Shown here: piece by piece, positions 1 through 64,000 of the stretch
Layout of the letters: each line of letters opens with the position of its first letter
Position numbering within the stretch: position 1 is the stretch's first letter
Assembly: GCA_959347315.1 (NCBI GenBank)
Contig: OY365813.1
Span: 21,969,272-22,033,271 of the forward strand
Source of the DNA: Bimastos eiseni
Lineage: Eukaryota; Annelida; Clitellata; Crassiclitellata; Lumbricidae
DNA length: 64,000 nucleotides
Direction of reading: 5' to 3'
Position numbers and translations under genes: made by a program
Notes under the pieces: model-generated
What the model was told of the DNA's origin: nothing
The model's database searches: none
What the model saw: only the letters and a program-made list of their open reading frames with translations

Positions 1-936
1 AAATAATAATGTAATAATGATCTCTTCTTAATTTTTATTAACTACATACCGAATGCTTCACCTCTGCTTCAAATTCTCCTTTTTGCCGATGAAACTTATA
101 TTTTTGCCTCGAATGCATCTTATGATGCCTTATTTGAATTAGTGAACAAAGAACTGTCCCATGTTACCGACTGATTTCTCGCTAACTAATTATCATTAAA
201 CGTTTCAAAACCAATTTCATTCTATTTAGATCGCGCTGCAAGCATGTTCGCCAACTGAAGGTCTGCTCTTTATTAATAACATTCCGATTCTTAAAGTCAC
301 CACCATCAAATTTCTTGGCATTCAAATCGATGAATTTCTATCTTGGAAGGCTCACGTTGCTAATATTTCATCAAAAACTGCTAAAACATATGCATTATGT
401 CTAGAATAGCCTTTCCCCTTCAAACTTACATCCTGATAAACCTATATTATACCATGATTTATCCATACCTCTCTTATTGTAATTTAGTATGGGCTTCAAA
501 TTGCTCATCCAGACTTATTCCGTTAGTTAGTCTCCAAAAAAGAGCTCTACGGGTAGTCCTTGGTCAGTACAAGGTTCGTCATTGGCACTCTAACGACATG
601 TTTAGTTATTCTCGCATTTTAAGTCTCCGTCAAATTACAAGGCCCCAAATTAATGAGTTCGTGTGTAAATATGTTAATAAGTTATTGCCACCAATTTCCT
701 CCAATCAATTCGTCCAAATATCTTCTACTAATCCATACAATGTTCGCTCTTCGTCTAATTACAGATCGATTTCTTGTATAACGAACACTCGATTTTTCTC
801 CATTAAATATACGGATCCCAATGAATGGAATAAGACGCCCATTGATATTCGACAATCTCACAGTATCTGTATATTTAAGAAAAAAACCAACATGTATCCG
901 CTACTAATACTACTTAATCATCTTATTACTATTTAA
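1..936 (+). pseudogene. Decayed non-LTR retrotransposon reverse transcriptase (3' part)
   Basis: Reads as the C-terminal half of a LINE ORF2. Around bases 109-125 the reading frame gives FADE where an active reverse transcriptase has the F/YADD catalytic motif, so the second Asp is lost. A stop follows about 30 codons later where related elements have Trp. Further downstream, 397-936 is open for 179 codons and has the usual post-RT pattern (a YxxxIYPYLSYCNLVW-like segment, then LQKRALRV). The 5' part lies outside the window. Several frameshifts and stops separate the pieces, so it is a dead copy. The architecture resembles CR1/Jockey-type elements; the clade is my inference. Confidence 0.8.
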
Positions 937-1159
937 ATCGTCTCTTTCATGTTATTGCTTAAACTCTTTAATCATCATTACTTATTGCCACTATCAATAC
1001 TTGGGATATATGTACACGAACTAGATTAGTTAACTAGTTAAGACAGAAACTTCTTTGACCTACTGCTGACTAATATTTTATGGAAAGGTTAGGCCCGGCT
1101 AGCGGGATCTTTTGGTCCCTTATGGTTCTTCTTTTTCCCTATTGTCCCGTCTCTTAGAA

Positions 1160-1275
1160 TATTATGTTATTGCTAAAATGTTCTTTTGTACAGCGTTTTT
1201 CGTTTTTCCACTTGTTGTGTAATAACAGTGTACAACACTAAAGAGATCAATAAAAAAGATAGTTGATTTGATTTG
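1160..1275 (+). repeat. 3' end of the LINE copy, with TTGATT-type tail
   Basis: This is the 3' untranslated end of the reverse transcriptase remnant at 1-936. It contains AATAAAAAAG and ends in short TTGATTTGATT-type repeats. Nearly the same 110 bp recurs at 1684-1797, which identifies it as a mobile-element end. Confidence 0.65.
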
Positions 1276-1277
1276 AT

Positions 1278-1404
1278 AGTAATAAAATTTATAATAATAA
1301 TAACATTAATAATCATAATAATAATAATAATAACATTTGCTTATCAATATCTGGCATAAATACCTTTGGTAATAAGAATAATGATAATGATGATGTTGAC
1401 GATG

Positions 1405-1447
<43 letters not shown>

Positions 1448-1485
1448 GATGATGAAGATGATGGTGACGAAGACGATGATGATGA
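1278..1485. repeat. AAT/GAT trinucleotide microsatellites
   Basis: Runs of AAT (about 1278-1330 and 1408-1446) and imperfect GAT/GAC repeats (1380-1410 and 1447-1490). Simple sequence with no coding sense. Confidence 0.9.
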
Positions 1486-1587
1486 TGCGTCCCGGATAAT
1501 TGGCCCTTCGTAAAGCTATGTCTCCAGCCTAACGCGTTTTAGCCCGTGACAGAACTAGAGCGGTGTATATCCGGTCCTAAGACTGTA

Positions 1588-1678
1588 CATGTAGTTGCAG
1601 TTTAACGACACTGTGTGATAACAGAGATCATTAGTATCGTCACCCTCCTCCATCATCCAGGCTTGGGACTGGCACTGA
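1588..1678 (-). repeat. Short interspersed repeat, family A (reverse copy)
   Basis: Starts with GCAGTTTAACGACACTGTGTG and ends with AGGCTTGGGACTGGCACTG. It is the reverse complement of the family A unit described at 46311-46410. Confidence 0.7.
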
Positions 1679-1683
1679 GAGAG

Positions 1684-1797
1684 TCATTGCTAAAATGTTC
1701 TTTTGTACAGCTTTTTTCGTTTTTCTACTTGTTATGTAATAATATTGTACAATACTAACTGGATCAATAAAAAGATATTTGATTTTTTGATTGGATT
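1684..1797 (+). repeat. Second, 5'-truncated copy of the same LINE 3' end
   Basis: It shares the blocks ATTGCTAAAATGTTCTTTTG and ATCAATAAAAA and the GATT-rich tail with 1160-1275, in the same orientation about 520 bp away. It probably records a second, heavily 5'-truncated insertion of the same family. Confidence 0.65.
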
Positions 1798-2099
1798 GGA
1801 TTCATGCGGAGTTTCTTCTCATGTACTGGAATTGGGACGTCGTTAAATACGTTAACCTTGATTAGGGAATTAACCCCTCACGTGGCATTCACCTCGTGCA
1901 CAGGTCGGACACAGGTCAAGGACGATCTGTTGAAAGCAAACTGCTGTTTAGTAGCGACGCCTAGACGCCCTAGAGCCCTAGACCTTCTATCGCTTCAATG
2001 CCTAGCTTTGGCAACAGAGGTCGATTCCTGTATAATAATATTTGCCACAACAGAGACACCATTAGCCACGACGTGTGTATGATGTATGACAGGAGAGTA

Positions 2100-2900
2100 T
2101 AATGGTAGAGCGAGGCAGATAGGGTGGGACTGACACACGGACGGACGGACGGACGGACGGGCACGGGCGGACGGATATAAGGACGGGAAGAAGAGAAGGT
2201 AGGAAATGGATGGGAAGAGTGGAGAAGGAAGGGGAGAAAGTGAAGATAGCGTAGGAGTCGGGAAGGCAAGGAAAGGAAAGGGAATAGTAGGGGCGGCAAT
2301 GGAAGGCGGAGTGGAGAAGACGTTGGAAGGGAATGGAATATAAGAGTATGGAAGGAAAGAAAAGAAATGGAAGAGTAGGAAAGGCATGATAAGGAGAGGA
2401 AATGGAGAGTAGTAGTTGGAGAACCAGGAAGATAGGAAAGAGTAGAGAAGGACTGGAATGAGTAAAGTAGACAATGCAATACAATGCAAGAGAAGGGAAG
2501 GCATGTATGGGTTTGGATGGCCACCAGGATCGGCTGGATTAAGAAAAAATACGGCGAGAATGAGACTAGGAAGAGGAGGATGAGGAAACGGAAAGGGAGG
2601 GATCGAGAGGGGACGATAAAGACGAAGGTTGAGAGAGGAATCAGTAATGAGGAATGGAGGTCTAAAAGGACAGTAAGGGAAACTATAATGAAGCGCAGGT
2701 GGTGGTTGAGAAGGTGGTGGATTGAGGGTGAGAAGAGGAATAACAATGAGGGTCAGGGAGAATGAAAACAGTAGGAGGAGGGATTGGGGAGAGAGAGGAA
2801 TGAGGAGTAGAGGAGCTGGAGGAAGTGAGGATAATGAAAAATGAGAAAGAGTTGGAGGAGGGAGTTCAATTGGAAAAGGCCTGCGTCGTATATACAGTCT
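2100..2900. repeat. Purine-rich strand-asymmetric tract
   Basis: About 800 bp in which the plus strand is mostly G and A (GGAAGG, GAAAGG, GAGGA motifs) and nearly free of C. It begins with a (CGGA)n run near 2138-2160. Long open frames on the minus strand here (Ser/Pro/Leu/Phe-rich) are products of this bias, not genes. Confidence 0.85.
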
Positions 2901-3004
2901 TGTATTGGGGCGCATCCGAGCGCAGCTGCTGCCACTCCAGACGCTGTTTATAGGCGGCCGGAAGACACAACCTAACTGCGATCGTTAAGCTCAGCCGCTA
3001 ATTC

Positions 3005-3092
3005 ATCCATGTGCCTCTGTCTCTGTGTTTCATTGTATCTCTCTCGCTGTCTCTCTCTGTCTCTCTCTGTCTCACTCTCTCTCTCTCTCTCC

Positions 3093-3128
<36 letters not shown>

Positions 3129-3144
3129 GTCTCTCTCTCTCTCC

Positions 3145-3177
<33 letters not shown>

Positions 3178-3400
3178 TCTCTCTCTCTCTCTTTCTCTGT
3201 CTCTCTCTCTCTGTCTATGTCTCTGTGTTTGTCTCAGTTTGTGTTTGTCTGTGTTTCCGTCTCACTCTGTCTCTGTCTGTCTGTCTCTCTTCTCCGCAAG
3301 CCTCGTCACTTTGTCTCCTGCTACGTCCACTTGTATGTCTGTCTGTTTGTTTGTCTGTCTGTCTGTATGCATATATGTATGTATGTCTGCATGCCTTTCT
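3005..3400. repeat. (TC)n / (TCTG)n microsatellite
   Basis: A long, slightly interrupted CT and CTGT array, ending in TATG repeats at about 3365-3390. The Ser/Leu/Cys/Val-only frames across it are artefacts. Confidence 0.95.
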
Positions 3401-4429
3401 GTTCTAACTTTTCGGTCTTCTGCATCATGAAATTGCAGTCAATTACTCTCCTTCGATCGATCAATCAATCAATTTTATTGTTGTCAACCATGAAGTAATT
3501 ACAAGTACATTCATTATATTCAAAATCATAGGGGTTAGTCATATAGACCTTCCCTCATTTTAATCGTTATTTTCTTCAAAAGAAACGAAAAATCATTTCA
3601 TTCTCCCCTACCTCAATTCTTCTTCGCTGTGCACCACTTCGTCCAATTTCCTTATCTGCCTTACCTTTTCTCTCTGTCTGCCTGCCTGCCTGTTTGTCTG
3701 TCTTTCTCTCTGTGTCTTCACTCTCTGTCACTCCTCATCTGCCGCTTCGTCTATGCGTCCATTTTTTCAACCACTTTTTCCAATTCTTACTCCCCCTCAC
3801 ATCCTCAATTCTTCCTCTTCCTGCAAAGTCTACCAGCTTCCCTCCTGCTCTACCTTCTCTACTTCATCTTTACCCACAATTCCCACTCCATCAAGCCTCA
3901 TTCCCCATTTCCATCTCACACCCATCCAACCACACCGAACGACCCTTCCCGCTCTCCAAATCCCCATTTCCCGCTCACTTTACATAAAACCCTTCATCCA
4001 TCACGTCACCCCTCACCCCAATTCACCCTCTCCTTCCAAACCTCTTCCTTGCCCTCTTCTGCTCTCCTACTACACACTGCAGATGGTCAAGCGCAAGGAA
4101 GGATCCTATATCAATAGAACACGTTTCTATAGTTCCTAACGCTGAGAGAATGAGCGAGAGACAGAAAGATAAACAAGACAGACGGACAGACAGACAAAAG
4201 AATAGAGGTAGAGAGAGAGACACACACACAGATATGCCGCCTCAGTCCACACACACACCCAGCAGATGATCGACGTGACCCGGTGACCCCAGCATCTTGC
4301 CCACCTCTGGTCCATCCCATCCATCAAATCCTGGATAACGGATGCAACGTCACCAAGCGATGACCCGGGACAAGCGTAGCATCATTGACCCCTTCCATCA
4401 TACGCACCCTGTACCCTTACACCCTTATC

Positions 4430-4570
4430 GGACACGTGCCGGTCTCTCGTGCCTTCACTCGCACTCGCCCGGAACGGTTTCCACACGGGGTCACGTGATT
4501 GACCGCCGCTGGTTGCCAAGGGAACGCTTCCGGTGATATCAAGGCGGACATCTTGAGATACGTCAGATGG
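4430..4570. promoter_or_regulatory. Promoter-like cluster of binding motifs
   Basis: Within 140 bp there are two CACGTG E-boxes (4433-4438 and 4492-4497), an X-box-like GTTGCCAAGGGAAC (4512-4525, one mismatch to the RFX consensus), an ETS-type CTTCCGG (4527-4533), and a YY1-like GGACATCTTG just downstream. No gene could be assembled on either side, so the target is unknown. Confidence 0.35.
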
Positions 4571-4618
4571 AGAAGATGACAGAGATTGTTATTATGACTG
4601 GCTGATCACTGTGTGATC

Positions 4619-4920
4619 AGGTATATACATACATACATACATACATACATACATACATACATACATACATACATACATACATACATACATGCATACATAC
4701 ATACATACATACATACATACATACATACATACATACATACATACATACATACATACATACATACATACATACATACATACATACATACATACATACATAC
4801 ATGCATGCATATATGCATACATACATGCATACATACATACATACATACATATACACATATATACATACATATACACACATACATATACACACATACATAT
4901 ACACACATACATATATACAT
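4619..4920. repeat. (ATAC)n microsatellite
   Basis: About 300 bp of ATAC tetranucleotide repeat, degrading into ATATACAC near its right end. A shorter block recurs at 5034-5050. Open frames of Tyr/Ile/His/Thr on the plus strand and Met/Tyr/Val/Cys on the minus strand are artefacts. Confidence 0.97.
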
Positions 4921-5110
4921 AGTCAAACATTCATATTGCGTCCCTTCAGAATATGGACACGGTCTGGCTATTTGACGAAACAACACACGCACGCACACAC
5001 GCACACGCACGCATACACACACAAACACACACACATACATACATACATACATTATACACACATACATATATACATAGTCAAACATTCACATTGCGCCCCT
5101 TCAAGATATC
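4898..5110. repeat. Tandem duplication of a 55 bp segment beside the ATAC array
   Basis: 4899-4954 and 5056-5110 are almost identical: each runs from ACACACATACATATATACAT through AGTCAAACATTC to a CCCTTCA-A-ATAT end. They are separated by CA-rich simple sequence, giving a period of about 157 bp. Confidence 0.75.
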
Positions 5111-5151
5111 TACTCTGCGCTATCCTATAATATGATGCTTTAATATCATTA

Positions 5152-5572
5152 CAGGGACTGTACCGAATATTCGCTACGAATTGGCTCCGGAGATGAACAG
5201 TGGGCCAACTAACTAATCGGTTTTCGCCCGAATAGTAGCAGTCAGACCGTATACGAATAGTGATCATGTGATATCTGTTTCTGCACAAGCGGCCGATGCC
5301 ATATCGAGTGGATTGAAGTAACTCTCTACTGCGTTGACCACGGTATCGCAATGTCCGCCGTCTAATTTCTAAATTTAGTTAAATTAGTTCCATTCCTAAT
5401 TTTGCATCCTTCTGCTAGTCCAAAGAGTGGCAGAAAGATGCAAAATTACATGTAGTTAAATGTTTCTTTTTATTTTATGTATTAAATTTACTGAACTGAA
5501 ACCATTGGTCACATTTGAAATTTGTCGGTTGACTTATTTTGTACACTATTCGTATTCGTATTCGGCCGAACA
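5152..5572. mobile_element. hAT-like non-autonomous DNA transposon, copy 1
   Basis: Begins with CAGGGACTGTACCGAATATTCG-type sequence and ends in repeated TATTCGTATTCGGC. The interior matches the intact copy at 27294-27793 (shared GAGTGGATTGAAGTA and TTTGAAATTTGTCGGT). The right terminal repeat is not intact. No transposase is encoded. Confidence 0.65.
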
Positions 5573-6114
5573 GTGTGTCCAGTATGCTGAAGGAGTCGCC
5601 AGCGGTGGGCAACACGCCCACCGTGGAACCAACATGGTGCGGTGAGTGTACACAAGTTCCGAAACTCAAATAACATTGGCTCGCTTTTTAATTCTTATTA
5701 AACCTAACAACTTCTTTCTTTGTTGACTGACAATGGTCAATTCATATTTTATATTAATACCTGTATATAATATTAGTACTCAAGTGAAAAAAGGCATATG
5801 AAAACAACTCAATAAAACATTGCTGAAAACTTCATTTTAATCGCTCGTATAATATTATGGGTCAGCGGGCCGCCAAAATGTGTTTTGCCTAGGGCAGTCA
5901 AATGTCTTGAGCCGGGCCTGACGAGGCCATCGCCTCAGTCAGACTTCAAATTACATCTGGCTTTCGTCTCACTCTTTTGATCAGAACCAAACAAGATTTG
6001 CAGCCTGGAAACGAGATTTGCCATTCGCAGCCAAAGTCACAAATCAGGGCCAATTTAACAGCCGTCTGCAAAGGAGCTGTATAACTGTCACGCCACGTAC
6101 GTGAAGCGTACAAG

Positions 6115-6570
6115 AGGCGGAGGAAGAGGAGGAGGTGGAAGAGGAGGAGGACGACGACGAGAAGGAGGAGGACGAGGAGGCTGAGGAGAAAGAAGATATC
6201 GAAGAGAGGGCGAGAAGAAGGAAGTAGAAGAAGAATGGAGACAATAAGGACGAGGAGGAGCAGGAGAATGAAAGGAGGAAAAAGTGAAAGGAGCAAAATG
6301 GGGACAAACTGCCGGATGATGAAGATAGACGAGGATGGAGTAGGAGGGGAAGGAAGGAAGAGAATTAGAGGAGAAACACAGAGAAGTTAGAAAAAGGAGA
6401 GTTGATGATGATGACAACGATGATGATGGTGATGACGATGATGGTGGTGGTGGTGGTGATGGTGGCGAGACGACGACGATAATGATGAATAATGATGATG
6501 ATGATTATGATGACTATGATGACTATGATGATTATGACGACGACGACCACGATGATGAGGCCCTGGCTTC
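6115..6570. repeat. GAGGA-rich purine tract followed by GAT/GAC repeats
   Basis: 6115-6370 is purine-rich on the plus strand (GGAGGA and GAAG units). 6400-6560 is imperfect (GAT)n/(GAC)n. No coding content. Confidence 0.85.
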
Positions 6571-6788
6571 CAAAGCCTAGGGCCACCTCTGTATCTATTC
6601 ATCCTATCAAACGATGACGATCCAAAATCAACCCATGATCAGATCAGCATCCAGGGACCAGTCTGCCAAAACATAAGCGTGCTCTAACCATCTGCATCGG
6701 TTGCATACATACAGCGTCGCTCATTCCACCCTCTGTTCAACCAAACTCCTAACGACAACGCCCCCTTTCCCCCAATCCCCCTTCCTCG

Positions 6789-6796
<8 letters not shown>

Positions 6797-6851
<55 letters not shown>

Positions 6852-6852
6852 C
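6797..6852. repeat. (CT)n(AT)n compound dinucleotide repeat
   Basis: A perfect CT run is followed directly by a perfect AT run. Confidence 0.97.
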
Positions 6853-6920
6853 TGCATGCCTTCGAATAAATTGCTCCCTCCAAATAAATTTGCGCCGTGT
6901 GCGCTGTAAGCCACGACGCG

Positions 6921-6934
6921 GTCGCCATAGCAAC
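6921..6934. promoter_or_regulatory. Perfect RFX X-box motif
   Basis: GTCGCCATAGCAAC fits the X-box consensus GTNRCC-N2-RGYAAC in every fixed position. It sits in a short GC-richer zone (6890-6990). X-boxes typically lie just upstream of ciliary genes. I cannot see the gene it would serve. Confidence 0.4.
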
Positions 6935-7029
6935 GTATTATTCCGCTCTTTAGCGCTCCCTTCGGAGGTCATTCCGCATCGTTTGCCGCTGACCGCTTGA
7001 ATAAATGACATGAAAACGGTTTTGCTCCG

Positions 7030-7350
7030 TCGCAAGTTCTATTTTTCTCGCTGTTAAATCATTTTTCGGATCCAATTCGTTGATTTTGTTCTGTTTTTCT
7101 CCCGTTTAAATCATTTTCTGAATCCATTTCATTCGTCTTATTTCTTTTTCTCCAACTTCTAAATCATTTTCCGAGTTCATTTTGCTAGTTTAATTCTATT
7201 TTACTCGCTTTTAGATCACATTCGGAATCCATTCATTTTGTTTTCTTTTAGGTTTCCCGCCTGTAAATCATTTTTCGAATCCATTTCGTTGAGCTTATCT
7301 TGTTTTTCTCGCTTTTTAATAATCATTATCCGAATCTGTTTCCTCAGTCT
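7030..7350. repeat. Minisatellite of about 52 bp, six degenerate copies
   Basis: The core AAATCATTTTYCGAATCCAT recurs near 7056, 7108, 7161, 7214, 7265 and 7318, each followed by T-rich filler ending in TTTCTCGC. The regular 51-53 bp spacing shows tandem duplication. Confidence 0.8.
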
Positions 7351-7748
7351 TATTTGCAGAAAACGAACAAATCTCCTCTGTATCGACTGTTTTGTATCGT
7401 CTGTCCTATTTTTCGCGCCAAAACAGTCCCGTCGGACATCACAAAAACTCGCTTCTCGGACAGGGTGTGTTCCACAACTGCTCCGAGCGTGATTGGGATT
7501 TATTCGGATATGACCTAGATGCAAAGCAGCGCGATATTTTGCACAATGGATTATTCAATTCCGATGCAATATGCGGAACAGCTCTACCAACAATACAAAG
7601 ACTGCGCTGTTTGTGGACGCAGTATGCAAGTCCAATGCTTGAGACCTATTATGTTAGAGTATCGCTATGACTGTTATTGAATTATGAACTCGTGTACAGT
7701 GCTCCTTACCGCTGTTCTGTAAATCGCATTGCTATAATCAAAAATATT

Positions 7749-7915
7749 TTATTATTATTATTACTATCATCATCATCATCATCGTCATCATTATTGTTAT
7801 TACTATTATCATCTCTGTTATTATTATTATTTTTTTAATATCATTATTGCAACTCTACAACAGTACTATCATTTATTATTATTATTATCATTGCTATTAT
7901 TGCTATTATTACTAA
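7749..7915. repeat. ATT/ATC trinucleotide repeats
   Basis: Interrupted ATT and CAT runs with no coding sense. Confidence 0.9.
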
Positions 7916-8228
7916 ATATTTTTCCCTGGGTATACACGGTTCTCAGGGACTAGAATATAATTACTATTATTTCTTGTCTAATCAGTATTGCCAGAATTAA
8001 AATTTTATTTTAAAACACCCTATATATCAGCGAGTAATCACGGAGTTGAGGTTCATGTTCATCAAACTAACGAATTAGAATCCTAAGCAGTCAATCACGC
8101 CCAGGCCACGCCCTACGCATCGACTAGCATTCGCAAAGTTTTATCCAGCCGTCTGTACGTCTGTTCGCCAATGATTAACGATCTTAGGTCGACGTATTAT
8201 TACCAAAGAGACGAAATCGCTGGAACGC

Positions 8229-8315
8229 GGCATCGCCGCCATTTTGTACCTTAAGCCTTCTTTTATAACGAAAGATAATGATTGGTCCACGTGATCAATC
8301 AATCACGTGATCCAG
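8229..8315. promoter_or_regulatory. Promoter-like site: YY1 motif, CCAAT box and paired E-boxes
   Basis: GCCGCCATTTTG (8235-8246) is a full YY1 consensus. ATTGG (8281-8285) is a reverse CCAAT box. Two CACGTG boxes (8288-8293 and 8304-8309) sit in an inverted repeat of the form CACGTGAT-10-ATCACGTG with overlapping centres. A good donor-like GCGTAAGTAT follows near 8415. No downstream exon was recognised. Confidence 0.35.
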
Positions 8316-8609
8316 TAACAGGATCGCAAACGAAAATCCGAACACAAAACTCAATATGCAAGGGCCTGCTGTAAACGAATATAAACGCGTGTTCATAAAT
8401 TACGTATCTTCATGCGTAAGTATCTGTGTATCTTTGGTTATTACAGGATTTCGAGCGGGGCTGTAGAGGCCGTCGGAATTGTGCGAGCATGAATATGCAT
8501 TATATCATGAATAATATATTTTTCATGAATAATGTATGAGCAAATAATTTTCGTCGTAGACGGGAGCTTGCTTTGGTCGACGCCAAGAGATTTAGGGCAT
8601 TGCAAATCG

Positions 8610-9085
8610 TATGAGTGATAATGAAATTTGTATTAAAAAATGAAAATTGTATGAACAATATTGAAAATTGTTAGAAAGGTAATGGAAATTGTATTAAAAA
8701 TCATCAAATTGTACAAAAGTTATGGAAATCGCACAAAGTCATGAAATTGTATAAAATCAAATTGTATGAACGGTGATGGAAATTATGTGAAGAGTAATGA
8801 AAACTATACAAAAGATAATGGAAATTGTACAAAGGGTAATGGAAATTGTATGAAGGGTAGGTAATGAATATTGTGTAAAAGGTAATGGAAATTGTATTAA
8901 AAATCATCAAATTGTACAAAAGTTATGGAAATCGCACAAAGTCATGAAATTGTATCAAATCAATTTTAATTGCATAAGAAGTCATGGCCATTGTATAAAA
9001 GGTCATGGAAACTGTTTAAAAGGTCGTTGAAATTGGACAAAGGTCATGAACATGGTATGAAGGATCATGGAGACTGTTCAAAAAT
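8610..9085. repeat. Degenerate 20-24 bp minisatellite
   Basis: Repeats of the type GTCATGGAAATTGTATAAAAG fill the interval. A higher-order duplication is visible: the stretch at 8681-8757 recurs at 8884-8956 almost unchanged, a shift of about 202 bp. Confidence 0.85.
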
Positions 9086-9555
9086 GGCGCAGCCAAAACA
9101 GACAAAGCGAAGGAAATGAACAGACAGGCAGACGAATAGAAACATCTAGAGCTAAAGACACAGACTGCAGAGAAGTAGAGAGTCAAACCCGGCCAGAGAG
9201 AGGTAGAGAGAGAAATAGACATAGAGAGAGGCATATGTAAACATAGCCTGTTTACTCTTCAACCGGCGGTCAATTGGAACCGCGCACAAGACAATACTAA
9301 TTTCGATGAAAGGTTCGGCCGCTCCTGTCCCATCGAGGGTGACTTTTATGTCGTCACGAACCCTACTGATCAAAGAGAGCACGCAGGAGCAAGATGGGTG
9401 AAGAAGGGCATCGACCGGGTTTTGAGATGGCGTCGACAGAGGTGATTGTTGACACAGAGGACGCCTTCGTATGCCGAGGCTGTGATAATGAAGTCGCCAA
9501 CATTTCATATTCCTGGCTGCATCCTAGGCTATAGCTCAAGTATACACAACTAGAA

Positions 9556-9993
9556 TAGTTTCAGTTTAACGACGCCCTCCTTCTTTATCCAGGCTTGGGA
9601 CTTGCACTGTCAGATTGCATATTGTGGCGCAGTTTCGAGTAACTAAGGCTTTTCTTTTCCTTATAAGACTAAAACCGTATTTGGCTCAATTGGTTAAGAT
9701 AGCCAAGCGAGCAGCGCTTTCGAGAGGCGCTACAAAAGCACTCGACAATGCCGGATATGAAACGATAGATAGTATCCGTTTAACGACCCTGCATCACCGT
9801 GAAGATTATTGTGTTGCCCTCCTTCTTTGTCTAGATTTGGGTCTGGCACTCTTCAAAAAGTCAGTGGCGGTATAATAGTCGCGATAAGTTTGTTAGGTAT
9901 AATTATAGTTTCCGTTTAATGATGCTGCATCAGAACAAAGATGATTATCGTCACCCATCTTCTTTGGTCTATACCCACGATTTGGACTGGCAC
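9556..9993 (-). repeat. Three reverse copies of family A in a row
   Basis: Copies at about 9556-9612 (internally deleted), 9772-9856 and 9907-9993. Each starts with a TTTAACGA/TTTAATGA motif and ends with TTGG(G)ACT-GGCAC. They are progressively more degenerate than the copies in the right half of the window. Confidence 0.6.
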
Positions 9994-10389
9994 CACCAAC
10001 GCAGGAAACTCTAGATGCTGAACTGTAGAAGCTTCTGGCTCGTTGGATTATGTGCGAACATTGTATGCTGACCAGGCAAATGTTCAGAATGTAAGTCGTG
10101 CATTCTTGGAGCATCTTCAGGACCGGATACAGAGGCAGCTGTGTTAGACGCATCATTCATCTCTTCTTCTTATTGTTGCCAGGTGGGCTATGAACCCGAA
10201 CTGAGCTTGGGTTATTAAGCACAACAATGCGAGACTAGATACTGCGCGTGAAAGTAATTTCATATGAGAATAGCCGACACGTGTAAGGTTGAGGACAGCC
10301 TTACAAGCTAGTGTGGGATATGTATGATAGTGTTCCACACTTTTACAATACACACAGCGAACGTATTAGTTTCTTATTTGCAGCACGCT

Positions 10390-10745
10390 TGAATTGACGT
10401 GGCGCTATGGAAGTTTAGAGCGCTTACATGTAGTCTGACTACAATAATACTTGCAAGTGACAGAGATCAGCATTACATGCATCCACCTTTGCTCAGAGGG
10501 GGGGGGGGGTCCTGTGGTTCCATTTGTCAGTACAGCAGCTGTGCAAAGTACGCATTCTCTGTGGTAGACCACAGGGTTGGGAATGGCCTTCCTCTGGAGT
10601 TTCGTATGTTCCATAAATCGCGTAGTACTGTAGTGGTACATTTTATGACCATTTTAAACCCGGCCTTATTATCCGGGCTGGAGTTTGGAGCGCTTCTGAG
10701 TAGTCACCTTGAAAGAGCGCTATATAAATTTGTGAATAAATGACT
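10390..10745 (+). pseudogene. LINE ORF2 C-terminal fragment plus 3' tail
   Basis: The frame at 10540-10625 encodes a KYAFSVVDHRVGNGLPLEFR-like segment. This is the conserved end of CR1/L2-type reverse transcriptases (FSVxGxRxWNxLPLELR). It is followed by GAGCGCTATATAAATTTGTG, the tail shared by other elements here. The same fragment lies in reverse at 59640-59870. A G12 run (about 10499-10510) interrupts the upstream part. Confidence 0.7.
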
Positions 10746-11099
10746 GATGAACATATCGAGCTTTTACAAGGATTTGTATTTTGTCTGATTCCAAAATTGT
10801 ATTATAGACCCAAATAACGTACTTCAGCGCTGTTGAGAGCATGCGCTTTTACCTTTTTAGGTCAACATTCGGTCACGTAGTCGCCGTAGTGCACATCATT
10901 AATGCAATTTTAATATTGAGAAAAGTGAGTGGACCGGGCGATGGGTCGGGACTTAGAAATCGTCAACGAAATGTCACGTCAGAGTCGATGGAACCTCGTC
11001 AGGCGAAATGAGAAAGAGAGCAAGCTCTGGATTGCGACCGACGTATTATGCCTTCGACAAGATGTCACGTTCATCTTACATCTCAAACTCAAACACAAA

Positions 11100-11185
11100 C
11101 ATCAACACACACACAGATAGATATATAAATATAATATATATATATATAATTTATATATATGTATATATATATATATGCATACACA
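11100..11185. repeat. AC/AT-rich simple sequence
   Basis: CACACA followed by imperfect (AT)n. Confidence 0.85.
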
Positions 11186-11228
11186 TATATGCCTCTCTAA
11201 CCTATCGACGCAACTTGGCCCAGAGACT

Positions 11229-11447
11229 TTGAACATCCATGCCACCTGTCAGCTGTCGACGGGAATCCGTTGTCTGGTTCCACGCTTGTGCGTGGGCCCA
11301 TCACTGGCAGTTCTTTTCAGTTCACCATGCATCGTGTTGCTAATAACTTATGCACTTAGCTCGCTCGTTATGACATTTAACATCATTTAGGTCAGCGCAG
11401 AGAGCGCCTCTAAGTAGATATCTTGAAGGGGCGCTATACAAATGCTC
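11229..11447 (+). repeat. LINE/SINE 3' end with GCGCTATA tail, copy 1
   Basis: It starts with GAACATCCATGCCA, passes through CTGTCAGCTGTCGACG and ends at GGGGCGCTATACAAATGCTC. About 220 bp align with 29816-30040 in the same orientation, so this is a dispersed family. No intact reading frame. Confidence 0.7.
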
Positions 11448-11537
11448 AATTACATTGCCTTACATTACAAACACGCGCGCGCACACTTACACATAGGGTC
11501 ACACGCGAGTACACACGAAATGTAACGTCATCTGATG

Positions 11538-11614
<77 letters not shown>

Positions 11615-11698
11615 TGGAAAATTTGCGTACATATATACATGTATGAACGTGCATACTGGTACACAGACATATATACATATATATATATATATATATAT
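11538..11698. repeat. (AT)n microsatellite
   Basis: A perfect TA run at about 11540-11610 and a second at 11672-11698, with a short unique stretch between. Confidence 0.97.
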
Positions 11699-11938
11699 TG
11701 ATAGCGCACTGACGTTTTCTTAACTCTTCCTATCCCTGCTGACCAGTACTTTCACTATCAACAGAGGCCATTAGTAGAGCTGCGTCTTCCACAATGTTTA
11801 CGATATTGTTGCACGCTTTTGTTTGTACCCACATCAATTGCGGGGAAATTGTTATTAATTGGGATCCATAAGGCTTGGCAGTCGCCTGTGCCATCTGTCT
11901 TAAATGCGTCTTAACTTCACAGCTTTTCGCACTCTGGC

Positions 11939-12362
11939 ATGCAGTGTTAGTCCCAAGTCTGGATGAGGGAGGAGGGAGACGACAATGGTCTTTGTTGTCA
12001 CACCGCGTCGTTAAAGTGAAACTGCAACTGCTTTGAGTGATTCAGTCTTCCGCTGCTTGCTTTCTGACAGTGCCAGTCCTAAGTCTGGATAGAGGAGGGG
12101 AGGGCGACGCTAGCGGTCATTGTCATCACATATTGTCGTTAAACAGAAACACGAATTATTGTTCGTTCTCCCCGATACTCTCATATCTACACTAACATGA
12201 TAAATGCCTACACGCTCAAATTTATAGTTGCTCTAGCGCCTGCACTTTTGCTGCATACGCAAATACGCAGTTCGTACTCTGGCGGTGCCAGTCCCAAGCC
12301 TAAAGAAAGGAGGAGGGCGACTCTAATCGTCATTTTCACAGCACGGTGTCGTTAAACATAAG
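11939..12362 (+). repeat. Three forward copies of family A
   Basis: Copies at about 11939-12030, 12067-12152 and 12280-12362. Each runs from CAGTG-CAGTCC-AAG to GTCGTTAAA. Spacing is 130-210 bp, in the same orientation. Confidence 0.7.
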
Positions 12363-12889
12363 CTTACCAAACATGCGAACATTAACCTTTATATAGCGAA
12401 TATCGAAAATATATCGAGAAAAAGAGTTACACAATTGATTACCACGGTGCGTAAGAGATGCCATCTCTAATTACGGAACAGACTTTCTGTTGTTATCTTT
12501 CGTAAGCAATGTCTCTTCAATATAGTATCGGTTGATAATCGAGATTTTAACCGTCCAAGACAGTTTTTACGGAAACGGTCGACCACAATATGAGCGCAGT
12601 GCAAGATTCAAGAGGAGACTTTATGAGGAATGGGTTTTGATGTTGGGTACGACCGTACGAGCATCTGATTCATCAGATATAAGATTCCGGAGATTATTAT
12701 TTTGCCGTCGGATATTATCCGGAAAAGGGAAAGGGCGTTCTTAAGTAAGGGGCGAGCGCTCTTAACTTATAAATTAAAAAAATTGACACAAATTAAACTG
12801 AAGTAAATGTCGTTTAACTATTAAAATGCAGAATAGGTCTGACGTCTCAATTTAGACACCTTTAATAAATATATTTCGATATTATATAT

Positions 12890-14074
12890 ACACTGTGTCC
12901 GGATGAAAAGTAGGACCCAACAAAAAAGTGTCACAACTCGTTCAAAACTATAAGTATTTGCCTGAAATTTTAAGCTCAGTAACAGTGACCATATTTACAC
13001 GAGATCCCAAAGCCGTTTAGAAATATTCGTGAAATTGTCAAATTTATGAGTGATTGCGATGGAACACTAAAAAATTAAAGTTTCCAACATAGGCCCTTAC
13101 ATAAGAAGTGAAGTTCGGCTACAGCTGGTGTTCAAAATGTCCTTCTCGTTCACGGACACACGACCGTAGACGTGGACGCCACTGTTTTATGGCCCGGTCG
13201 ATGATAACGTGGTCAAGGAGCTGCCACTACTCAACCAGACGTGCCCTCAGGTGATCGATGTCACGAATACGGGAACGATAAACGCGCTCCTCCAGTACAC
13301 TCCAGATTTGATAGTCAACTGGATTGAAGTCTGGACTGTTGGGTGGCCACAGCTGCGGTGATATGAAGTCGGGTGTCTCCCGGGACAGTAGAGCAATGGT
13401 CTCACGTGCTCGGTGCGCAGGAGCACTGTCTTGTTGGAATGTGAAGTAGCCGCCAGACACGTGCTTGATGGCAGGAAGCATATGCTGAGCGAGCAACACA
13501 TCGCGATAGTACGCACCATTCACCTTCACACCCGGCTCAACGAAGATCAAATCAGTGCACCCTAGGGTTGACACGTCGACTGAGACCATTAGTGACTTTG
13601 AAAAGTGTGAACGTGTTTTGAGGAGACGTTCAGCTGGCATATTTTTCTTCCGCGTTCCATCCGCCGCATAAACGCGATCGTTCTGGAGGTTGACAGGAGG
13701 AGTGACGGTAAACACTTTTTCGTCCGTAAACCATATGAATGGAACTGTGTGTTCGGGGTATTTCTTTAGCAGCTGCTTCGCGCGTACAAGACGTGTCAGT
13801 TTCTTTGCTCTTGTTAGCTCTTGTGCTCGCCTCATCCTAAAACAAACCAGTTTCAAGTCCTTGGAAATGATTTCGTGAACCGCGGTCTTCGGAATCCCAA
13901 TATCCCAGGTTTTCGCTCTACTGTGCCCGTTTCATCGATCGTCTTCAATAACTTAATCACAGACGAAAGACACCAGCCTTTATTCTAAAATTCCTTCAGA
14001 AACCTTTTCGCTCCATAACCATGTTCTTGCCTGAGTACTTTAATTAAAATTTTATCTTCTTCTGTAAACGCCAT
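12890..14074 (-). pseudogene. Mariner-superfamily transposase, DD37D type, inactivated
   Basis: The open 3' part (13227-13856) carries the DDE/D core of a mariner transposase: WFTDEKVF (first Asp), QQDSAPAHRA (second Asp) and WPPNSPDFNPVDYQIW (third Asp). I count 37 residues between the second and third Asp, the DD37D (maT-like) spacing rather than the DD34D of classical mariners. Translation from the minus-strand ATG at 14074 gives a typical HTH start (MAFTEEDKILIKVL), broken by a stop after about 29 codons. A frameshift follows, and the linker between the HTH and the DIGIPKTAV segment is shortened by roughly 30 codons, judged against the family. A candidate terminal end (CACTGTGTCCGGATGAAAAG) lies near 12890; the opposite terminal repeat is not visible. 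The copy cannot make an intact transposase. Confidence 0.85.
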
Positions 14075-14109
14075 TTTTTTATTGCTTACACCAAACCAAG
14101 TGACGTATA

Positions 14110-14435
14110 TCATCGATGACGACGTCAGTGCTTCTAACTTCTCGTTAACCTTTCTTTTTGGCTCATCAGGTATGTACCCTTCGATCCACTTTGCGAATGT
14201 ATTAATAGCTGATTTTGTCTTAACTGATGTTTACCATCGTGGCTGGTACGGATTCGAGTGTTGGGATTCCAATGTCAGGGACAGGTGCGTCAAGCAAACT
14301 AACATTAGGTGAGGGGGCGCTGTGGGCTTCAATTTTAGCTATCAACTCTGCTTTCCGCAGTCTCGTATACCCAAACAAGCCACTCTGCTTGGCGATTTTT
14401 CTTAATTCAATAACAGTTTTCTTCGAGTATTCCAT
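14110..14435 (-). pseudogene. Fragment with SAP-like N-terminal motif (possible Polinton/adintovirus-like remnant)
   Basis: From the minus-strand ATG at 14435 the frame opens with a SAP or Rho-N-like helix pair (TVIELRKIAKQ, GYTRLRKAELIAKIE), then a Pro/Ser-rich linker, and stops at 14220. A different frame at 14219-14120 continues with FAKWIEGYIPDEPK, so a frameshift separates them. A SAP motif followed by a xFxxWLxxYIP segment is something I associate with large eukaryotic DNA transposons encoding a family-B polymerase, but I give this as inference only. The mariner remnant begins directly downstream on the same strand, so the rest of the element may have been displaced or lost. Confidence 0.4.
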
Positions 14436-15049
14436 TTGATATTGAATTAGCAATTCCTTAAGCTGTTTTGAGAAAATATTTTCATTTATTTTGTATATAC
14501 AAGAATATTTTTTATAATCAACTAACCTGTTGGAATTAATCCATGCAGCTTCTTTCGCACCATCGTGTGAAAGCGCTTCACCAATGTATCAGCTGGTTAT
14601 GTCGACAGGATGTGAAAATGTCTGGCTCCCGATTATTGCTCAAAGACTATAGTGATACGACGTTATACAGGGACTTCCCAGTCCTGTACGTATTAGGTCC
14701 TTGGCATGTATGTAAGCAGAAATACATGCTTGTATCTGTCTAGTAATCTACGTACGTATCTATGTAATTTCAATTACACGGCCTGAGCAAATAGATCCTG
14801 AGCATTTCTCTATTATGTAGTCCAGTATGTCTTTTTAATGCTGTCAGAATCAGAAGGACGATCTTCAGAGTCACAGAGACGCTCTCCCGAATGGGACGCG
14901 GCGTTGTGTGGGATCTGGTTAATGCAGACGACAGAAACATCCGGAGACAGTCTATTTAAAAGAATTGTCTGGGGACGACATTAAAAGAATGTACGGGATT
15001 TATGCAAGGCAAATAACTGGGACTCAACCGACAAACCATCTCTCTGTCT

Positions 15050-15212
<163 letters not shown>

Positions 15213-15289
15213 TCGCTCCCAATTGAAATTCAAATGCAAACACACGCGAACGTACTCCCACAGCCGAAGGGTCGTAGAGTGCTATAATT

Positions 15290-15440
15290 GCGCCCTATGC
15301 CTAGCATCAATCTGGCGGCCCCACATTTTGAAAATAGTGCATTTTATGAAATAATAAGTTATTCCTTCCTGAAATTTACGCCCTTTCTGGATCTGTGCCC
15401 TGGGCCACGGCCCCGCTGCCCCCTCGGTACGGTCCTGCAC
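15290..15440 (+). repeat. Dispersed repeat D, copy 1
   Basis: Matches 42590-42735 in the same orientation over about 145 bp: AGCATCAATCTGGC, then TTTTGAAAATAG-GCA, then CCTGAAATTT, then CCCTGGGCCACGG-CCCGCTG. Probably a fragment of an unidentified transposable element. Confidence 0.7.
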
Positions 15441-15779
15441 AACCGCGTCCATATAGCTCAACTCAGCGACTCAATCCTACGGCTATCCTTAACCACCGGA
15501 GCCCTTTCAACGTCACCTCATCATTTAAGACTCTCATCACAGACGGTTCCCTCCCGATCTGAAGGGCCAGGCACACCGATTGCGAAGGACCAACACGATC
15601 TCGAGTAGGACCCGGTCCTACCCAGATAGAGGCGATTTGCGAAGGGCTTTCAGTGCCAGAATTTACCGGCGACACTTAGAGGAGAAAGGGCGCGCGACGG
15701 ATATTCCATTAGGAAGCAATTTGACGGCACGGATCGCCAAGAGCCTCACTGTGAAAACTCATGAATAATTGATGAGCGA

Positions 15780-16260
15780 GGAAGGGGGACTGAGAGAGAG
15801 AGAGAGAGAGGATGGGAGGGTGACTGCTGCCCTCTCCTTAGAAATAACCATCCATCTATGGGTTGAGTGCTCACTGCGACAGCCAGATGCTCGCTGTTCT
15901 CTTCCCCTCTCATTATATCTGTCTTGGTTTCTATGCAGAGGAGTTGTACGAGCCTCTGTCTGTGCATACGTTTGTATATACGTCCGCTTGTCTGTCCGTC
16001 TATGCGTCTATATGTCTATCTGTCCGTCCGTCCGTCTGTGTGTCTGTATGTCTGTCACTCTGTCATTCGGTCTCTGTCACTGACTTTGTCTCTGTTACTC
16101 TCTGGGTCTGTCTCTGTTCGTCTGTCGGTCTCTTTCCCTCTCTATGTATCACTCTATTCCGCCTTCTCTCCTTCTATCTGTCGATGTGTCTGTCTGTTTG
16201 GCTGTCTATAATCGGTCCATTTAATTATCTCTGTAGATGCCCCTGTCCGTCTGTCCGACA
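15780..16260. repeat. Short GA run and imperfect CTGT/CCGT array
   Basis: (GA)n at 15792-15810, then from about 15955 a degenerate CTGT/CCGTCTGT array to 16255. The Cys/Ser/Leu/Val-rich frames here are artefacts. Confidence 0.8.
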
Positions 16261-16471
16261 TACAACTGAAGCCAAACCTGACTCATCAAACGACAAAGAC
16301 AAGCAGACGGACGAAGTGAGACAATGGAACATACTTAGACGGAATGTTGTCCAACTCGCTGTCTGTCCTAATTACATTACGTGGAACTGGTGCCATTATG
16401 GGAACTCAATTAATTTCGCTTCTCACTTCCGAAAGGTGGTTGGGGAGACAGATGGATAGGTTGGAGGATGG

Positions 16472-16505
<34 letters not shown>

Positions 16506-16700
16506 TTTTATATATATATATATATTGTCCTCTTCTCCATCCTCTTAATTATTCTCTTCCTCTCATTCTCCTTCGACTCATTTCGATCCTCATCTGTATC
16601 CACCTCTTCTCTCCTTATTCTTCTCATTCACTTTCTCACTTTCTTCTTCCTCCTCCTCCTCAGCCCATTAAATCCACCAACCCCTCATAAGCATCAAACC
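16472..16700. repeat. (AT)n run and pyrimidine-rich tract
   Basis: AT dinucleotides at 16472-16526, then CTCTTC/CTCCTC-rich sequence on the plus strand to about 16670. Confidence 0.9.
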
Positions 16701-16839
16701 CTTTTGGCCACCACCGCTAGGAGGCGCCTTCCGTCAGCGAATATTAACAGCATCCGGGTATCAATCTCAACCACGCTGAACAGACAGGGTCAACATCAGA
16801 GGCACCAATAAATAAGACGGAAGCAAAAACAACAGCAAG

Positions 16840-17240
16840 GCAGAAGCTGAAGTGAAAAGCTGCATTAGAGGGAAGAACGAAGAAGCCGGAGCTTTATAGA
16901 TGACCTCAGTCAAAAGCCGATGCTTTCAAAAGTCAAATGACAAAGGCTGAATAAAAAGACAAATCTTCGTCATCGTTAAAAGAGAAGAAGCTTCAGCTAC
17001 ATCTTGCTCAGAATGATAACAACTGAGGCTTTGCCATATCCAGTAATTAAAACCGAAATGATTCAAATATAGCAGAAACGTAGAATTCATTGCTTCACCA
17101 ATAACACAAGCAAAGAAGCCGACGCTTAAATAAATAACCCAAACGAAAAGCCGAGGCTTCTTAAACAGCAAACGCGAAAAGCTGAACGTTTTCAAATATA
17201 CAATCAACGAAAAAGCAGAAGCATCGTCAAAACCTTGAAG
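16840..17240. repeat. Degenerate array built on AAGCCGA-GCTT
   Basis: The core AARGCYGANGCTT recurs irregularly (near 16888, 16913, 17118, 17148 and 17178) amid A-rich filler. Probably an old minisatellite; period about 35-45 bp but poorly kept. Confidence 0.45.
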
Positions 17241-17434
17241 AAAGCAGCCGTCGATGATGAGACCAGCCTAGCCTTGCGTGTAGAGATATATTATGTAGAC
17301 CAGACGTACGTTCGTTGGAGTGGATCAATGCCTGTCAGTGGCCGATGTCCAACGACAGACCGCTTAATTTACAGCCAACTGACCCGGGAATAGATGAGTG
17401 CGCGCAGAACTGTGACGAAGTGATAGGAAGAGGA

Positions 17435-17530
17435 AGGACGAGGAGGACGAGGAGGACGAGGAGGACGAGGAGGACGAGGAGGACGAGGAGGACGAGGAGG
17501 ACGAGGAGGACGAGGAGGACGAGGTGGAGT
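17435..17530. repeat. 9 bp minisatellite (GAGGAGGAC)n
   Basis: About ten near-perfect copies. It is read as Arg/Thr or Pro/Arg repeats depending on strand, with no reason to call it coding. Confidence 0.95.
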
Positions 17531-17731
17531 AGGAGGAGGGAAAGGGAAAGAGGGAAGGATAAAAGAAAAACAGCTGACGATGACAGAAAATTTTAGAAAA
17601 CGAACAGAGGAAGCAGAAGAAGAGTTAACAAAAAGAAGAAGACTTTGATCACGAAGAAACACAAGCTGATAGTTATTGTGATGTTGTGCATATGTGCGTA
17701 GAGTCATTACACAGCGTTTCGTTAGAGGTGC

Positions 17732-18905
17732 CTATAGACGGTTCAAATACACCATCCATTGTTTAACAACACCTAACGGCAAATTACCAAGGCCGACAAG
17801 TTTTCTGTTAACATCCAAACGTGGAATTGTAAATGCAGCAGCCACTAAATCATCTATCTTTGAACCATCTGTATAAACATGAATTTCAGTATTATATTTC
17901 AAAACTAGTTCCTGAGCAGCTAATTTCATGAATTCTAAATTAGTAGTCTTTTCATTTATCTGTTCATTAAGACTCATATCTATTTCAATTTGCTGATTAT
18001 TTCAAGGAGGGCATGAAGGAAACGAAGGTCCAATGAACGATGTATTCGTGATAGATGAAATGAATTCCTGGATATGAATAAAAATAGAGTTATTTTTATT
18101 CTGGGGTGTTTTATAGATGTCTGTCCAATGTAGTTTAGTGGTGGATGTACATGGATGATTTTTATTGCCTATTATTTTAATTTCCATTTTAATAGAGTTA
18201 TTTAATCTTCTTAGATTTAAAGGTAATTCCCCACATTCATTTTGTAATGTTACAGCAGAGGAGCACTTTGGCACACCACAACATAATCTTAAAACCTCAG
18301 TTTGGATTGTATCGAGTTTATTTAATATTGATTTTGAAGCTGATGAATATGTAACATCCCAATAGTCTATAATTGATTTAATTAGAGCTCTATAAATAGC
18401 CAATAAAGATTTCTTTGAAGCACCCCAATAATATTCTGAGAATGCTCTCATAAGATTTAATCTCTTCTTACATTTCTCTATTATATAATCTACATGACGT
18501 CTCCAACTTAATGTCTTATCAAAACTTACGCCTAAGAATTTAGCCTTTATTTCCATTTTTATGGTTTGTTGATCAACTTTAATATTTATATTGGGTGAAT
18601 GTATGCTATTAGTGAATGAAACTGGCAACTGTTTTATTTATTGAAGTTTTGAATCCATTTTCATTACACCAGTTATTTATTAAATTAATTGATTGGTGTA
18701 TTTTATTGTCCAATGTTTTTACATTCCAATGGCCTAAATTAATAGCACTGCCATCTGCAAAAAGTGACATATCAACTCCCTCTGGTCGTGATGGAATGTC
18801 AAAAATCTTCATAATTAGAAACAATAAAGGAGAAATTATTGAACGTTGAGGTGTGCCATTATGTTTCTTAAATTTAGTGGACATTTTAGGATTAACTTTT
18901 ACTTG
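17732..18905 (-). pseudogene. Decayed non-LTR retrotransposon: reverse transcriptase and RNase H
   Basis: Reading leftward, the first frame (to 18609) has NGTPQRSIISPLLFLIM, the RT block usually written NGTPQGSVLSP, and SLFADGSAI in place of FADD. The next frame (18628-18002) has FLGVSFDKTLSWRRHV and LDTIQTEVLRLCCG, standard post-RT blocks. The last frame (17977-17732) begins an RNase H domain with EIHVYTDGSK, including the first catalytic Asp. RT followed by RNase H fits the I/Nimb-like group. At least two frameshifts and the lost catalytic Asp mark it as dead. The 5' half and the end of the RNase H domain are missing. Confidence 0.85.
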
Positions 18906-19717
18906 CGACTTTGCGATATGTCATTCATTCTGTTTATATGTAAAGTGGTAAAAAACGTTTTGAAGGTGTCTAAACCGAGCATTGCATTATACGCTTTCTT
19001 AAGGACAACTCATGACAACGGATATCGTTGATATGTCGATACAAAGAACTGTTTTCAATAGTTCTCGCCGCCCGTATGACATTATAGTTATTACACCACA
19101 AAGATGGTGATAATTGATATTATTAAAGTGTCATTTTTAACGCGCCTAAACAAAATAAGTGTTGCAAAAATTGTGTAATAGGAGTGTGTAGTCATGATTA
19201 TTTTGATAATATTGGACAGATATTTAGCCACGTCATCTAACTGCTGGATGTCCATCAATTCGTTATCCGGTTATATGCTGAATGTGTTACACTGGCTCCC
19301 ACTCCTACAGCGAATCTCGTACCTTGTCATCGCTTTAGTCTGTCTCACCCTTGCGTATCTTTAGCAATAATTTTAAAAGGCGCTATAGAAATCTTCGCCA
19401 TGAATGAAAAATAAATTTTGGATTCAGTTTGAGGAGCGATCATGTAGAAGATTTGCAAATAGAACTCAATGAGGCTCTGAGAGAGAAGGGCAATTAATAG
19501 AGTCTTGAATGGAGAAATTTTTATTTCTCAGAACGAGTCATTTTTATTTTGCGTCACAGTCTTGTTGCTGTCATCGACCACACCTTTCTTTATCTGACCT
19601 ACAATAGCTTAAAAGCCGTCGATGTCATTTTTTTTCAGAATGCCAAAAACGCATCAAAGAGACCATTAAGGCTATGTCGACAGCCAATGCAAACTCCACC
19701 GCCGTTCTCCATCTTAC

Positions 19718-19800
19718 ATAGCCAGTCCCAAGCCTGAAAAACGAAGGAGGGCGACGCCAAAGATCTTTGTTATCCTACAGTGTCGTTAAACTGAAACCAC
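19718..19800 (+). repeat. Family A copy
   Basis: From AGCCAGTCCCAAGCCTG to CAGTGTCGTTAAACTGAAAC, close to consensus. Confidence 0.75.
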
Positions 19801-20977
19801 TACTATCAATACAGCCGTTGTATCCAAAACACCTCGTTAAACAACGAAGCCCTGTGTGGCCCACAAGAAGAGTTGCATCGCGGTCTGTGTGTTATTGATC
19901 GCTTACAGCTTGTACAGAGGTCCGATGTGTTTGGCCTGGACATGATCGCAGTCCTACGCGGTCCCAACTGTATCCCTCCCTTCGTCAATCCCATATTCAG
20001 CCGTCCATTGAATTTTATTGCGCCTTTTTCTCCAAGTCTCCTTTACAATCCGATGGCATAACAGACAGGCCGCGACGCAGGCGCCCCTAGCGGCCGCGAC
20101 GCCGAATTAGGGTCAACAGGATTAGAAACGAATCGCGTTTGTTAACTCTAAATTTATATATACTCATTCTTCCGCATTCATTCCTTAAACTCTACTGCAT
20201 GATGACCAAGCATCAATCTATGGAGCTTAAACAAACTGAATCGTGTGCAACGGAAGAGTCCAGTCCAAGGACTTATATAATACACAGGGTTGGAAACTCT
20301 CTATGTAACGTCGTGACGCTAGCTTTTCGGCGATAATCGAGAGGAGGAATGTTCACATGTTTTTGACGTCACAAGATGATACGTTACCTTTTAGTTATGA
20401 AGATTACTTCACGAATAAGTATGTCAGCAAAATAAAAAAATGATTGTGCAGGTTTAAAACGTCTTATTATCAAATAGAGGCAAAATTTAAATTTGGGTGA
20501 CACGTATGATTGAGAGTGAAACGTGTGCACGGATGTTTGACGAGTAACTATTCCTCTAATATAGATTCGTTCGTCTGGTAATAATAAATCTTGAACAAAT
20601 ATGTCTCAAAGTTTATTTTTAAGAACAATATTATCTGAGAGGATAACGCTATCATGAAGTGCCGTGCGTCGAAATTGGAATTACATATGGTTCCTATTTC
20701 GACAAACGGCACCCCATACCATCATTGATCCAATTCGATCATTTCTTCGATCCCAGGGGCCCCCTCATCGATTGGGGCTTTCAGGGTTTAATCATGGGCG
20801 TAAGGGGCCGCCTTGTGGCCGATCGTTCGCGGCTGATTATATCGAACGGTTTCAGTTTGAACCCTCTGAGACAGATTGAAGCTCGTGATAATATTCACAG
20901 ATGAAGAGAGGCGGTTAAAGGGAGGTCATTGGCCACTTGCATACGCCACAGCTCCATGCTCGACGCTTTCTATGCTC

Positions 20978-21253
<276 letters not shown>

Positions 21254-21894
21254 TATTAAGTTCGATGTTTCCTTGCGCATCTGTGATTCATACACGATCA
21301 AAATTGGCCCGGTTCCTGCAGTTTGATGATTGCGAATTTTAATCACTGAATGTATTTCACTAGCGACGTAGCGAAGCTGAGGAATGTATGAAGTCGATGA
21401 AAAGGTTTTAAAGGTGTCTATTACCGCAATTCGGTGAGCACTTTACCGATCTTTCAACTATTTAACCAAATACTGAATACGTTTCCTGAAGAGCAAATAT
21501 CAGATGCAATTGCATTGAGTTAAGTAAGTTAAAAGGCATAATCAACGAAGAGGCAAGTAAGTTAAAAAGTAAGTGGTATTTATTTGCCTATGATCCAGAA
21601 GCGTTGTATAACTGATGTACGTAGGGCATCTACACTGAGTATTGCTCAAGTGACCCTAATGTAAACCAACGAGTTTATGTGGAGCAATATCCGTGCGCCC
21701 TCTGACGACGAAGGCCTACTTCCTGTTGCTGTGTGTTCCTCCATTTTCATTTGGTTTTATTCGATGGGGTGTTTCTGTTTTTCCCCTTGATCGCCCGGTT
21801 TAACGATCACCCGTCTAGGAGATTTATTGAACTGAGTTCTGGAGATCGCGCGCACTTTGGCCGGGCAGTAGGAGAGGTTCATAGAGGTCACAGC

Positions 21895-22165
21895 GGCGAA
21901 AGGGAAATTATGTGAAGGGAAAATCATGCGAAAGGAAAACTACGTGTAAATGAATATCAGGTTATTTTATAGGAAAGAAAAGCTTAAGGAAACCTATGTT
22001 ATAGGAATGTTAGGTGTAAGGAAACCTGTTTAAAAGGGAATTTTATGTGAAAGGAAAGCTGTGTAAAAGGAAAATTATGTGAAAAAACTTCATGTGAATG
22101 TAAAGATATGTGAAAGTGAGACTATGTGAACAGGAATCTTATGTGAAAGGAATTTTGTCCAGAAA
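21895..22165. repeat. 14-18 bp minisatellite with the core ATGTGAAAGGAAA
   Basis: The core recurs about 14 times with drift. The array has no reading frame. Confidence 0.85.
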
Positions 22166-22324
22166 ACATAGCTGTGATTTTAATAAATTTGCCGCGAAAT
22201 TGTAGCCTTTACCAGGTTTCTAGAAAAGGTTCAACAGGTTTTTTCAGTAGGCCCCCAATAGGGTCCTCAAAAGTTCGACAGAACGCTCCTTCATCTCAAT
22301 TTTATAGACAGTATTTCGATCTGA

Positions 22325-22700
22325 GGTGTTATGTTGTCCAGAATTTTCTCAACGTTATTCAACGTTGTACCAAAGTTGTCTAAAAACTGTTCCAACGTTG
22401 ACCGACAATGTTTCAGCGTTGTCCAACGTCGTTAGTCCTTGTGCCAATATTGTCCAACATTATCCCAACGTCGCTCAACATTTAACCAACAGTGTAGCAA
22501 TGTTGTCCAACATTATTCTAACGTATTCCAACACTGCACCAAAGAGTCCAACATTACCCTAACGTTGTCCAGCATTTTATCAATATGGTCCAACATTATT
22601 CTAACGCATTCTAGCATTGTACCGAAATTGTCCAACATCGTCCATGATTTGTTCAATATTTATCCAGCACAATCTTGCTCCAACATCAGACACTCAGACA
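22325..22700. repeat. Minisatellite with the core GTTGTCCAACATTATYC, block 1
   Basis: Units of about 12 and 24 bp: AACGTTGTCC, AACATTATYC, AACGTATTCC, AACATTGTACC. It is imperfect but continuous. Block 2 with the same unit is at 23190-23400. Confidence 0.8.
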
Positions 22701-22789
22701 GCATCAAATCCTTTACATTAACGAGATATTTCTATACGATGTCAGGAATTCTGTATGAAATATCTCCATTGTAAATTCCGCCTTATCGG

Positions 22790-22806
22790 CCGCGCGCATG
22801 CGCTGT
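22790..22806. promoter_or_regulatory. NRF1-type palindrome
   Basis: CGCGCATGCGCTG contains the NRF1 consensus GCGCATGCGC. It lies in a GC-richer segment between the two halves of the minisatellite. No gene was identified nearby. Confidence 0.3.
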
Positions 22807-22984
22807 GTTCGCTGTGGACGCGTTTGCTGTGAATACATGAGCGACTGGAGACTGCGTTTTAGTGCTTGCTTCCATTTGTCATGGTTGCGTTCTTTGTTCT
22901 GTTAGTTCGGTCTATATTTGTGTCGTTCTGTTTCTACTTGACTTCGTCCGTGTCCGCTGTCTGAGAAAAGAAATGAACTGAGAA

Positions 22985-23135
22985 GAGAGGGGACAGCGTG
23001 AGACAGAGAACGAGAGAACAAGAAGAGACATAGAATTACAGAAAGAAAGAAAGAAAGAGAGGCAGACAGACAGAGACAGAGACAGACAGATGAAGACAGA
23101 GACAGACAGACAGAGAGATATACAGACACAGAAAG
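22985..23135. repeat. GAGA/CAGA purine-rich simple repeat
   Basis: Imperfect GAGA, GAAA and CAGA units on the plus strand. Confidence 0.9.
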
Positions 23136-23189
23136 AGGGGGAGGGATTCTTTCAACGAAAAAATACACACGCTAAATCAACGTTATATA

Positions 23190-23400
23190 GCAGTTTATCC
23201 ATATTGTCCGGAATTCATTCAACGTTGTCCAGTGTTGTACCAAAGGTGGTTAAAACTGTCCCCACGTTGATCGACATAGTCAATATTTGTACCAATATTG
23301 TCCAACATTATCCTAACGTATTACAACATTTCATTAACATTGTATCAATGTCGTCTAACACTATACCAACGTATTCCAACATTTCACCCAACTGACAATG
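23190..23400. repeat. Minisatellite with the core GTTGTCCAACATTATYC, block 2
   Basis: Same unit and orientation as 22325-22700, with about 490 bp of other sequence between. The two blocks were probably one array split by insertion. Confidence 0.75.
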
Positions 23401-23589
23401 TAGCCCAATCGCTAACGAGCTGTACTGTCAATCGAGAGTTTGAGAGCTCAAATTCCTGACATATATATGTAGCAGACATTTGTTTTACAATATTTTTCCA
23501 CCACGTCAGCTCCAGGTTAACTCAAGACGCTTCATTTCCTGTCATCTGAACTTAAAGAGATGATCCGACGACATTCTGCCGAGTATGTT

Positions 23590-23970
23590 CAACTTGCAAG
23601 TAATTAATCCACTTAAGATCAATCCACACCAGGTTAATCTACATTAGGCTGATCTACATGAGGATAATCTACATAAGGTCAATCTATATAAAGTTAATCT
23701 AAACAAGCTTAATCTACATAGGGTTAATCCATTTAAATTTAATCTACATAAGACTAATCTACATAAGGCTAATCTATAGTTCTATACAAGGTTAATCTAC
23801 ATAAGGTTAATCTAAATAAGTTTAATTTACATAAGGCTAATCTACATAAGGTTAATTTGCATAAGGCTAATCTACATAAGGTACCGTTTTACTGCTTGTG
23901 AGCTCACATAGGATCAATCCACATAAAGTAAATCGACATAAGATCAATTCCGTATAAGATCAGGCCATGG
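23590..23970. repeat. 15-16 bp minisatellite with the core TAATCTACATAAGGY
   Basis: About 20 units (TTAATCTACATAAGG or CTAATCTACATAAGG) in tandem with drift at both ends. Confidence 0.9.
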
Positions 23971-24007
23971 TGCGCATAAGGTAACTCTTCCCCTGCTAGT
24001 ACTCACG

Positions 24008-24090
24008 CAGTGCAAGTCCCAATCCAGGAGAAAGGAGGAGGGCGACGATAATGATCTCTGTTAGCACACATTGTCGTTAGACTGCAACCA
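24008..24090 (+). repeat. Family A copy
   Basis: From CAGTGCAAGTCCCAATCC to TTGTCGTTAGACTGCAACC. Confidence 0.7.
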
Positions 24091-24409
24091 TCACCACCAC
24101 ATAAGGTCAATTATATAATATAGGCAATTCTACATACATTGTAAGATTAATACCCAAGACAGGCTGTTGCTTTCCCCCTTCAGTCGTCTTTTCTGTCCAT
24201 ACAAATAATAACAAAGATTGAGATGTCATAGAAACCATACGAAGGTGAGCGGTCTTTACTTCAAGGCGCAATATTAGGTCCGGAAAGTTGAGAGAAACGT
24301 TGTTGAACCATGATTGGAACAATCGAAAAGTCCGGCGACTAAATGACCGATCGCTCAAATTAGGTTCCTCGTCGCTCGCCTCAAGGGACGTCAAAGTCCC
24401 CTTTCCAGT

Positions 24410-24800
24410 CCTATTCATCCTCCTTCTCCTCCTTTACTCTTCCGCCTCCTCCTCTTCTTCTTTCCTGCTTCTCGTCATGCTTCTCCTTTCCTCCTCTCCA
24501 TCCTCCTCACATTTTCCTACTCCTTCTTTTCTCCTTCTCCGTCTTTCTCTCTTGCTTTCCTCCTCCTACACCGCCTCGTCTCCTATTCGTCCTTCTCCTC
24601 CACTGCACCCACTCCTCTTCCTCCGCCTCCGCCTCCAACATCTTCTTCCATCCTCCCCATACTTTTCCTCCTCCTACTCTCCTACTCCTCCCACTCCTCC
24701 TTCCTCCCTCCTCCTCCTCCTCTCCTCCTATTCGCCTTCCTCCTCTTCCTCCTCCTACTCCTCCCACTCCTCCTCCTTCTACTACTCCTCACTTCCTCCA
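24410..24800. repeat. Pyrimidine-rich tract (CTC/CTT)
   Basis: The plus strand is almost all C and T (CTCCTCCT, TTCCTC). Open Ser/Pro/Leu (plus) and Gly/Glu/Arg (minus) frames are artefacts. Confidence 0.9.
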
Positions 24801-25244
24801 GCCATGCCCTCAATTGGCGCCATATTAACCTCCCCAATCCAATCCAATCCCCTTCCCTTACACCCATTTTACTGTGGCTGACCTATTCGCCTCTCTCAAT
24901 CATGTCCAACATCGCGTGGATTTTTGCTGGCAGCGTTTTTGTCAGCAGACAAATAGATGAAACGTCTAGACATACTGAGTAACAAGTGGAGACGCATACA
25001 GGCACACATACCAGTACATGGCGATACAAACACGCAAACATGCCCAGATACACGCATGCATGCTAACACGTGATATGTACGCATGCCAACGCGCACTTAA
25101 TAGAGCGCCATTAAGACTCATAATAGCCACGCACTTAGGGTTTATGAATAAACGAGTGCGTAAAGGCAATAACTTAATAACATCGCCATTGACTGACTCG
25201 TGGAAGTGTAGGGTGGGGTGGACATGGATAAGAGAAAGCATTGA

Positions 25245-25533
25245 ACGCGGATGATGATGATGGTGGTGGTGATGATGATGATAATGATGGTGATGATGAC
25301 AATGCTGATGATGGTGGTGGGGTGTAGCGGCTGGGGTGGTGGTGGTGGTGATGGTGGTGGTCATAATGATGGTGATGATGATAATGATTATGATAACTAT
25401 GACGATAATAGTGATAATGATAATGACGATGATAATGATGATGATAGTGAGAGTGACAGTAATAATAATACTAAAAAATAATAATAATAAAAATAATAGT
25501 AATAGCAACAAAAACAATAACAACAACAACAAC

Positions 25534-25574
<41 letters not shown>

Positions 25575-25725
25575 TAATGATAATGCTAATAATAATAATA
25601 ATAATTAATATAATAATAATAATTAATATAATAATAATAATAAAAATAATAATAATAACAACAAAAACAATAACAACAACAATAATAATAAAAATAATAA
25701 TAAAAATAATAATAAAAATAATAAA

Positions 25726-25798
<73 letters not shown>

Positions 25799-25815
25799 GT
25801 GATAATAGTAGAGAC
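25245..25815. repeat. (GAT)n/(GGT)n then (AAT)n microsatellite block
   Basis: GATGATGGTG repeats at 25245-25455 pass into AAT/AAC repeats to 25800. Asn-, Ile- and Leu-only frames are artefacts. Confidence 0.97.
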
Positions 25816-25911
25816 AGATAGACAGACAGAGAAAGAGACAGAGATAGAAACATAATTATACAGAAAGAGAGAGAGACATAGAGATGCAACAAAGAGATAA
25901 TGACAGAGAGA

Positions 25912-26334
25912 CTAACCCGCCGTGTGACTTCCATTATCCACTTCCGGTTCTCCATTTCCTGTCCTCGCAGCGACCACCGCCTTCCGATTGAGGCGCCCCC
26001 TATCGACGGGAACCCTCATCATGCGCCGGACATCCTCCGGCACCTCCGTGGCAGGAACAGGGTCAACCAGAACGACCTTGCAGGACCCCTCGTCCTCTAG
26101 ACGTCGACAAAGATCCAGCTGTGCGCTGTTCAGGGCGAACCACTGCCCGTCCTTCTGTACGGCTTGGATCTTGAGTAGCTCGCCAGCCTTCAAGGCGTTC
26201 TTCGATACCTCGATGATACTCTTGTCCAGTTCCGGTGAGATGATGTCCACAGCGTCAGAGTTGATGTGGTGAATCATAGATGGAGACATGGTAAGCATGG
26301 GACCAGGGCGTCGCTGACCACGTGACCTGTACAT
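25912..26334 (-). CDS. Intronless gene for a small conserved-looking protein of unknown function
   Basis: The minus-strand frame is open from 26457, but the best start is the ATG at 26334: A at -3, and the region upstream is promoter-like. This gives 140 residues. In-frame Met codons at 26298 and 26289 are alternatives if the transcript starts close to the TATA-like sequence. The product has a basic N-terminus (MYRSRGQRRPGP), then a mixed hydrophobic/charged domain (about residues 20-110) with ISPELDKSIIEVSKNALKAG and DGQWFALNSAQLDLCRRLE, and a basic, Gly/Asn-rich tail. There is no signal peptide or membrane segment. The strand has normal codon variety, unlike the simple-repeat frames around it. 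I do not recognise the family. The pattern of a polar-strand domain with 'WFALNxxxLxxxRxLE' loosely recalls ParB/sulfiredoxin-fold proteins, but the signature residues of those are not seen. Confidence 0.6.
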   Translation of the reverse strand: MYRSRGQRRPGPMLTMSPSMIHHINSDAVDIISPELDKSIIEVSKNALKAGELLKIQAVQKDGQWFALNSAQLDLCRRLEDEGSCKVVLVDPVPATEVPEDVRRMMRVPVDRGRLNRKAVVAARTGNGEPEVDNGSHTAG

Positions 26335-26720
26335 TTTGGCCACTGACAAGGCGCGGTTTTGACTTCGAATATATGCAAATCTGAGGAATTTAAATTTCAA
26401 CCAATACCAGTTGACTTGTCGTCCAATCAGAATTCCTTGAGCAGCTGTTTCAGCCAATCAGAGTATGGCTATGCTGAAAAATTAACTAGTGGCGAATCTG
26501 AATTATAATTAATTTAATAAAGTAGCCGTTTCAACCAATCAGAGAGTATCGCTATGCTGGATAATCTACTATTGGCGAATCATAGCATAATTATTTTCAG
26601 AAAATAACTGTTACCGCCAATCAGAGAGAATCTCTAAGCTGAAAAACTTTGATATTGGCTAATCAGAATATAATTAAACTTTCATTCGAAGCTGTCTCAA
26701 CCAATCACAACATCAACAGA
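26335..26720 (-). promoter_or_regulatory. CCAAT-box array with octamer and TATA-like motif
   Basis: Directly upstream of the 140-residue gene. CCAAT occurs at 26401, 26423, 26454, 26535, 26617 and 26701, and the reverse ATTGG at 26571 and 26654. The four outer boxes fall in a tandem repeat with steps of 81, 82 and 84 bp, each unit reading about CAACCAATCAGAGAG...GCTATGCTG...TTGGCGAATCA. An ATGCAAAT octamer is at 26373-26380, next to a TATA-like AATATATGC. CCAAT plus octamer plus TATA resembles histone-type promoters; the regulatory reading is inference. Confidence 0.55.
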
Positions 26721-27179
26721 CTCAAAGACTAAACTTCTTGACTGATCTGAATTTAATTTTATTCAGAAAATAGGTCAGGTCTCTCTTCAACCCGAATTAT
26801 CACTCATCTGAAAATTCAACTCTCTTACCCTGTCAGAATATCAATAAAATATTCAAAAATAAACTCCCTTTCAGATCACAATCTAACTAAACTCAAAACG
26901 CAACGCTTTAATAAATCCGAATTCACTCAGTTCAAGACAAATCGCTCAATTGGTTTACAGTAATCTCGTGGAACTGCCAGACGGTTATTTCAAATCAAAT
27001 TTCGGATGAATCGTCAAGCAATCACATCAATCAACATCTCGGCCAATCGGTCGCCACATCCTGCCTGTCCGAACGTTCGGTCTACAATCAAGAGCTGTCC
27101 TCAACTTCCGGCGCCGCTTCTCGGCTACTTCCGCTGCGTATTAGGAGCTTTTTTTATCACCAGATGTCGTTCAGTTAAT

Positions 27180-27910
27180 GACGAATACGTTTCCTGACTA
27201 GCAATGACCAGGTCTTGTACGTCAGTGGCCAAGACTTAGCTGTCACTCACCCGGTTTCGGCTGACAAAAGAGCAGGTCTTAGACGTAACTGAAAGGGCTG
27301 CACCGAATATTCGCCTCGTATTCGCTAAGAAGCCGAATAGTGGGTCTAATGGCTACTTGGTATTATAATCGGCCGAATAGCATAGCAGTCGGATCGAATA
27401 CGAATAGTGGTAACGTGAAATCTGCTTCTGCACATGCGGTTGCTATATTGAGTGGATTGAAGTAGCTCTTTCATTAACATAATAGCTGTGGTTACGGTCA
27501 GGCGGTGCCTACTGCCTAGACCATGGTATCGCAGCGTCAGCCGTCTCATTTCTAAGTTTAATCAAAATGGTTCTATTCCTAGTTTACACAGATTGACAGA
27601 AGGATGCAGAAATTTCACGTATCTAACAGTTTACTTTAAGTGTGTGTAAGCTCTTGTTGAATTTACTGCTGAATTCACTAAGCTGAAACTTTTCCTTACA
27701 ATGGAAATTTTGAAATTTGTCGGTGTTAGACATATTTTGTATGCCATTCGTATTCGGCTGAATAGAAAAAAATCACCTATTCGGTACAGCCCTAGCTAAC
27801 TGACCAGTTATCAGATATCACAGACCCGGTCTCAGATATCCTTGACCCGATCTCAGATATCACTGACCCGGTCTTGTATATCACTGACCGGGCGGGTCCT
27901 GGCTGACAAA
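27180..27910. repeat. Tandem repeat of GACCCGGTCTCAGATATC type, split by a transposon
   Basis: Units of about 22-26 bp (ACTGACC-GGTC) occur at 27205-27293 and again at 27794-27910. The hAT-like element at 27294-27793 sits between the two halves. Confidence 0.7.
27294..27793. mobile_element. hAT-like non-autonomous DNA transposon, copy 2 (complete)
   Basis: 500 bp with matching inverted ends: AGGGCTGCACCGAATA on the left and TATTCGGTACAGCCCT on the right. The flanks show GTAACTGA on the left and CTAACTGA on the right, a plausible 8 bp target duplication with one change if two to three bases of the ends are counted in. The size, ends and 8 bp duplication suit hAT elements. It has no coding capacity. 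A second, damaged copy is at 5152-5572. Confidence 0.75.
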
Positions 27911-28369
27911 GGACCAGGTCCTCTCCCATTCCATATTCAATACGTCGTCCAAAGAGTCACTGGCGTCGTCAAATACAAAACCCTATCGAGCTGTCTATAC
28001 AGCCGAACGACAACTAACCTGACCCTTATATAAGGCCATCGTCGGATGCGGGCATCGCTCCACTGCCTCTTATACAGCAGCTGGTGATGACTGTACCAGC
28101 GCATGCAATGCAGTACCATTGGACGATGCATAGCGATTCGGACGCTGGAGTACGGCTGTCCCAAAAGCAGGTGTGGAGCCAATTTTGGCCGGATGAAAAG
28201 GTTCCAGGTGACGAGCAGTGGGATCTCGAGAGGCGCTTGACAGAGTTGATTCGTGTTGCTGAAATAGAACGGTGTTGTTGATGCGAGTGGCTGGAGTTGA
28301 GCTTGAATGATGCGGTTTTGAAGGCGTTAGGTCTGATGATGGTCAGGCCGCATGGTCAAAATCACTTGA

Positions 28370-28560
28370 TGATGATGGTGATAAGATGATGATGATGACA
28401 ATGATGATAATGATGATGGTGATGGTGATGGTGGCGGTGACGGTGACGATGACGATGACGATAATGATGACGATATTAAAAATAATATCGATGAAATAAT
28501 AGTAATAGTAACAATAAAAATGGCAATGTTTCGATGAGTACGATGGTGACAATGATGATG
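28370..28560. repeat. (GAT)n/(GGT)n imperfect trinucleotide repeat
   Basis: GATGATGATGAC and GGTGATGGTG stretches with an AAT-rich interruption. Confidence 0.9.
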
Positions 28561-28958
28561 ACGGGAGGTCTAACCCTCCTTGCAGAACTGGACCCGGCTT
28601 GACACCACACCCACATGAGGCAGACAGGCGGGCGGGCAGGCACCATCCACCAGCCCCGGTCCCACGCAGTTGCCACGGCCCAATCGAAGAGGACCCGATG
28701 CATCGGACCATCAGGACCCAATCCCGTCTCATACCATCACCCTCTCCTCCCCTCCATCCGATCCTCTGATGCAGCAGCAGCAGCAGCTGTATTGGCCAAT
28801 GGATCTGTTGACACGAATAACGCTGCTTCCTTCGAGAGGAAGAGATGCATAAACGATGCAATGATGTAACCGACGACGGACTTGTTTTGTTCGGTCCAGG
28901 ATTCTGTTCGACCACGGTGACACTTCTGAACTCCCTGTGCGTTTGTGTGTGTCTGTCT

Positions 28959-28960
<2 letters not shown>

Positions 28961-29052
<92 letters not shown>
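28961..29052. repeat. (CA)n(TA)n compound microsatellite
   Basis: About 30 CA units followed by about 14 TA units. Confidence 0.97.
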
Positions 29053-29056
<4 letters not shown>

Positions 29057-29164
29057 AACAGAAAAATAAATGAAAGTTAGACATCCAATAAAAGTAAATG
29101 TAAATATACATATGCAATATATAATATATATATATACCATATATACATATTTATTTATTTATTT

Positions 29165-29395
29165 TATTTTATTCTGAAATTTGAAATCGCCCTTCTTCCA
29201 ACATTTTTTGCTTAGAAGTGCATACACACGCCTCGATGGCGCAATTGCAGTTGTACTGCAGAGCAATTGTGCGCGAAGGACTTGCTCAAGGTCCCTACAC
29301 AGTGACTGACGCCTCGGACGAGGGTCGAACCCTCTCACTCAGAGCACACTGAACGTTACTGACCAATCGCTCTAACCTATCGGCCACCGTGCCAC
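29165..29395 (-). mobile_element. tRNA-derived SINE, copy 1
   Basis: On the minus strand an A-box-like GATAGGTTAGAGCGATTGG and a B box GGTTCGACCC lie about 45 bp apart, as in a tRNA-like head. The body then reads ACTGTGTAGGGACCTTGAGC. The same order and body sequence occur at 45200-45380 on the plus strand, so it is a dispersed SINE and not a functional tRNA gene. Confidence 0.7.
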
Positions 29396-29429
29396 AATAT
29401 ATACATATGAATATATATATTATATTATA

Positions 29430-29650
29430 TACGCATCATGCATATTATAACATATATATATATATATATATTGATGGTTTTGCTCGTGGCTTTGAGTAGT
29501 AATAGCCTGTGATGGTATTTCGTTCGTTCGAATCCTCTTATCATCTGGGTTCCACATCCAAACTACAGAATAATGAACGCAGCTTTGCACGCACAGATGA
29601 TGATGACGATGACGATGATGATGGTACTGCTGCTGCTGCTGCTGCTTTCC
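29430..29650. repeat. (AT)n, GAT and GCT short simple repeats
   Basis: AT runs at 29411-29470, GATGATGAC at 29597-29622 and (GCT)n at 29627-29645. Confidence 0.85.
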
Positions 29651-29815
29651 GCAGGTCACGTATCTCTATTCATCCACACGGCCATTCATCCGCTCGATCC
29701 ACCCATTCGCAAATCGATCTATCCGCATATTCGACAAAATATTTATCCATCTATTCGTACATTCATCTATTGCCTATCTTCTTCTAAACGACACATTCCA
29801 TGCCATTTAGACTCT

Positions 29816-30040
29816 GAACATCCATGCCATCTGTCAGCTGTCGACGAGAATCCGTTGTATGGTTCTACGCTTGTGCGAGGACCCACCAGTGATGACTCTT
29901 TTCGGTGTTTACTGTGTATGTAGTTTTGATAACAGACACACTTTACTCGGTCACAATGACATTTTACATCATTGAGGCCAGGGCTGAAAGCACCTCTGAG
30001 TAGTTTTCTAGAAGGGGCGCTATATAAGTTCTCGATTACA
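29816..30040 (+). repeat. LINE/SINE 3' end with GCGCTATA tail, copy 2
   Basis: Partner of 11229-11447: GAACATCCATGCCATCTGTC to GGGGCGCTATATAAGTTCTC. Confidence 0.7.
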
Positions 30041-30107
30041 AAACGAATGTGTTTATCAATCCTTTGTTTTGTTCGCTCATCCGCTTACCAAGCCATGCAC
30101 GCATCCA

Positions 30108-30290
30108 TCGTTCCATCAATCCATCCATCCATCCATCCATCTATCAATCCATCTATCTATCAATCCATCCATTCATCTACTACAGCGCCAATTACAAGAT
30201 GACTACAGCGCCAATTACAGAGAGTCAAGAGGACTACAGCAACAATTACAGAGAATCGGGATGACTACGGCGCCAATTACGGAGATACAT
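30108..30290. repeat. (ATCC)n and a 22-24 bp minisatellite
   Basis: ATCC/ATCT tetramers (30108-30176) are followed by four units of GACTACAGCGCCAATTACAG type (30178-30285). Confidence 0.85.
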
Positions 30291-30665
30291 TATGAGCATT
30301 AGTTAGTGGTGTACATTTGAAGGCGGCTTGTCATCCTCAAATGAACTAGAACCACAACAAACAACAAATCGGATCGTTTTCGTCAGTTCATTTTATCGAT
30401 AAAGAACAAAACATTCCGACGTGAATTTGTGGCTTCGGACCCGTTTCGACGGAAGCCAAACAACGAAGCCTTCGTGCTTCATCGGCTCAATTTCTCCAAG
30501 TTCTCTGCCATTGCTGTCCATTCATGCGGAACCATTTCCTCGCGAAATTCGTCGGAGCGTGAACAAGTGTTTCGGTCGGTTGCATGATAAACAGTCGTCG
30601 TGGATCGCTTAGCGCAGCTTCTGCAGCACGCAAGGAGTTCGGGTATCTCGTAAAAACGGTTGTCC

Positions 30666-30865
30666 ACAATAATAATAATGATAATAATGATAACAATGGT
30701 AGTAAAAACAATAGTAATAACAAACAACAACAACAACAGCAACAACAACAGCAACAACAAAAATAGCAACAAAAACAAAGATAACAATGACAACAACAAC
30801 AATAATAATAATAATAACAACAACAACAACAACAAAACAACAATAACAATAATTATTATTAAAAA
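30666..30865. repeat. AAT/AAC trinucleotide repeats
   Basis: (AAT)n and (AAC)n stretches. Asn/Gln or Leu/Cys frames are artefacts. Confidence 0.95.
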
Positions 30866-31581
30866 AAGATCCATAAACAATAAAGAAAATGATTATCCGT
30901 AGAGCGCAAAATCTTAATTTTATAATGTTATTAGAGGAAGTATTGTCATGACAATGATGCTAATTAGAACAACAATCATAATAAAAAAACTATAAAAACT
31001 CAATAGCAGCAATACTTTAGCCATCCCATAGTTTTTTTATTCTCCGGACATTTTCTAATTCCGGAACAAGCAAATAAATGACCTCCATTGGCGTCGGTGA
31101 TTTGTCGAGTCCAGTGTTCCCTCTGTGTTAGTTAGTCCGTGCTTTGCAAGTCCCAGCTTTTCTTCAACGTCCAACGCAGTCTCGATCTTCGCTTGTTATC
31201 CTTCGAATTGCGTGGGATTCTCTCCACGTGAACAAACCATCGGGTCTTTGATAGACCACTCTGTCTCTCGGAGCAGGTGGCAGTGACCTGATAGGGTTTG
31301 TTTGACGACGATTTGTTTTCGGTGTTGCTAGATAGTGTAGCGGTCAGCGTGATCGATTTTCAATTGAAAGGTCGGTTTATTTCATGCGTGGAGATTCTGC
31401 CGCAGATACTTCTGCCTCTCAGCGAACGGAAAAATAACTTCTGCGGCCGAAAATTCTTTTTATATGTCTAATAACGACACTAACCCTAACTCTTACTCTA
31501 AACGACTCTCACGACGATTAACCTGACACTAACCGACCCTCACGACGCATTTAAACAAATTTATATGTTCTTCTTAACAGT

Positions 31582-31609
31582 GCGCATGCGCCAAACGTTG
31601 CGCATGCGC
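31582..31609. promoter_or_regulatory. Paired perfect NRF1 sites
   Basis: GCGCATGCGC at 31582-31591 and again at 31600-31609, 18 bp apart centre to centre, joined by CAAACGTT. Two full palindromic NRF1 consensus sites this close are a strong promoter hint. No exon was recognised within 1 kb on either side; the nearest gene call starts at 33358 and runs left on the minus strand. Confidence 0.4.
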
Positions 31610-31887
31610 AGAGGTCTTCTTCGACCGTAGAAGTAACATTATAATTTTCATTTATCCTTATTTTATACCCGCCAGTCGTCAGGGCAGAAAATTTGGTTCA
31701 AGATATAACTGTTCCACGAGCAACAATAGTCAAAGCAGTTGTGACGAGTGCAATGATCGTACGCTGTGGTTGGGAAGATTCGAGGACCAATGAGAGGACC
31801 GTCACACACTCATATATGCCGAGGTTGAGGAAGTGAAGTCGCTAACACTACAGACCTATTACTGCCTATCAATGCTAGAGTTTGATG

Positions 31888-32012
31888 GACACTTCTTCCT
31901 CTTCCTCTACTACTTCTCCTGCAGCTGCTACTACTTCTACTGCTACTGCTACAGCTACTTTCACTTCTACTGCTACAGCAATTGCTACTGCTACCTTCAG
32001 GGCTTGACGTGG
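31888..32012. repeat. Imperfect CTACTGCTA / CTTCTA array
   Basis: Triplets of CTA, CTG, CTT and ACT in a 120 bp tract. Tyr/Cys/Ser frames are artefacts. Confidence 0.7.
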
Positions 32013-32659
32013 GACGGACCTACTAATGCCACTACTACTATCAGTGACAGTGTTAGTGTTTGTAGCTTGTATACATTCCACTGTCTTTTCGATCGTATCA
32101 AATCTATGACTCGCTGCTAATATCATAGTATAAAAAATTACAATGAGCCAAAAACTAATTATCATTCTTATTTACAATTGTTGCCATCGGCTTATAATAA
32201 TAGGCCTAATGATAATTATATGTTTTCGTTTTATTGCAAATTGACAAACCGCATTATGACGACAAGTTACAGGAGTCGAAATTAACCGTCGGCAAGTACG
32301 CAGGTCGCCCATTACGCTACACATAGGCCCTATAATTTAATCAATGCCGCCGCCTATCGATATAGAAGAACTAGTCAACCTAACGGAGGATACGGGTCTC
32401 GAACTCGATTCCTCAGCTTTGTCCCCAGTGCGTTATTCATTACTCCAAGATACGACTCAGCATTCTTTATGAGAAAATATAAAAATTCATTCATAATTTA
32501 AAAAATACTCAATGCCCTAAAATGCGATTATATTGTTTCCGTGTAATAATTATATACAGATGGTTTCATTTGCAGGAGAATTAGCATTGTTGGCAGGAAG
32601 ACAAAATTGCACACACGTGAACAAGCTTTGCCACGTTTTTAGGATGAAAAATTCAAAAA

Positions 32660-33358
32660 TCAATCCAACTGACTTAGCTCTGATGTCCCAGCGCTAGCAT
32701 GACTAGTCCTACTCAAAGTTACTGTTGCTGACTCATCGTCGTCTTCCCTATTCTCGCATGGTCTACGCATGAACACAGCCACTTCGTAGGGCGGGGGCAG
32801 AGCGCTCGTATCCGTAGATGGAACCGAGTCGCTACCGGACGTTCCTCGATCGTTTGAGATTCCGTGACCAGGATTGTCATGTCCGTTACTACCCGCCGTC
32901 CTTGTGCTAATCGCTTCGTCGTCTAGATCCTCCTCATCTTCTTTGCAACAGCAACAATCGTTTCCAAAATAGAATCGGAAAAATTTCGTTTCAACGAGCC
33001 AGTTTATGCCCGGATTGCGTCGGCAGCCGCGAGCGCACGAGCCGCACGTACCAGACGAGAAGTAGAACGCCTTGCACAGTTGGGTCCAAGCGAAACCGCA
33101 GCCGACAAATATGGCCACCCAGCATAGCACGCCAAGTACCATGTAGATCCAGCTCGTGGAGTCATCCTCGCTGGGTGCTGGAGATGTCGTGGTGTTCGCC
33201 GCGGTGGTGGTGGAAAATTTGGTGGTAGAGAACGAGAAGAAGGTGGTTTCAGAAAAGAAGTCGCTTGAGTTGTTTTCCATCAATACCCTCGAATGATTTG
33301 ATTGGTTCATGACAAGTCCAATGTGTTTGATTACCACCTGTATTCCTATTGATGGCAT
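32660..33358 (-). CDS. Single-pass membrane protein with Cys-rich juxtamembrane stretch and PPxY motif
   Basis: 232 residues if the ATG at 33358 is used; Met17 and Met27 are possible shorter starts. The N-terminal part (27-70) is Ser/Thr/Phe-rich with N-glycosylation sequons (NQSN, NNSS) and no Cys. A hydrophobic helix follows (about 70-91, IYMVLGVLCWVAIFVGCGFAW). Just inside are eleven Cys in about 50 residues, including a CCCC run (about 134-137) suited to palmitoylation, then an acidic EDEEDLDDE patch. The C-terminal tail has LPPPYEVAV, a PPxY ligand for WW domains such as those of NEDD4 ligases, and a Ser/Thr-rich end. A helix plus a PPxY tail recalls WBP1/VOPP1/Shisa-like adaptors, but the extracellular Cys pattern of those is missing. 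A good acceptor (CTTTGCATGCAG, exon edge near 33407) suggests a 5' noncoding exon upstream. The specific family is not recognised. Confidence 0.6.
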   Translation of the reverse strand: MPSIGIQVVIKHIGLVMNQSNHSRVLMENNSSDFFSETTFFSFSTTKFSTTTAANTTTSPAPSEDDSTSWIYMVLGVLCWVAIFVGCGFAWTQLCKAFYFSSGTCGSCARGCRRNPGINWLVETKFFRFYFGNDCCCCKEDEEDLDDEAISTRTAGSNGHDNPGHGISNDRGTSGSDSVPSTDTSALPPPYEVAVFMRRPCENREDDDESATVTLSRTSHASAGTSELSQLD

Positions 33359-33559
33359 CGTTGCGTCACTCTGAGTCGTAGTTTAAATGCGAAGTGAGTT
33401 CTTCATCCTGCATGCAAAGAAAAACATGAATGTTATCAGCAGTGCTTGCTCTAATTTGTTTGAGGTCTAATGGAGATAGGGTGCGCAAGAGATATTGTTT
33501 GTGCACAGGGACGGCGATCCCGGGCAGATGGAGGGGGACAGTTCCCTCTACCATTTACA

Positions 33560-35430
33560 GATAAGGAACACGTTGTACATTCCGTCCCAAAAAAATGTCC
33601 TACCCTCTCATTGGGTGTCCCCACCTCTCAAACGATATCACCTCCTTTGTGTGTGCAACATTTTATAAATGGTTGACACTTTTGTGCTGAGTCCGAGCTG
33701 AATACGATGATAGTTAAATGAAGACCATATCTAGAAGTCTATGGTGATAAGTTCTGATAACCTATGAAAAGTCCCTTGTCTAAAGATAAATAAGGGCCAT
33801 ATCAGCCAAGGAACCAAAGTTGTTGGCGCAAGGTAGGCTGCAGCTGGCTAGGTTACCCTAACCCTATATATAGGCGTACTATATTTTGTTTGCGTGAAAC
33901 CCTGAACATAAAAGCCACATGTCAATTAATGTCGACGCGGATGTCCACCCATCCGTCGTTTAGTTCTTCGTTGATGTTGTCTATATAGGCCTATAACTGC
34001 TGTTCCATTTTGGTCTGTTTTGTACATCCTTCTTCGACAAATAAATAACGAAATATTATTACTTGAAGCGTAGCAACATGGAGATTTATTTGACACCAGT
34101 TCTGGTAATCGGCATACGAAATGGCGGTTGAAATCTGTGATTGCCTCAAAATGAAGCAGTGAAAAAAGGCTAAGGCAATTTGGTCAAGTATTAATAGTCA
34201 GGCCAATCTATAACCTAAAGCCCCGCAATTATTTTCACAATAAATCTTGTTAGCATGGATTGTTCAATTTTCAGCAGATTTGCAATAATAAATAGACTTA
34301 CCTGTGGTCAAAATTTCATCACGTTTAGCCTAGACAATCTTCCTCTGTAGGCCTAACAGGAGACCTGTTCGACATGTTACTAGTTTCGTCTGTGTCGACT
34401 TGATCTCTTCATTAAACGAATATTGATTGATTACCTGCACATAACGATAAGAGTTCTTAATCAACGTTAAACTTTATACACTAGGGCGATAGGGCATTGG
34501 CGTTGCGAACGTACGAGACAGCACGATCTGCGCAGTCGAAACACTTGCAGTGTCTCTATTGCGAGTCCTGTGTATGTAAGTCTATATTATTGGTAGATAA
34601 ACCTGGGACTGATCGGCTAATCAGGAATTATACGCCAAGTCATATAGTTCAGTCTAAAGGAAGATGTCCTTCAGAGAGTTATATTTAGGGCGTAGGCCTA
34701 CACTGCAGAATAGCTCATCGTTAGCCTACTTATCTGTGATATCATAGGCTGTATGTGATTATACGCGCATGCATTTGGTGCCTGAAATGAATCATATACA
34801 TGGAAAACACTTCACTAGTTGTTGAAAAACTGCTGTATTCTCTATCTGTAGATTGTATTGGCGTATTTGTGTATATTACATTAGGCCTAGGCTTCGCGAT
34901 CATTCTAAGTCTTTAACTCTTTATTTCAATGCAGAAGTTCAAGACGTTTATTTGTTTGTTTAAATATTTGAGTAGGCCTAGACTTCTATGCCTTAAGAGT
35001 GTTTGAATCATAATTTCTATCTGTTTTAGTAGCTTGTTGGTTGTATCTTAGCATCGCCCACCTAGTTAATGCTTACTTGGAATTGGCTAGTGGCAATTAC
35101 ATACAGTTATATCTTCGTTTGTAATTATTATACCAGCTGACAAACCACTGTTGTTTACAATCAATAAAATAAAGAAAAATAGTATAATGCTAGTAAGAGT
35201 TAACGGCTATGCAACACTCTAGGAGTGAAAATATATCATCTTTATTTGCAAGTACAAATGGAGGCAGTCTATTGAAAGGAATTGACCGGCGGTGGACTTG
35301 AATATGGCACTTCATGACTGTAGCCCCACTCAATGAGTTTGATTGACAGGACAGTGGTAGCTCGTCACTAGCAACACCCAGTTTGTCGGTAAACCAACCG
35401 CCTCTAAAACCTGTCAAGTTTTTATAATTC
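33560..35430. other. No gene recognised
   Basis: AT-rich unique-looking sequence without long frames or clear repeats. ATG-started frames up to 75 codons (for example 35190-35417, minus) show no recognisable motif. Confidence 0.5.
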
Positions 35431-35454
35431 CCTCAAGTATTTTTTCTTTAGTCA

Positions 35455-35545
35455 TGGCTGGGTTGGGAGCGCTCCTGAGTAGGTTCTGCGAGGGGCGCTA
35501 TATAAATGCTCAGAATGAATTAATGCATGAATGAATGAATGAGCA
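35455..35545 (+). repeat. GCGCTATATAAATGCTC-tailed element end
   Basis: GAGCGCTCCTGAGTAGGTTCTGCGAGGGGCGCTATATAAATGCTC-type tail broken into blocks, followed by ATGA repeats. The same tail occurs near 11435, 30025, 46785 and 57725. Confidence 0.65.
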
Positions 35546-35827
35546 CAGCCGTTGCCTTTGTGAATGGCTGTCAAATTCTCCGATTTAAGTGAATATCTCT
35601 GTCTGATACGATTCTCAGTTCTGACGGTTTGTTACCATCGCTCGAGTGTTGAAAACGACTGAAATCTCATTTACGATTGTCTTCCATCGAAGCAGACAGG
35701 ATTGTCTCTAGATTGATGGACTCCGTTCCGAATTTCACTTGCACAACCAGAAAACAACATATTTGCACCAAAATTGTGTTTAGGGAAAAATATATATATA
35801 CAGCAAGAGAACGTGAATAGAATGAGT

Positions 35828-36165
35828 TCTCTGTGTCTCTGTCTGTCTGTCTATCTGTCTGTCTCTCTCAGTCTCTGTCTCTCTCTGTCTCTGCCAGTCT
35901 GTCTCTCTCGCTCCCTCCTTATCCCTTTCTTCTTGCCTCCTTCCTCACTCACTCCCTCGCTTTTACCGTCCGTCTGTCTATGTCTGTCTGTGTCTGTCTC
36001 TCTGTATCCAATTCCTTCCGTCCCTCTGTCTCTTTTACTGTCTCTGTCTCTACCTCAGTTTCTGTCTCTGTATGTCTCCTTATCCCTCTCCTTTTGCCTC
36101 CTTCCTTCCTCAGTCACTCCCTCGCTTTCACCGTCTGTCCGTCCGTCTGTCTGTCTTCTTATCTG
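35828..36165. repeat. CTGT/CTCC pyrimidine array with internal duplication
   Basis: CTGTCTGTCT and CTCCTT-type repeats. A segment beginning CTTATCCCT and ending TCGCTTT-ACCGTC occurs twice (about 35918-35972 and 36079-36135). Confidence 0.85.
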
Positions 36166-36954
36166 TCACCGCAAGCAACCACTTTCCGTAAATTAAGAAA
36201 AAATCCTCCTGAAAATGTGAAGCGTTTTCGTCGGAAAACACGATGGTTTGTCTGAGAGCGAGACGCACAAATTGTCATCGACGAGTATTCATTATAAACA
36301 TCTTCAAGCAGACGTCGTAATAAGCATAACACAAATAAATAAGCTCACGGCTCGTCTGTGCGTGACGCCCGAAGGTCTGAGGCCCTCGACGCTTCAGCGC
36401 TCGTGAACAAGCTGGTGCCTTCTATAATAACGCGTCAGCGTTGACGAGGTTAGGAACTTAGGATTACCTTGACCCATATTCTCATGTCGGATCCGTAGTG
36501 AAATGTATAGGAAATATGTAGGCCCATTATATGTTTAAGGACGCGCTGGAGGCTGGAGCAGTTATAGGCGTAGGGCCCTATACGCAACTATCTTTCAGCG
36601 ACATTTTGGATCGGGTCGTAGTAGAATAATGGTCCTCTAAAACCATATTTATTGGATCACGGTCTTAGCGGCCTATTGCGATCAAACAATTCTAAATCTA
36701 TGGGATATATATATATATATATATATAATTAAGAGATTTAGGAGATAAATTAATAGAATAGTTGATAACATGTAGACTTTGATTAAATCAACCACACGCT
36801 CTAGTGGTGTTCAGTGCATTTTGACAGCCTGCAGAAAACAACATCGATTTGAAGAGATTTATTTTTAAGTGGCAAAATAACAGGTCACAAATAACGTAAA
36901 TTTTTCCAACCATGGTTATTCTCAAGATCAGTCTCTGACTCTCTTGTATTAGCA

Positions 36955-37022
36955 GTTGCAGTTTAACAACACTGTGTGATATCAAAGATCATTCGCGTCG
37001 CCCATCTCATTCTTCCAGGCCA
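36955..37022 (-). repeat. Family A reverse copy, truncated
   Basis: Starts GTTGCAGTTTAACAACACTG and ends at TTCCAGGCC. Confidence 0.65.
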
Positions 37023-37937
37023 TACAGAGCTATCTCTTGTATTGCTCGCCCGTGTTCCTGAGTAAAGGAGAGAACACCAAAGCGTACACGGAGCGAATAT
37101 GGAATGCGCCCGCTGTAACTTGACGCCAGCGGTCACAACTCACAAGTAAGAATCACTGCTATGATTAGGAGAGTAATTGTTCTTCGTGACCTAATTAGGA
37201 CTCAATTAAATTCACATGGCTTGTTTTGGTCACGTTGGTTGTTTAACTTGTTTTGAACAGCACTGAAGGTCATGACCGTAGCAATGTTTTGCTTCGTACG
37301 TAACGGTACGTTCAGTGCATCTGGATCAATTTAGAAGTACGCCTGACTAGGCCTATCATTGTCATTGTCTCGAAAATCGAAATCAATAAGCGTAGATTAT
37401 TATTAATTAATTGTCAATGTCTATATGACGCCATATAAGGCTACCGAGCGTTTGGAATCGTAACCTCGAAATTCCAACAGTGCGCAAAACATGGCAAAAA
37501 TCGAAATTGCGTGAAATAGGCCTAGCTCTTATCACATGCGCTTAGTCAAAACATAATCGATCGAACAGATGAAAATCATGAAATCGGTTCCAGGTCAAGA
37601 CCAGAAACGGTCACTCTGGAAGGCGATGCGACGGCTAGCCTTGTCTATGCAGGCGTACAGCCCAGTTAGCAAACTTGCTGTCATCTTAAATCTCTTCTAG
37701 CGCTGTATTATTTCCAAGTGTATGATCACATGTTGTTGTCTTTCTATTCTGTTTGCAGTGACACTACTTTATTGAGCGTAAGTGCAGCGCACCTACCGAG
37801 TAGTAACGTGGACGCCCACTCACATAGCAACGTAGGGATTATTGCGCGTTACTAATGTCGATGGTTTCTTTGGCTGCGAAAGATTTGTTTTCGTGACACA
37901 AGTCGAGTCGTTGGGAAAAACATAGAAAACACCAAAA

Positions 37938-38036
37938 ATGATCACCGACATAGATTTTCGCAACCCCGGTTGGAAGATCGAGCCAAAATATTCGCCAAAG
38001 GTTTTAATTGGAAACTGGTATGAGGAGCGAATGAGG
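37938..38036 (+). CDS. CFAP107: CFAP107 exon 1
   Basis: 33 codons, start ATG in AAAAATGA context, phase 0 end before GTAAGC. Holds the most conserved block (KYSPKVLIGNW). Confidence 0.85.
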
Positions 38037-40031
38037 GTAAGCGGCTTTTAAAGCGGTCCGAGCATTTCATGAGCGATGTATTTAGCGCGTAGACGGACAT
38101 TATTAGATGATTTTTCAAAGTATTTTTACCATTTAAAAATGGTTTTTGAATGGTTATGTTAAACTGTTATATGATCTGATCTTGACAAATCTAATATATC
38201 TCTATGATCAATGGCTACGTTCTCTTCAAGTGAGATCGGAATAAAAAATTAAGGCAGCCAGGTTGAAATTCTAAAAGAGTGTAGATATTTGTCACAATCA
38301 TCTTTGTTATGACACAGTGTCCTAAGACAGCAGCTAGCCTCAGTGGTCGTCCAGCATGTGGTAGTGCCAGTCAAAATGCAAAATAATCCAAAAAGAGCAT
38401 AAATATTTTAGCATGCTGTTCTAACATAATTATTTTCAACAGCATTTTAACATTAGTGATAATAATGATTGTTATAATGATGATGATAATAATAATAATA
38501 AAGATTATAATAATGACACTTCTTCTGATAGTTTCTGAGAGCCTTATGGATCATACCTACCTCTGGCAAAAAAATAGTGATAATAATAATAATCAAATAA
38601 TAGTGACAATGATATTGATTATAATAGTAATGATAATAATAGTAATTACAATAATATAATAATAATAATAGCAATAATATAATAATGGTGATGATAATAA
38701 TTATGATAGTTATTATAATAATGATAAGATAATAATAATAATAATAATGATCGCTTCTATTCCTCTGTTTGCAGACAGATAGAAGTTTCTACGACCTGCA
38801 TTTCAACCCTCGTTGGTCGGACCGCAAGCCCTATGCCACTTGGGAGCCAGCTGTCACAGTTCAACGGAGTTTGACGGCCAGGAATGAAGACCTACCAAAA
38901 GGACATCTCCTCAACCATGACAATGGCACCAAAACAGATCAACCAGCGAGAGGTCGGTGGAGAATGGAACTTTGTAGGACAGTCATATCATAGGCTGACC
39001 AACTGACTTGGTTCTGTGAATAAGCTGGTTCCCGCGACTTGGCTTTTGGGGGCGTTGTAGAAATGCTGGTATTACGATTACAAATTGTTCAGCTGGGTAG
39101 AACAGGACCATTACCCTGTCTGTGGTAGTGTCAGTCCCAAGCCTACGAAAAGGCATCACCATCATCTTTGTTATGATACAGTGTCCTAAAACAGCAGCTA
39201 ACCTCAATGGTTGTCCAGCATGTGGTAGGGCCAGTCAAAGGCCTAGGAAAAGAAGGAAGGCGACACCAATCATATTTGTGAGAACACAATGTTGTTCAAC
39301 GGTTCCTAACCAACTGATACTGGTTTGACTATGTAACCAATGGTGGAACTGTGGTTTAAAACCGGAACAGATGATCAACCGATAGACTGAGTCACAAATG
39401 ATGGTTATGGAATGCTCTTTCCTTATCTCTGGGTTTCTTCCCTCCTCAATGCCTCTGAGTTTTCATATTTTTGCTATTATCGTTATTTTTATTATTATTT
39501 TATTGTTATTATCATTATTATTATTATGATTCGTTTGATCATCATTGTCATTATTAGTACTTATTACTATTGTTATTATTATTTTATTATTATTATTTTC
39601 ATCATTTTTATTAGGATTATTATTTTCATTATTATTATGATACTTTTGTTCATTATTGTAATTATTGCTATTGGTATCATTATTATTGCTATAATTGTTC
39701 GATTTTCGTTGCAGTTTCCGGGAACTATGGTCTGAAGGAAGAACTGCAGAAGAAATGGGGCGCGCAGAATTTTGGTTTGTCTCGCGGCGGTTTGAACACA
39801 ACCTACTCTGTCGACTACACGGATTGGCCAAGGAGGTCCCACTTTTACCGAATGGCCGCTCTTGGGGGCTCTGCTCGGCAGACAGTAAAGAGTGGATCAG
39901 TTCCAGTTCACTCTTTGGAAAGAAGCAACTACATCCCGACGACCTTGCATAACAGGTACTCTCTCGTGGCGAATGCACCGGAGTCCGGCGAAGGCTCCAC
40001 CAGATACAGCCGTCACATGGTGGTCAATTGA
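37938..40031 (+). CDS. CFAP107: CFAP107 (C1orf158 orthologue), ciliary doublet-microtubule inner protein; three exons
   Basis: Exons 37938-38036, 38775-38952 and 39715-40031. Donors are AGG|GTAAGC and GAG|GTCGGT; acceptors are TTTGCAG| and CGTTGCAG|. Joined, they give 594 bases, or 197 residues, against about 194 in human CFAP107. Exon 1 carries the family's signature PGWKIEPKYSPKVLIGNWYE (human WQIETKYSTKVLTGNWMEE). Exon 2 has a LPKGHLLNH segment corresponding to LPYKHLITH. Exon 3 begins NYGLKEELQKK (human NYGLYEQLKQR). Phases are 0 then 1, and no frame is broken. CFAP107 is one of the proteins that line the lumen of axonemal doublet microtubules in cilia and sperm. There is no signal peptide or membrane helix. 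Both introns hold AAT/GAT microsatellites and copies of one dispersed repeat; a hAT-like element lies about 95 bp after the stop. AGCAAC (37826-37831), an X-box half-site, precedes exon 1, but no full X-box was found. Confidence 0.88.
38301..38378 (+). repeat. Dispersed repeat in CFAP107 intron 1
   Basis: Matches 39166-39245 in intron 2 over about 80 bp (TTTGTTATGA-ACAGTGTCCTAA through CCAGCATGTGGTAG-GCCAGTCAAA). It contains the end of a family A unit followed by the start of another. Confidence 0.7.
38455..38755. repeat. AAT/GAT microsatellites in CFAP107 intron 1
   Basis: Imperfect AAT, GAT and AAC runs. Confidence 0.95.
38775..38952 (+). CDS. CFAP107: CFAP107 exon 2
   Basis: 178 bases, begins TDRSFYDLHFNPRW and ends one base into a Val codon completed by exon 3. 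The less conserved middle of the protein. Confidence 0.85.
39013..39082 (+). repeat. Family C copy in CFAP107 intron 2
   Basis: TGTGAATAAGCTGGTTCCCG to GGTATTACGATTACAA. See 60075-60150 for the family. Confidence 0.6.
39126..39300 (+). repeat. Family A copy joined to a second partial copy, CFAP107 intron 2
   Basis: 39126-39192 runs from GTGTCAGTCCCAAGCCTACG to ACAGTGTCCTAAAACAGC. A second unit from 39225 (GTAGGGCCAGTCAAAGGCC) runs to about 39300. Confidence 0.65.
39470..39690. repeat. ATT/ATC microsatellite in CFAP107 intron 2
   Basis: TTATTATTATC-type repeats reaching to within about 25 bp of the exon 3 acceptor. Confidence 0.95.
39715..40031 (+). CDS. CFAP107: CFAP107 exon 3 with stop
   Basis: 317 bases from the second base of the split Val codon to the TGA at 40029. 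Contains NYGLKEELQKK and the C-terminal Ser/Arg/Tyr-rich part. Confidence 0.85.
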
Positions 40032-40126
40032 GCAATGCTCGAGGTCTGTGAGCAGAGCACGGGATTCGGTGAGCAGAGATCAGGTGCTCTGTGGGACCGA
40101 ATCACAAACTTCTGTGTGTTTTTTAT

Positions 40127-40494
40127 TAGGGATGAACTGAAACTCGGCTCGGACGCTTGGCCGAGTTTCATAGTACTCTGCATTACTCCGACTCGGACAA
40201 ACAATGGGTCCGAGTTTTAATCAAATTCTGCTTTCCGATTTCTTATTTTGAGAACATAAATAGAATGTCTTTAATGACAAAACAACAATTCACCTAACTA
40301 AATACACAAATACTTACTAGTTCCTATTCCCAAGAGTAAACTGAGGCAAAACGACAAATTCTTGAAAATTGTGCAAACCGTTCAGCCAAAAATTAAAAGA
40401 ACGAGACTTTTTAAATATTTAAAACTCGGATTCTGCACAACTTAAATTAGTAAAACTCGGACTCTGCAGAACATTGACACTCGGTTCATCCTTA
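40127..40494. mobile_element. hAT-like non-autonomous transposon with GGGATGAAC ends
   Basis: Left end AGGGATGAACTGA, right end TCGGTTCATCCTTA: inverted over 12-13 bp with one or two changes. About 368 bp, no frame, with ACTCGG-rich subterminal motifs on both sides. It lies in the presumed 3' untranslated or flanking region of CFAP107. Confidence 0.6.
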
Positions 40495-40499
40495 ATTTC

Positions 40500-41800
40500 T
40501 ATGTGTGAAGACTTAAACCTCAAAACTGATATCTTATCGGCTAACATTGTTTTGTTATACTGTATCGTGCTTTGTATCACATATCATGTTGCAAGAAAGG
40601 TATTTGGCCAAGGCTTGCCAGTGCTCTAAGTAGGATAAGCCAACCCTAATGAATTAATCATGGAATTTGCTACATAATCAAGATTTATGAGAATTCACAG
40701 TTTCTATCTGTATTAATGTTTTTCTATTGTTTTTTATAAAATACTTTTGTACTAAATATAATTAGTCTACGAAATCGTTAGTTTTTGCTGTTGAACACAT
40801 CTAAGATGGTTTGTGGCATTATGAGCGTACTTTTTTGCTCCAGTGGGCCTCTCACTATGCAATGACCTCTCCTGAGTAGGATTCTTGTGGGGATCTCATA
40901 TGCGTCTCTGCTTTGCCTGAATACCTTCCTTTTCACGAGCCTATCACACCAATGGCGCCTCAGAATAGTCTGCTGCAATAGGCACTTTTCAAATAATAAT
41001 AAAAGTAATAATAATAATAGTGGTAGAGTAGTTTAGAAGCATCATCTCGTTCTATATTTGCAACAAATCTTTGGTTATTAGTTGTGAGTTCCTTGTGGAT
41101 GGTCTGTGCCAATCTATGACGATAAATGCAAAATTTTTTTAACTTCTCTACTATAATATTTATGAATGTTTTGTATTGCTACTTTTCATACTCTAAAGGT
41201 TTGCTTCAAAATCTAAACAGTCTTAGACTTTCATACTTTTAGTAGTTTTAGTCTAACACTGTAAGGTATAGATGATGCTTTCATTTGTACAGAACAAATT
41301 ATTTCATTTCCTGTAAGTTTCGCCTGTATGGAACAGCAGATTTCGTCTGTATTGCAGTTGTAACCTAAGATTTCTATAAGTACCCTTGGGTTGACATCAG
41401 AGGTGCTTGCGATTTTCTAAATAACTTTATATTTGCTATAAATGATCAGTGATACTAACATGTTACACCACACAAGCCCATGTGTTCAAAATTATGCATC
41501 CTTAACTGATGTGTGAGTGACTGTATACTCCAGTCCTTGAATAAACTGGTCCATTACACAAATGTTCACCATAGTGAGGTTTCTGAAGGCGCTAAATAAA
41601 TATTCTGATATGTACATGCAAGAAAGCATGGAGAGAAACTGCAAAGATCTTATTTTGATGTCTGAGAATAAGTATTAATTTTAGAAGCGAATATCAAGTT
41701 TTGCTCTTTTGCTTCTCATATGTTTCTGTTTAATGACCTATTTCAGTTTAATGACCTGTTTCTGTTTGATGAGCTATTTCTGTTTAATGACCTCTGAGCT
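40500..41800. other. No gene recognised
   Basis: AT-rich sequence with no convincing frame; an AAT run is at 40997-41020. Confidence 0.5.
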
Positions 41801-41819
41801 TTGGAATGAGGTACTATCA

Positions 41820-42095
41820 TACAGTTGTATTGTATTGTGTTCTAGAGAGTGGCATTCTAGAGAGCATCATTTTAGAGCACAAGAACACTATTCGGGAGTG
41901 ATACTCTAGAAGAGAACTATTTGAGAGCACTATTCTAGAGAGCAATACTTGGAAGCACGATTCTACAGAGCATTTGTTGGGAGCACTATTCTATTGAACA
42001 TTATTTGGGAGCACTTTTCTAGAGAGAACTATTTTGGAGCAACTGTTATTGAGATCATTATTTGGGAGCACTATTCTATAGAGCATTATATATTT
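41820..42095. repeat. 25-30 bp minisatellite with the core GAGCACTATTCTAGAGAGCA
   Basis: About nine drifting units (ATTCTAGAGAGCATTATTTGGGA type). Confidence 0.85.
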
Positions 42096-42589
42096 GTACT
42101 CTTGCTGCAGATTGAAGTGTAACACGTCATTATTAATACAATGCCATGCACATCCTCTGTTCTTTGTGTGTAGGTCGTTTTAACATTTGAGAACTATTTT
42201 TCTTCAATATATAAAACCTAAAACTGCAGGACATAAAAACTGTTCGCTGTTTACATTATTAAATTACTTTGTGAATTTCATATTGACCGAAGTACATTAA
42301 GGAATTACAAGCATGGAACTGCTCGTTGATTGTAACTATAATCTAACATCTACAAAATTTAATGTGCTCATGCATATCATCATAAATAAGGCCTATGTGG
42401 TTAGCACTGATTGATTAAAAAAATACTTAATGAGCAGTTAGAAATTAATGTGACTTTCCCATCTGGCCTGGTATGGGCATTCGCAAATACTTTGAACGCT
42501 TGTGGGTCATACGACATAATAAGCTCAAGACTATTTCGAACCCCAAGCTATTGGCCAGCGTTAGCAGCAAGCAGGACCATACCGAGCTA

Positions 42590-42735
42590 TAGCCTAGCAT
42601 CAATCTGGCTCCCCACATTTTTGAAAATAGAGCACTTTATGTTATAATAAGTTGTTCCATCCTGAAATTTGCACCCTTTCCACATTTGTACCCTGGGCCA
42701 CGGTCCCGCTGGCCCCCCTCAGAGCGGCCCTGACC
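42590..42735 (+). repeat. Dispersed repeat D, copy 2
   Basis: Partner of 15290-15440 (AGCATCAATCTGGC ... CCCTGGGCCACGGTCCCGCTG). Confidence 0.7.
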
Positions 42736-43194
42736 ACAAGAATATGACATCTTAATCAAAGGGACCAGTTTTGCAAGTGACTGCACAGAATCTTCAGATA
42801 AAGACAAAACAACTTGTAAATTATTAGGAAAAATAACGGACACATAAGGTAAATAATGTTTTTCCAACACTAACACGAAATGTGAAGTAATTGAACCTTA
42901 CATGGCACTACTAGGGAACTAGCGCACACCGCTAGCCTGAACGACAATATAGTGAATTACAATCAACAATTAATTTGAGATTGTCTGAAGCGCTTTTTGG
43001 CTGATTAAACAAAGGAAAAGAACGCTCGTGTTGCCTAGAGCGAAAACGCAGCTCTTGCTTCAAAATATTACACAACATATTTCACAAATTAAAATCACAG
43101 GTCATCATTATTGGCAAATGAAACGCGATTTGACAAGTCCAGGGTAAAGTCTTCATGTTATAGAGCATAAAAATACTAGTCGTCTCCTAGATGC

Positions 43195-43365
43195 TTGCAA
43201 AAAACCAATGCAAGTGTTTTTATGCAAAAGAATACATGTACACAAAAAGACGTGTACACAGAAATTACATGAACACAAAAATTAGACGCACACAAAAAAC
43301 ATGTAAAAAATACATGTAGGCTTACACAAAAATTACATGTACACAGACACATATATAACAAACAC
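43195..43365. repeat. 18-22 bp minisatellite with the core ACACAAAAATTACATGT
   Basis: About eight imperfect units. A GAGACAGA microsatellite follows at 43527-43615. Confidence 0.8.
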
Positions 43366-43526
43366 ATTTACACCTAGCTTATGTATACACAATCGTAAAC
43401 CTAACCTTCAGACTTCTAAAGTACTATTCTTAAGCTCGGCACGGGGCACCAGCTTATTCACAAGTGCTGCTTCATTTTGATAGGTTGTCCACATAAGCCA
43501 AGTGAAGTTTAACATCCAGTTGTCAA

Positions 43527-43620
43527 AGAGATCGAGACAGAGAGAGACAGAGAGAAAGAGAGACAGAGAGAGAGAAAGAGAGACAGAGAGAGAGAAAGAA
43601 GAGAGACAGAGAGAGTAGTG
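43527..43620. repeat. (GAGACA)n/(GAGAAA)n simple repeat
   Basis: Purine-rich hexamer repeats on the plus strand. Confidence 0.95.
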
Positions 43621-44356
43621 TGGATTTCATTTAGGATGGGAAAAGAATGGGTAGATTATGGTACGAATGGGATTGTATACGCATATATACAGACACCAAC
43701 ACACACATACAAGGATATACACACATAAAGATACAAATGCAAACACACTTACAGGGCCACTATAAACAACATAGTATACAAACACACATGTACCTATGTT
43801 CGTGAACAAAATAAGTCTAGAGCATTAATTTCTGAACTGGTCGATATCTGAAGGACATTTGCAGGAGTGAAAATATACAGTAAAATATATACAATATTGT
43901 ACAGACAAAACGCATGCAAACATTCCCTACTACACTTGGCCCTCCTCCTCTTTACAACACCGGCTCCTTGCGTCATGTTCCGTTAAAGCATTGATTCTGA
44001 TATGATACAGTGACATCTATGATATGGATCTCAACTTTGGTTTTAACTTCATGAAATAAAATGAACTCAGTGTATAAGATTGTGCCTCTGAATCGTTGCT
44101 TCAAATGCGCATGAACTACGGCACTCACATCTCCATTATTATTATTATTGTTTACTCATTATTATAATTATTATTATTGTTTACTCAGTTGTGTTGTAAA
44201 GAGGTCGTGATATGGCTATCAAACACAGCGTTACAACTGCGCCAGGCAATGCTATATCAACACTAGAAGATCCAGATTTTGTACCTGATCTCATGCCATG
44301 GGAATATACTGGGGGGGGGGGGGGTCCAAGCAAGGCAGACCGAATAATATTACACT

Positions 44357-44593
44357 AAAAACTTAGATATGTCTAAATTCTTAACTTCCCCTAACTGAGC
44401 CAAGATCTCTCAAATTGAATCCCTCCACTCCATTTCTTGGATAGAGCATTTGTTCAAAGGTTAATATGGCTGTATATTAAAAACTTAGATATGGCTAACT
44501 TCTTAACTTCCCCTTAATTGAGCAGAGATCTCTAAATTAAATCCCCCCCACCCTTTGTGGATGGAGCATTTGCTCAAAGGTCAATATGGATGG
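44357..44593. repeat. Tandem duplication, two copies of about 118 bp
   Basis: 44357-44475 and 44477-44593 both run from AAAAACTTAGATATG through TTCTTAACTTCCCC and GATCTCT-AAATT to GGATxGAGCATTTG-TCAAAGG. A G14 run lies just upstream (44310-44323). Confidence 0.8.
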
Positions 44594-44894
44594 CTTCAAT
44601 CAATGCAACTTGATATAGCGCCTCTTAAAGAAATTTACTCAGGCTTATCGCCTCTTTTCGACTCTAACTGAAACAATGACAATTTGTCAACTTGATCCAA
44701 GATCTGTAAAGTATACCCAAAATACTTACTAGTGGAAAACTTATTTAGAAGGACACATCAGATGCGCTTTCTCAAAAACACAGCAATGTAGAGAGGGGCC
44801 AGTGAACATATCTAGGTTCGTCAACAGATACATAAATACATATATTCGATTTAATCTTTCTTTAATTCAATTTAGCTATTTATTTCTACGGAAA

Positions 44895-45180
44895 TCACAC
44901 AAAGTAGTCGTTTGCTCCGGCGTAGGGTGCTTCGATTTTAAGGCATCGGATTGCTCGGAGCAGTGTTCTCTGATGCGCTGGAACAGTTATTCCCATCTGG
45001 TCGATGTCTATTTCGGTGAGATGAACGACGTGATTAACGGTACGGTAGCCTCTGTTGTGGAAATTCGGGGCGTAGCAGGCTAGCTGTAGCGAGGCCAGCC
45101 AATGACCGATCTCTTGGTTACCGTAGTGCTGCTGGGCGAGGCTGACTGGCGAAGTTCGAAGGTCTGGGGTTAGAGACGGA
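44895..45180 (-). CDS. Eph exon 15: SAM domain, PDZ ligand and stop
   Basis: 286 bases from TTTTGTAG| to the TGA at 44895-44897. [26 protein letters not shown] and [16 protein letters not shown] form a complete SAM domain; ends DYFV. Confidence 0.95.
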
Positions 45181-48100
45181 CTACAAAAACAGCACACGTC
45201 AAATAGATAGCTGGGTAAAGAATTGGTTAGAGCATTGACCTTGTAACGCAGAGAGCATTTATGGGTTCGATCGTCGTCCTCCCTAGAGAGGGTTACTGTG
45301 TAGGGACCTTGAGCAAGAACTCCTTCACTCACAGTTGCTCAGCGCCATCGAATGAGGTTTGATCATTAGTACATTACGTGGTTACGTTTCACAAGCAAAT
45401 AATTATAATAATAATAGATTTACCAGATATTCAAATTAATCAACAGTTGAACAACCAGACTATGACCTTCCTCGGACTAACCTTTTGATAACCCATTTGA
45501 TTTGACGCAGCGCTCGTGAATAAGCTGGTGCTCTGCGTTTGGCTTCCAAGTGGCGCTTTAGAAGTTTGGAGATTATGAAACGATTACTCATCAGATGATT
45601 CAGATCATCATTTAGGCCAGCAGTGCCCAGCACCGAGAGCACCTTTGAGCAGATATCGTGAAGGCGGCGGCGCTTTATAATATAGTCGCCCCTTCTCTCT
45701 GCTAATATCATTATTATTATTATTACTATTATTATCGTTATTATTTTTAATGCTCTGAGGTACTTCGTTTCCCCAGGGGCTTAGAAATTACTATTATGAT
45801 GTTGTCCGGAGGGTCAGGCCTCGTCTTCAGAGGTCAAAGGATTATTATTATTTTTATTATTATATTTACTCTCACTATTAGTGTTGCCGTTGTCATTATT
45901 ATTTTGGCAATCTCCGAATCTGTTAGTTCTCTCTCTCTCTCTCTCACCTGATAGATTCGTGCATTGATCCTCGTTGCGTTGGACCCTGTCTGAACGTCTG
46001 GAGGTTTCGGACTAAGTAACTAAATGATGGTCTCTGGTCTGGGATCTGAGCCCAACACTTGGTCATCAGCTGTGAGACAACCTCTGGACAGTTCTGTTTT
46101 CGACAAAACAAAAAAGAAGTTTATTCAGTTTTTATTTAAATTTTAAAGTTAATAATTGTGATATTGATATTATTTTCTGCTTTCGACACAACAAACGTCA
46201 GTTTATCCATACGATTATCTCAATTTTAATATTAAAAATTGTAGTGATATCTTATCTATATTACATGTTGCTAGACATACCTATTCATATCAAACTCCGA
46301 TACTGCTCGCAGTGCCAGTCCCAAGCTTGGATAAAGGAGGAGGGCGACGTTAATGATCTTTGTTATCAAACCAATGATCTGTTATTACAGTGTTGTTAAA
46401 CTGAAACCACTGGTCCAGTCTGCCACTATTCATATCTATACACCAAAATCATATTAAAGTCAAGCAATATCTTAACCCATGGAGATCATTCACGATATCT
46501 TCTCAAGCTATCCAGTAGCTCAAGTTATCCAGCGCCTTTTTCCGCACCTCTCCTATCCAAGTCAGACTCACCTGCGGCGCGTGGAGCCTGGTGCCGTTGA
46601 TGACGGCTCTGGCCACCTGTTCGTCGGGCCACGTGGTGTAAGGAGTTTCCCCGAGTGACATCACCTCCCACATGACGACGGCAAAGCTCCAGACGTCGGA
46701 GGCGACGGAGTAGCGTCGATGGGTGAGGACTTCCGGTGATGACCAACGGACCAGAACATTCTCCGTCTAAGACGATAAACAAGTAGAAGGGGCGGCGCTA
46801 TATAAATGCTCGATTACATTACACTTGATTTGTCCCTCCCATTACCTCGGATCGGAGACCAGAGCCAAACAAAGACGTCATTTTCCTCCATCTCACTCTG
46901 TCCCGCGCACTTCTGATGCAATCCGCTCTCGGCAGTCTCATCCACTCCTCGCTGTCATCCATCCACCGTCTTCTAGGTCTACCCCGTGCTCTTTTACCAT
47001 CCACCATTACACTACGTTCGCAAATAACAATGCTACAGCTGAGACTAATATGGAAGAGATATGAAGTCGACGAAAACTGGCAGATTTTGTGTGTGACTGC
47101 ATCCGGGACTTTTGCAGGATATATCGGCGTTTATTTTTGTTAACGAAATGAAACGACTTAATATATATAGAATTTGCAAAATAAATAAAATGTGTTCAAA
47201 TGAAGATTTTTGACTGGACTAGCGTAAATTTAGATGAACTTTTCGGCGATTATACGTTTAACGTTATCCTGCCAAGAACCCGGATGGTATTTCATTCATT
47301 AGCCTACATAGCCGATCACAGACATTGCCAGCAATGTATTAGAAAAGACGATCACTGATTGGCTGTCACGTTGCGACATTATACACCTTCCATATTAGCC
47401 AATGAGAAATGAGCAGTTGCTACAGCCATGTACAATGTGGAATTATATGATTGGGCCGAAATAATTTAACCGTCAGTGTGTACTCGCGATAACCGAATTG
47501 GCTCGGGGTGTACAACTGCATATGGGGCAAAAATCTTTAACCAAATCTGGGTGTGGGGTGATTTGAACCTCTGAAACTCCGAAAGATGGTTCAGCGAGCA
47601 AACCATTGCACCATCAGCACGATGAAATGCAATACGCAGAGTGGCAGAGTGTAGACCAGAGCAGAACGTAAGTGAAACATTGCACGCCAAGTGCAGACGA
47701 AGCCAAGCCACCCCAGCGCAACACATCCTCCTCATATCTAGATTAACCGACAAGAAACACACGAAAAACCTGGTCCAAAGATAAACAGGCGCCCTTCCCA
47801 GAACCAGAAGAAGATATGTTGATGAAAATGCTCATAAAGAAAGAACCGAATGAAGATAACACCCATCAGAATACACGTAGGTCCGAAAACGTACACCATC
47901 TGTCAAACATCTCCCAAAGAATAAGCATATTATAGGAAGCCCGCGAATGCTGCGCAGACGGACCCCAACGCAATCTGTCATAACAAGACATATGGACAGC
48001 TTGAAGGTGCCACATTAGGGTGTCATATAAAGGCGCTATATGATCCCTAGCCACCTCAGACCAATAATAATCGCTGTAGAGATCTTCTGACGTCGAATAT

Positions 48101-51100
48101 AAACCTGATAATCGGATAATAAAGCGATGTTTCTTGTACCGACGAAAATCAAGAAACACGATTATCATCGGATGATTAGCGTTTAACACATGGCCAGAAT
48201 GTTGTAAGTGAACTCTTAAACCATTCGGCAGACCAACAAAAAATAGCCATTCACTTCTTGCACCATTCATTTGTTCATTCATTCATTCATTTGCCCCTTT
48301 AATTCATTCACTCACCACTCATTGACTCACTCACTTACTCACTCATTCACTCACTCACTCACTCATTAACTCACTCACCCATTTATTCACGCATTGACTC
48401 ATTCATTCATTCATTCAGTACACAACAACTACATAAGTAAATTGCTTTCATTTGCATTTGACAGGGCAGCGATTCACCCATTCAGCCAGTGAATTAGCTA
48501 GCCAGTCAGTCAGTCACCTGGCTAATCTGGCAGCCACACCGCCATATAGTCAACCAAACAGACAGCCAGTCACCAAGTCAGTATCCCTCAACCTATCAAG
48601 CCAGTAAAGACAGCAGCCAATACCATAGTAAGACCCACCTGATCGTATTGAACTCCATCCGCATTCAAGAAGCAAAGCATCTCGAAGGAAGACAGTTTGC
48701 AGACGAGATTACCGTCCACCTGAACGCTCTTTGCCGACAAATCCTACGAATTTAAAAAACTGACAAATAAAATAGAAAAACACCACACAACGCAGCAACA
48801 ATTCATGATAGGAAAAACCATGAAATAATAAAAATAATAATAATGATGATAATAATAATAATCAAAGTAACTTTCGCCGTTCATGGGAACGAACAATATG
48901 GCCATTCCAGACAACCAACATATTTTAAGAAAATGAAGAAGAAGTAGAATAAGAAGAAGAAGGAGTCTAATTTCAAACTGACAGCATCGCAATATGATTA
49001 CAAGCACAGTGTGAAGGAATAATGACGAGTTGCTACGGGAGTAAAATTTAATTGTCGGCAGCAAAGAAGAGAACCTACTCTTAGAGTGTAACCCTGTTCC
49101 GTAATGTACTCCATGGCCGACGCCAATCCTTGCAGCATCTCGACTAAGTCACCCATCATCAATCGAAAGCCATTCTCCTATAGAGTCAAATAAATACAGT
49201 AAAGATTATAATGCTTAGCAATGAAAGACGACAATGTAAAAGGTTACAAGACTATGTTCAAGCTTCAAAGGCTAGCAGATCAGTTCAAAGGTTAATCAAT
49301 TCAGTTCAAAGGATAGATGATTCATTTTAAAGTTAGAAGTTCCAGTTGAAAGGTTAGAAGATTCATTAAACAGGCTAGAAGAATCAGTTTAACGGTTAGA
49401 GAATTCAGTTCAAAGGTTTGAAGATTCGGTTCAAAGGTCAGAAAAGCCAGTTCAGAGGTTAGAAGAATCAGTTCAAAGGTTGGTAGATTTAATTCAAAGG
49501 TTAGCAGATTCAGTTCAAAGGCTAGCAGATTCAGTTCAAAGGCTAGAAGATTCAGTTCAAAGGCTAGAAGAGTCAGTTCAAAGGCTAGGAGATTCAGTTC
49601 AAAGGCTAGCAGATTCAGTTCAAAGGTTAGAAGATTCAGTTCAAAGATTAGAAGATTCAGTTCAAAGATTAGAAGATTCAGTTCAAAGGCTAGAAGAGTC
49701 AGTTCAAAGGCTAGGAGATTCAGTTCAAAGGCTAGCAGATTCAGTTCAAAGGTTAGCAGATTCAGTTCAAAGGCTAGCAGATTCAGTTCAAAGGCTAGAA
49801 GATTCAGTTCAAAGGCTAGCAGATTCAGTTGAGTCCCACACATTGCGCTGCTTGCAAGGTATACAAAGAAAACGAGAAAGAAAGACAGACCAAGACCACC
49901 GTGAATGGACAACACAAATGCCGATTAATACATCTCTTCTACTAACGCAATAACGGACAACAGTAAACTTGACAAATGACCGACGACAATGGAGATCATT
50001 AATTCGTAAATTCCCGGCAAATGATTGGCGTCAGAAACTGATGATGAATTAGTTTCGGAGAATGGAATGACATAGAAACGAAGAAAGAGAACGATTACAT
50101 TCCTCAGATATTGAAAGAAATCTGTCAAACCTTGATGAAAAACGCCAGAGACCCGTTCGACATGAATTCCGTGACCATCATGTAGGGCGTCGTTTTTGAG
50201 ACGACCCCTAGGAGAGTGATGACGTTTGGGTGGCTTAGCCTCCACAGGATCTCGGCTTTCGATAGCAAGTGGATCCGATCCTCCTCCGAAGTGTTCTCGT
50301 TCAGACTTTCGATCATGATCGGGACTTCCGAGGTTCCTTGAGTCATGAGCTTGCCGACGCAGACGTTGCCGTAGGAACCTGGAGCAGTCAGGAAGCACTC
50401 CTGATTAAGCTGGTGCCCTGCACTTGACTCTCAAGTGGTGCTCTAGAAGTTTGGAGATTACTATTAGGAAGGGAAATAGATAATCCTGCCGAGGTATTGA
50501 GACCCAGACTCACTGGACCCACAATGTGGGTCATATTATATCACCTGCGATAATCCGCTCATCCATCCTTCAATCGATCCAGCTATCCATTCAGTTATCC
50601 ATTCATTCATCTATTCATCCATCCATCCATTCATGCCTCCCTCAATCGAACCATCCATCCATCCAACCATCTGACAATGCATCCAAATAAGCACACATCG
50701 TGTCATCCATTCATCCAACCATGCATCAGTATATGCAACCCTCCATCCACCCATCCATCCATCTAACGCCCCACCCACACATCCCCCCACCAACAACACG
50801 TCCCTTACCCTTGAGCAGTATGGATTCGATGGTGATGGCAGCTGGCTCTATCTCACAGACCCTTTCCCTAGTACAACTCAACGGATCTTCGTAGGCGAAG
50901 GGATCCGCGTAGATGTGCAGACTGTCCGTTCCAGACGTAGACGGAAGACTAGCTGAAAAGACATCAACACAACCTCAGGCCACGGGCGGAAACTTAGGGG
51001 GGGACAGCGGGGGACGGTCCCCCCCCAAAAAGTTGATAAAGCAGCCTATATCCCCCCCTCAAATTTCAGGCGAAGGGATCCGCGTAGGGCTGGTTCGTGG

Positions 51101-54100
51101 TGTGCCTGCCTGTCCTAGTTTGCGGGTTGTCTCAGGTCAGTGAGTGTCTCATCATCCTGAGGTGCAAGACACCAGGCCGAGAGATAAGAGGCCGACCTGC
51201 AAGTCAATTTAAAGTTCAGAGGCCGTGACCTCGCCTGGGTTTCGATGCTGTGTCTGGTAAACGTGTGCTTAGCTGTGTGTCGACTCTCTAGTATTGGCTA
51301 CACAGCGTGATGCTTAAGGTATAGTGTACTTAAGCAACCGACGGTGCAATCATATACATGCTGCAAGAGAGGGTATGATAAATTATAATGAATATTGAAT
51401 TGAAATCTTGACAAAATATTTTTAGGGCTTCGTAACATACATGCTTAAATTCACGCAGACCGAACTATCTTTTAAAATAAGTTTCAAAACTGATTATGCC
51501 TAATCAGCATGATGAAGGTTGAAATTGTTATAATTATACTTTTAAGGAGTAAGGCTATCCTTCGAACAATGAAATAAGGCGGCCCTTCACGGCCACCGTT
51601 GCTTCATCTGCTATCAACTCTTTTCACTTTGTTCCTAACAGTTTATGTGGTTAAATCCTCATCCATAAGTTTACTCATTTTATTGCATTGAGCGTCTTTT
51701 AATATTTGAGTGATTTAGTCTAGCGGCAGCGTTGGATTTTTGTGAAAAATGAAGCGAGATTATTATAGTAGTCAACAAACAATCTCATACTGGATGAGGT
51801 AAGCGTAGTTATCTGTAACATAATGTAAGTGTAAAACCATTTGGACTTGTATCCCATGTGCGACGGAATAACCGTGTATCTAGTGCGTATACGGTATTGT
51901 GGCAGTGACGACTTTAGCCATAGGCTCGGGCCAACTTACCTGCGTCTCTCCCGGTTGCATACCATGGCCCCTCAAAATCAGACCCACCCATCATGGTTGG
52001 CTAAGTTTAGAATTGCCAAAGTTTTTTATTATTATTATTTTCATGTGTTAGGCTTGCCAGTTACGGCGCTGTGCGTTGCATGGCTAGTGCATCTAATTGA
52101 AGAACATGGGCCTAATTACTTAGCTCTATTATTAGTATCAATAAAAAATTCACATTTTAGTTCTCTAGAGTCTAGATCTACGCTCAACTGTGCTTCAAGT
52201 ATTGCTGTTCTGATCATCTAAACCGTCGTTTAGTACGTAGTGGTCGATTGGCTGGAGTGGGAGAGACGCAGGGGTCTACAGCATACACAAGCCATGGGAG
52301 ACCATTGAGTATGGTCTCCACTTTTCGATTTTTATTTCATTAATCAAGATGAAACTTAAATTATCATCTCCCCTGAGCTATTCATTATTAAATACACTCA
52401 GCAGAACAGCAAACAAATGTAAATGAAAACGCTTTTATATTGCTACCGTATATACGCCTATAATATAACCTCGACCCATCTCATTTTTCAATAAGAATCT
52501 GATCCAGAGAGATCCCTCATCACCGCTCGTCCTTTGAATGGATGCCACGCCATCATTATACACTAGCCTTGCTCAAAATGAGATTTGTAACGTAATGGGC
52601 GCCATGCGTGGATGCCGACGGTTAAATTCGACTCCTGTAGTAAGGTTTTTATTAAATTAATAATAATAATAATTACTTAGGGTTCCCATGCAAGGACCGT
52701 ACTAAACCAAGATTTAAATATCTGAAATAATCCAGCATCGATAAGCGAACCGCAGTAATAATAAGATATTCCTTTATTTAGAAATAACAATATCGGACAA
52801 TTACTCAGAAATGCTTAGGCCTGCAGTCAGTCGCTAAAAGAAATTTAAAAAACTAGTAAATATTTTGTTATAATGATCTGGGGATAAATTTAGTCGTCTT
52901 GGGGTGGGAGAACATGGTTGTGTACTCTTAATTGGTGATTGGCGTGGGTACGGCGTGGAGGTAGGAGTTGGTTAAAACATGCTCGGGGTTATGTAAAATG
53001 GAAAAAAGGAGACGCACGAGACGCGGCCTATTTTTGTATTTTTGCTGCATCCATGATTGGGAATTAAAATTTCCTCCGACCTGTCCCCCGAACCAAATTT
53101 CTTCATCTGTCCCCCCCCCAAACCCGCGACCAAGTCTCCGCCTGAGCTCAGGCGCTATATAAACTAAGTTGAAACTGCCTGCACTTTGGCAGTGCCATTC
53201 TCAAGCCTGGATAAAGGAGGAGAGTGATGCTAATAATGACTTATTTATCACACAGTGTCATTAAACTGAAACTACTACCAGTATTTATCTGTAAAATTCC
53301 GCCACTGTAAAGTTCTTTCACAGTGCCAGTCCCGAGCCAGCGAAAAGGAGCAGGGCGACGCTAATAATCCTTATTATCACACAGTGTCGTTAAACAGAAA
53401 CCACTACTACTGCATCAATTGATCAGTATATGGAGGAGATACTTACAACTGCTCTGGTTGACGTGAACTCGACCAATTGACTGAGCGCCTACAACACATA
53501 AAACACCATTAATCAATCTCCTTCAAAGACGACCCATGACCTCTGTACCTATGAGCCATCTATTGATTGAAGCCTTTTCAACACAGGCAGCTTATATTAT
53601 ATTGAAGATTTTCAGACGATTGCTTAATTGCAATTCAGTGCTGGTGAATGTGCTTTCGAAGTTTTGATATTACAATTACGACAATGATCATAATTACAAT
53701 TACCGTTGATGTATTTCAGCATATCGCAGTCGCTGCTGTTGCCTTCGCAGCTACGTTTCTTTCGCCTGCAAACCATCACAACACATCTTAATAGCAATAT
53801 CATTGGCAGAACACGATATCCTATATCCAATTGGTCAGCGAGCTCACATTGTAACGGGTTCAAACCAAGCGTCGTATTCACCACTAGGCCAGCAAGGCCC
53901 TGGCCTAGTGGCAGAACATTTCAAGGGATGGCAAAACTGGATATAAATTTTTTTGAATGGAAGAAGTAAATGATAGCAAGCCAGTGGACTATACTGTTGT
54001 TACAATTTAAACCAATACTGTAATACACTCACAAAGTTAACACATTTAATTTAGTTTCGTTATTTAATAAAAACAGACTTGCATAGTGTTGCTTTCTCTT

Positions 54101-57100
54101 CTACTATGACGTCTGTTAAAATTTCTGGATTTCAATATGCAATTTCAATTTTGGGAGGGGTGACATAGAAATCTTGGCCTAGAGTAGGAATCCTCTCTCC
54201 CTTCCCCAATAAAGACAAGCCTAGGTTAATTAAATCTAAAACGAGGCCAAGCAAGAGTCTTTGTTCGAATTAATTAATGCATTGGCATATGATGATTCAT
54301 GATTCATCGTTGTCTTTCTTCTCAAGCCGACGCCACCGACGCAGGTGTTCAATAATCAAGCGACGAATGTTCGACGAATGTTCAATAAATGCGACCCAAA
54401 ATAAAGATAAAATCAAACGAGACACACCATCGATGTCATCAATAAACGGGCGGAGGGAAGTCTAGCAGGGCAAATGTAGCAGTTTCAGTTTAACAACACT
54501 GTGTTATAACAAAGATCATTGGCGTTGCCCTCCTCTTTTCCCCAGGCTTGGGACTGGCACTGCTATTTGTGCGAGCAGTGGTGTAGCAGTTAGTAGTATA
54601 TGTAGGTGCAGTTTAATGACACTGTGTCCAGCGTCGCCCTCCTCCTTATCGAGGCTTGGGACTGGCAATGCCTGAGTGCGAACGGGGGCGGACAATAGAT
54701 TCGATTACCAAAGAATAAATCACACTACAGGTAATAATTGATTGCATAATTCTGTTGCATACCTGTAGATGAGTACAACTGCGACAACGGCGATGATGAC
54801 AACGCAGACAACAACGCCAACCGCTGTACCTACGATTATTGCAACGATATTCGGAGACTGAGAGACAACCGGTAGATATGCTAAAACAACCAATTGACAA
54901 CACACCGTAAACTCTATATGCTACATTACACCTGGGAGTCTGGGACTAATATGGAAGTGATATGAAGCCGCAACGTGTCGATTTTATCCTGCAAAAGTCC
55001 CGGATGTAGTCACACACATAACCTTGGTCAGTGGATGCTAATAATAGGCTTCTATGTTAGTCCAGATAACGCGTATACACATAACAATCGTGACCTTAAC
55101 GGCGCTGCAGATCATCTTATACCCTTGTACACTCTGTAATATCACACAAGGGAGCTAGGGTAATCATATAATCCTAACCAGATAACAATCTGAGATATTT
55201 CCAAGTAATGGAAAGAAGACATTGTAATCTGATATAATACAAAGAAATGGATTTGGAATCAACTGAGAAGGCTCCTTGCAGGGGTTTTATACAAATAACC
55301 AAATCAACAACTCGGATGGTTTTGCAGCCAAGGTAGAGCTACGATAATAGACACACTTCACTATAGGACATTTTGCTGTTGAACACGAATTAGAGGAGAG
55401 ATACATTAGTACCAGAGAGAAAAAAATCAATAAACTTATCTAGACGATATCAGTTTCAGTAAGCGATATCTCTGATGATGGTTTCATCGGGGTTACTTTC
55501 TTGACTCTGGACAGAATCAAGTTAGGTCCGTATATCAACGAGGCCTACCGAGAGGAAGAGAGAGAGAGAGAATTGGGTGAGAGAGAGGGCGAGTGAGAGA
55601 GGGTGAGAGACTGAAGGTGAGGAAGAGAGAGACAGATACAGAGAGACAGAGACAGACAGACAGAAACAGACAAGACATAGAGAGCAAGGTAGATCCTCTT
55701 GGTTATTATCTGAAGTATAGGCCTATATGGAGGCTGTACTTTCAACGCAGTCTTTTGTCTGGTGTTGCACTCTGCCCTCTACTTCATCTCCAGAACGAGA
55801 CTGCCTCTTGTGAAACGCATACATTTGCTAGCAAACGGTTAATCTTTTCACACCTTCCCACCACAACAACTTCAATCTTTCGTCGAAATCTCTCCGATCT
55901 CGCCCTTCCTGCTCTCTCACCCCCTAAAGATGTCCTAACCCTCTCTTCCCGCCTTCAGATTCTTTTCCGGCTCCTTTAAACTGGGACAAAAATGGATATT
56001 GTCTCACATTTCTCCTCCTTCATTCATCCATTTCCGAAAAAATCTTTACCCAAAAATCTTCACCTCCACAGCCTCAAACCACCCTCTACCAGACACCCAC
56101 CTCACAACTCTCACCTCTCGTCACTCCCACCCTGTTAAACACCCACCTCCCATCTCACAATCTCTCACCAACAACACCCCTCTCACATTTCCCTCACATC
56201 GCTTCTTCCTTGCAATACACTCCTCTTCTCACACCTCCTTCTCACCTTCCTCATACCAAGCATCACCCTTTGCTGCAGCTTCCCATGCCCCATGCCCACT
56301 CTAGCCACCCTTAGCCGGTACCCTCTCTCTCCTCGTGTGTATATGTTAGACATATTAATGAATCAATGAAGCTTGATATAGCGCCTTTTCGAGAAATCTA
56401 CTCAGAGGCGGTCCCGGTCCAACCTCGGCCAAATAAGACAGATTTTATATGGAATGAAAAAAATGGGGTAGATATAGTTCATAGGTAAGAGCCGAAGATC
56501 CATTGGGAAGCTATTCCAGGCAGTCGACATGTATAGGTCTATATAAGAGATCCAGAGAGAAAATAAGTCAGGAAAATGAGGTAAACATAATCGTTATGAA
56601 CGCTTTTGTTACAGCGGCGACGAGTTAATTGGAGAGATGGCTCTTAAGAAAATCTGTTCCGTTAATTAAGAATTCGTCATCGACTCACTTTCGCTCGTTC
56701 CCGATCGCAGGTCGGTCTTAGCGGACACCGGGTTGCTGTAGTCGCCCCACGAGGACAACACCCTTCCTCTTACCTGCAAATAGGAAACATTTGAGAGTTC
56801 GTTTATGTCGCTTCTCATATAGGGCGTTTCACATAAAGCGTTTCACATAACACTGACACTGACAGAAGACATTTCACATAAGGCATTTCAGGTGAGACGT
56901 TTCACATATGACATTTCACATAGGGCGTCCAAGACATTTTACAAATCACACAAGACGATATTTCGCATATATATATTATAAATAATATATAAAAAAATAT
57001 ATAATATCGGGCGTTTCGTATAAAGGACAAACAACGCGCGCCAACCAACGCAGTAGGAAACTTCGAGAAGGCAATCACCACCTGAGAAAATCTCACCCTC

Positions 57101-57555
57101 GGTGCATTCGGGGGTCGACTGTATCGCCAGAGGGTGGGTGGGCTGCCCAATGCTCTACCCCGCCTGAGGTCGAGCTAAATGGGCGTTGAGACCATATGAA
57201 CACTATCCATGCTGTTCAATGCTCCCAGGAACTTAAGTGATATTCTGCCCTCGGCGTCCATCTTCGTTTTCAACAACGAATCTGTCCGTCTGTCTGTCTG
57301 TAGGCGGCGATCTCGTTTGACAGGCAGGGGGCATGAGGATGATGAGGGGTAAGAAATGTGGGGTAGGGGGTTAAACGTATAAAGTGTCCCCACTGTAAAA
57401 GGTGAGGAGACTTGTCCCACTCGACCCCCTCCCCGGAACGCCGCTCCTGTGTCTGTCTGTCTGTCTGTTATTTTGTCTCTCTCTGTCTGTCTCTCTGTCC
57501 GGCTGCTACCATTATTTCTCTGTACACAAGCATTGTTATTTCCTTTATGGGTGTA

Positions 57556-57589
<34 letters not shown>

Positions 57590-60500
57590 CGATTCTCTGC
57601 CATCTTCCCTTGTGTATGTCTGTCTAAACTAATGGCTGGATTCTCTCCATCGGCTTCTCGCTCTTTAAAGACGTTTCTTTTCCGTGGAATTTCTGGGCTG
57701 TACTCTGAATAGTTATTCTGTGAGAGGCGTTATATAAATCCAAAGAAAAGATACGATATATATCCGCCTATTTGTCCGTCTCGTTATCATTCTGTATCTA
57801 GTCTTTCCTTCCACCTATCCATCCACACAAAAACAAAAAAGTCCCTACTCAAATCAACGAATGATTACCGAGCCTCAAACCTACCTCCACCCCTCCCCTA
57901 GTGCAAAACAGTAGACTCGTCCACACTTCCACCCCTGCAAAACAATAGACCCGCCCGCCCCTCCCCAAACAAAGACACGGCACATCAAAACAATTCTTAT
58001 GGTAAGAGCAAACAACGCTAAAGGTCCAATGCATATACACCCACGCTCTAACGAGACAACAACGTACTACAGCCATCAAATCTCTGTACACAAACAGACA
58101 AAAAGCTATGGATTACATGTCGCTATTTACAGTCCTGACAGTCACAATTGTTGGGTCTACATTAGACACAGAAGCAAGCCACTATCAGACACCAAATAAG
58201 TATGGAGATTATTCATTTATGAGCTAGGAACCTGTCGCTTGGAAGTCCTGTCTAAATCCATGCTATAATGACGTCATTCGTTCAATACAATATTGTCCTA
58301 ACATGCTTAATTAAGTAATTATTTCATGTATTTCTTCGTATGTTTGTTTATTATCTCGCAACACAATCGCGTCATGTCAAATAAAAACAATTAATTAAAT
58401 CGCTCATACATTCGTTCATTTATGTATTCCAGAGGTGTCAAACTTTTTGTAATGGCGGGCCAGTAGCAATAATATTTTTCCAGACAAGAGTTCCGAAGGC
58501 GTATGAGGGAAATGGGGTAGAGATCTCAGAGGGGGCATACAAACACTTTAATTAGGCCTTTAAGACGTGATTATGATATGCATTATCAAAAACGCCTTAA
58601 AATGACAAACTATACCTTTTATGCTCAATAATTAATGTGTAGTCTCAAGACAAGGCTCCACGGGCAAGAAGTATCTCGTCCGCGAGCAAGAAATGATTAA
58701 TTCTCTCACCAACACTGCTTACAGTCCAGCAGTGCCAGTCCCAAGCCTGGATAAAGGAGGAGGGCGATCTTTGTTATCACACAGTGTCGTTAAACTGCAA
58801 CTAAAACCACCATCTCTCGTGTGTGATATTCATTACTCTACAGCCCCAATTCATCACCCTATGCCCCAATTCATCACCCTATGCCCCAATTCATCACCCT
58901 ATGCCCCAATTCATCACCCTATGCCCCTCTCCAACTGACCTGGAAGATGTAGACAGTGCTGGCAGAGAGACCGCTGACGGTAGCGTTGGGAAAGGCGGTG
59001 GAAAGGGAGTGCGTCATGTTCCCAGCTGTCATCTCCAGGTACCTCACTTCGAAGGAGTTCACAGAAGTTGGATTGACGTCTAGAACAGTCCAGACCAGAT
59101 CCAATGAATCTGTACCTATTCGAGCAACGTAGAGATTGGCGATCCGTGGCAGGCCTATGTAGAAGAACAGAACAATGTCGTTCAATATCAATTCATTCAT
59201 TCGTTCGTCCGTTCGTCCATCCATCCATCCATCCATTCATGCAGCTAACCATCCACTGATTAATTAAATCGTTCATTCATTCATTCACTCATACATTAAT
59301 CCATCCTTCGTCCATCCATGCATCCATCCGTACATTCAAAAATTTATATAGCTCTCTTTCCAGGTAAACTATCATTCATTCATTCAGTAATCCATCCATC
59401 CATCCATGCAGCTATTCCTCCATCCATCCATCAATTAATTTGTACATTCATGCATTCTTTCGTTCGTTCGTGTGTTCGTTCGTTCATTCATTCACTCAAA
59501 AATTGATATAGCATCATTTCCAGGTGACCTCTCATTCGTTCGGCGCACATATTCATTTATTAATTCATATTTTTATATAGGGCCTTTCAAGATAAATTAT
59601 TATTCATTCAAGGCACTTATTCATTCATTCATTAAAAACTTTATATAGCTCCCTTTCCAGGTACCTACTGAAAAGCGCTCCCAACTCCATCCCCGACAAA
59701 AAAGTAAGTTTTCAAGTGACCATAAAATGCACCACTGCACAATTTATGGAACATACGTAATTCCAGAGGTAGGCCATTCCAAACCCTAAGGCCTACCACA
59801 GAGAATGCAACCCTTTTGCATAGCTGCTGTACAGACAAATGGAACCCCAAAAATCCTATCAATACCTGGCCCTGAACGCCAGTAAAACACTCACCTCACT
59901 TTGAAATTTATATAGCGCCCACCGAAAAATGTCACTCGGAGGCGCTCCGAGCACAACCACAGCTCTACAGCCCACACTAATGCAAAAAAACTGTCAGACT
60001 ATTGAAGCCCCACAACCTGATATGAACCAAAATGACATCCACTTTAATTTGGACAACCCGTTTTATTTGATGCAAGCGCTCGTGAATAAGCTGGTTCTCC
60101 GCGCTTGACTTTCGAGTGACGCTTTAGAAGCTGGGAGATTACAATTACGATTATAATTACGCACTCCTCACTATAGCTTCACGGAAGCAGCGGTTGTTTT
60201 ACCTGAGTAGAAACTGGTCGTAGTGAACGCTATATCGGTGCCAACCGACGTCTGACCAGGAGATGAGGAAGAGGAGGAGGAACCAGTTGGTGATGTTTCC
60301 ACGTAGATAGTCACTCTATAGGTAGAGGAAGGCTGCAGTCCAATCAGGTTCACGCTATGAAATCAACGTAATTATGTAACCATCGTTACGCGATATATAA
60401 AAAAATGGAAGATTAGGGTGGGTATTATTCAAAGGGGCAGTGGAATAATCCTAGGTCAATGGGTTCTATAGCATCACTAAGGAGTTATTTACCTCAGCAC

Positions 60501-63107
60501 AAATGTCTAGATACGCATAATTTGTACATACATCTATAAACACACAAACATTCATTCATTCATGCATATACACACATAATAATGTAATGCATACAACATT
60601 ACACATAATCATACATGCGCACATACACACAAACATGCAAAAAAGCATATATATATACATGTATATATATATACATGTATATATATACAAGTATATATAT
60701 ATATATATATACATGTATATATATATACAAGTATATATATATATATACATGTATATATATACATGTATATATATATACATGTATATATATACATGTATAT
60801 GAGATGGTTTACGAAAGTCAATTATGCGAAATCCCGTGTTCAGCCACGTGACATATCACGTGACGCATCGGACAGGAGCAGTTTTACAGGTAAGACGATA
60901 ATTCCTACGGTAGATCATAGATGTCCGACGACCGATAATTATTCTTCGGCGGATGTTTACTGCTAATGGTTTATTGGAAACCTTTCTTCACGCCTCCTCT
61001 TCGATTACGTTATTTGTGTGTGGAATAATAATGATGCCCAGATATCTGGCGAAAACAGTTTTACCGCCGAATCTCGCATTGACCGGCCTTGGCCTGGGGC
61101 TGGTCAGAGGCTAAAGGTCAAAAGTCAGGGCTAAAGCAACCGTCAGAGGTCAAACGTCAACGGTCAGAGGCCAGTGGGAAACGGTCAGGGACTCATGGTG
61201 AAAAATCAGGGTCAATGGTCAAAAGTCAGGGACTAAGGACTAAGGGTCAAGGTTGAGGGTCAAAGGTCAGGGTTAGAGGTCAGACCGTAGTTGGCACTTT
61301 GGACTACTACAGCACGTTAGGGGTCGACTTGACGGAATCTCGGGGGGGGGGGGGTGATCACCCGGTCCCAGAGGCGTCCAGATAAGCAGGGGTGGGGCTC
61401 AGGAGGCAGATGCCTCCAATTTTACGTAGGGGGATATTTTTTTTACTCTTAGGGGCAATATTTTGCCTTCCTTATCCTTGGGACTGAGGGGTTTGTTTTG
61501 CCTTGCCTCCATCACTCAGAGGTATTGATGGCTCTGCCCGATTCAACATTGAGAGGTACGTGGGTCTGTTAGTCTTCATGGATCCTTAAAAAGCTGACAT
61601 TGCTGTACTATCTGAGAAGCGGAGTGGTGATGCAAATCTCCTTACAGACTGCCACCGAATAAGAGCGGGCCCTTTAATATAACAACCAGCGGCAGAAGTG
61701 GGCAGGATGCGGCCAATAGTTAGATCCCCTGCACCTCAACCTCTCCTCTTTCTTCTTCTCCTGCTCCTCTTCCGCCTCCTACCGCCTTCTACACCTCATA
61801 TTTTTCCTTCCTCTCTTCCTTTTCTTCCTCCTTATCCTCCTCTTTCCTCCTCTTTTCCTTCACATCCTTCTCTTCCTCATTCTTCCAATCTTCCTCCTCT
61901 TCATATTCTTCCATCCATATCCTCTCCTTCCATCTCCTCCTCCTCCCTCTTCTCCTCCACCTTATCCCTCCTCCCTCTTTCTTTCCATCTTCCTGAATTT
62001 CTTCCTCCTTCTCTTCCTACCCTCCTCCTCGTCGTCGTCCTCCTACTTCTCTTCCTCGTCCTCCTCCTCTCCCTGCTTCCTCTTCTTCTTCTTCTTCCAT
62101 TCCTTCCCCTCCTTCCCTTGCTTCTCCTCCTTCTCGCAGTCCAGTCCCTCTCTCCATCAAAGCGTCAACGCCGACACCCGACTAGACAAAGACCCCATCA
62201 TCGTACCTTGGGGAAATCAGTCCAGCCTGCTTCGGAGAGTAGGTGACGCCGATTGGGCAGGCCGTGCACTGCGCCCGATAGGAGAGAGGGGCGTCCTTGT
62301 AGTTGCCCGTTCGGTCGCTGGGCGGCTGCCACGAGAGACCCGCAAACGTCTGGTTGACGAAATTCACCCGAAGACCTTCGACCGGTCCAGGCAAATCTAA
62401 CATCAACCGGAAATAGACACGTGAAGAAAGGACAGCCAATTACAAAGCGTTAAACGAAGTCACAATTAATTAGGTCTGATACTATGATAAAAGAGGTGAA
62501 ACGAAAGCCAATTGCAAAACGTTAAAAATGACACAGGTCACATTTAATAAACAGGTCAATTTCAAACTGCTAAATGAGGACGCATTAAATTAGGTCAGTT
62601 ACAAATCGTTAAATGTGGCCGCATCAAATAATTCCATTAATTGCTTAGGCCCTGCATAACCTTGACCTTATTTGTCTCGCATTTGTCATCGCTCGCGAAT
62701 ACGCCGGTGCTCTGCTTTTGGTTATCGAGTGGTGCTTTAGAAGTTCGAAGCCTGCGATTACTATCACCATCTTTATCCATACAACCCGTATAGATCAGAA
62801 ACGCCTTCATACATTTGCATGTACACCCCAAACATCCCGGCATGCACCGGTTTCCCTTGGAGCGGTGAAAGTACATAATTACCACACCTCAGAGGTATGA
62901 CAAAAAAATAAAAAAAATATGCTCAGGACAGTTAAAAAAAACCTGTCTTACTCGTGCAGGAGGCGTTGACGCTGTCAAAGGCATGCCGTGAAAATCCGTC
63001 GTTACAGAGACACCCCGTGGATCCACTTGTCGTTGTGTTACTGTTGGCTGGACAGACGATGCATTGACTGTTTCCTGTGTTGGACTTGTACGTCTGAATA
63101 GGACATT
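44895..63107 (-). CDS. Eph receptor with a pseudokinase domain, 3' fifteen exons (5' end outside window)
   Basis: Fifteen exons (listed separately) join with consistent phases into 747 codons, 746 residues plus stop. In order: end of the Cys-rich/EGF-like region (1-52), first fibronectin III (53-165), second fibronectin III (166-265), membrane helix (277-304, with GxxxG at 283-287), juxtamembrane segment with the paired Tyr354 and Tyr360 in the Eph pattern YxDPxxYEDP, kinase domain (about 378-640), SAM domain (676-733), C-terminal DYFV (class II PDZ ligand type). The whole order is specific to Eph receptors, which bind membrane-bound ephrins and guide cell contact and repulsion. The kinase domain aligns without gaps to Eph kinases around the catalytic sites, yet these are altered: beta-3 Lys is Glu411, alpha-C Glu is Lys428, HRD is LRD (502-504), catalytic Asn is Ser509, DFG is SFE (522-524), APE is SPE, and the first Gly of the loop is Leu. 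The Thr457 gatekeeper, activation-loop Tyr536 and alpha-F Asp562 remain. The frame is open throughout, so it is a gene under constraint and not a relic; catalysis is very unlikely. Vertebrate EphB6 and EphA10 are known precedents for dead Eph kinases. The ligand-binding domain and start lie beyond 64000. Confidence 0.93.
45200..45380 (+). mobile_element. tRNA-derived SINE, copy 2
   Basis: A-box-like TTGGTTAGAGCATTGACC, B-box GGGTTCGATC, and the body TACTGTGTAGGGACCTTGAG shared with 29165-29395. It begins just upstream of Eph exon 15, in the last intron, within about 20 bp of the acceptor. Confidence 0.7.
45510..45590 (+). repeat. Family C copy in the last Eph intron
   Basis: CTCGTGAATAAGCTGGTGC to AGAAGTTTGGAGATTATG. 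Confidence 0.75.
45948..46093 (-). CDS. Eph exon 14: end of kinase domain
   Basis: 48 codons between AAAACAG| and [29 protein letters not shown] corresponds to LHQLMLDCWQKERSxRPxF. Confidence 0.94.
46311..46410 (+). repeat. Family A, near-consensus copy
   Basis: Representative of the family: GCAGTGCCAGTCCCAAGC, TGGATAAAGGAGGAGGGCGA, CG-TAATGATCTTTGTTATCA, then ACAGTG-CGTTAAACTGAAAC. This copy has a 15-20 bp internal insertion. Usual length is 80-90 bp. No poly-A, no reading frame; the ends are only weakly inverted (CAGTGCCAGT / AGTGGTTTCAGT). Confidence 0.8.
46572..46766 (-). CDS. Eph exon 13: kinase C-lobe
   Basis: 65 codons between GTCTTAG| and [36 protein letters not shown] and LGETPY, all standard Eph C-lobe blocks. 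Confidence 0.96.
46783..47007 (-). pseudogene. LINE ORF2 C-terminal fragment with 3' tail, in Eph intron
   Basis: On the minus strand 47007-46819 encodes [18 protein letters not shown] and RDRVRWRKM, the typical end of a non-LTR ORF2 (GKRxRGRPxxRWxDDI...DRxxWR). It is followed by GAGCATTTATATAGCGCC, the complement of the common GCGCTATATAAATGCTC tail. Confidence 0.8.
47460..47640 (-). mobile_element. tRNA-like SINE fragment in Eph intron
   Basis: On the minus strand TGATGGTGCAATGGTTTGCTC (A-box-like) precedes GGTTCAAATCACC (B box) at tRNA spacing, with an unrelated 3' body. It has no acceptor-stem pairing that I can see, so it is a SINE and not a tRNA gene. Confidence 0.55.
47866..48282 (-). 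other. Unexplained 138-codon open frame inside an Eph intron
   Basis: An ATG-started frame with balanced composition (for example [36 protein letters not shown]). It is not simple sequence. It could be a transposon coding remnant or chance; I do not recognise it. It lies between Eph exons 13 and 12 on the same strand but cannot be joined in phase. Confidence 0.25.
48262..48420. repeat. (CATT)n/(ACTC)n tetranucleotide repeats
   Basis: ATTC, ACTC and related tetramers, followed by CAGT/CAGC drift to 48560. Confidence 0.9.
48639..48743 (-). CDS. Eph exon 12: catalytic loop, altered DFG, activation loop
   Basis: 35 codons between TTCGTAG| and [18 protein letters not shown] replaces [20 protein letters not shown] replaces NLVCKVSDFGL, then VQYDQ with the activation-loop Tyr. 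Confidence 0.93.
48830..48975. repeat. AAT and AAG simple repeats in Eph intron
   Basis: (AAT)n at 48831-48862 and AAGAAG-rich at 48928-48962. Confidence 0.85.
49079..49177 (-). CDS. Eph exon 11: alpha-E and start of catalytic loop
   Basis: 33 codons between CTATAG| and [24 protein letters not shown] then GYTLR, the place of Eph NYVHR. Confidence 0.92.
49262..49832. repeat. 21 bp minisatellite in Eph intron (between exons 10 and 11)
   Basis: About 25 units of GATTCAGTTCAAAGGCTAGMA type; 49495-49830 is almost perfect with variants GCA/GAA/GGA at one codon-like position. Because 21 is a multiple of three, both strands stay open (157 codons plus, 197 codons minus). A higher-order pattern of alternating unit types is visible (49555-49620 resembles 49680-49745). 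Confidence 0.95.
50131..50378 (-). CDS. Eph exon 10: kinase N-lobe
   Basis: 82 codons between GCTCCAG| and [20 protein letters not shown] glycine loop, EVPIMIESL (Lys to Glu411), HLLSKAEIL (Glu to Lys428), [13 protein letters not shown] and [12 protein letters not shown]. Confidence 0.96.
50399..50462 (+). repeat. Family C copy in Eph intron
   Basis: TCCTGATTAAGCTGGTGCCC to AGAAGTTTGGAGATTACT, beginning about 20 bp outside the exon 10 acceptor. Confidence 0.75.
50565..50770. repeat. (ATCC)n tetranucleotide repeat
   Basis: CCATCCATTCAT-type units in two blocks (50565-50670 and 50700-50765). Confidence 0.9.
50809..50952 (-). CDS. Eph exon 9: juxtamembrane tyrosines and kinase start
   Basis: 47 codons between CTTTTCAG| and AAGG|GTAAGG. 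Carries [13 protein letters not shown] (Tyr354, Tyr360) and [10 protein letters not shown], where Eph kinases have ITIERVIGAG. Confidence 0.95.
50985..51090. repeat. G-run/C-run hairpin and copy of an exon 9 segment
   Basis: GGGGGACAGCGGGGGACGGTCCCCCC (in two blocks, 51000-51027) can fold on itself. At 51070-51089 stands AGGCGAAGGGATCCGCGTAG, identical over 20 bases to 50893-50912 inside Eph exon 9. Confidence 0.7.
51090..53150. other. Eph intron, no further feature recognised
   Basis: Mostly AT-rich unique-looking sequence. A 126-codon frame at 51841-52221 (plus) shows no motif. A second G/C-run segment related to 50985-51030 is near 53080-53150, ending in a GGCGCTATATAAACT tail. Confidence 0.45.
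53191..53400 (+). repeat. Two forward family A copies
   Basis: 53191-53272 and 53322-53400, both near consensus, about 50 bp apart; the second ends about 50 bp before Eph exon 8. Confidence 0.8.
53447..53488 (-). CDS. Eph exon 8: 42-base juxtamembrane micro-exon
   Basis: Between GTTGTAG| and GTT|GTAAGT. It encodes [13 protein letters not shown] and keeps the phase of both neighbours (1 in, 1 out). The call rests on splice sites and phase more than on conservation. Confidence 0.7.
53704..53765 (-). CDS. Eph exon 7: cytoplasmic stop-transfer and juxtamembrane
   Basis: 20 codons between TTTGCAG| and ACG|GTAATT. Starts with the basic RKKR stop-transfer cluster directly after the helix. Confidence 0.85.
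53881..53911. repeat. Perfect 12 bp stem hairpin in Eph intron
   Basis: CCACTAGGCCAG and CTGGCCTAGTGG are perfect inverted copies separated by the 7 bases CAAGGCC. Confidence 0.8.
54481..54674 (-). repeat. Two reverse family A copies
   Basis: 54481-54562 (near consensus) and 54606-54674 (short internal deletion), ending about 90 bp before Eph exon 6. Confidence 0.8.
54763..54880 (-). CDS. Eph exon 6: transmembrane helix
   Basis: 38 codons between GTTTTAG| and CAG|GTATGC. A 28-residue hydrophobic helix rich in Val/Ile with a GTAVG (GxxxG) dimer motif, ending in IYR. Confidence 0.9.
55553..55680. repeat. GAGA/CAGA purine repeat
   Basis: GAGAGA and GACAGACAGA units on the plus strand. Confidence 0.9.
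55700..56400. other. C/T-rich intron sequence with a GCGCC tail element
   Basis: Pyrimidine-biased plus strand (CACCTCC, CTCTCA) with long Ser/Pro/Thr frames. At 56370-56410 CTTGATATAGCGCCTTTTCGAG is the reverse of the common 3' tail. Confidence 0.5.
56689..56773 (-). CDS. Eph exon 5: end of fibronectin III-2
   Basis: 28 codons between TTTGCAG| and AAA|GTGAGT, beginning [13 protein letters not shown], which matches Eph VRARTxAGYGxFS. Confidence 0.88.
56820..56935. repeat. 14-17 bp minisatellite with the core GCGTTTCACATAAG
   Basis: About seven units of CATTTCACATA / CGTTTCACATA type. Confidence 0.8.
57280..57615. repeat. (CTGT)n blocks
   Basis: CTGT runs at 57284-57302, 57449-57500 and 57556-57590, with unique sequence between. 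Confidence 0.9.
57630..57745 (+). pseudogene. LINE 3' end remnant
   Basis: The frame ends [11 protein letters not shown], the usual last residues of CR1/L2-type ORF2, followed by GAGAGGCGTTATATAAATCC, the shared tail. Confidence 0.65.
58430..58520 (+). mobile_element. Possible hAT-type transposon end
   Basis: CAGAGGTGTCAAACT followed by GGCGGGCCAGTAG resembles the terminal sequence of many hAT elements. The opposite end was not found. Confidence 0.3.
58728..58802 (+). repeat. Family A copy with 12 bp deletion
   Basis: GCAGTGCCAGTCCCAAGCCTG to GTGTCGTTAAACTGCAAC; lacks the CGCTAATGAT part. Confidence 0.8.
58842..58928. repeat. 20 bp minisatellite, just downstream of Eph exon 4
   Basis: CCCCAATTCATCACCCTATG repeated four times perfectly; the array ends about 12 bp from the exon 4 donor. 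Confidence 0.95.
58940..59154 (-). CDS. Eph exon 4: most of fibronectin III-2
   Basis: 71 codons between CTACATAG| and [25 protein letters not shown] and [12 protein letters not shown]; two N-glycosylation sequons (NMT, NAT). Confidence 0.9.
59190..59520. repeat. (CATT)n/(CATC)n tetranucleotide repeats
   Basis: ATTC, TTCG and ATCC tetramers in several blocks. Confidence 0.9.
59640..59930 (-). pseudogene. LINE ORF2 C-terminal fragment plus 3' tail, in Eph intron
   Basis: The minus-strand frame 59862-59665 reads [20 protein letters not shown] and HLKTYFF, then GAGCGCTTTTCAGTAGGTAC and the tail CTATATAAAG. It is the same family as 10390-10745 in opposite orientation. A second GCGCTATATAAAT end lies at 59895-59915. 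Confidence 0.75.
60075..60150 (+). repeat. Family C, representative copy
   Basis: GCTCGTGAATAAGCTGGTTC, then TTGACTTTCGAGTG-CGCTTTAGAAG, then GGGAGATTACAATTACGA. Other copies: 39013-39082, 45510-45590, 50399-50462, 62688-62760, partial 36396-36430 and reverse 43432-43465. No frame, no clear tRNA boxes. Confidence 0.75.
60203..60354 (-). CDS. Eph exon 3: second half of fibronectin III-1
   Basis: 50 codons between TTTCATAG| and [28 protein letters not shown] strand pattern, then an unusual Ser7 run before the domain ends. Confidence 0.88.
60640..60800. repeat. (ATATATATACATGT)n array
   Basis: AT dinucleotides punctuated by ACATGT or ACAAGT about every 14-20 bp. Tyr/Ile frames are artefacts. 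Confidence 0.95.
61110..61290. repeat. Degenerate GGTCAGAGGTCAAA array
   Basis: Direct GGTCA/GGTCAA half-sites occur about fifteen times at irregular 7-20 bp steps. A G12 run follows at 61340. Confidence 0.75.
61735..62160. repeat. Pyrimidine-rich tract adjoining Eph exon 2
   Basis: CTT/CTC-rich on the plus strand, purine-rich on the transcribed Eph sense strand; ends about 45 bp from the exon 2 donor. Ser/Leu/Pro frame is an artefact. Confidence 0.9.
62207..62396 (-). CDS. Eph exon 2: first half of fibronectin III-1
   Basis: 62 codons between GATGTTAG| and [30 protein letters not shown] and the Eph-typical CTACP...TYSPKQAGL (compare VQYAPRQLGL). Confidence 0.92.
62688..62760 (+). repeat. 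Family C copy
   Basis: CGCTCGCGAATACGCCGGTGC to GCGATTACTATCACC. Confidence 0.65.
62952..63107 (-). CDS. Eph exon 1 of this window: Cys-rich/EGF-like
   Basis: 51 codons between CTCTGCAG| and A|GTAAGA. Cys pattern CPIQTYKS...CIVCPANS...GCLCNDGF...SC matches the Eph GTFKS...CxPCPxNS...CxCxxxF motif. Two NxS/T sequons. Confidence 0.9.
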
Positions 63108-63229
63108 CTGCAGAGAAGATACGATACAGAAAAGACAGCTATGTAATTACGACTACAGTATGAGCAATGAATGCTACTGGGTTTGATTAGGAAGAGGAAG
63201 CAAGTCATAGGCCAGCGTTAAAGGGACTA

Positions 63230-63510
63230 CTCTTCCTCTGCTCCTACTGCTCCTTCTCCTGCTCTGCATTCTGTTCCTTCTCCTGCTTATCCCCGTCTTC
63301 TTTCTATTTCTCTTCCGCCTCCTTCTCCTCTTCTTCTACGGTTTCATCATCATCTTTCTCTTCTTCTTCTTCCTGCTTCCTCCTTTTCCCCTTCCTCCTT
63401 CTTCTTCCTCCACCTCTTCCTTCCTCTTTCTCCTACCCCTCTAATTCCTCTTCACATTCTCTTTCTCTTCCTTCTCTTTCCTCCTCCTCTTCAAGTTCTT
63501 TTTCTTCTTC
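63230..63510. repeat. Pyrimidine-rich tract in Eph intron
   Basis: CTTCTC/CTCCTC-rich plus strand, like 61735-62160. Confidence 0.9.
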
Positions 63511-63514
63511 AAAT

Positions 63515-64000
63515 ATTCACGGACACGCTCAAATGGACGAACTAAATTCTATGATGGTTCAGTCATTAATTTCCTTATATTCAGTCAGTCTCAAACCGAG
63601 GTACGTGGAGGGTTGAAAAGATGCGGAAGAGTGTAGGCGGGGTAGGGGCGGGCAGAAGTCGTACGGGGTAGGTCAGGAGAGGTACGAGGGAGGGTGGTTA
63701 TTTCACTTTAAAAAATCCGTCTGTCCGCAGGGCTGTTCGTCACTTGATTAGCAGCTAGGTCTAAAACAATTCTGCGAGACATCTGCTGCCGCTGTTCCGT
63801 GTAATCGGACGAGTGAGGTAGTTATTTGCCGCCAGCCTACAATCTATATGATTATAGTTCGGAGGCATAGACGAAGCGTTGCTATCAGCAAAAGGACAAC
63901 AGGAATGGGAGGAAAAACAGATCCCAACTAGATTCGGTGGGTTAATAGGGGAGGGGAGGAGAGAATTAAAATGCATGACTGTCTCGCTCTATGTCTGTCT
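63515..64000. other. Eph intron continuing beyond the window
   Basis: No further exon with Eph similarity was found; a G-rich plus-strand patch is at 63610-63700 and a CTGT run begins at the very end. Confidence 0.5.

Follow-up and report, generated by a model that had tools for sequence, protein, structure and literature searches.

We describe a predicted Eph receptor gene on the minus strand of the window, a 64,000-nucleotide stretch of the Bimastos eiseni genome, whose kinase has lost the residues that bind the phosphates of ATP and magnesium, and in which the charges of the beta-3/alpha-C ion pair are exchanged (Glu622, GAA; Lys639, AAA). An earlier note on this DNA had proposed an Eph pseudokinase in an invertebrate, and both the motif losses and the set of Eph domains in the sequence support that proposal. 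The order of the mitochondrial genes is suggestive of an annelid.

Gene model and domains

The model comprises 944 codons from the ligand-binding domain to the stop, distributed over 15 located exons, with zero internal stops and with consistent AG/GT borders and phases; a first exon was sought and not found. Positions below are those of the window, apart from the ligand-binding exon.

C8:22036467-22035795, just beyond the window, minus strand: ligand-binding exon (PF01404)
62952..63107, minus strand: exon CYS, Eph cysteine-rich region (PF07699 on the full model; joined in phase to the ligand-binding exon)
62207..62396, minus strand: exon FN1a, fibronectin type III domain 1, first part
60203..60354, minus strand: exon FN1b, fibronectin type III domain 1, second part
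58940..59154, minus strand: exon FN2a, fibronectin type III domain 2, first part
56689..56773, minus strand: exon FN2b, fibronectin type III domain 2, end
54763..54880, minus strand: exon TM, transmembrane helix (PF14575)
53704..53765, minus strand: exon JM1, predicted from phase and splice signals only, basic stop-transfer stretch RRKKRSCEG...
50809..50952, minus strand: exon JM2, juxtamembrane segment with two conserved tyrosines and the first loop Gly changed to Leu
50131..50378, minus strand: exon K1, kinase N-lobe, VAIK changed to IMIE and alpha-C Glu to Lys
49079..49177, minus strand: exon K2, up to the start of the catalytic loop, HRD His changed to Leu
48639..48743, minus strand: exon K3, catalytic and activation loops, Asn changed to Ser and DFG to SFE
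46572..46766, minus strand: exon K4, APE motif and first part of the C-lobe, most core residues retained
45948..46093, minus strand: exon K5, end of the C-lobe and kinase-SAM linker
44895..45141, minus strand: exon SAM, SAM domain (PF00536) and stop codon, C-terminus NDYFV

JM1 was second by score among five phase-compatible candidates and was chosen for its basic stretch, while the acceptor of the SAM exon was picked by phase. The kinase, which the earlier note ended at 46572, thus continues into the exon at 46093-45948, followed by the SAM exon and its stop at 45141-44895. The residue numbering of that note begins mid-gene, the ligand-binding domain lying outside the window, and its sites 386, 411, 428, 509 and 522 correspond to 597, 622, 639, 720 and 733-735 of the 944-residue model.

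The ephrin ligand-binding domain PF01404 matches with 151 bits (cut-off 27; profile positions 24-176) and the kinase domain PF07714 with 232 bits (cut-off 23), and PF25599, PF07699, PF00041 (in two stretches) and PF14575 also exceed their cut-offs on the full model. The top PDB match of the kinase domain is the EphB2 kinase (E 1e-72). For the N-lobe exon K1 alone, AlphaFold returned a model with a pLDDT of 74 and a predicted alpha-C helix, for which Foldseek ranked Eph kinases first; both are silent on the Glu-Lys contact. The SAM domain shares a mere 25% identity with its counterpart in the Eph protein P0181. Taken together, the presence in one frame of ephrin-binding, cysteine-rich, two fibronectin type III, transmembrane, juxtamembrane, kinase-fold and SAM segments shows that the predicted gene is a member of the Eph family.

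Kinase residues lost and retained

The minus strand carries every substitution named in the earlier note, and the residue spacings agree. The first glycine of the loop is replaced by Leu (CTC, 50815-50813), the beta-3 Lys by Glu (GAA, 50310-50308), the alpha-C Glu by Lys (AAA, 50259-50257), the HRD His by Leu (CTA, 49084-49082) and the catalytic Asn by Ser (AGC, 48728-48726), while DFG reads SFE (48689-48681), with Ser at TCC 48689-48687 and Glu at GAG 48683-48681. Missed by that note was the change of the VAIK Ala, at a position which we take to contact adenine, to Met (ATG, 50316-50314), so that VAIK reads IMIE. The catalytic-loop Arg is Lys, and HRDLAARN reads LRDLSAKS, in which the Asp of HRD (48743-48741) and its Arg are retained. 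With nine separate changes at functional sites, a frame that stays open and splice signals that match the consensus, chance or sequencing error is a very unlikely source of the substitutions. The usual signs of a pseudokinase are loss of the VAIK Lys, the HRD Asp or the DFG Asp, any one of which suffices for the label; here the VAIK Lys and the DFG Asp are lost and the HRD Asp is not. The positions of the regulatory spine are presumably Leu, Leu, Phe, Leu (for His) and Asp, all hydrophobic or intact.

Contrary to the earlier note, the alignment to Eph kinases is not free of gaps. The activation loop, measured up to RW and starting one residue ahead of the DFG Asp-equivalent, is 26 residues long, 3-5 fewer than the 29-31 of the four sister Ephs in the same genome; other intact Ephs measured span 25-30.

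Origin and constraint

The four sister Ephs (Eph_C8_18.06, Eph_C14, Eph_C16 and Eph_C8_24.9) have an intact VAIK, alpha-C Glu, HRDLAARN and DFG, and their kinases share 75-79% identity with one another against 39-42% between each of them and the pseudokinase. When the genome was searched with the kinase of an Eph and 130 of the 603 first-look candidates were scored, only the four active loci reached at least 70% identity, the pseudokinase lying at 40-47%. In the ligand-binding domain, the pseudokinase shares 54% identity with two of its own paralogues (two of the four compared; 67% between these two active genes), at most 38% with eight other Ephs, and 35% with the single EphA10 row. Therefore the gene looks like a lineage-specific duplicate and not an EphA10, and the independence from EphA10 that the earlier note had suggested is the most likely reading of these identities. 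In two trees the own paralogues were the nearest rows, with weak support (own-group support 73/86.8 in one), and the pseudokinase did not group with EphA10; this falls short of proof. In the kinase tree its end branch measures 2.12 changes per column versus 0.11-0.18 for the four active paralogues, whose branches are 12-19 times shorter, and because of this long branch its placement there is unsupported. That tree includes three EphA10 rows and P0019, a fish row labelled EphA4a-like that is itself kinase-dead, and neither tree has an EphB6 row.

No orthologue in another species was found in the 78 proteins of the first homologue search, whose length limits excluded full-length Ephs, nor among the matches listed in the second (120 of 192), nor by an ectodomain search, which returned P0181, an Eph with intact motifs, as its sole protein. 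This absence is weak evidence, since the ectodomain search missed Ephs that the second homologue search had found.

Among 19 active Ephs, 69 kinase columns are invariant, and 29 of these are changed in the pseudokinase. This count adds the four own paralogues and P0181, drops P0019 and leaves out P0017; a first count (19/56 in 17 rows) was rejected for including the kinase-dead P0019. The changes are concentrated in the first part of the domain, with 26/47 up to residue 199 versus 3/22 from residue 205 onwards (Fisher p 0.0014; the split was chosen post hoc), such that 19 of the 22 invariant columns of the C-lobe core are retained. ATP and catalytic sites are not significantly enriched for change (8/13 versus 21/56 other invariant columns, p 0.10).

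Is the gene then a decaying pseudogene? The very long kinase branch would fit one, and the predicted status of JM1 and the lack of a located first exon would suit it. However, 944 codons in 15 exons are free of stops with fitting borders and phases, and when the kinase exons were left to evolve neutrally in simulation (2000 runs) the stop-free fraction fell from 5.4% at 10% substitution to 0.25% at 20% and 0.05% at 23%, with none (0/2000) at 46%, the observed divergence. Moreover, codon positions 1 and 2 are much more alike than position 3 in comparison with one paralogue (identities of 0.58, 0.63 and 0.40), which speaks against a decaying relic; Nei-Gojobori estimates gave dN 0.55 and dS 2.07 for the comparison with one paralogue, whereas dS was undefined for a second, and no ratio is claimed. 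We consider decay improbable, and the long branch also fits loose constraint. Far less credible still is an unusual active kinase with relocated catalytic residues, similar to WNK. The retained Arg and Asp of HRD would be in line with activity, but none of beta-3 Lys, alpha-C Glu, catalytic Asn, DFG Asp or DFG Gly survives, no compensating Lys is seen by eye, and the Met in VAIK would crowd the adenine site. We likewise give almost no credence to an assembly or annotation artefact, be it a chimeric gene or normal alternative kinase exons nearby: the matches of all four paralogues end at the exon borders of the pseudokinase, frames are continuous, and near C8 22.02 Mb only its K1 and K4 are listed, among the 130 of 603 candidates scored.

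The reversed ion pair and the role of the receptor

So what does the exchanged pair mean? One A-G transition from a Lys or Glu codon accounts for each of the two changes, and since 29 of the 69 invariant columns are changed as well, the swap could be an incidental double hit. We lean somewhat towards this reading, in which the gene is a true pseudokinase and both sites drifted once catalysis was dispensable; the many changes up to residue 199 are consistent with it, as is EphB6, with Arg at alpha-C and an uncharged Gln at beta-3 (PMC7586955 Table 1). Against it stands the rarity of the exact exchange, found in none of the 187 fetched kinase domains with both sites filled, 166 of which are K/E (211 were fetched, with a bias towards tyrosine kinases, and 24 are gapped at one or both sites), nor in any of the eight human receptor pseudokinases of Table 2 in PMC13259870. 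Conversely, the reversed pair, which the earlier note suggested may keep the closed alpha-C-in shape, could together with a Met filling the adenine pocket lock the fold closed without nucleotide, giving the four active Ephs a stable allosteric partner that arose separately from the kinase-dead Ephs of vertebrates. This would mean, more speculatively, that the ATP site was rebuilt for a nucleotide-free fold rather than merely emptied, and we regard it as doubtful. Drift concerns the swap alone and does not conflict with the co-receptor role considered next.

By analogy with EphB6, the Eph pseudokinase probably serves as an ephrin-binding scaffold co-receptor that is phosphorylated by active Ephs. 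One of the worm's own Eph genes would have been duplicated, giving rise to a receptor that still binds ephrins, enters clusters with active Ephs and is phosphorylated by these on its two juxtamembrane tyrosines (YADP, 50911-50909; YEDP, 50893-50891); it may then recruit SH2 proteins and tune or dampen the cluster, as proposed for EphB6. The JX1 and JX2 tyrosines of EphB6 are described as phosphorylated by EphB4 in a passage of PMC13259870, and part of PMC8347583 attributes EphB6 phosphorylation to Fyn, EphB1 or EphB4. The 'purely structural' receptor of the earlier note is plausible, yet both tyrosines are kept, and it is therefore at least as likely that active Ephs phosphorylate the receptor in trans. 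Another possibility is a decoy or adhesion receptor, whose ectodomain would capture ephrins and perhaps trigger reverse signalling while its cytoplasmic part is a passive anchor. The ligand-binding domain is indeed better kept than the kinase relative to the active genes, the genome has about ten ephrin loci, and EphB6 has been suggested, in one passage of PMC13259870, to act as cellular glue. However, a mere anchor would need neither the juxtamembrane tyrosines, nor most of the C-lobe core, nor the SAM domain, all of which are kept, and we consider a decoy rather unlikely.

Among the closest known systems is EphB6, compared here by its published residues. This mammalian Eph pseudokinase likewise has a basic alpha-C residue and both juxtamembrane tyrosines, and its catalytic loop HRSLSAHS resembles LRDLSAKS of the worm. 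Unlike the worm gene, it has Gln and not Glu at beta-3, an intact glycine-rich loop, RLG for DFG, and it lost the HRD Asp that the worm pseudokinase keeps. EphA10 of jawed vertebrates is also an Eph pseudokinase with losses in VAIK, the catalytic loop and DFG, but differs by VAVH, a kept alpha-C Glu, HRG, GFG and the lack of the juxtamembrane tyrosine pair. Outside the family, TRIB2 and TRIB3 share with the worm gene the change of HRD to LRD, whereas Tribbles keep the beta-3 Lys and have ESLED/ENLED instead of DFG (PMC7586955 Table 1). According to section 7 of PMC7586955 and a passage of PMC6993872 (2019), EphB6 is kinase-inactive in mammals only, and the latter study traces kinase-dead Ephs to jawed vertebrates. 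A section of PMC3135232 credits Schistosoma mansoni with a single Eph and with four tyrosine kinases that are inactive, and does not state the Eph to be among these four, and for VAB-1 of C. elegans part of PMC3215182 lists kinase-independent functions, not a dead gene. Kinase-dead Eph receptors were thus already known, and the reversed-charge invertebrate variant is new.

If our reading is true, the arrangement of active plus dead Eph receptors evolved at least once more, in an invertebrate. The features shared with EphB6, namely the basic alpha-C residue, the SAxS catalytic loop and the juxtamembrane tyrosines, would then show independently which parts such receptors require, and the reversed ion pair would let nature itself test whether the shape of the fold depends on the beta-3/alpha-C salt bridge apart from ATP.

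Structure and kinase domain of the pseudokinase Eph gene

The pseudokinase Eph gene, as we call the Eph receptor gene whose kinase has altered catalytic motifs, lies on the minus strand and in our spliced model forms a single 944-codon frame running from the ligand-binding domain through to the stop. Its exons were joined by phase and consensus borders, the weaker joins being the first juxtamembrane exon (JM1), picked among five phase-compatible candidates, and the SAM exon, whose acceptor was picked by phase. The Eph domain set is present in the model, with every domain above its Pfam cut-off; the first exon or exons, with the signal peptide and positions 1-23 of the ligand-binding profile, were not located.

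Exons of the pseudokinase Eph gene (C8, numbering of contig OY365813.1)
C8:22036467-22035795, minus strand: ligand-binding exon, beyond the window
Downstream, minus strand, in order: cysteine-rich, two FN3, transmembrane, two juxtamembrane exons, five kinase exons, SAM exon

About 27 tandem copies of a 21-base repeat (TTCAAAGGTTAGAAAATTCAG; window 49264-49830) lie in the intron that separates kinase exon K1 from K2.

The earlier note had listed substitutions at the first loop Gly, beta-3 Lys, alpha-C Glu, HRD His, catalytic Asn and DFG, and all are present in our kinase alignment. Among the changes, the first loop Gly is replaced by Leu, VAIK by IMIE and the alpha-C Glu by Lys; the HRD His is Leu, the catalytic-loop Arg is Lys, the Asn is Ser and DFG reads SFE. 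The HRD Arg and Asp and the APE-position Glu are unchanged, as are the Asp of alpha-F and C-lobe Trp, Pro and Arg residues. Compared to 19 Eph rows with intact motifs, 29 of their 69 invariant columns differ: 26 of 47 through residue 199 of the 311-residue piece vs 3 of 22 from residue 205 onward (p 0.0014 for such a split, which was post hoc). As such, the ATP side is strongly changed and the C-lobe core largely retained. The known ATP and catalytic positions by themselves showed no significant enrichment of changes (8/13 vs 21/56, p 0.10). The activation loop has 26 residues, the same number as in EphA10, vs 29-31 in the four paralogues of the same genome and 25 in Nematostella.

The exchanged pair, a beta-3 Glu with an alpha-C Lys, occurs in none of the 187 kinase domains with a residue at both sites (from 211 domains in 181 fetched proteins), nor in any of the eight human receptor pseudokinases tabulated in a review (PMC13259870). 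Each exchange is a single transition, so that an origin by chance, for which one transition suffices at each site, is a serious rival explanation. Alternatively, charge reversal at this pair, together with the Met in VAIK, may keep the kinase fold closed without nucleotide. In engineered kinases, a filled adenine pocket can hold the closed fold; our literature search found no paper on adenine-pocket filling keeping such kinases closed.

Paralogues, origin and selection

The genome search (660 Mb, 118 contigs; the window being C8:21969272-22033271) gave four ligand-binding matches, the pseudokinase Eph among them. By kinase exons there are at least five Eph genes, namely the pseudokinase Eph and paralogues at C8 ~18.06 Mb, at C8 ~24.90 Mb, on C14 and on C16, a lower bound because 130 of 603 candidates were scored. 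Three of the five lie on C8 (~18.06, 22.02 and 24.90 Mb), all on the minus strand and within 7 Mb.

All four paralogues carry VAIK, the alpha-C Glu, HRDLAARN and DFG. Their kinases are 75-79% identical to each other, vs 39-42% to the pseudokinase Eph, whose end branch in the kinase tree is 2.12 vs 0.11-0.18 for theirs. Its ligand-binding domain shares 54% identity with two paralogues, 50% with P0181 (an intact-motif Eph from the homologue search) and at most 38% with eight other Ephs compared; here its end branch is 0.67, and those of the two paralogues are 0.21 and 0.31. Eph_C8_18.06, the paralogue 4 Mb away on the same chromosome and strand, is the closest row in the kinase tree and sister in the ligand-binding tree (82/72), neither placement being firm. 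The simplest reading is that the pseudokinase Eph arose by lineage-specific duplication.

Between the pseudokinase Eph and the C8 24.9 paralogue, identities at codon positions 1, 2 and 3 are 0.58, 0.63 and 0.40; two active paralogues compared with each other give 0.83, 0.89 and 0.44. Third positions are nearly saturated in both comparisons, and positions 1 and 2 of the pseudokinase Eph clearly constrained. When the kinase exons were simulated under neutrality, 5.4% of runs remained without a stop at 10% substitution, 0.25% at 20%, 0.05% at 23% and none at 46%. These sequence comparisons and simulations speak for a protein under selection, with constraint from the time when catalysis was present pooled with any that followed its loss.

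Other features of the window and assembly

Further window features
1638, 9570, 24018, 46320 and 58740, both strands: five copies of a 30-base stretch (CCCAAGCCTGGATAAAGGAGGAGGGCGACG, at most 3 mismatches; 0 expected by chance), probably belonging to an interspersed repeat
13227-13931, minus strand: 234-residue open frame, DDE transposase match below the Pfam cut-off (27.6 vs 28.6 bits)
32660-33382, minus strand: 240-residue open frame, a hydrophobic segment followed by cysteines, no Pfam match

Contig C118 is the mitochondrial genome (15,339 bases, invertebrate code), whose protein genes share one strand and run nad4L, nad4, (gap), nad1, nad3, nad2, cox1, cox2, nad6, cob, atp6, repeat region, nad5, which we take to be the annelid ground pattern. 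Genes were named by eye, the rRNAs being presumed in the nad4-nad1 gap, and the cox1 protein looks clitellate. Apart from C118, the chromosomes hold six cox1 copies covering the full profile and many fragments, marking long insertions of mitochondrial DNA into nuclear chromosomes.

Proposed mechanism and known Eph pseudokinases

In the available part of their paper, Arcas and colleagues place the origin of kinase-dead Ephs in Gnathostomata and note that some invertebrates have altered isoforms (PMC6993872); annelid, Capitella, Helobdella and Lophotrochozoa have no occurrence in that text. In searches of the open-access literature, with passages of two of the papers listed, we found no invertebrate Eph pseudokinase gene. 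P0019, a fish protein (Archocentrus centrarchus) labelled "ephrin type-A receptor 4a-like", has HKRLAAHK for HRDLAARN and GF for DF, and by its motifs therefore looks like a pseudokinase despite bearing an active kinase's name.

According to a review, EphA10 and EphB6 keep their ATP-binding sites (PMC13259870), from which the pseudokinase Eph would differ if its fold is closed without nucleotide. Two reviews report phosphorylation of EphB6 via Fyn, EphB1 or EphB4 and propose a scaffold role for it within Eph clusters (PMC8347583, PMC13259870).

On the ligand side, 14 PF00812 matches fall into about 10 ephrin loci (on C1, C2, C4, C7, C10, C12 and C13), which, beside five Eph genes, looks like a large family by invertebrate standards. 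The ectodomain of the pseudokinase Eph should retain ephrin binding, and its two YxDP tyrosines are counterparts of SH2 docking sites in active Ephs. By analogy with EphB6, the pseudokinase Eph would enter clusters with active Ephs, which would phosphorylate it in trans.
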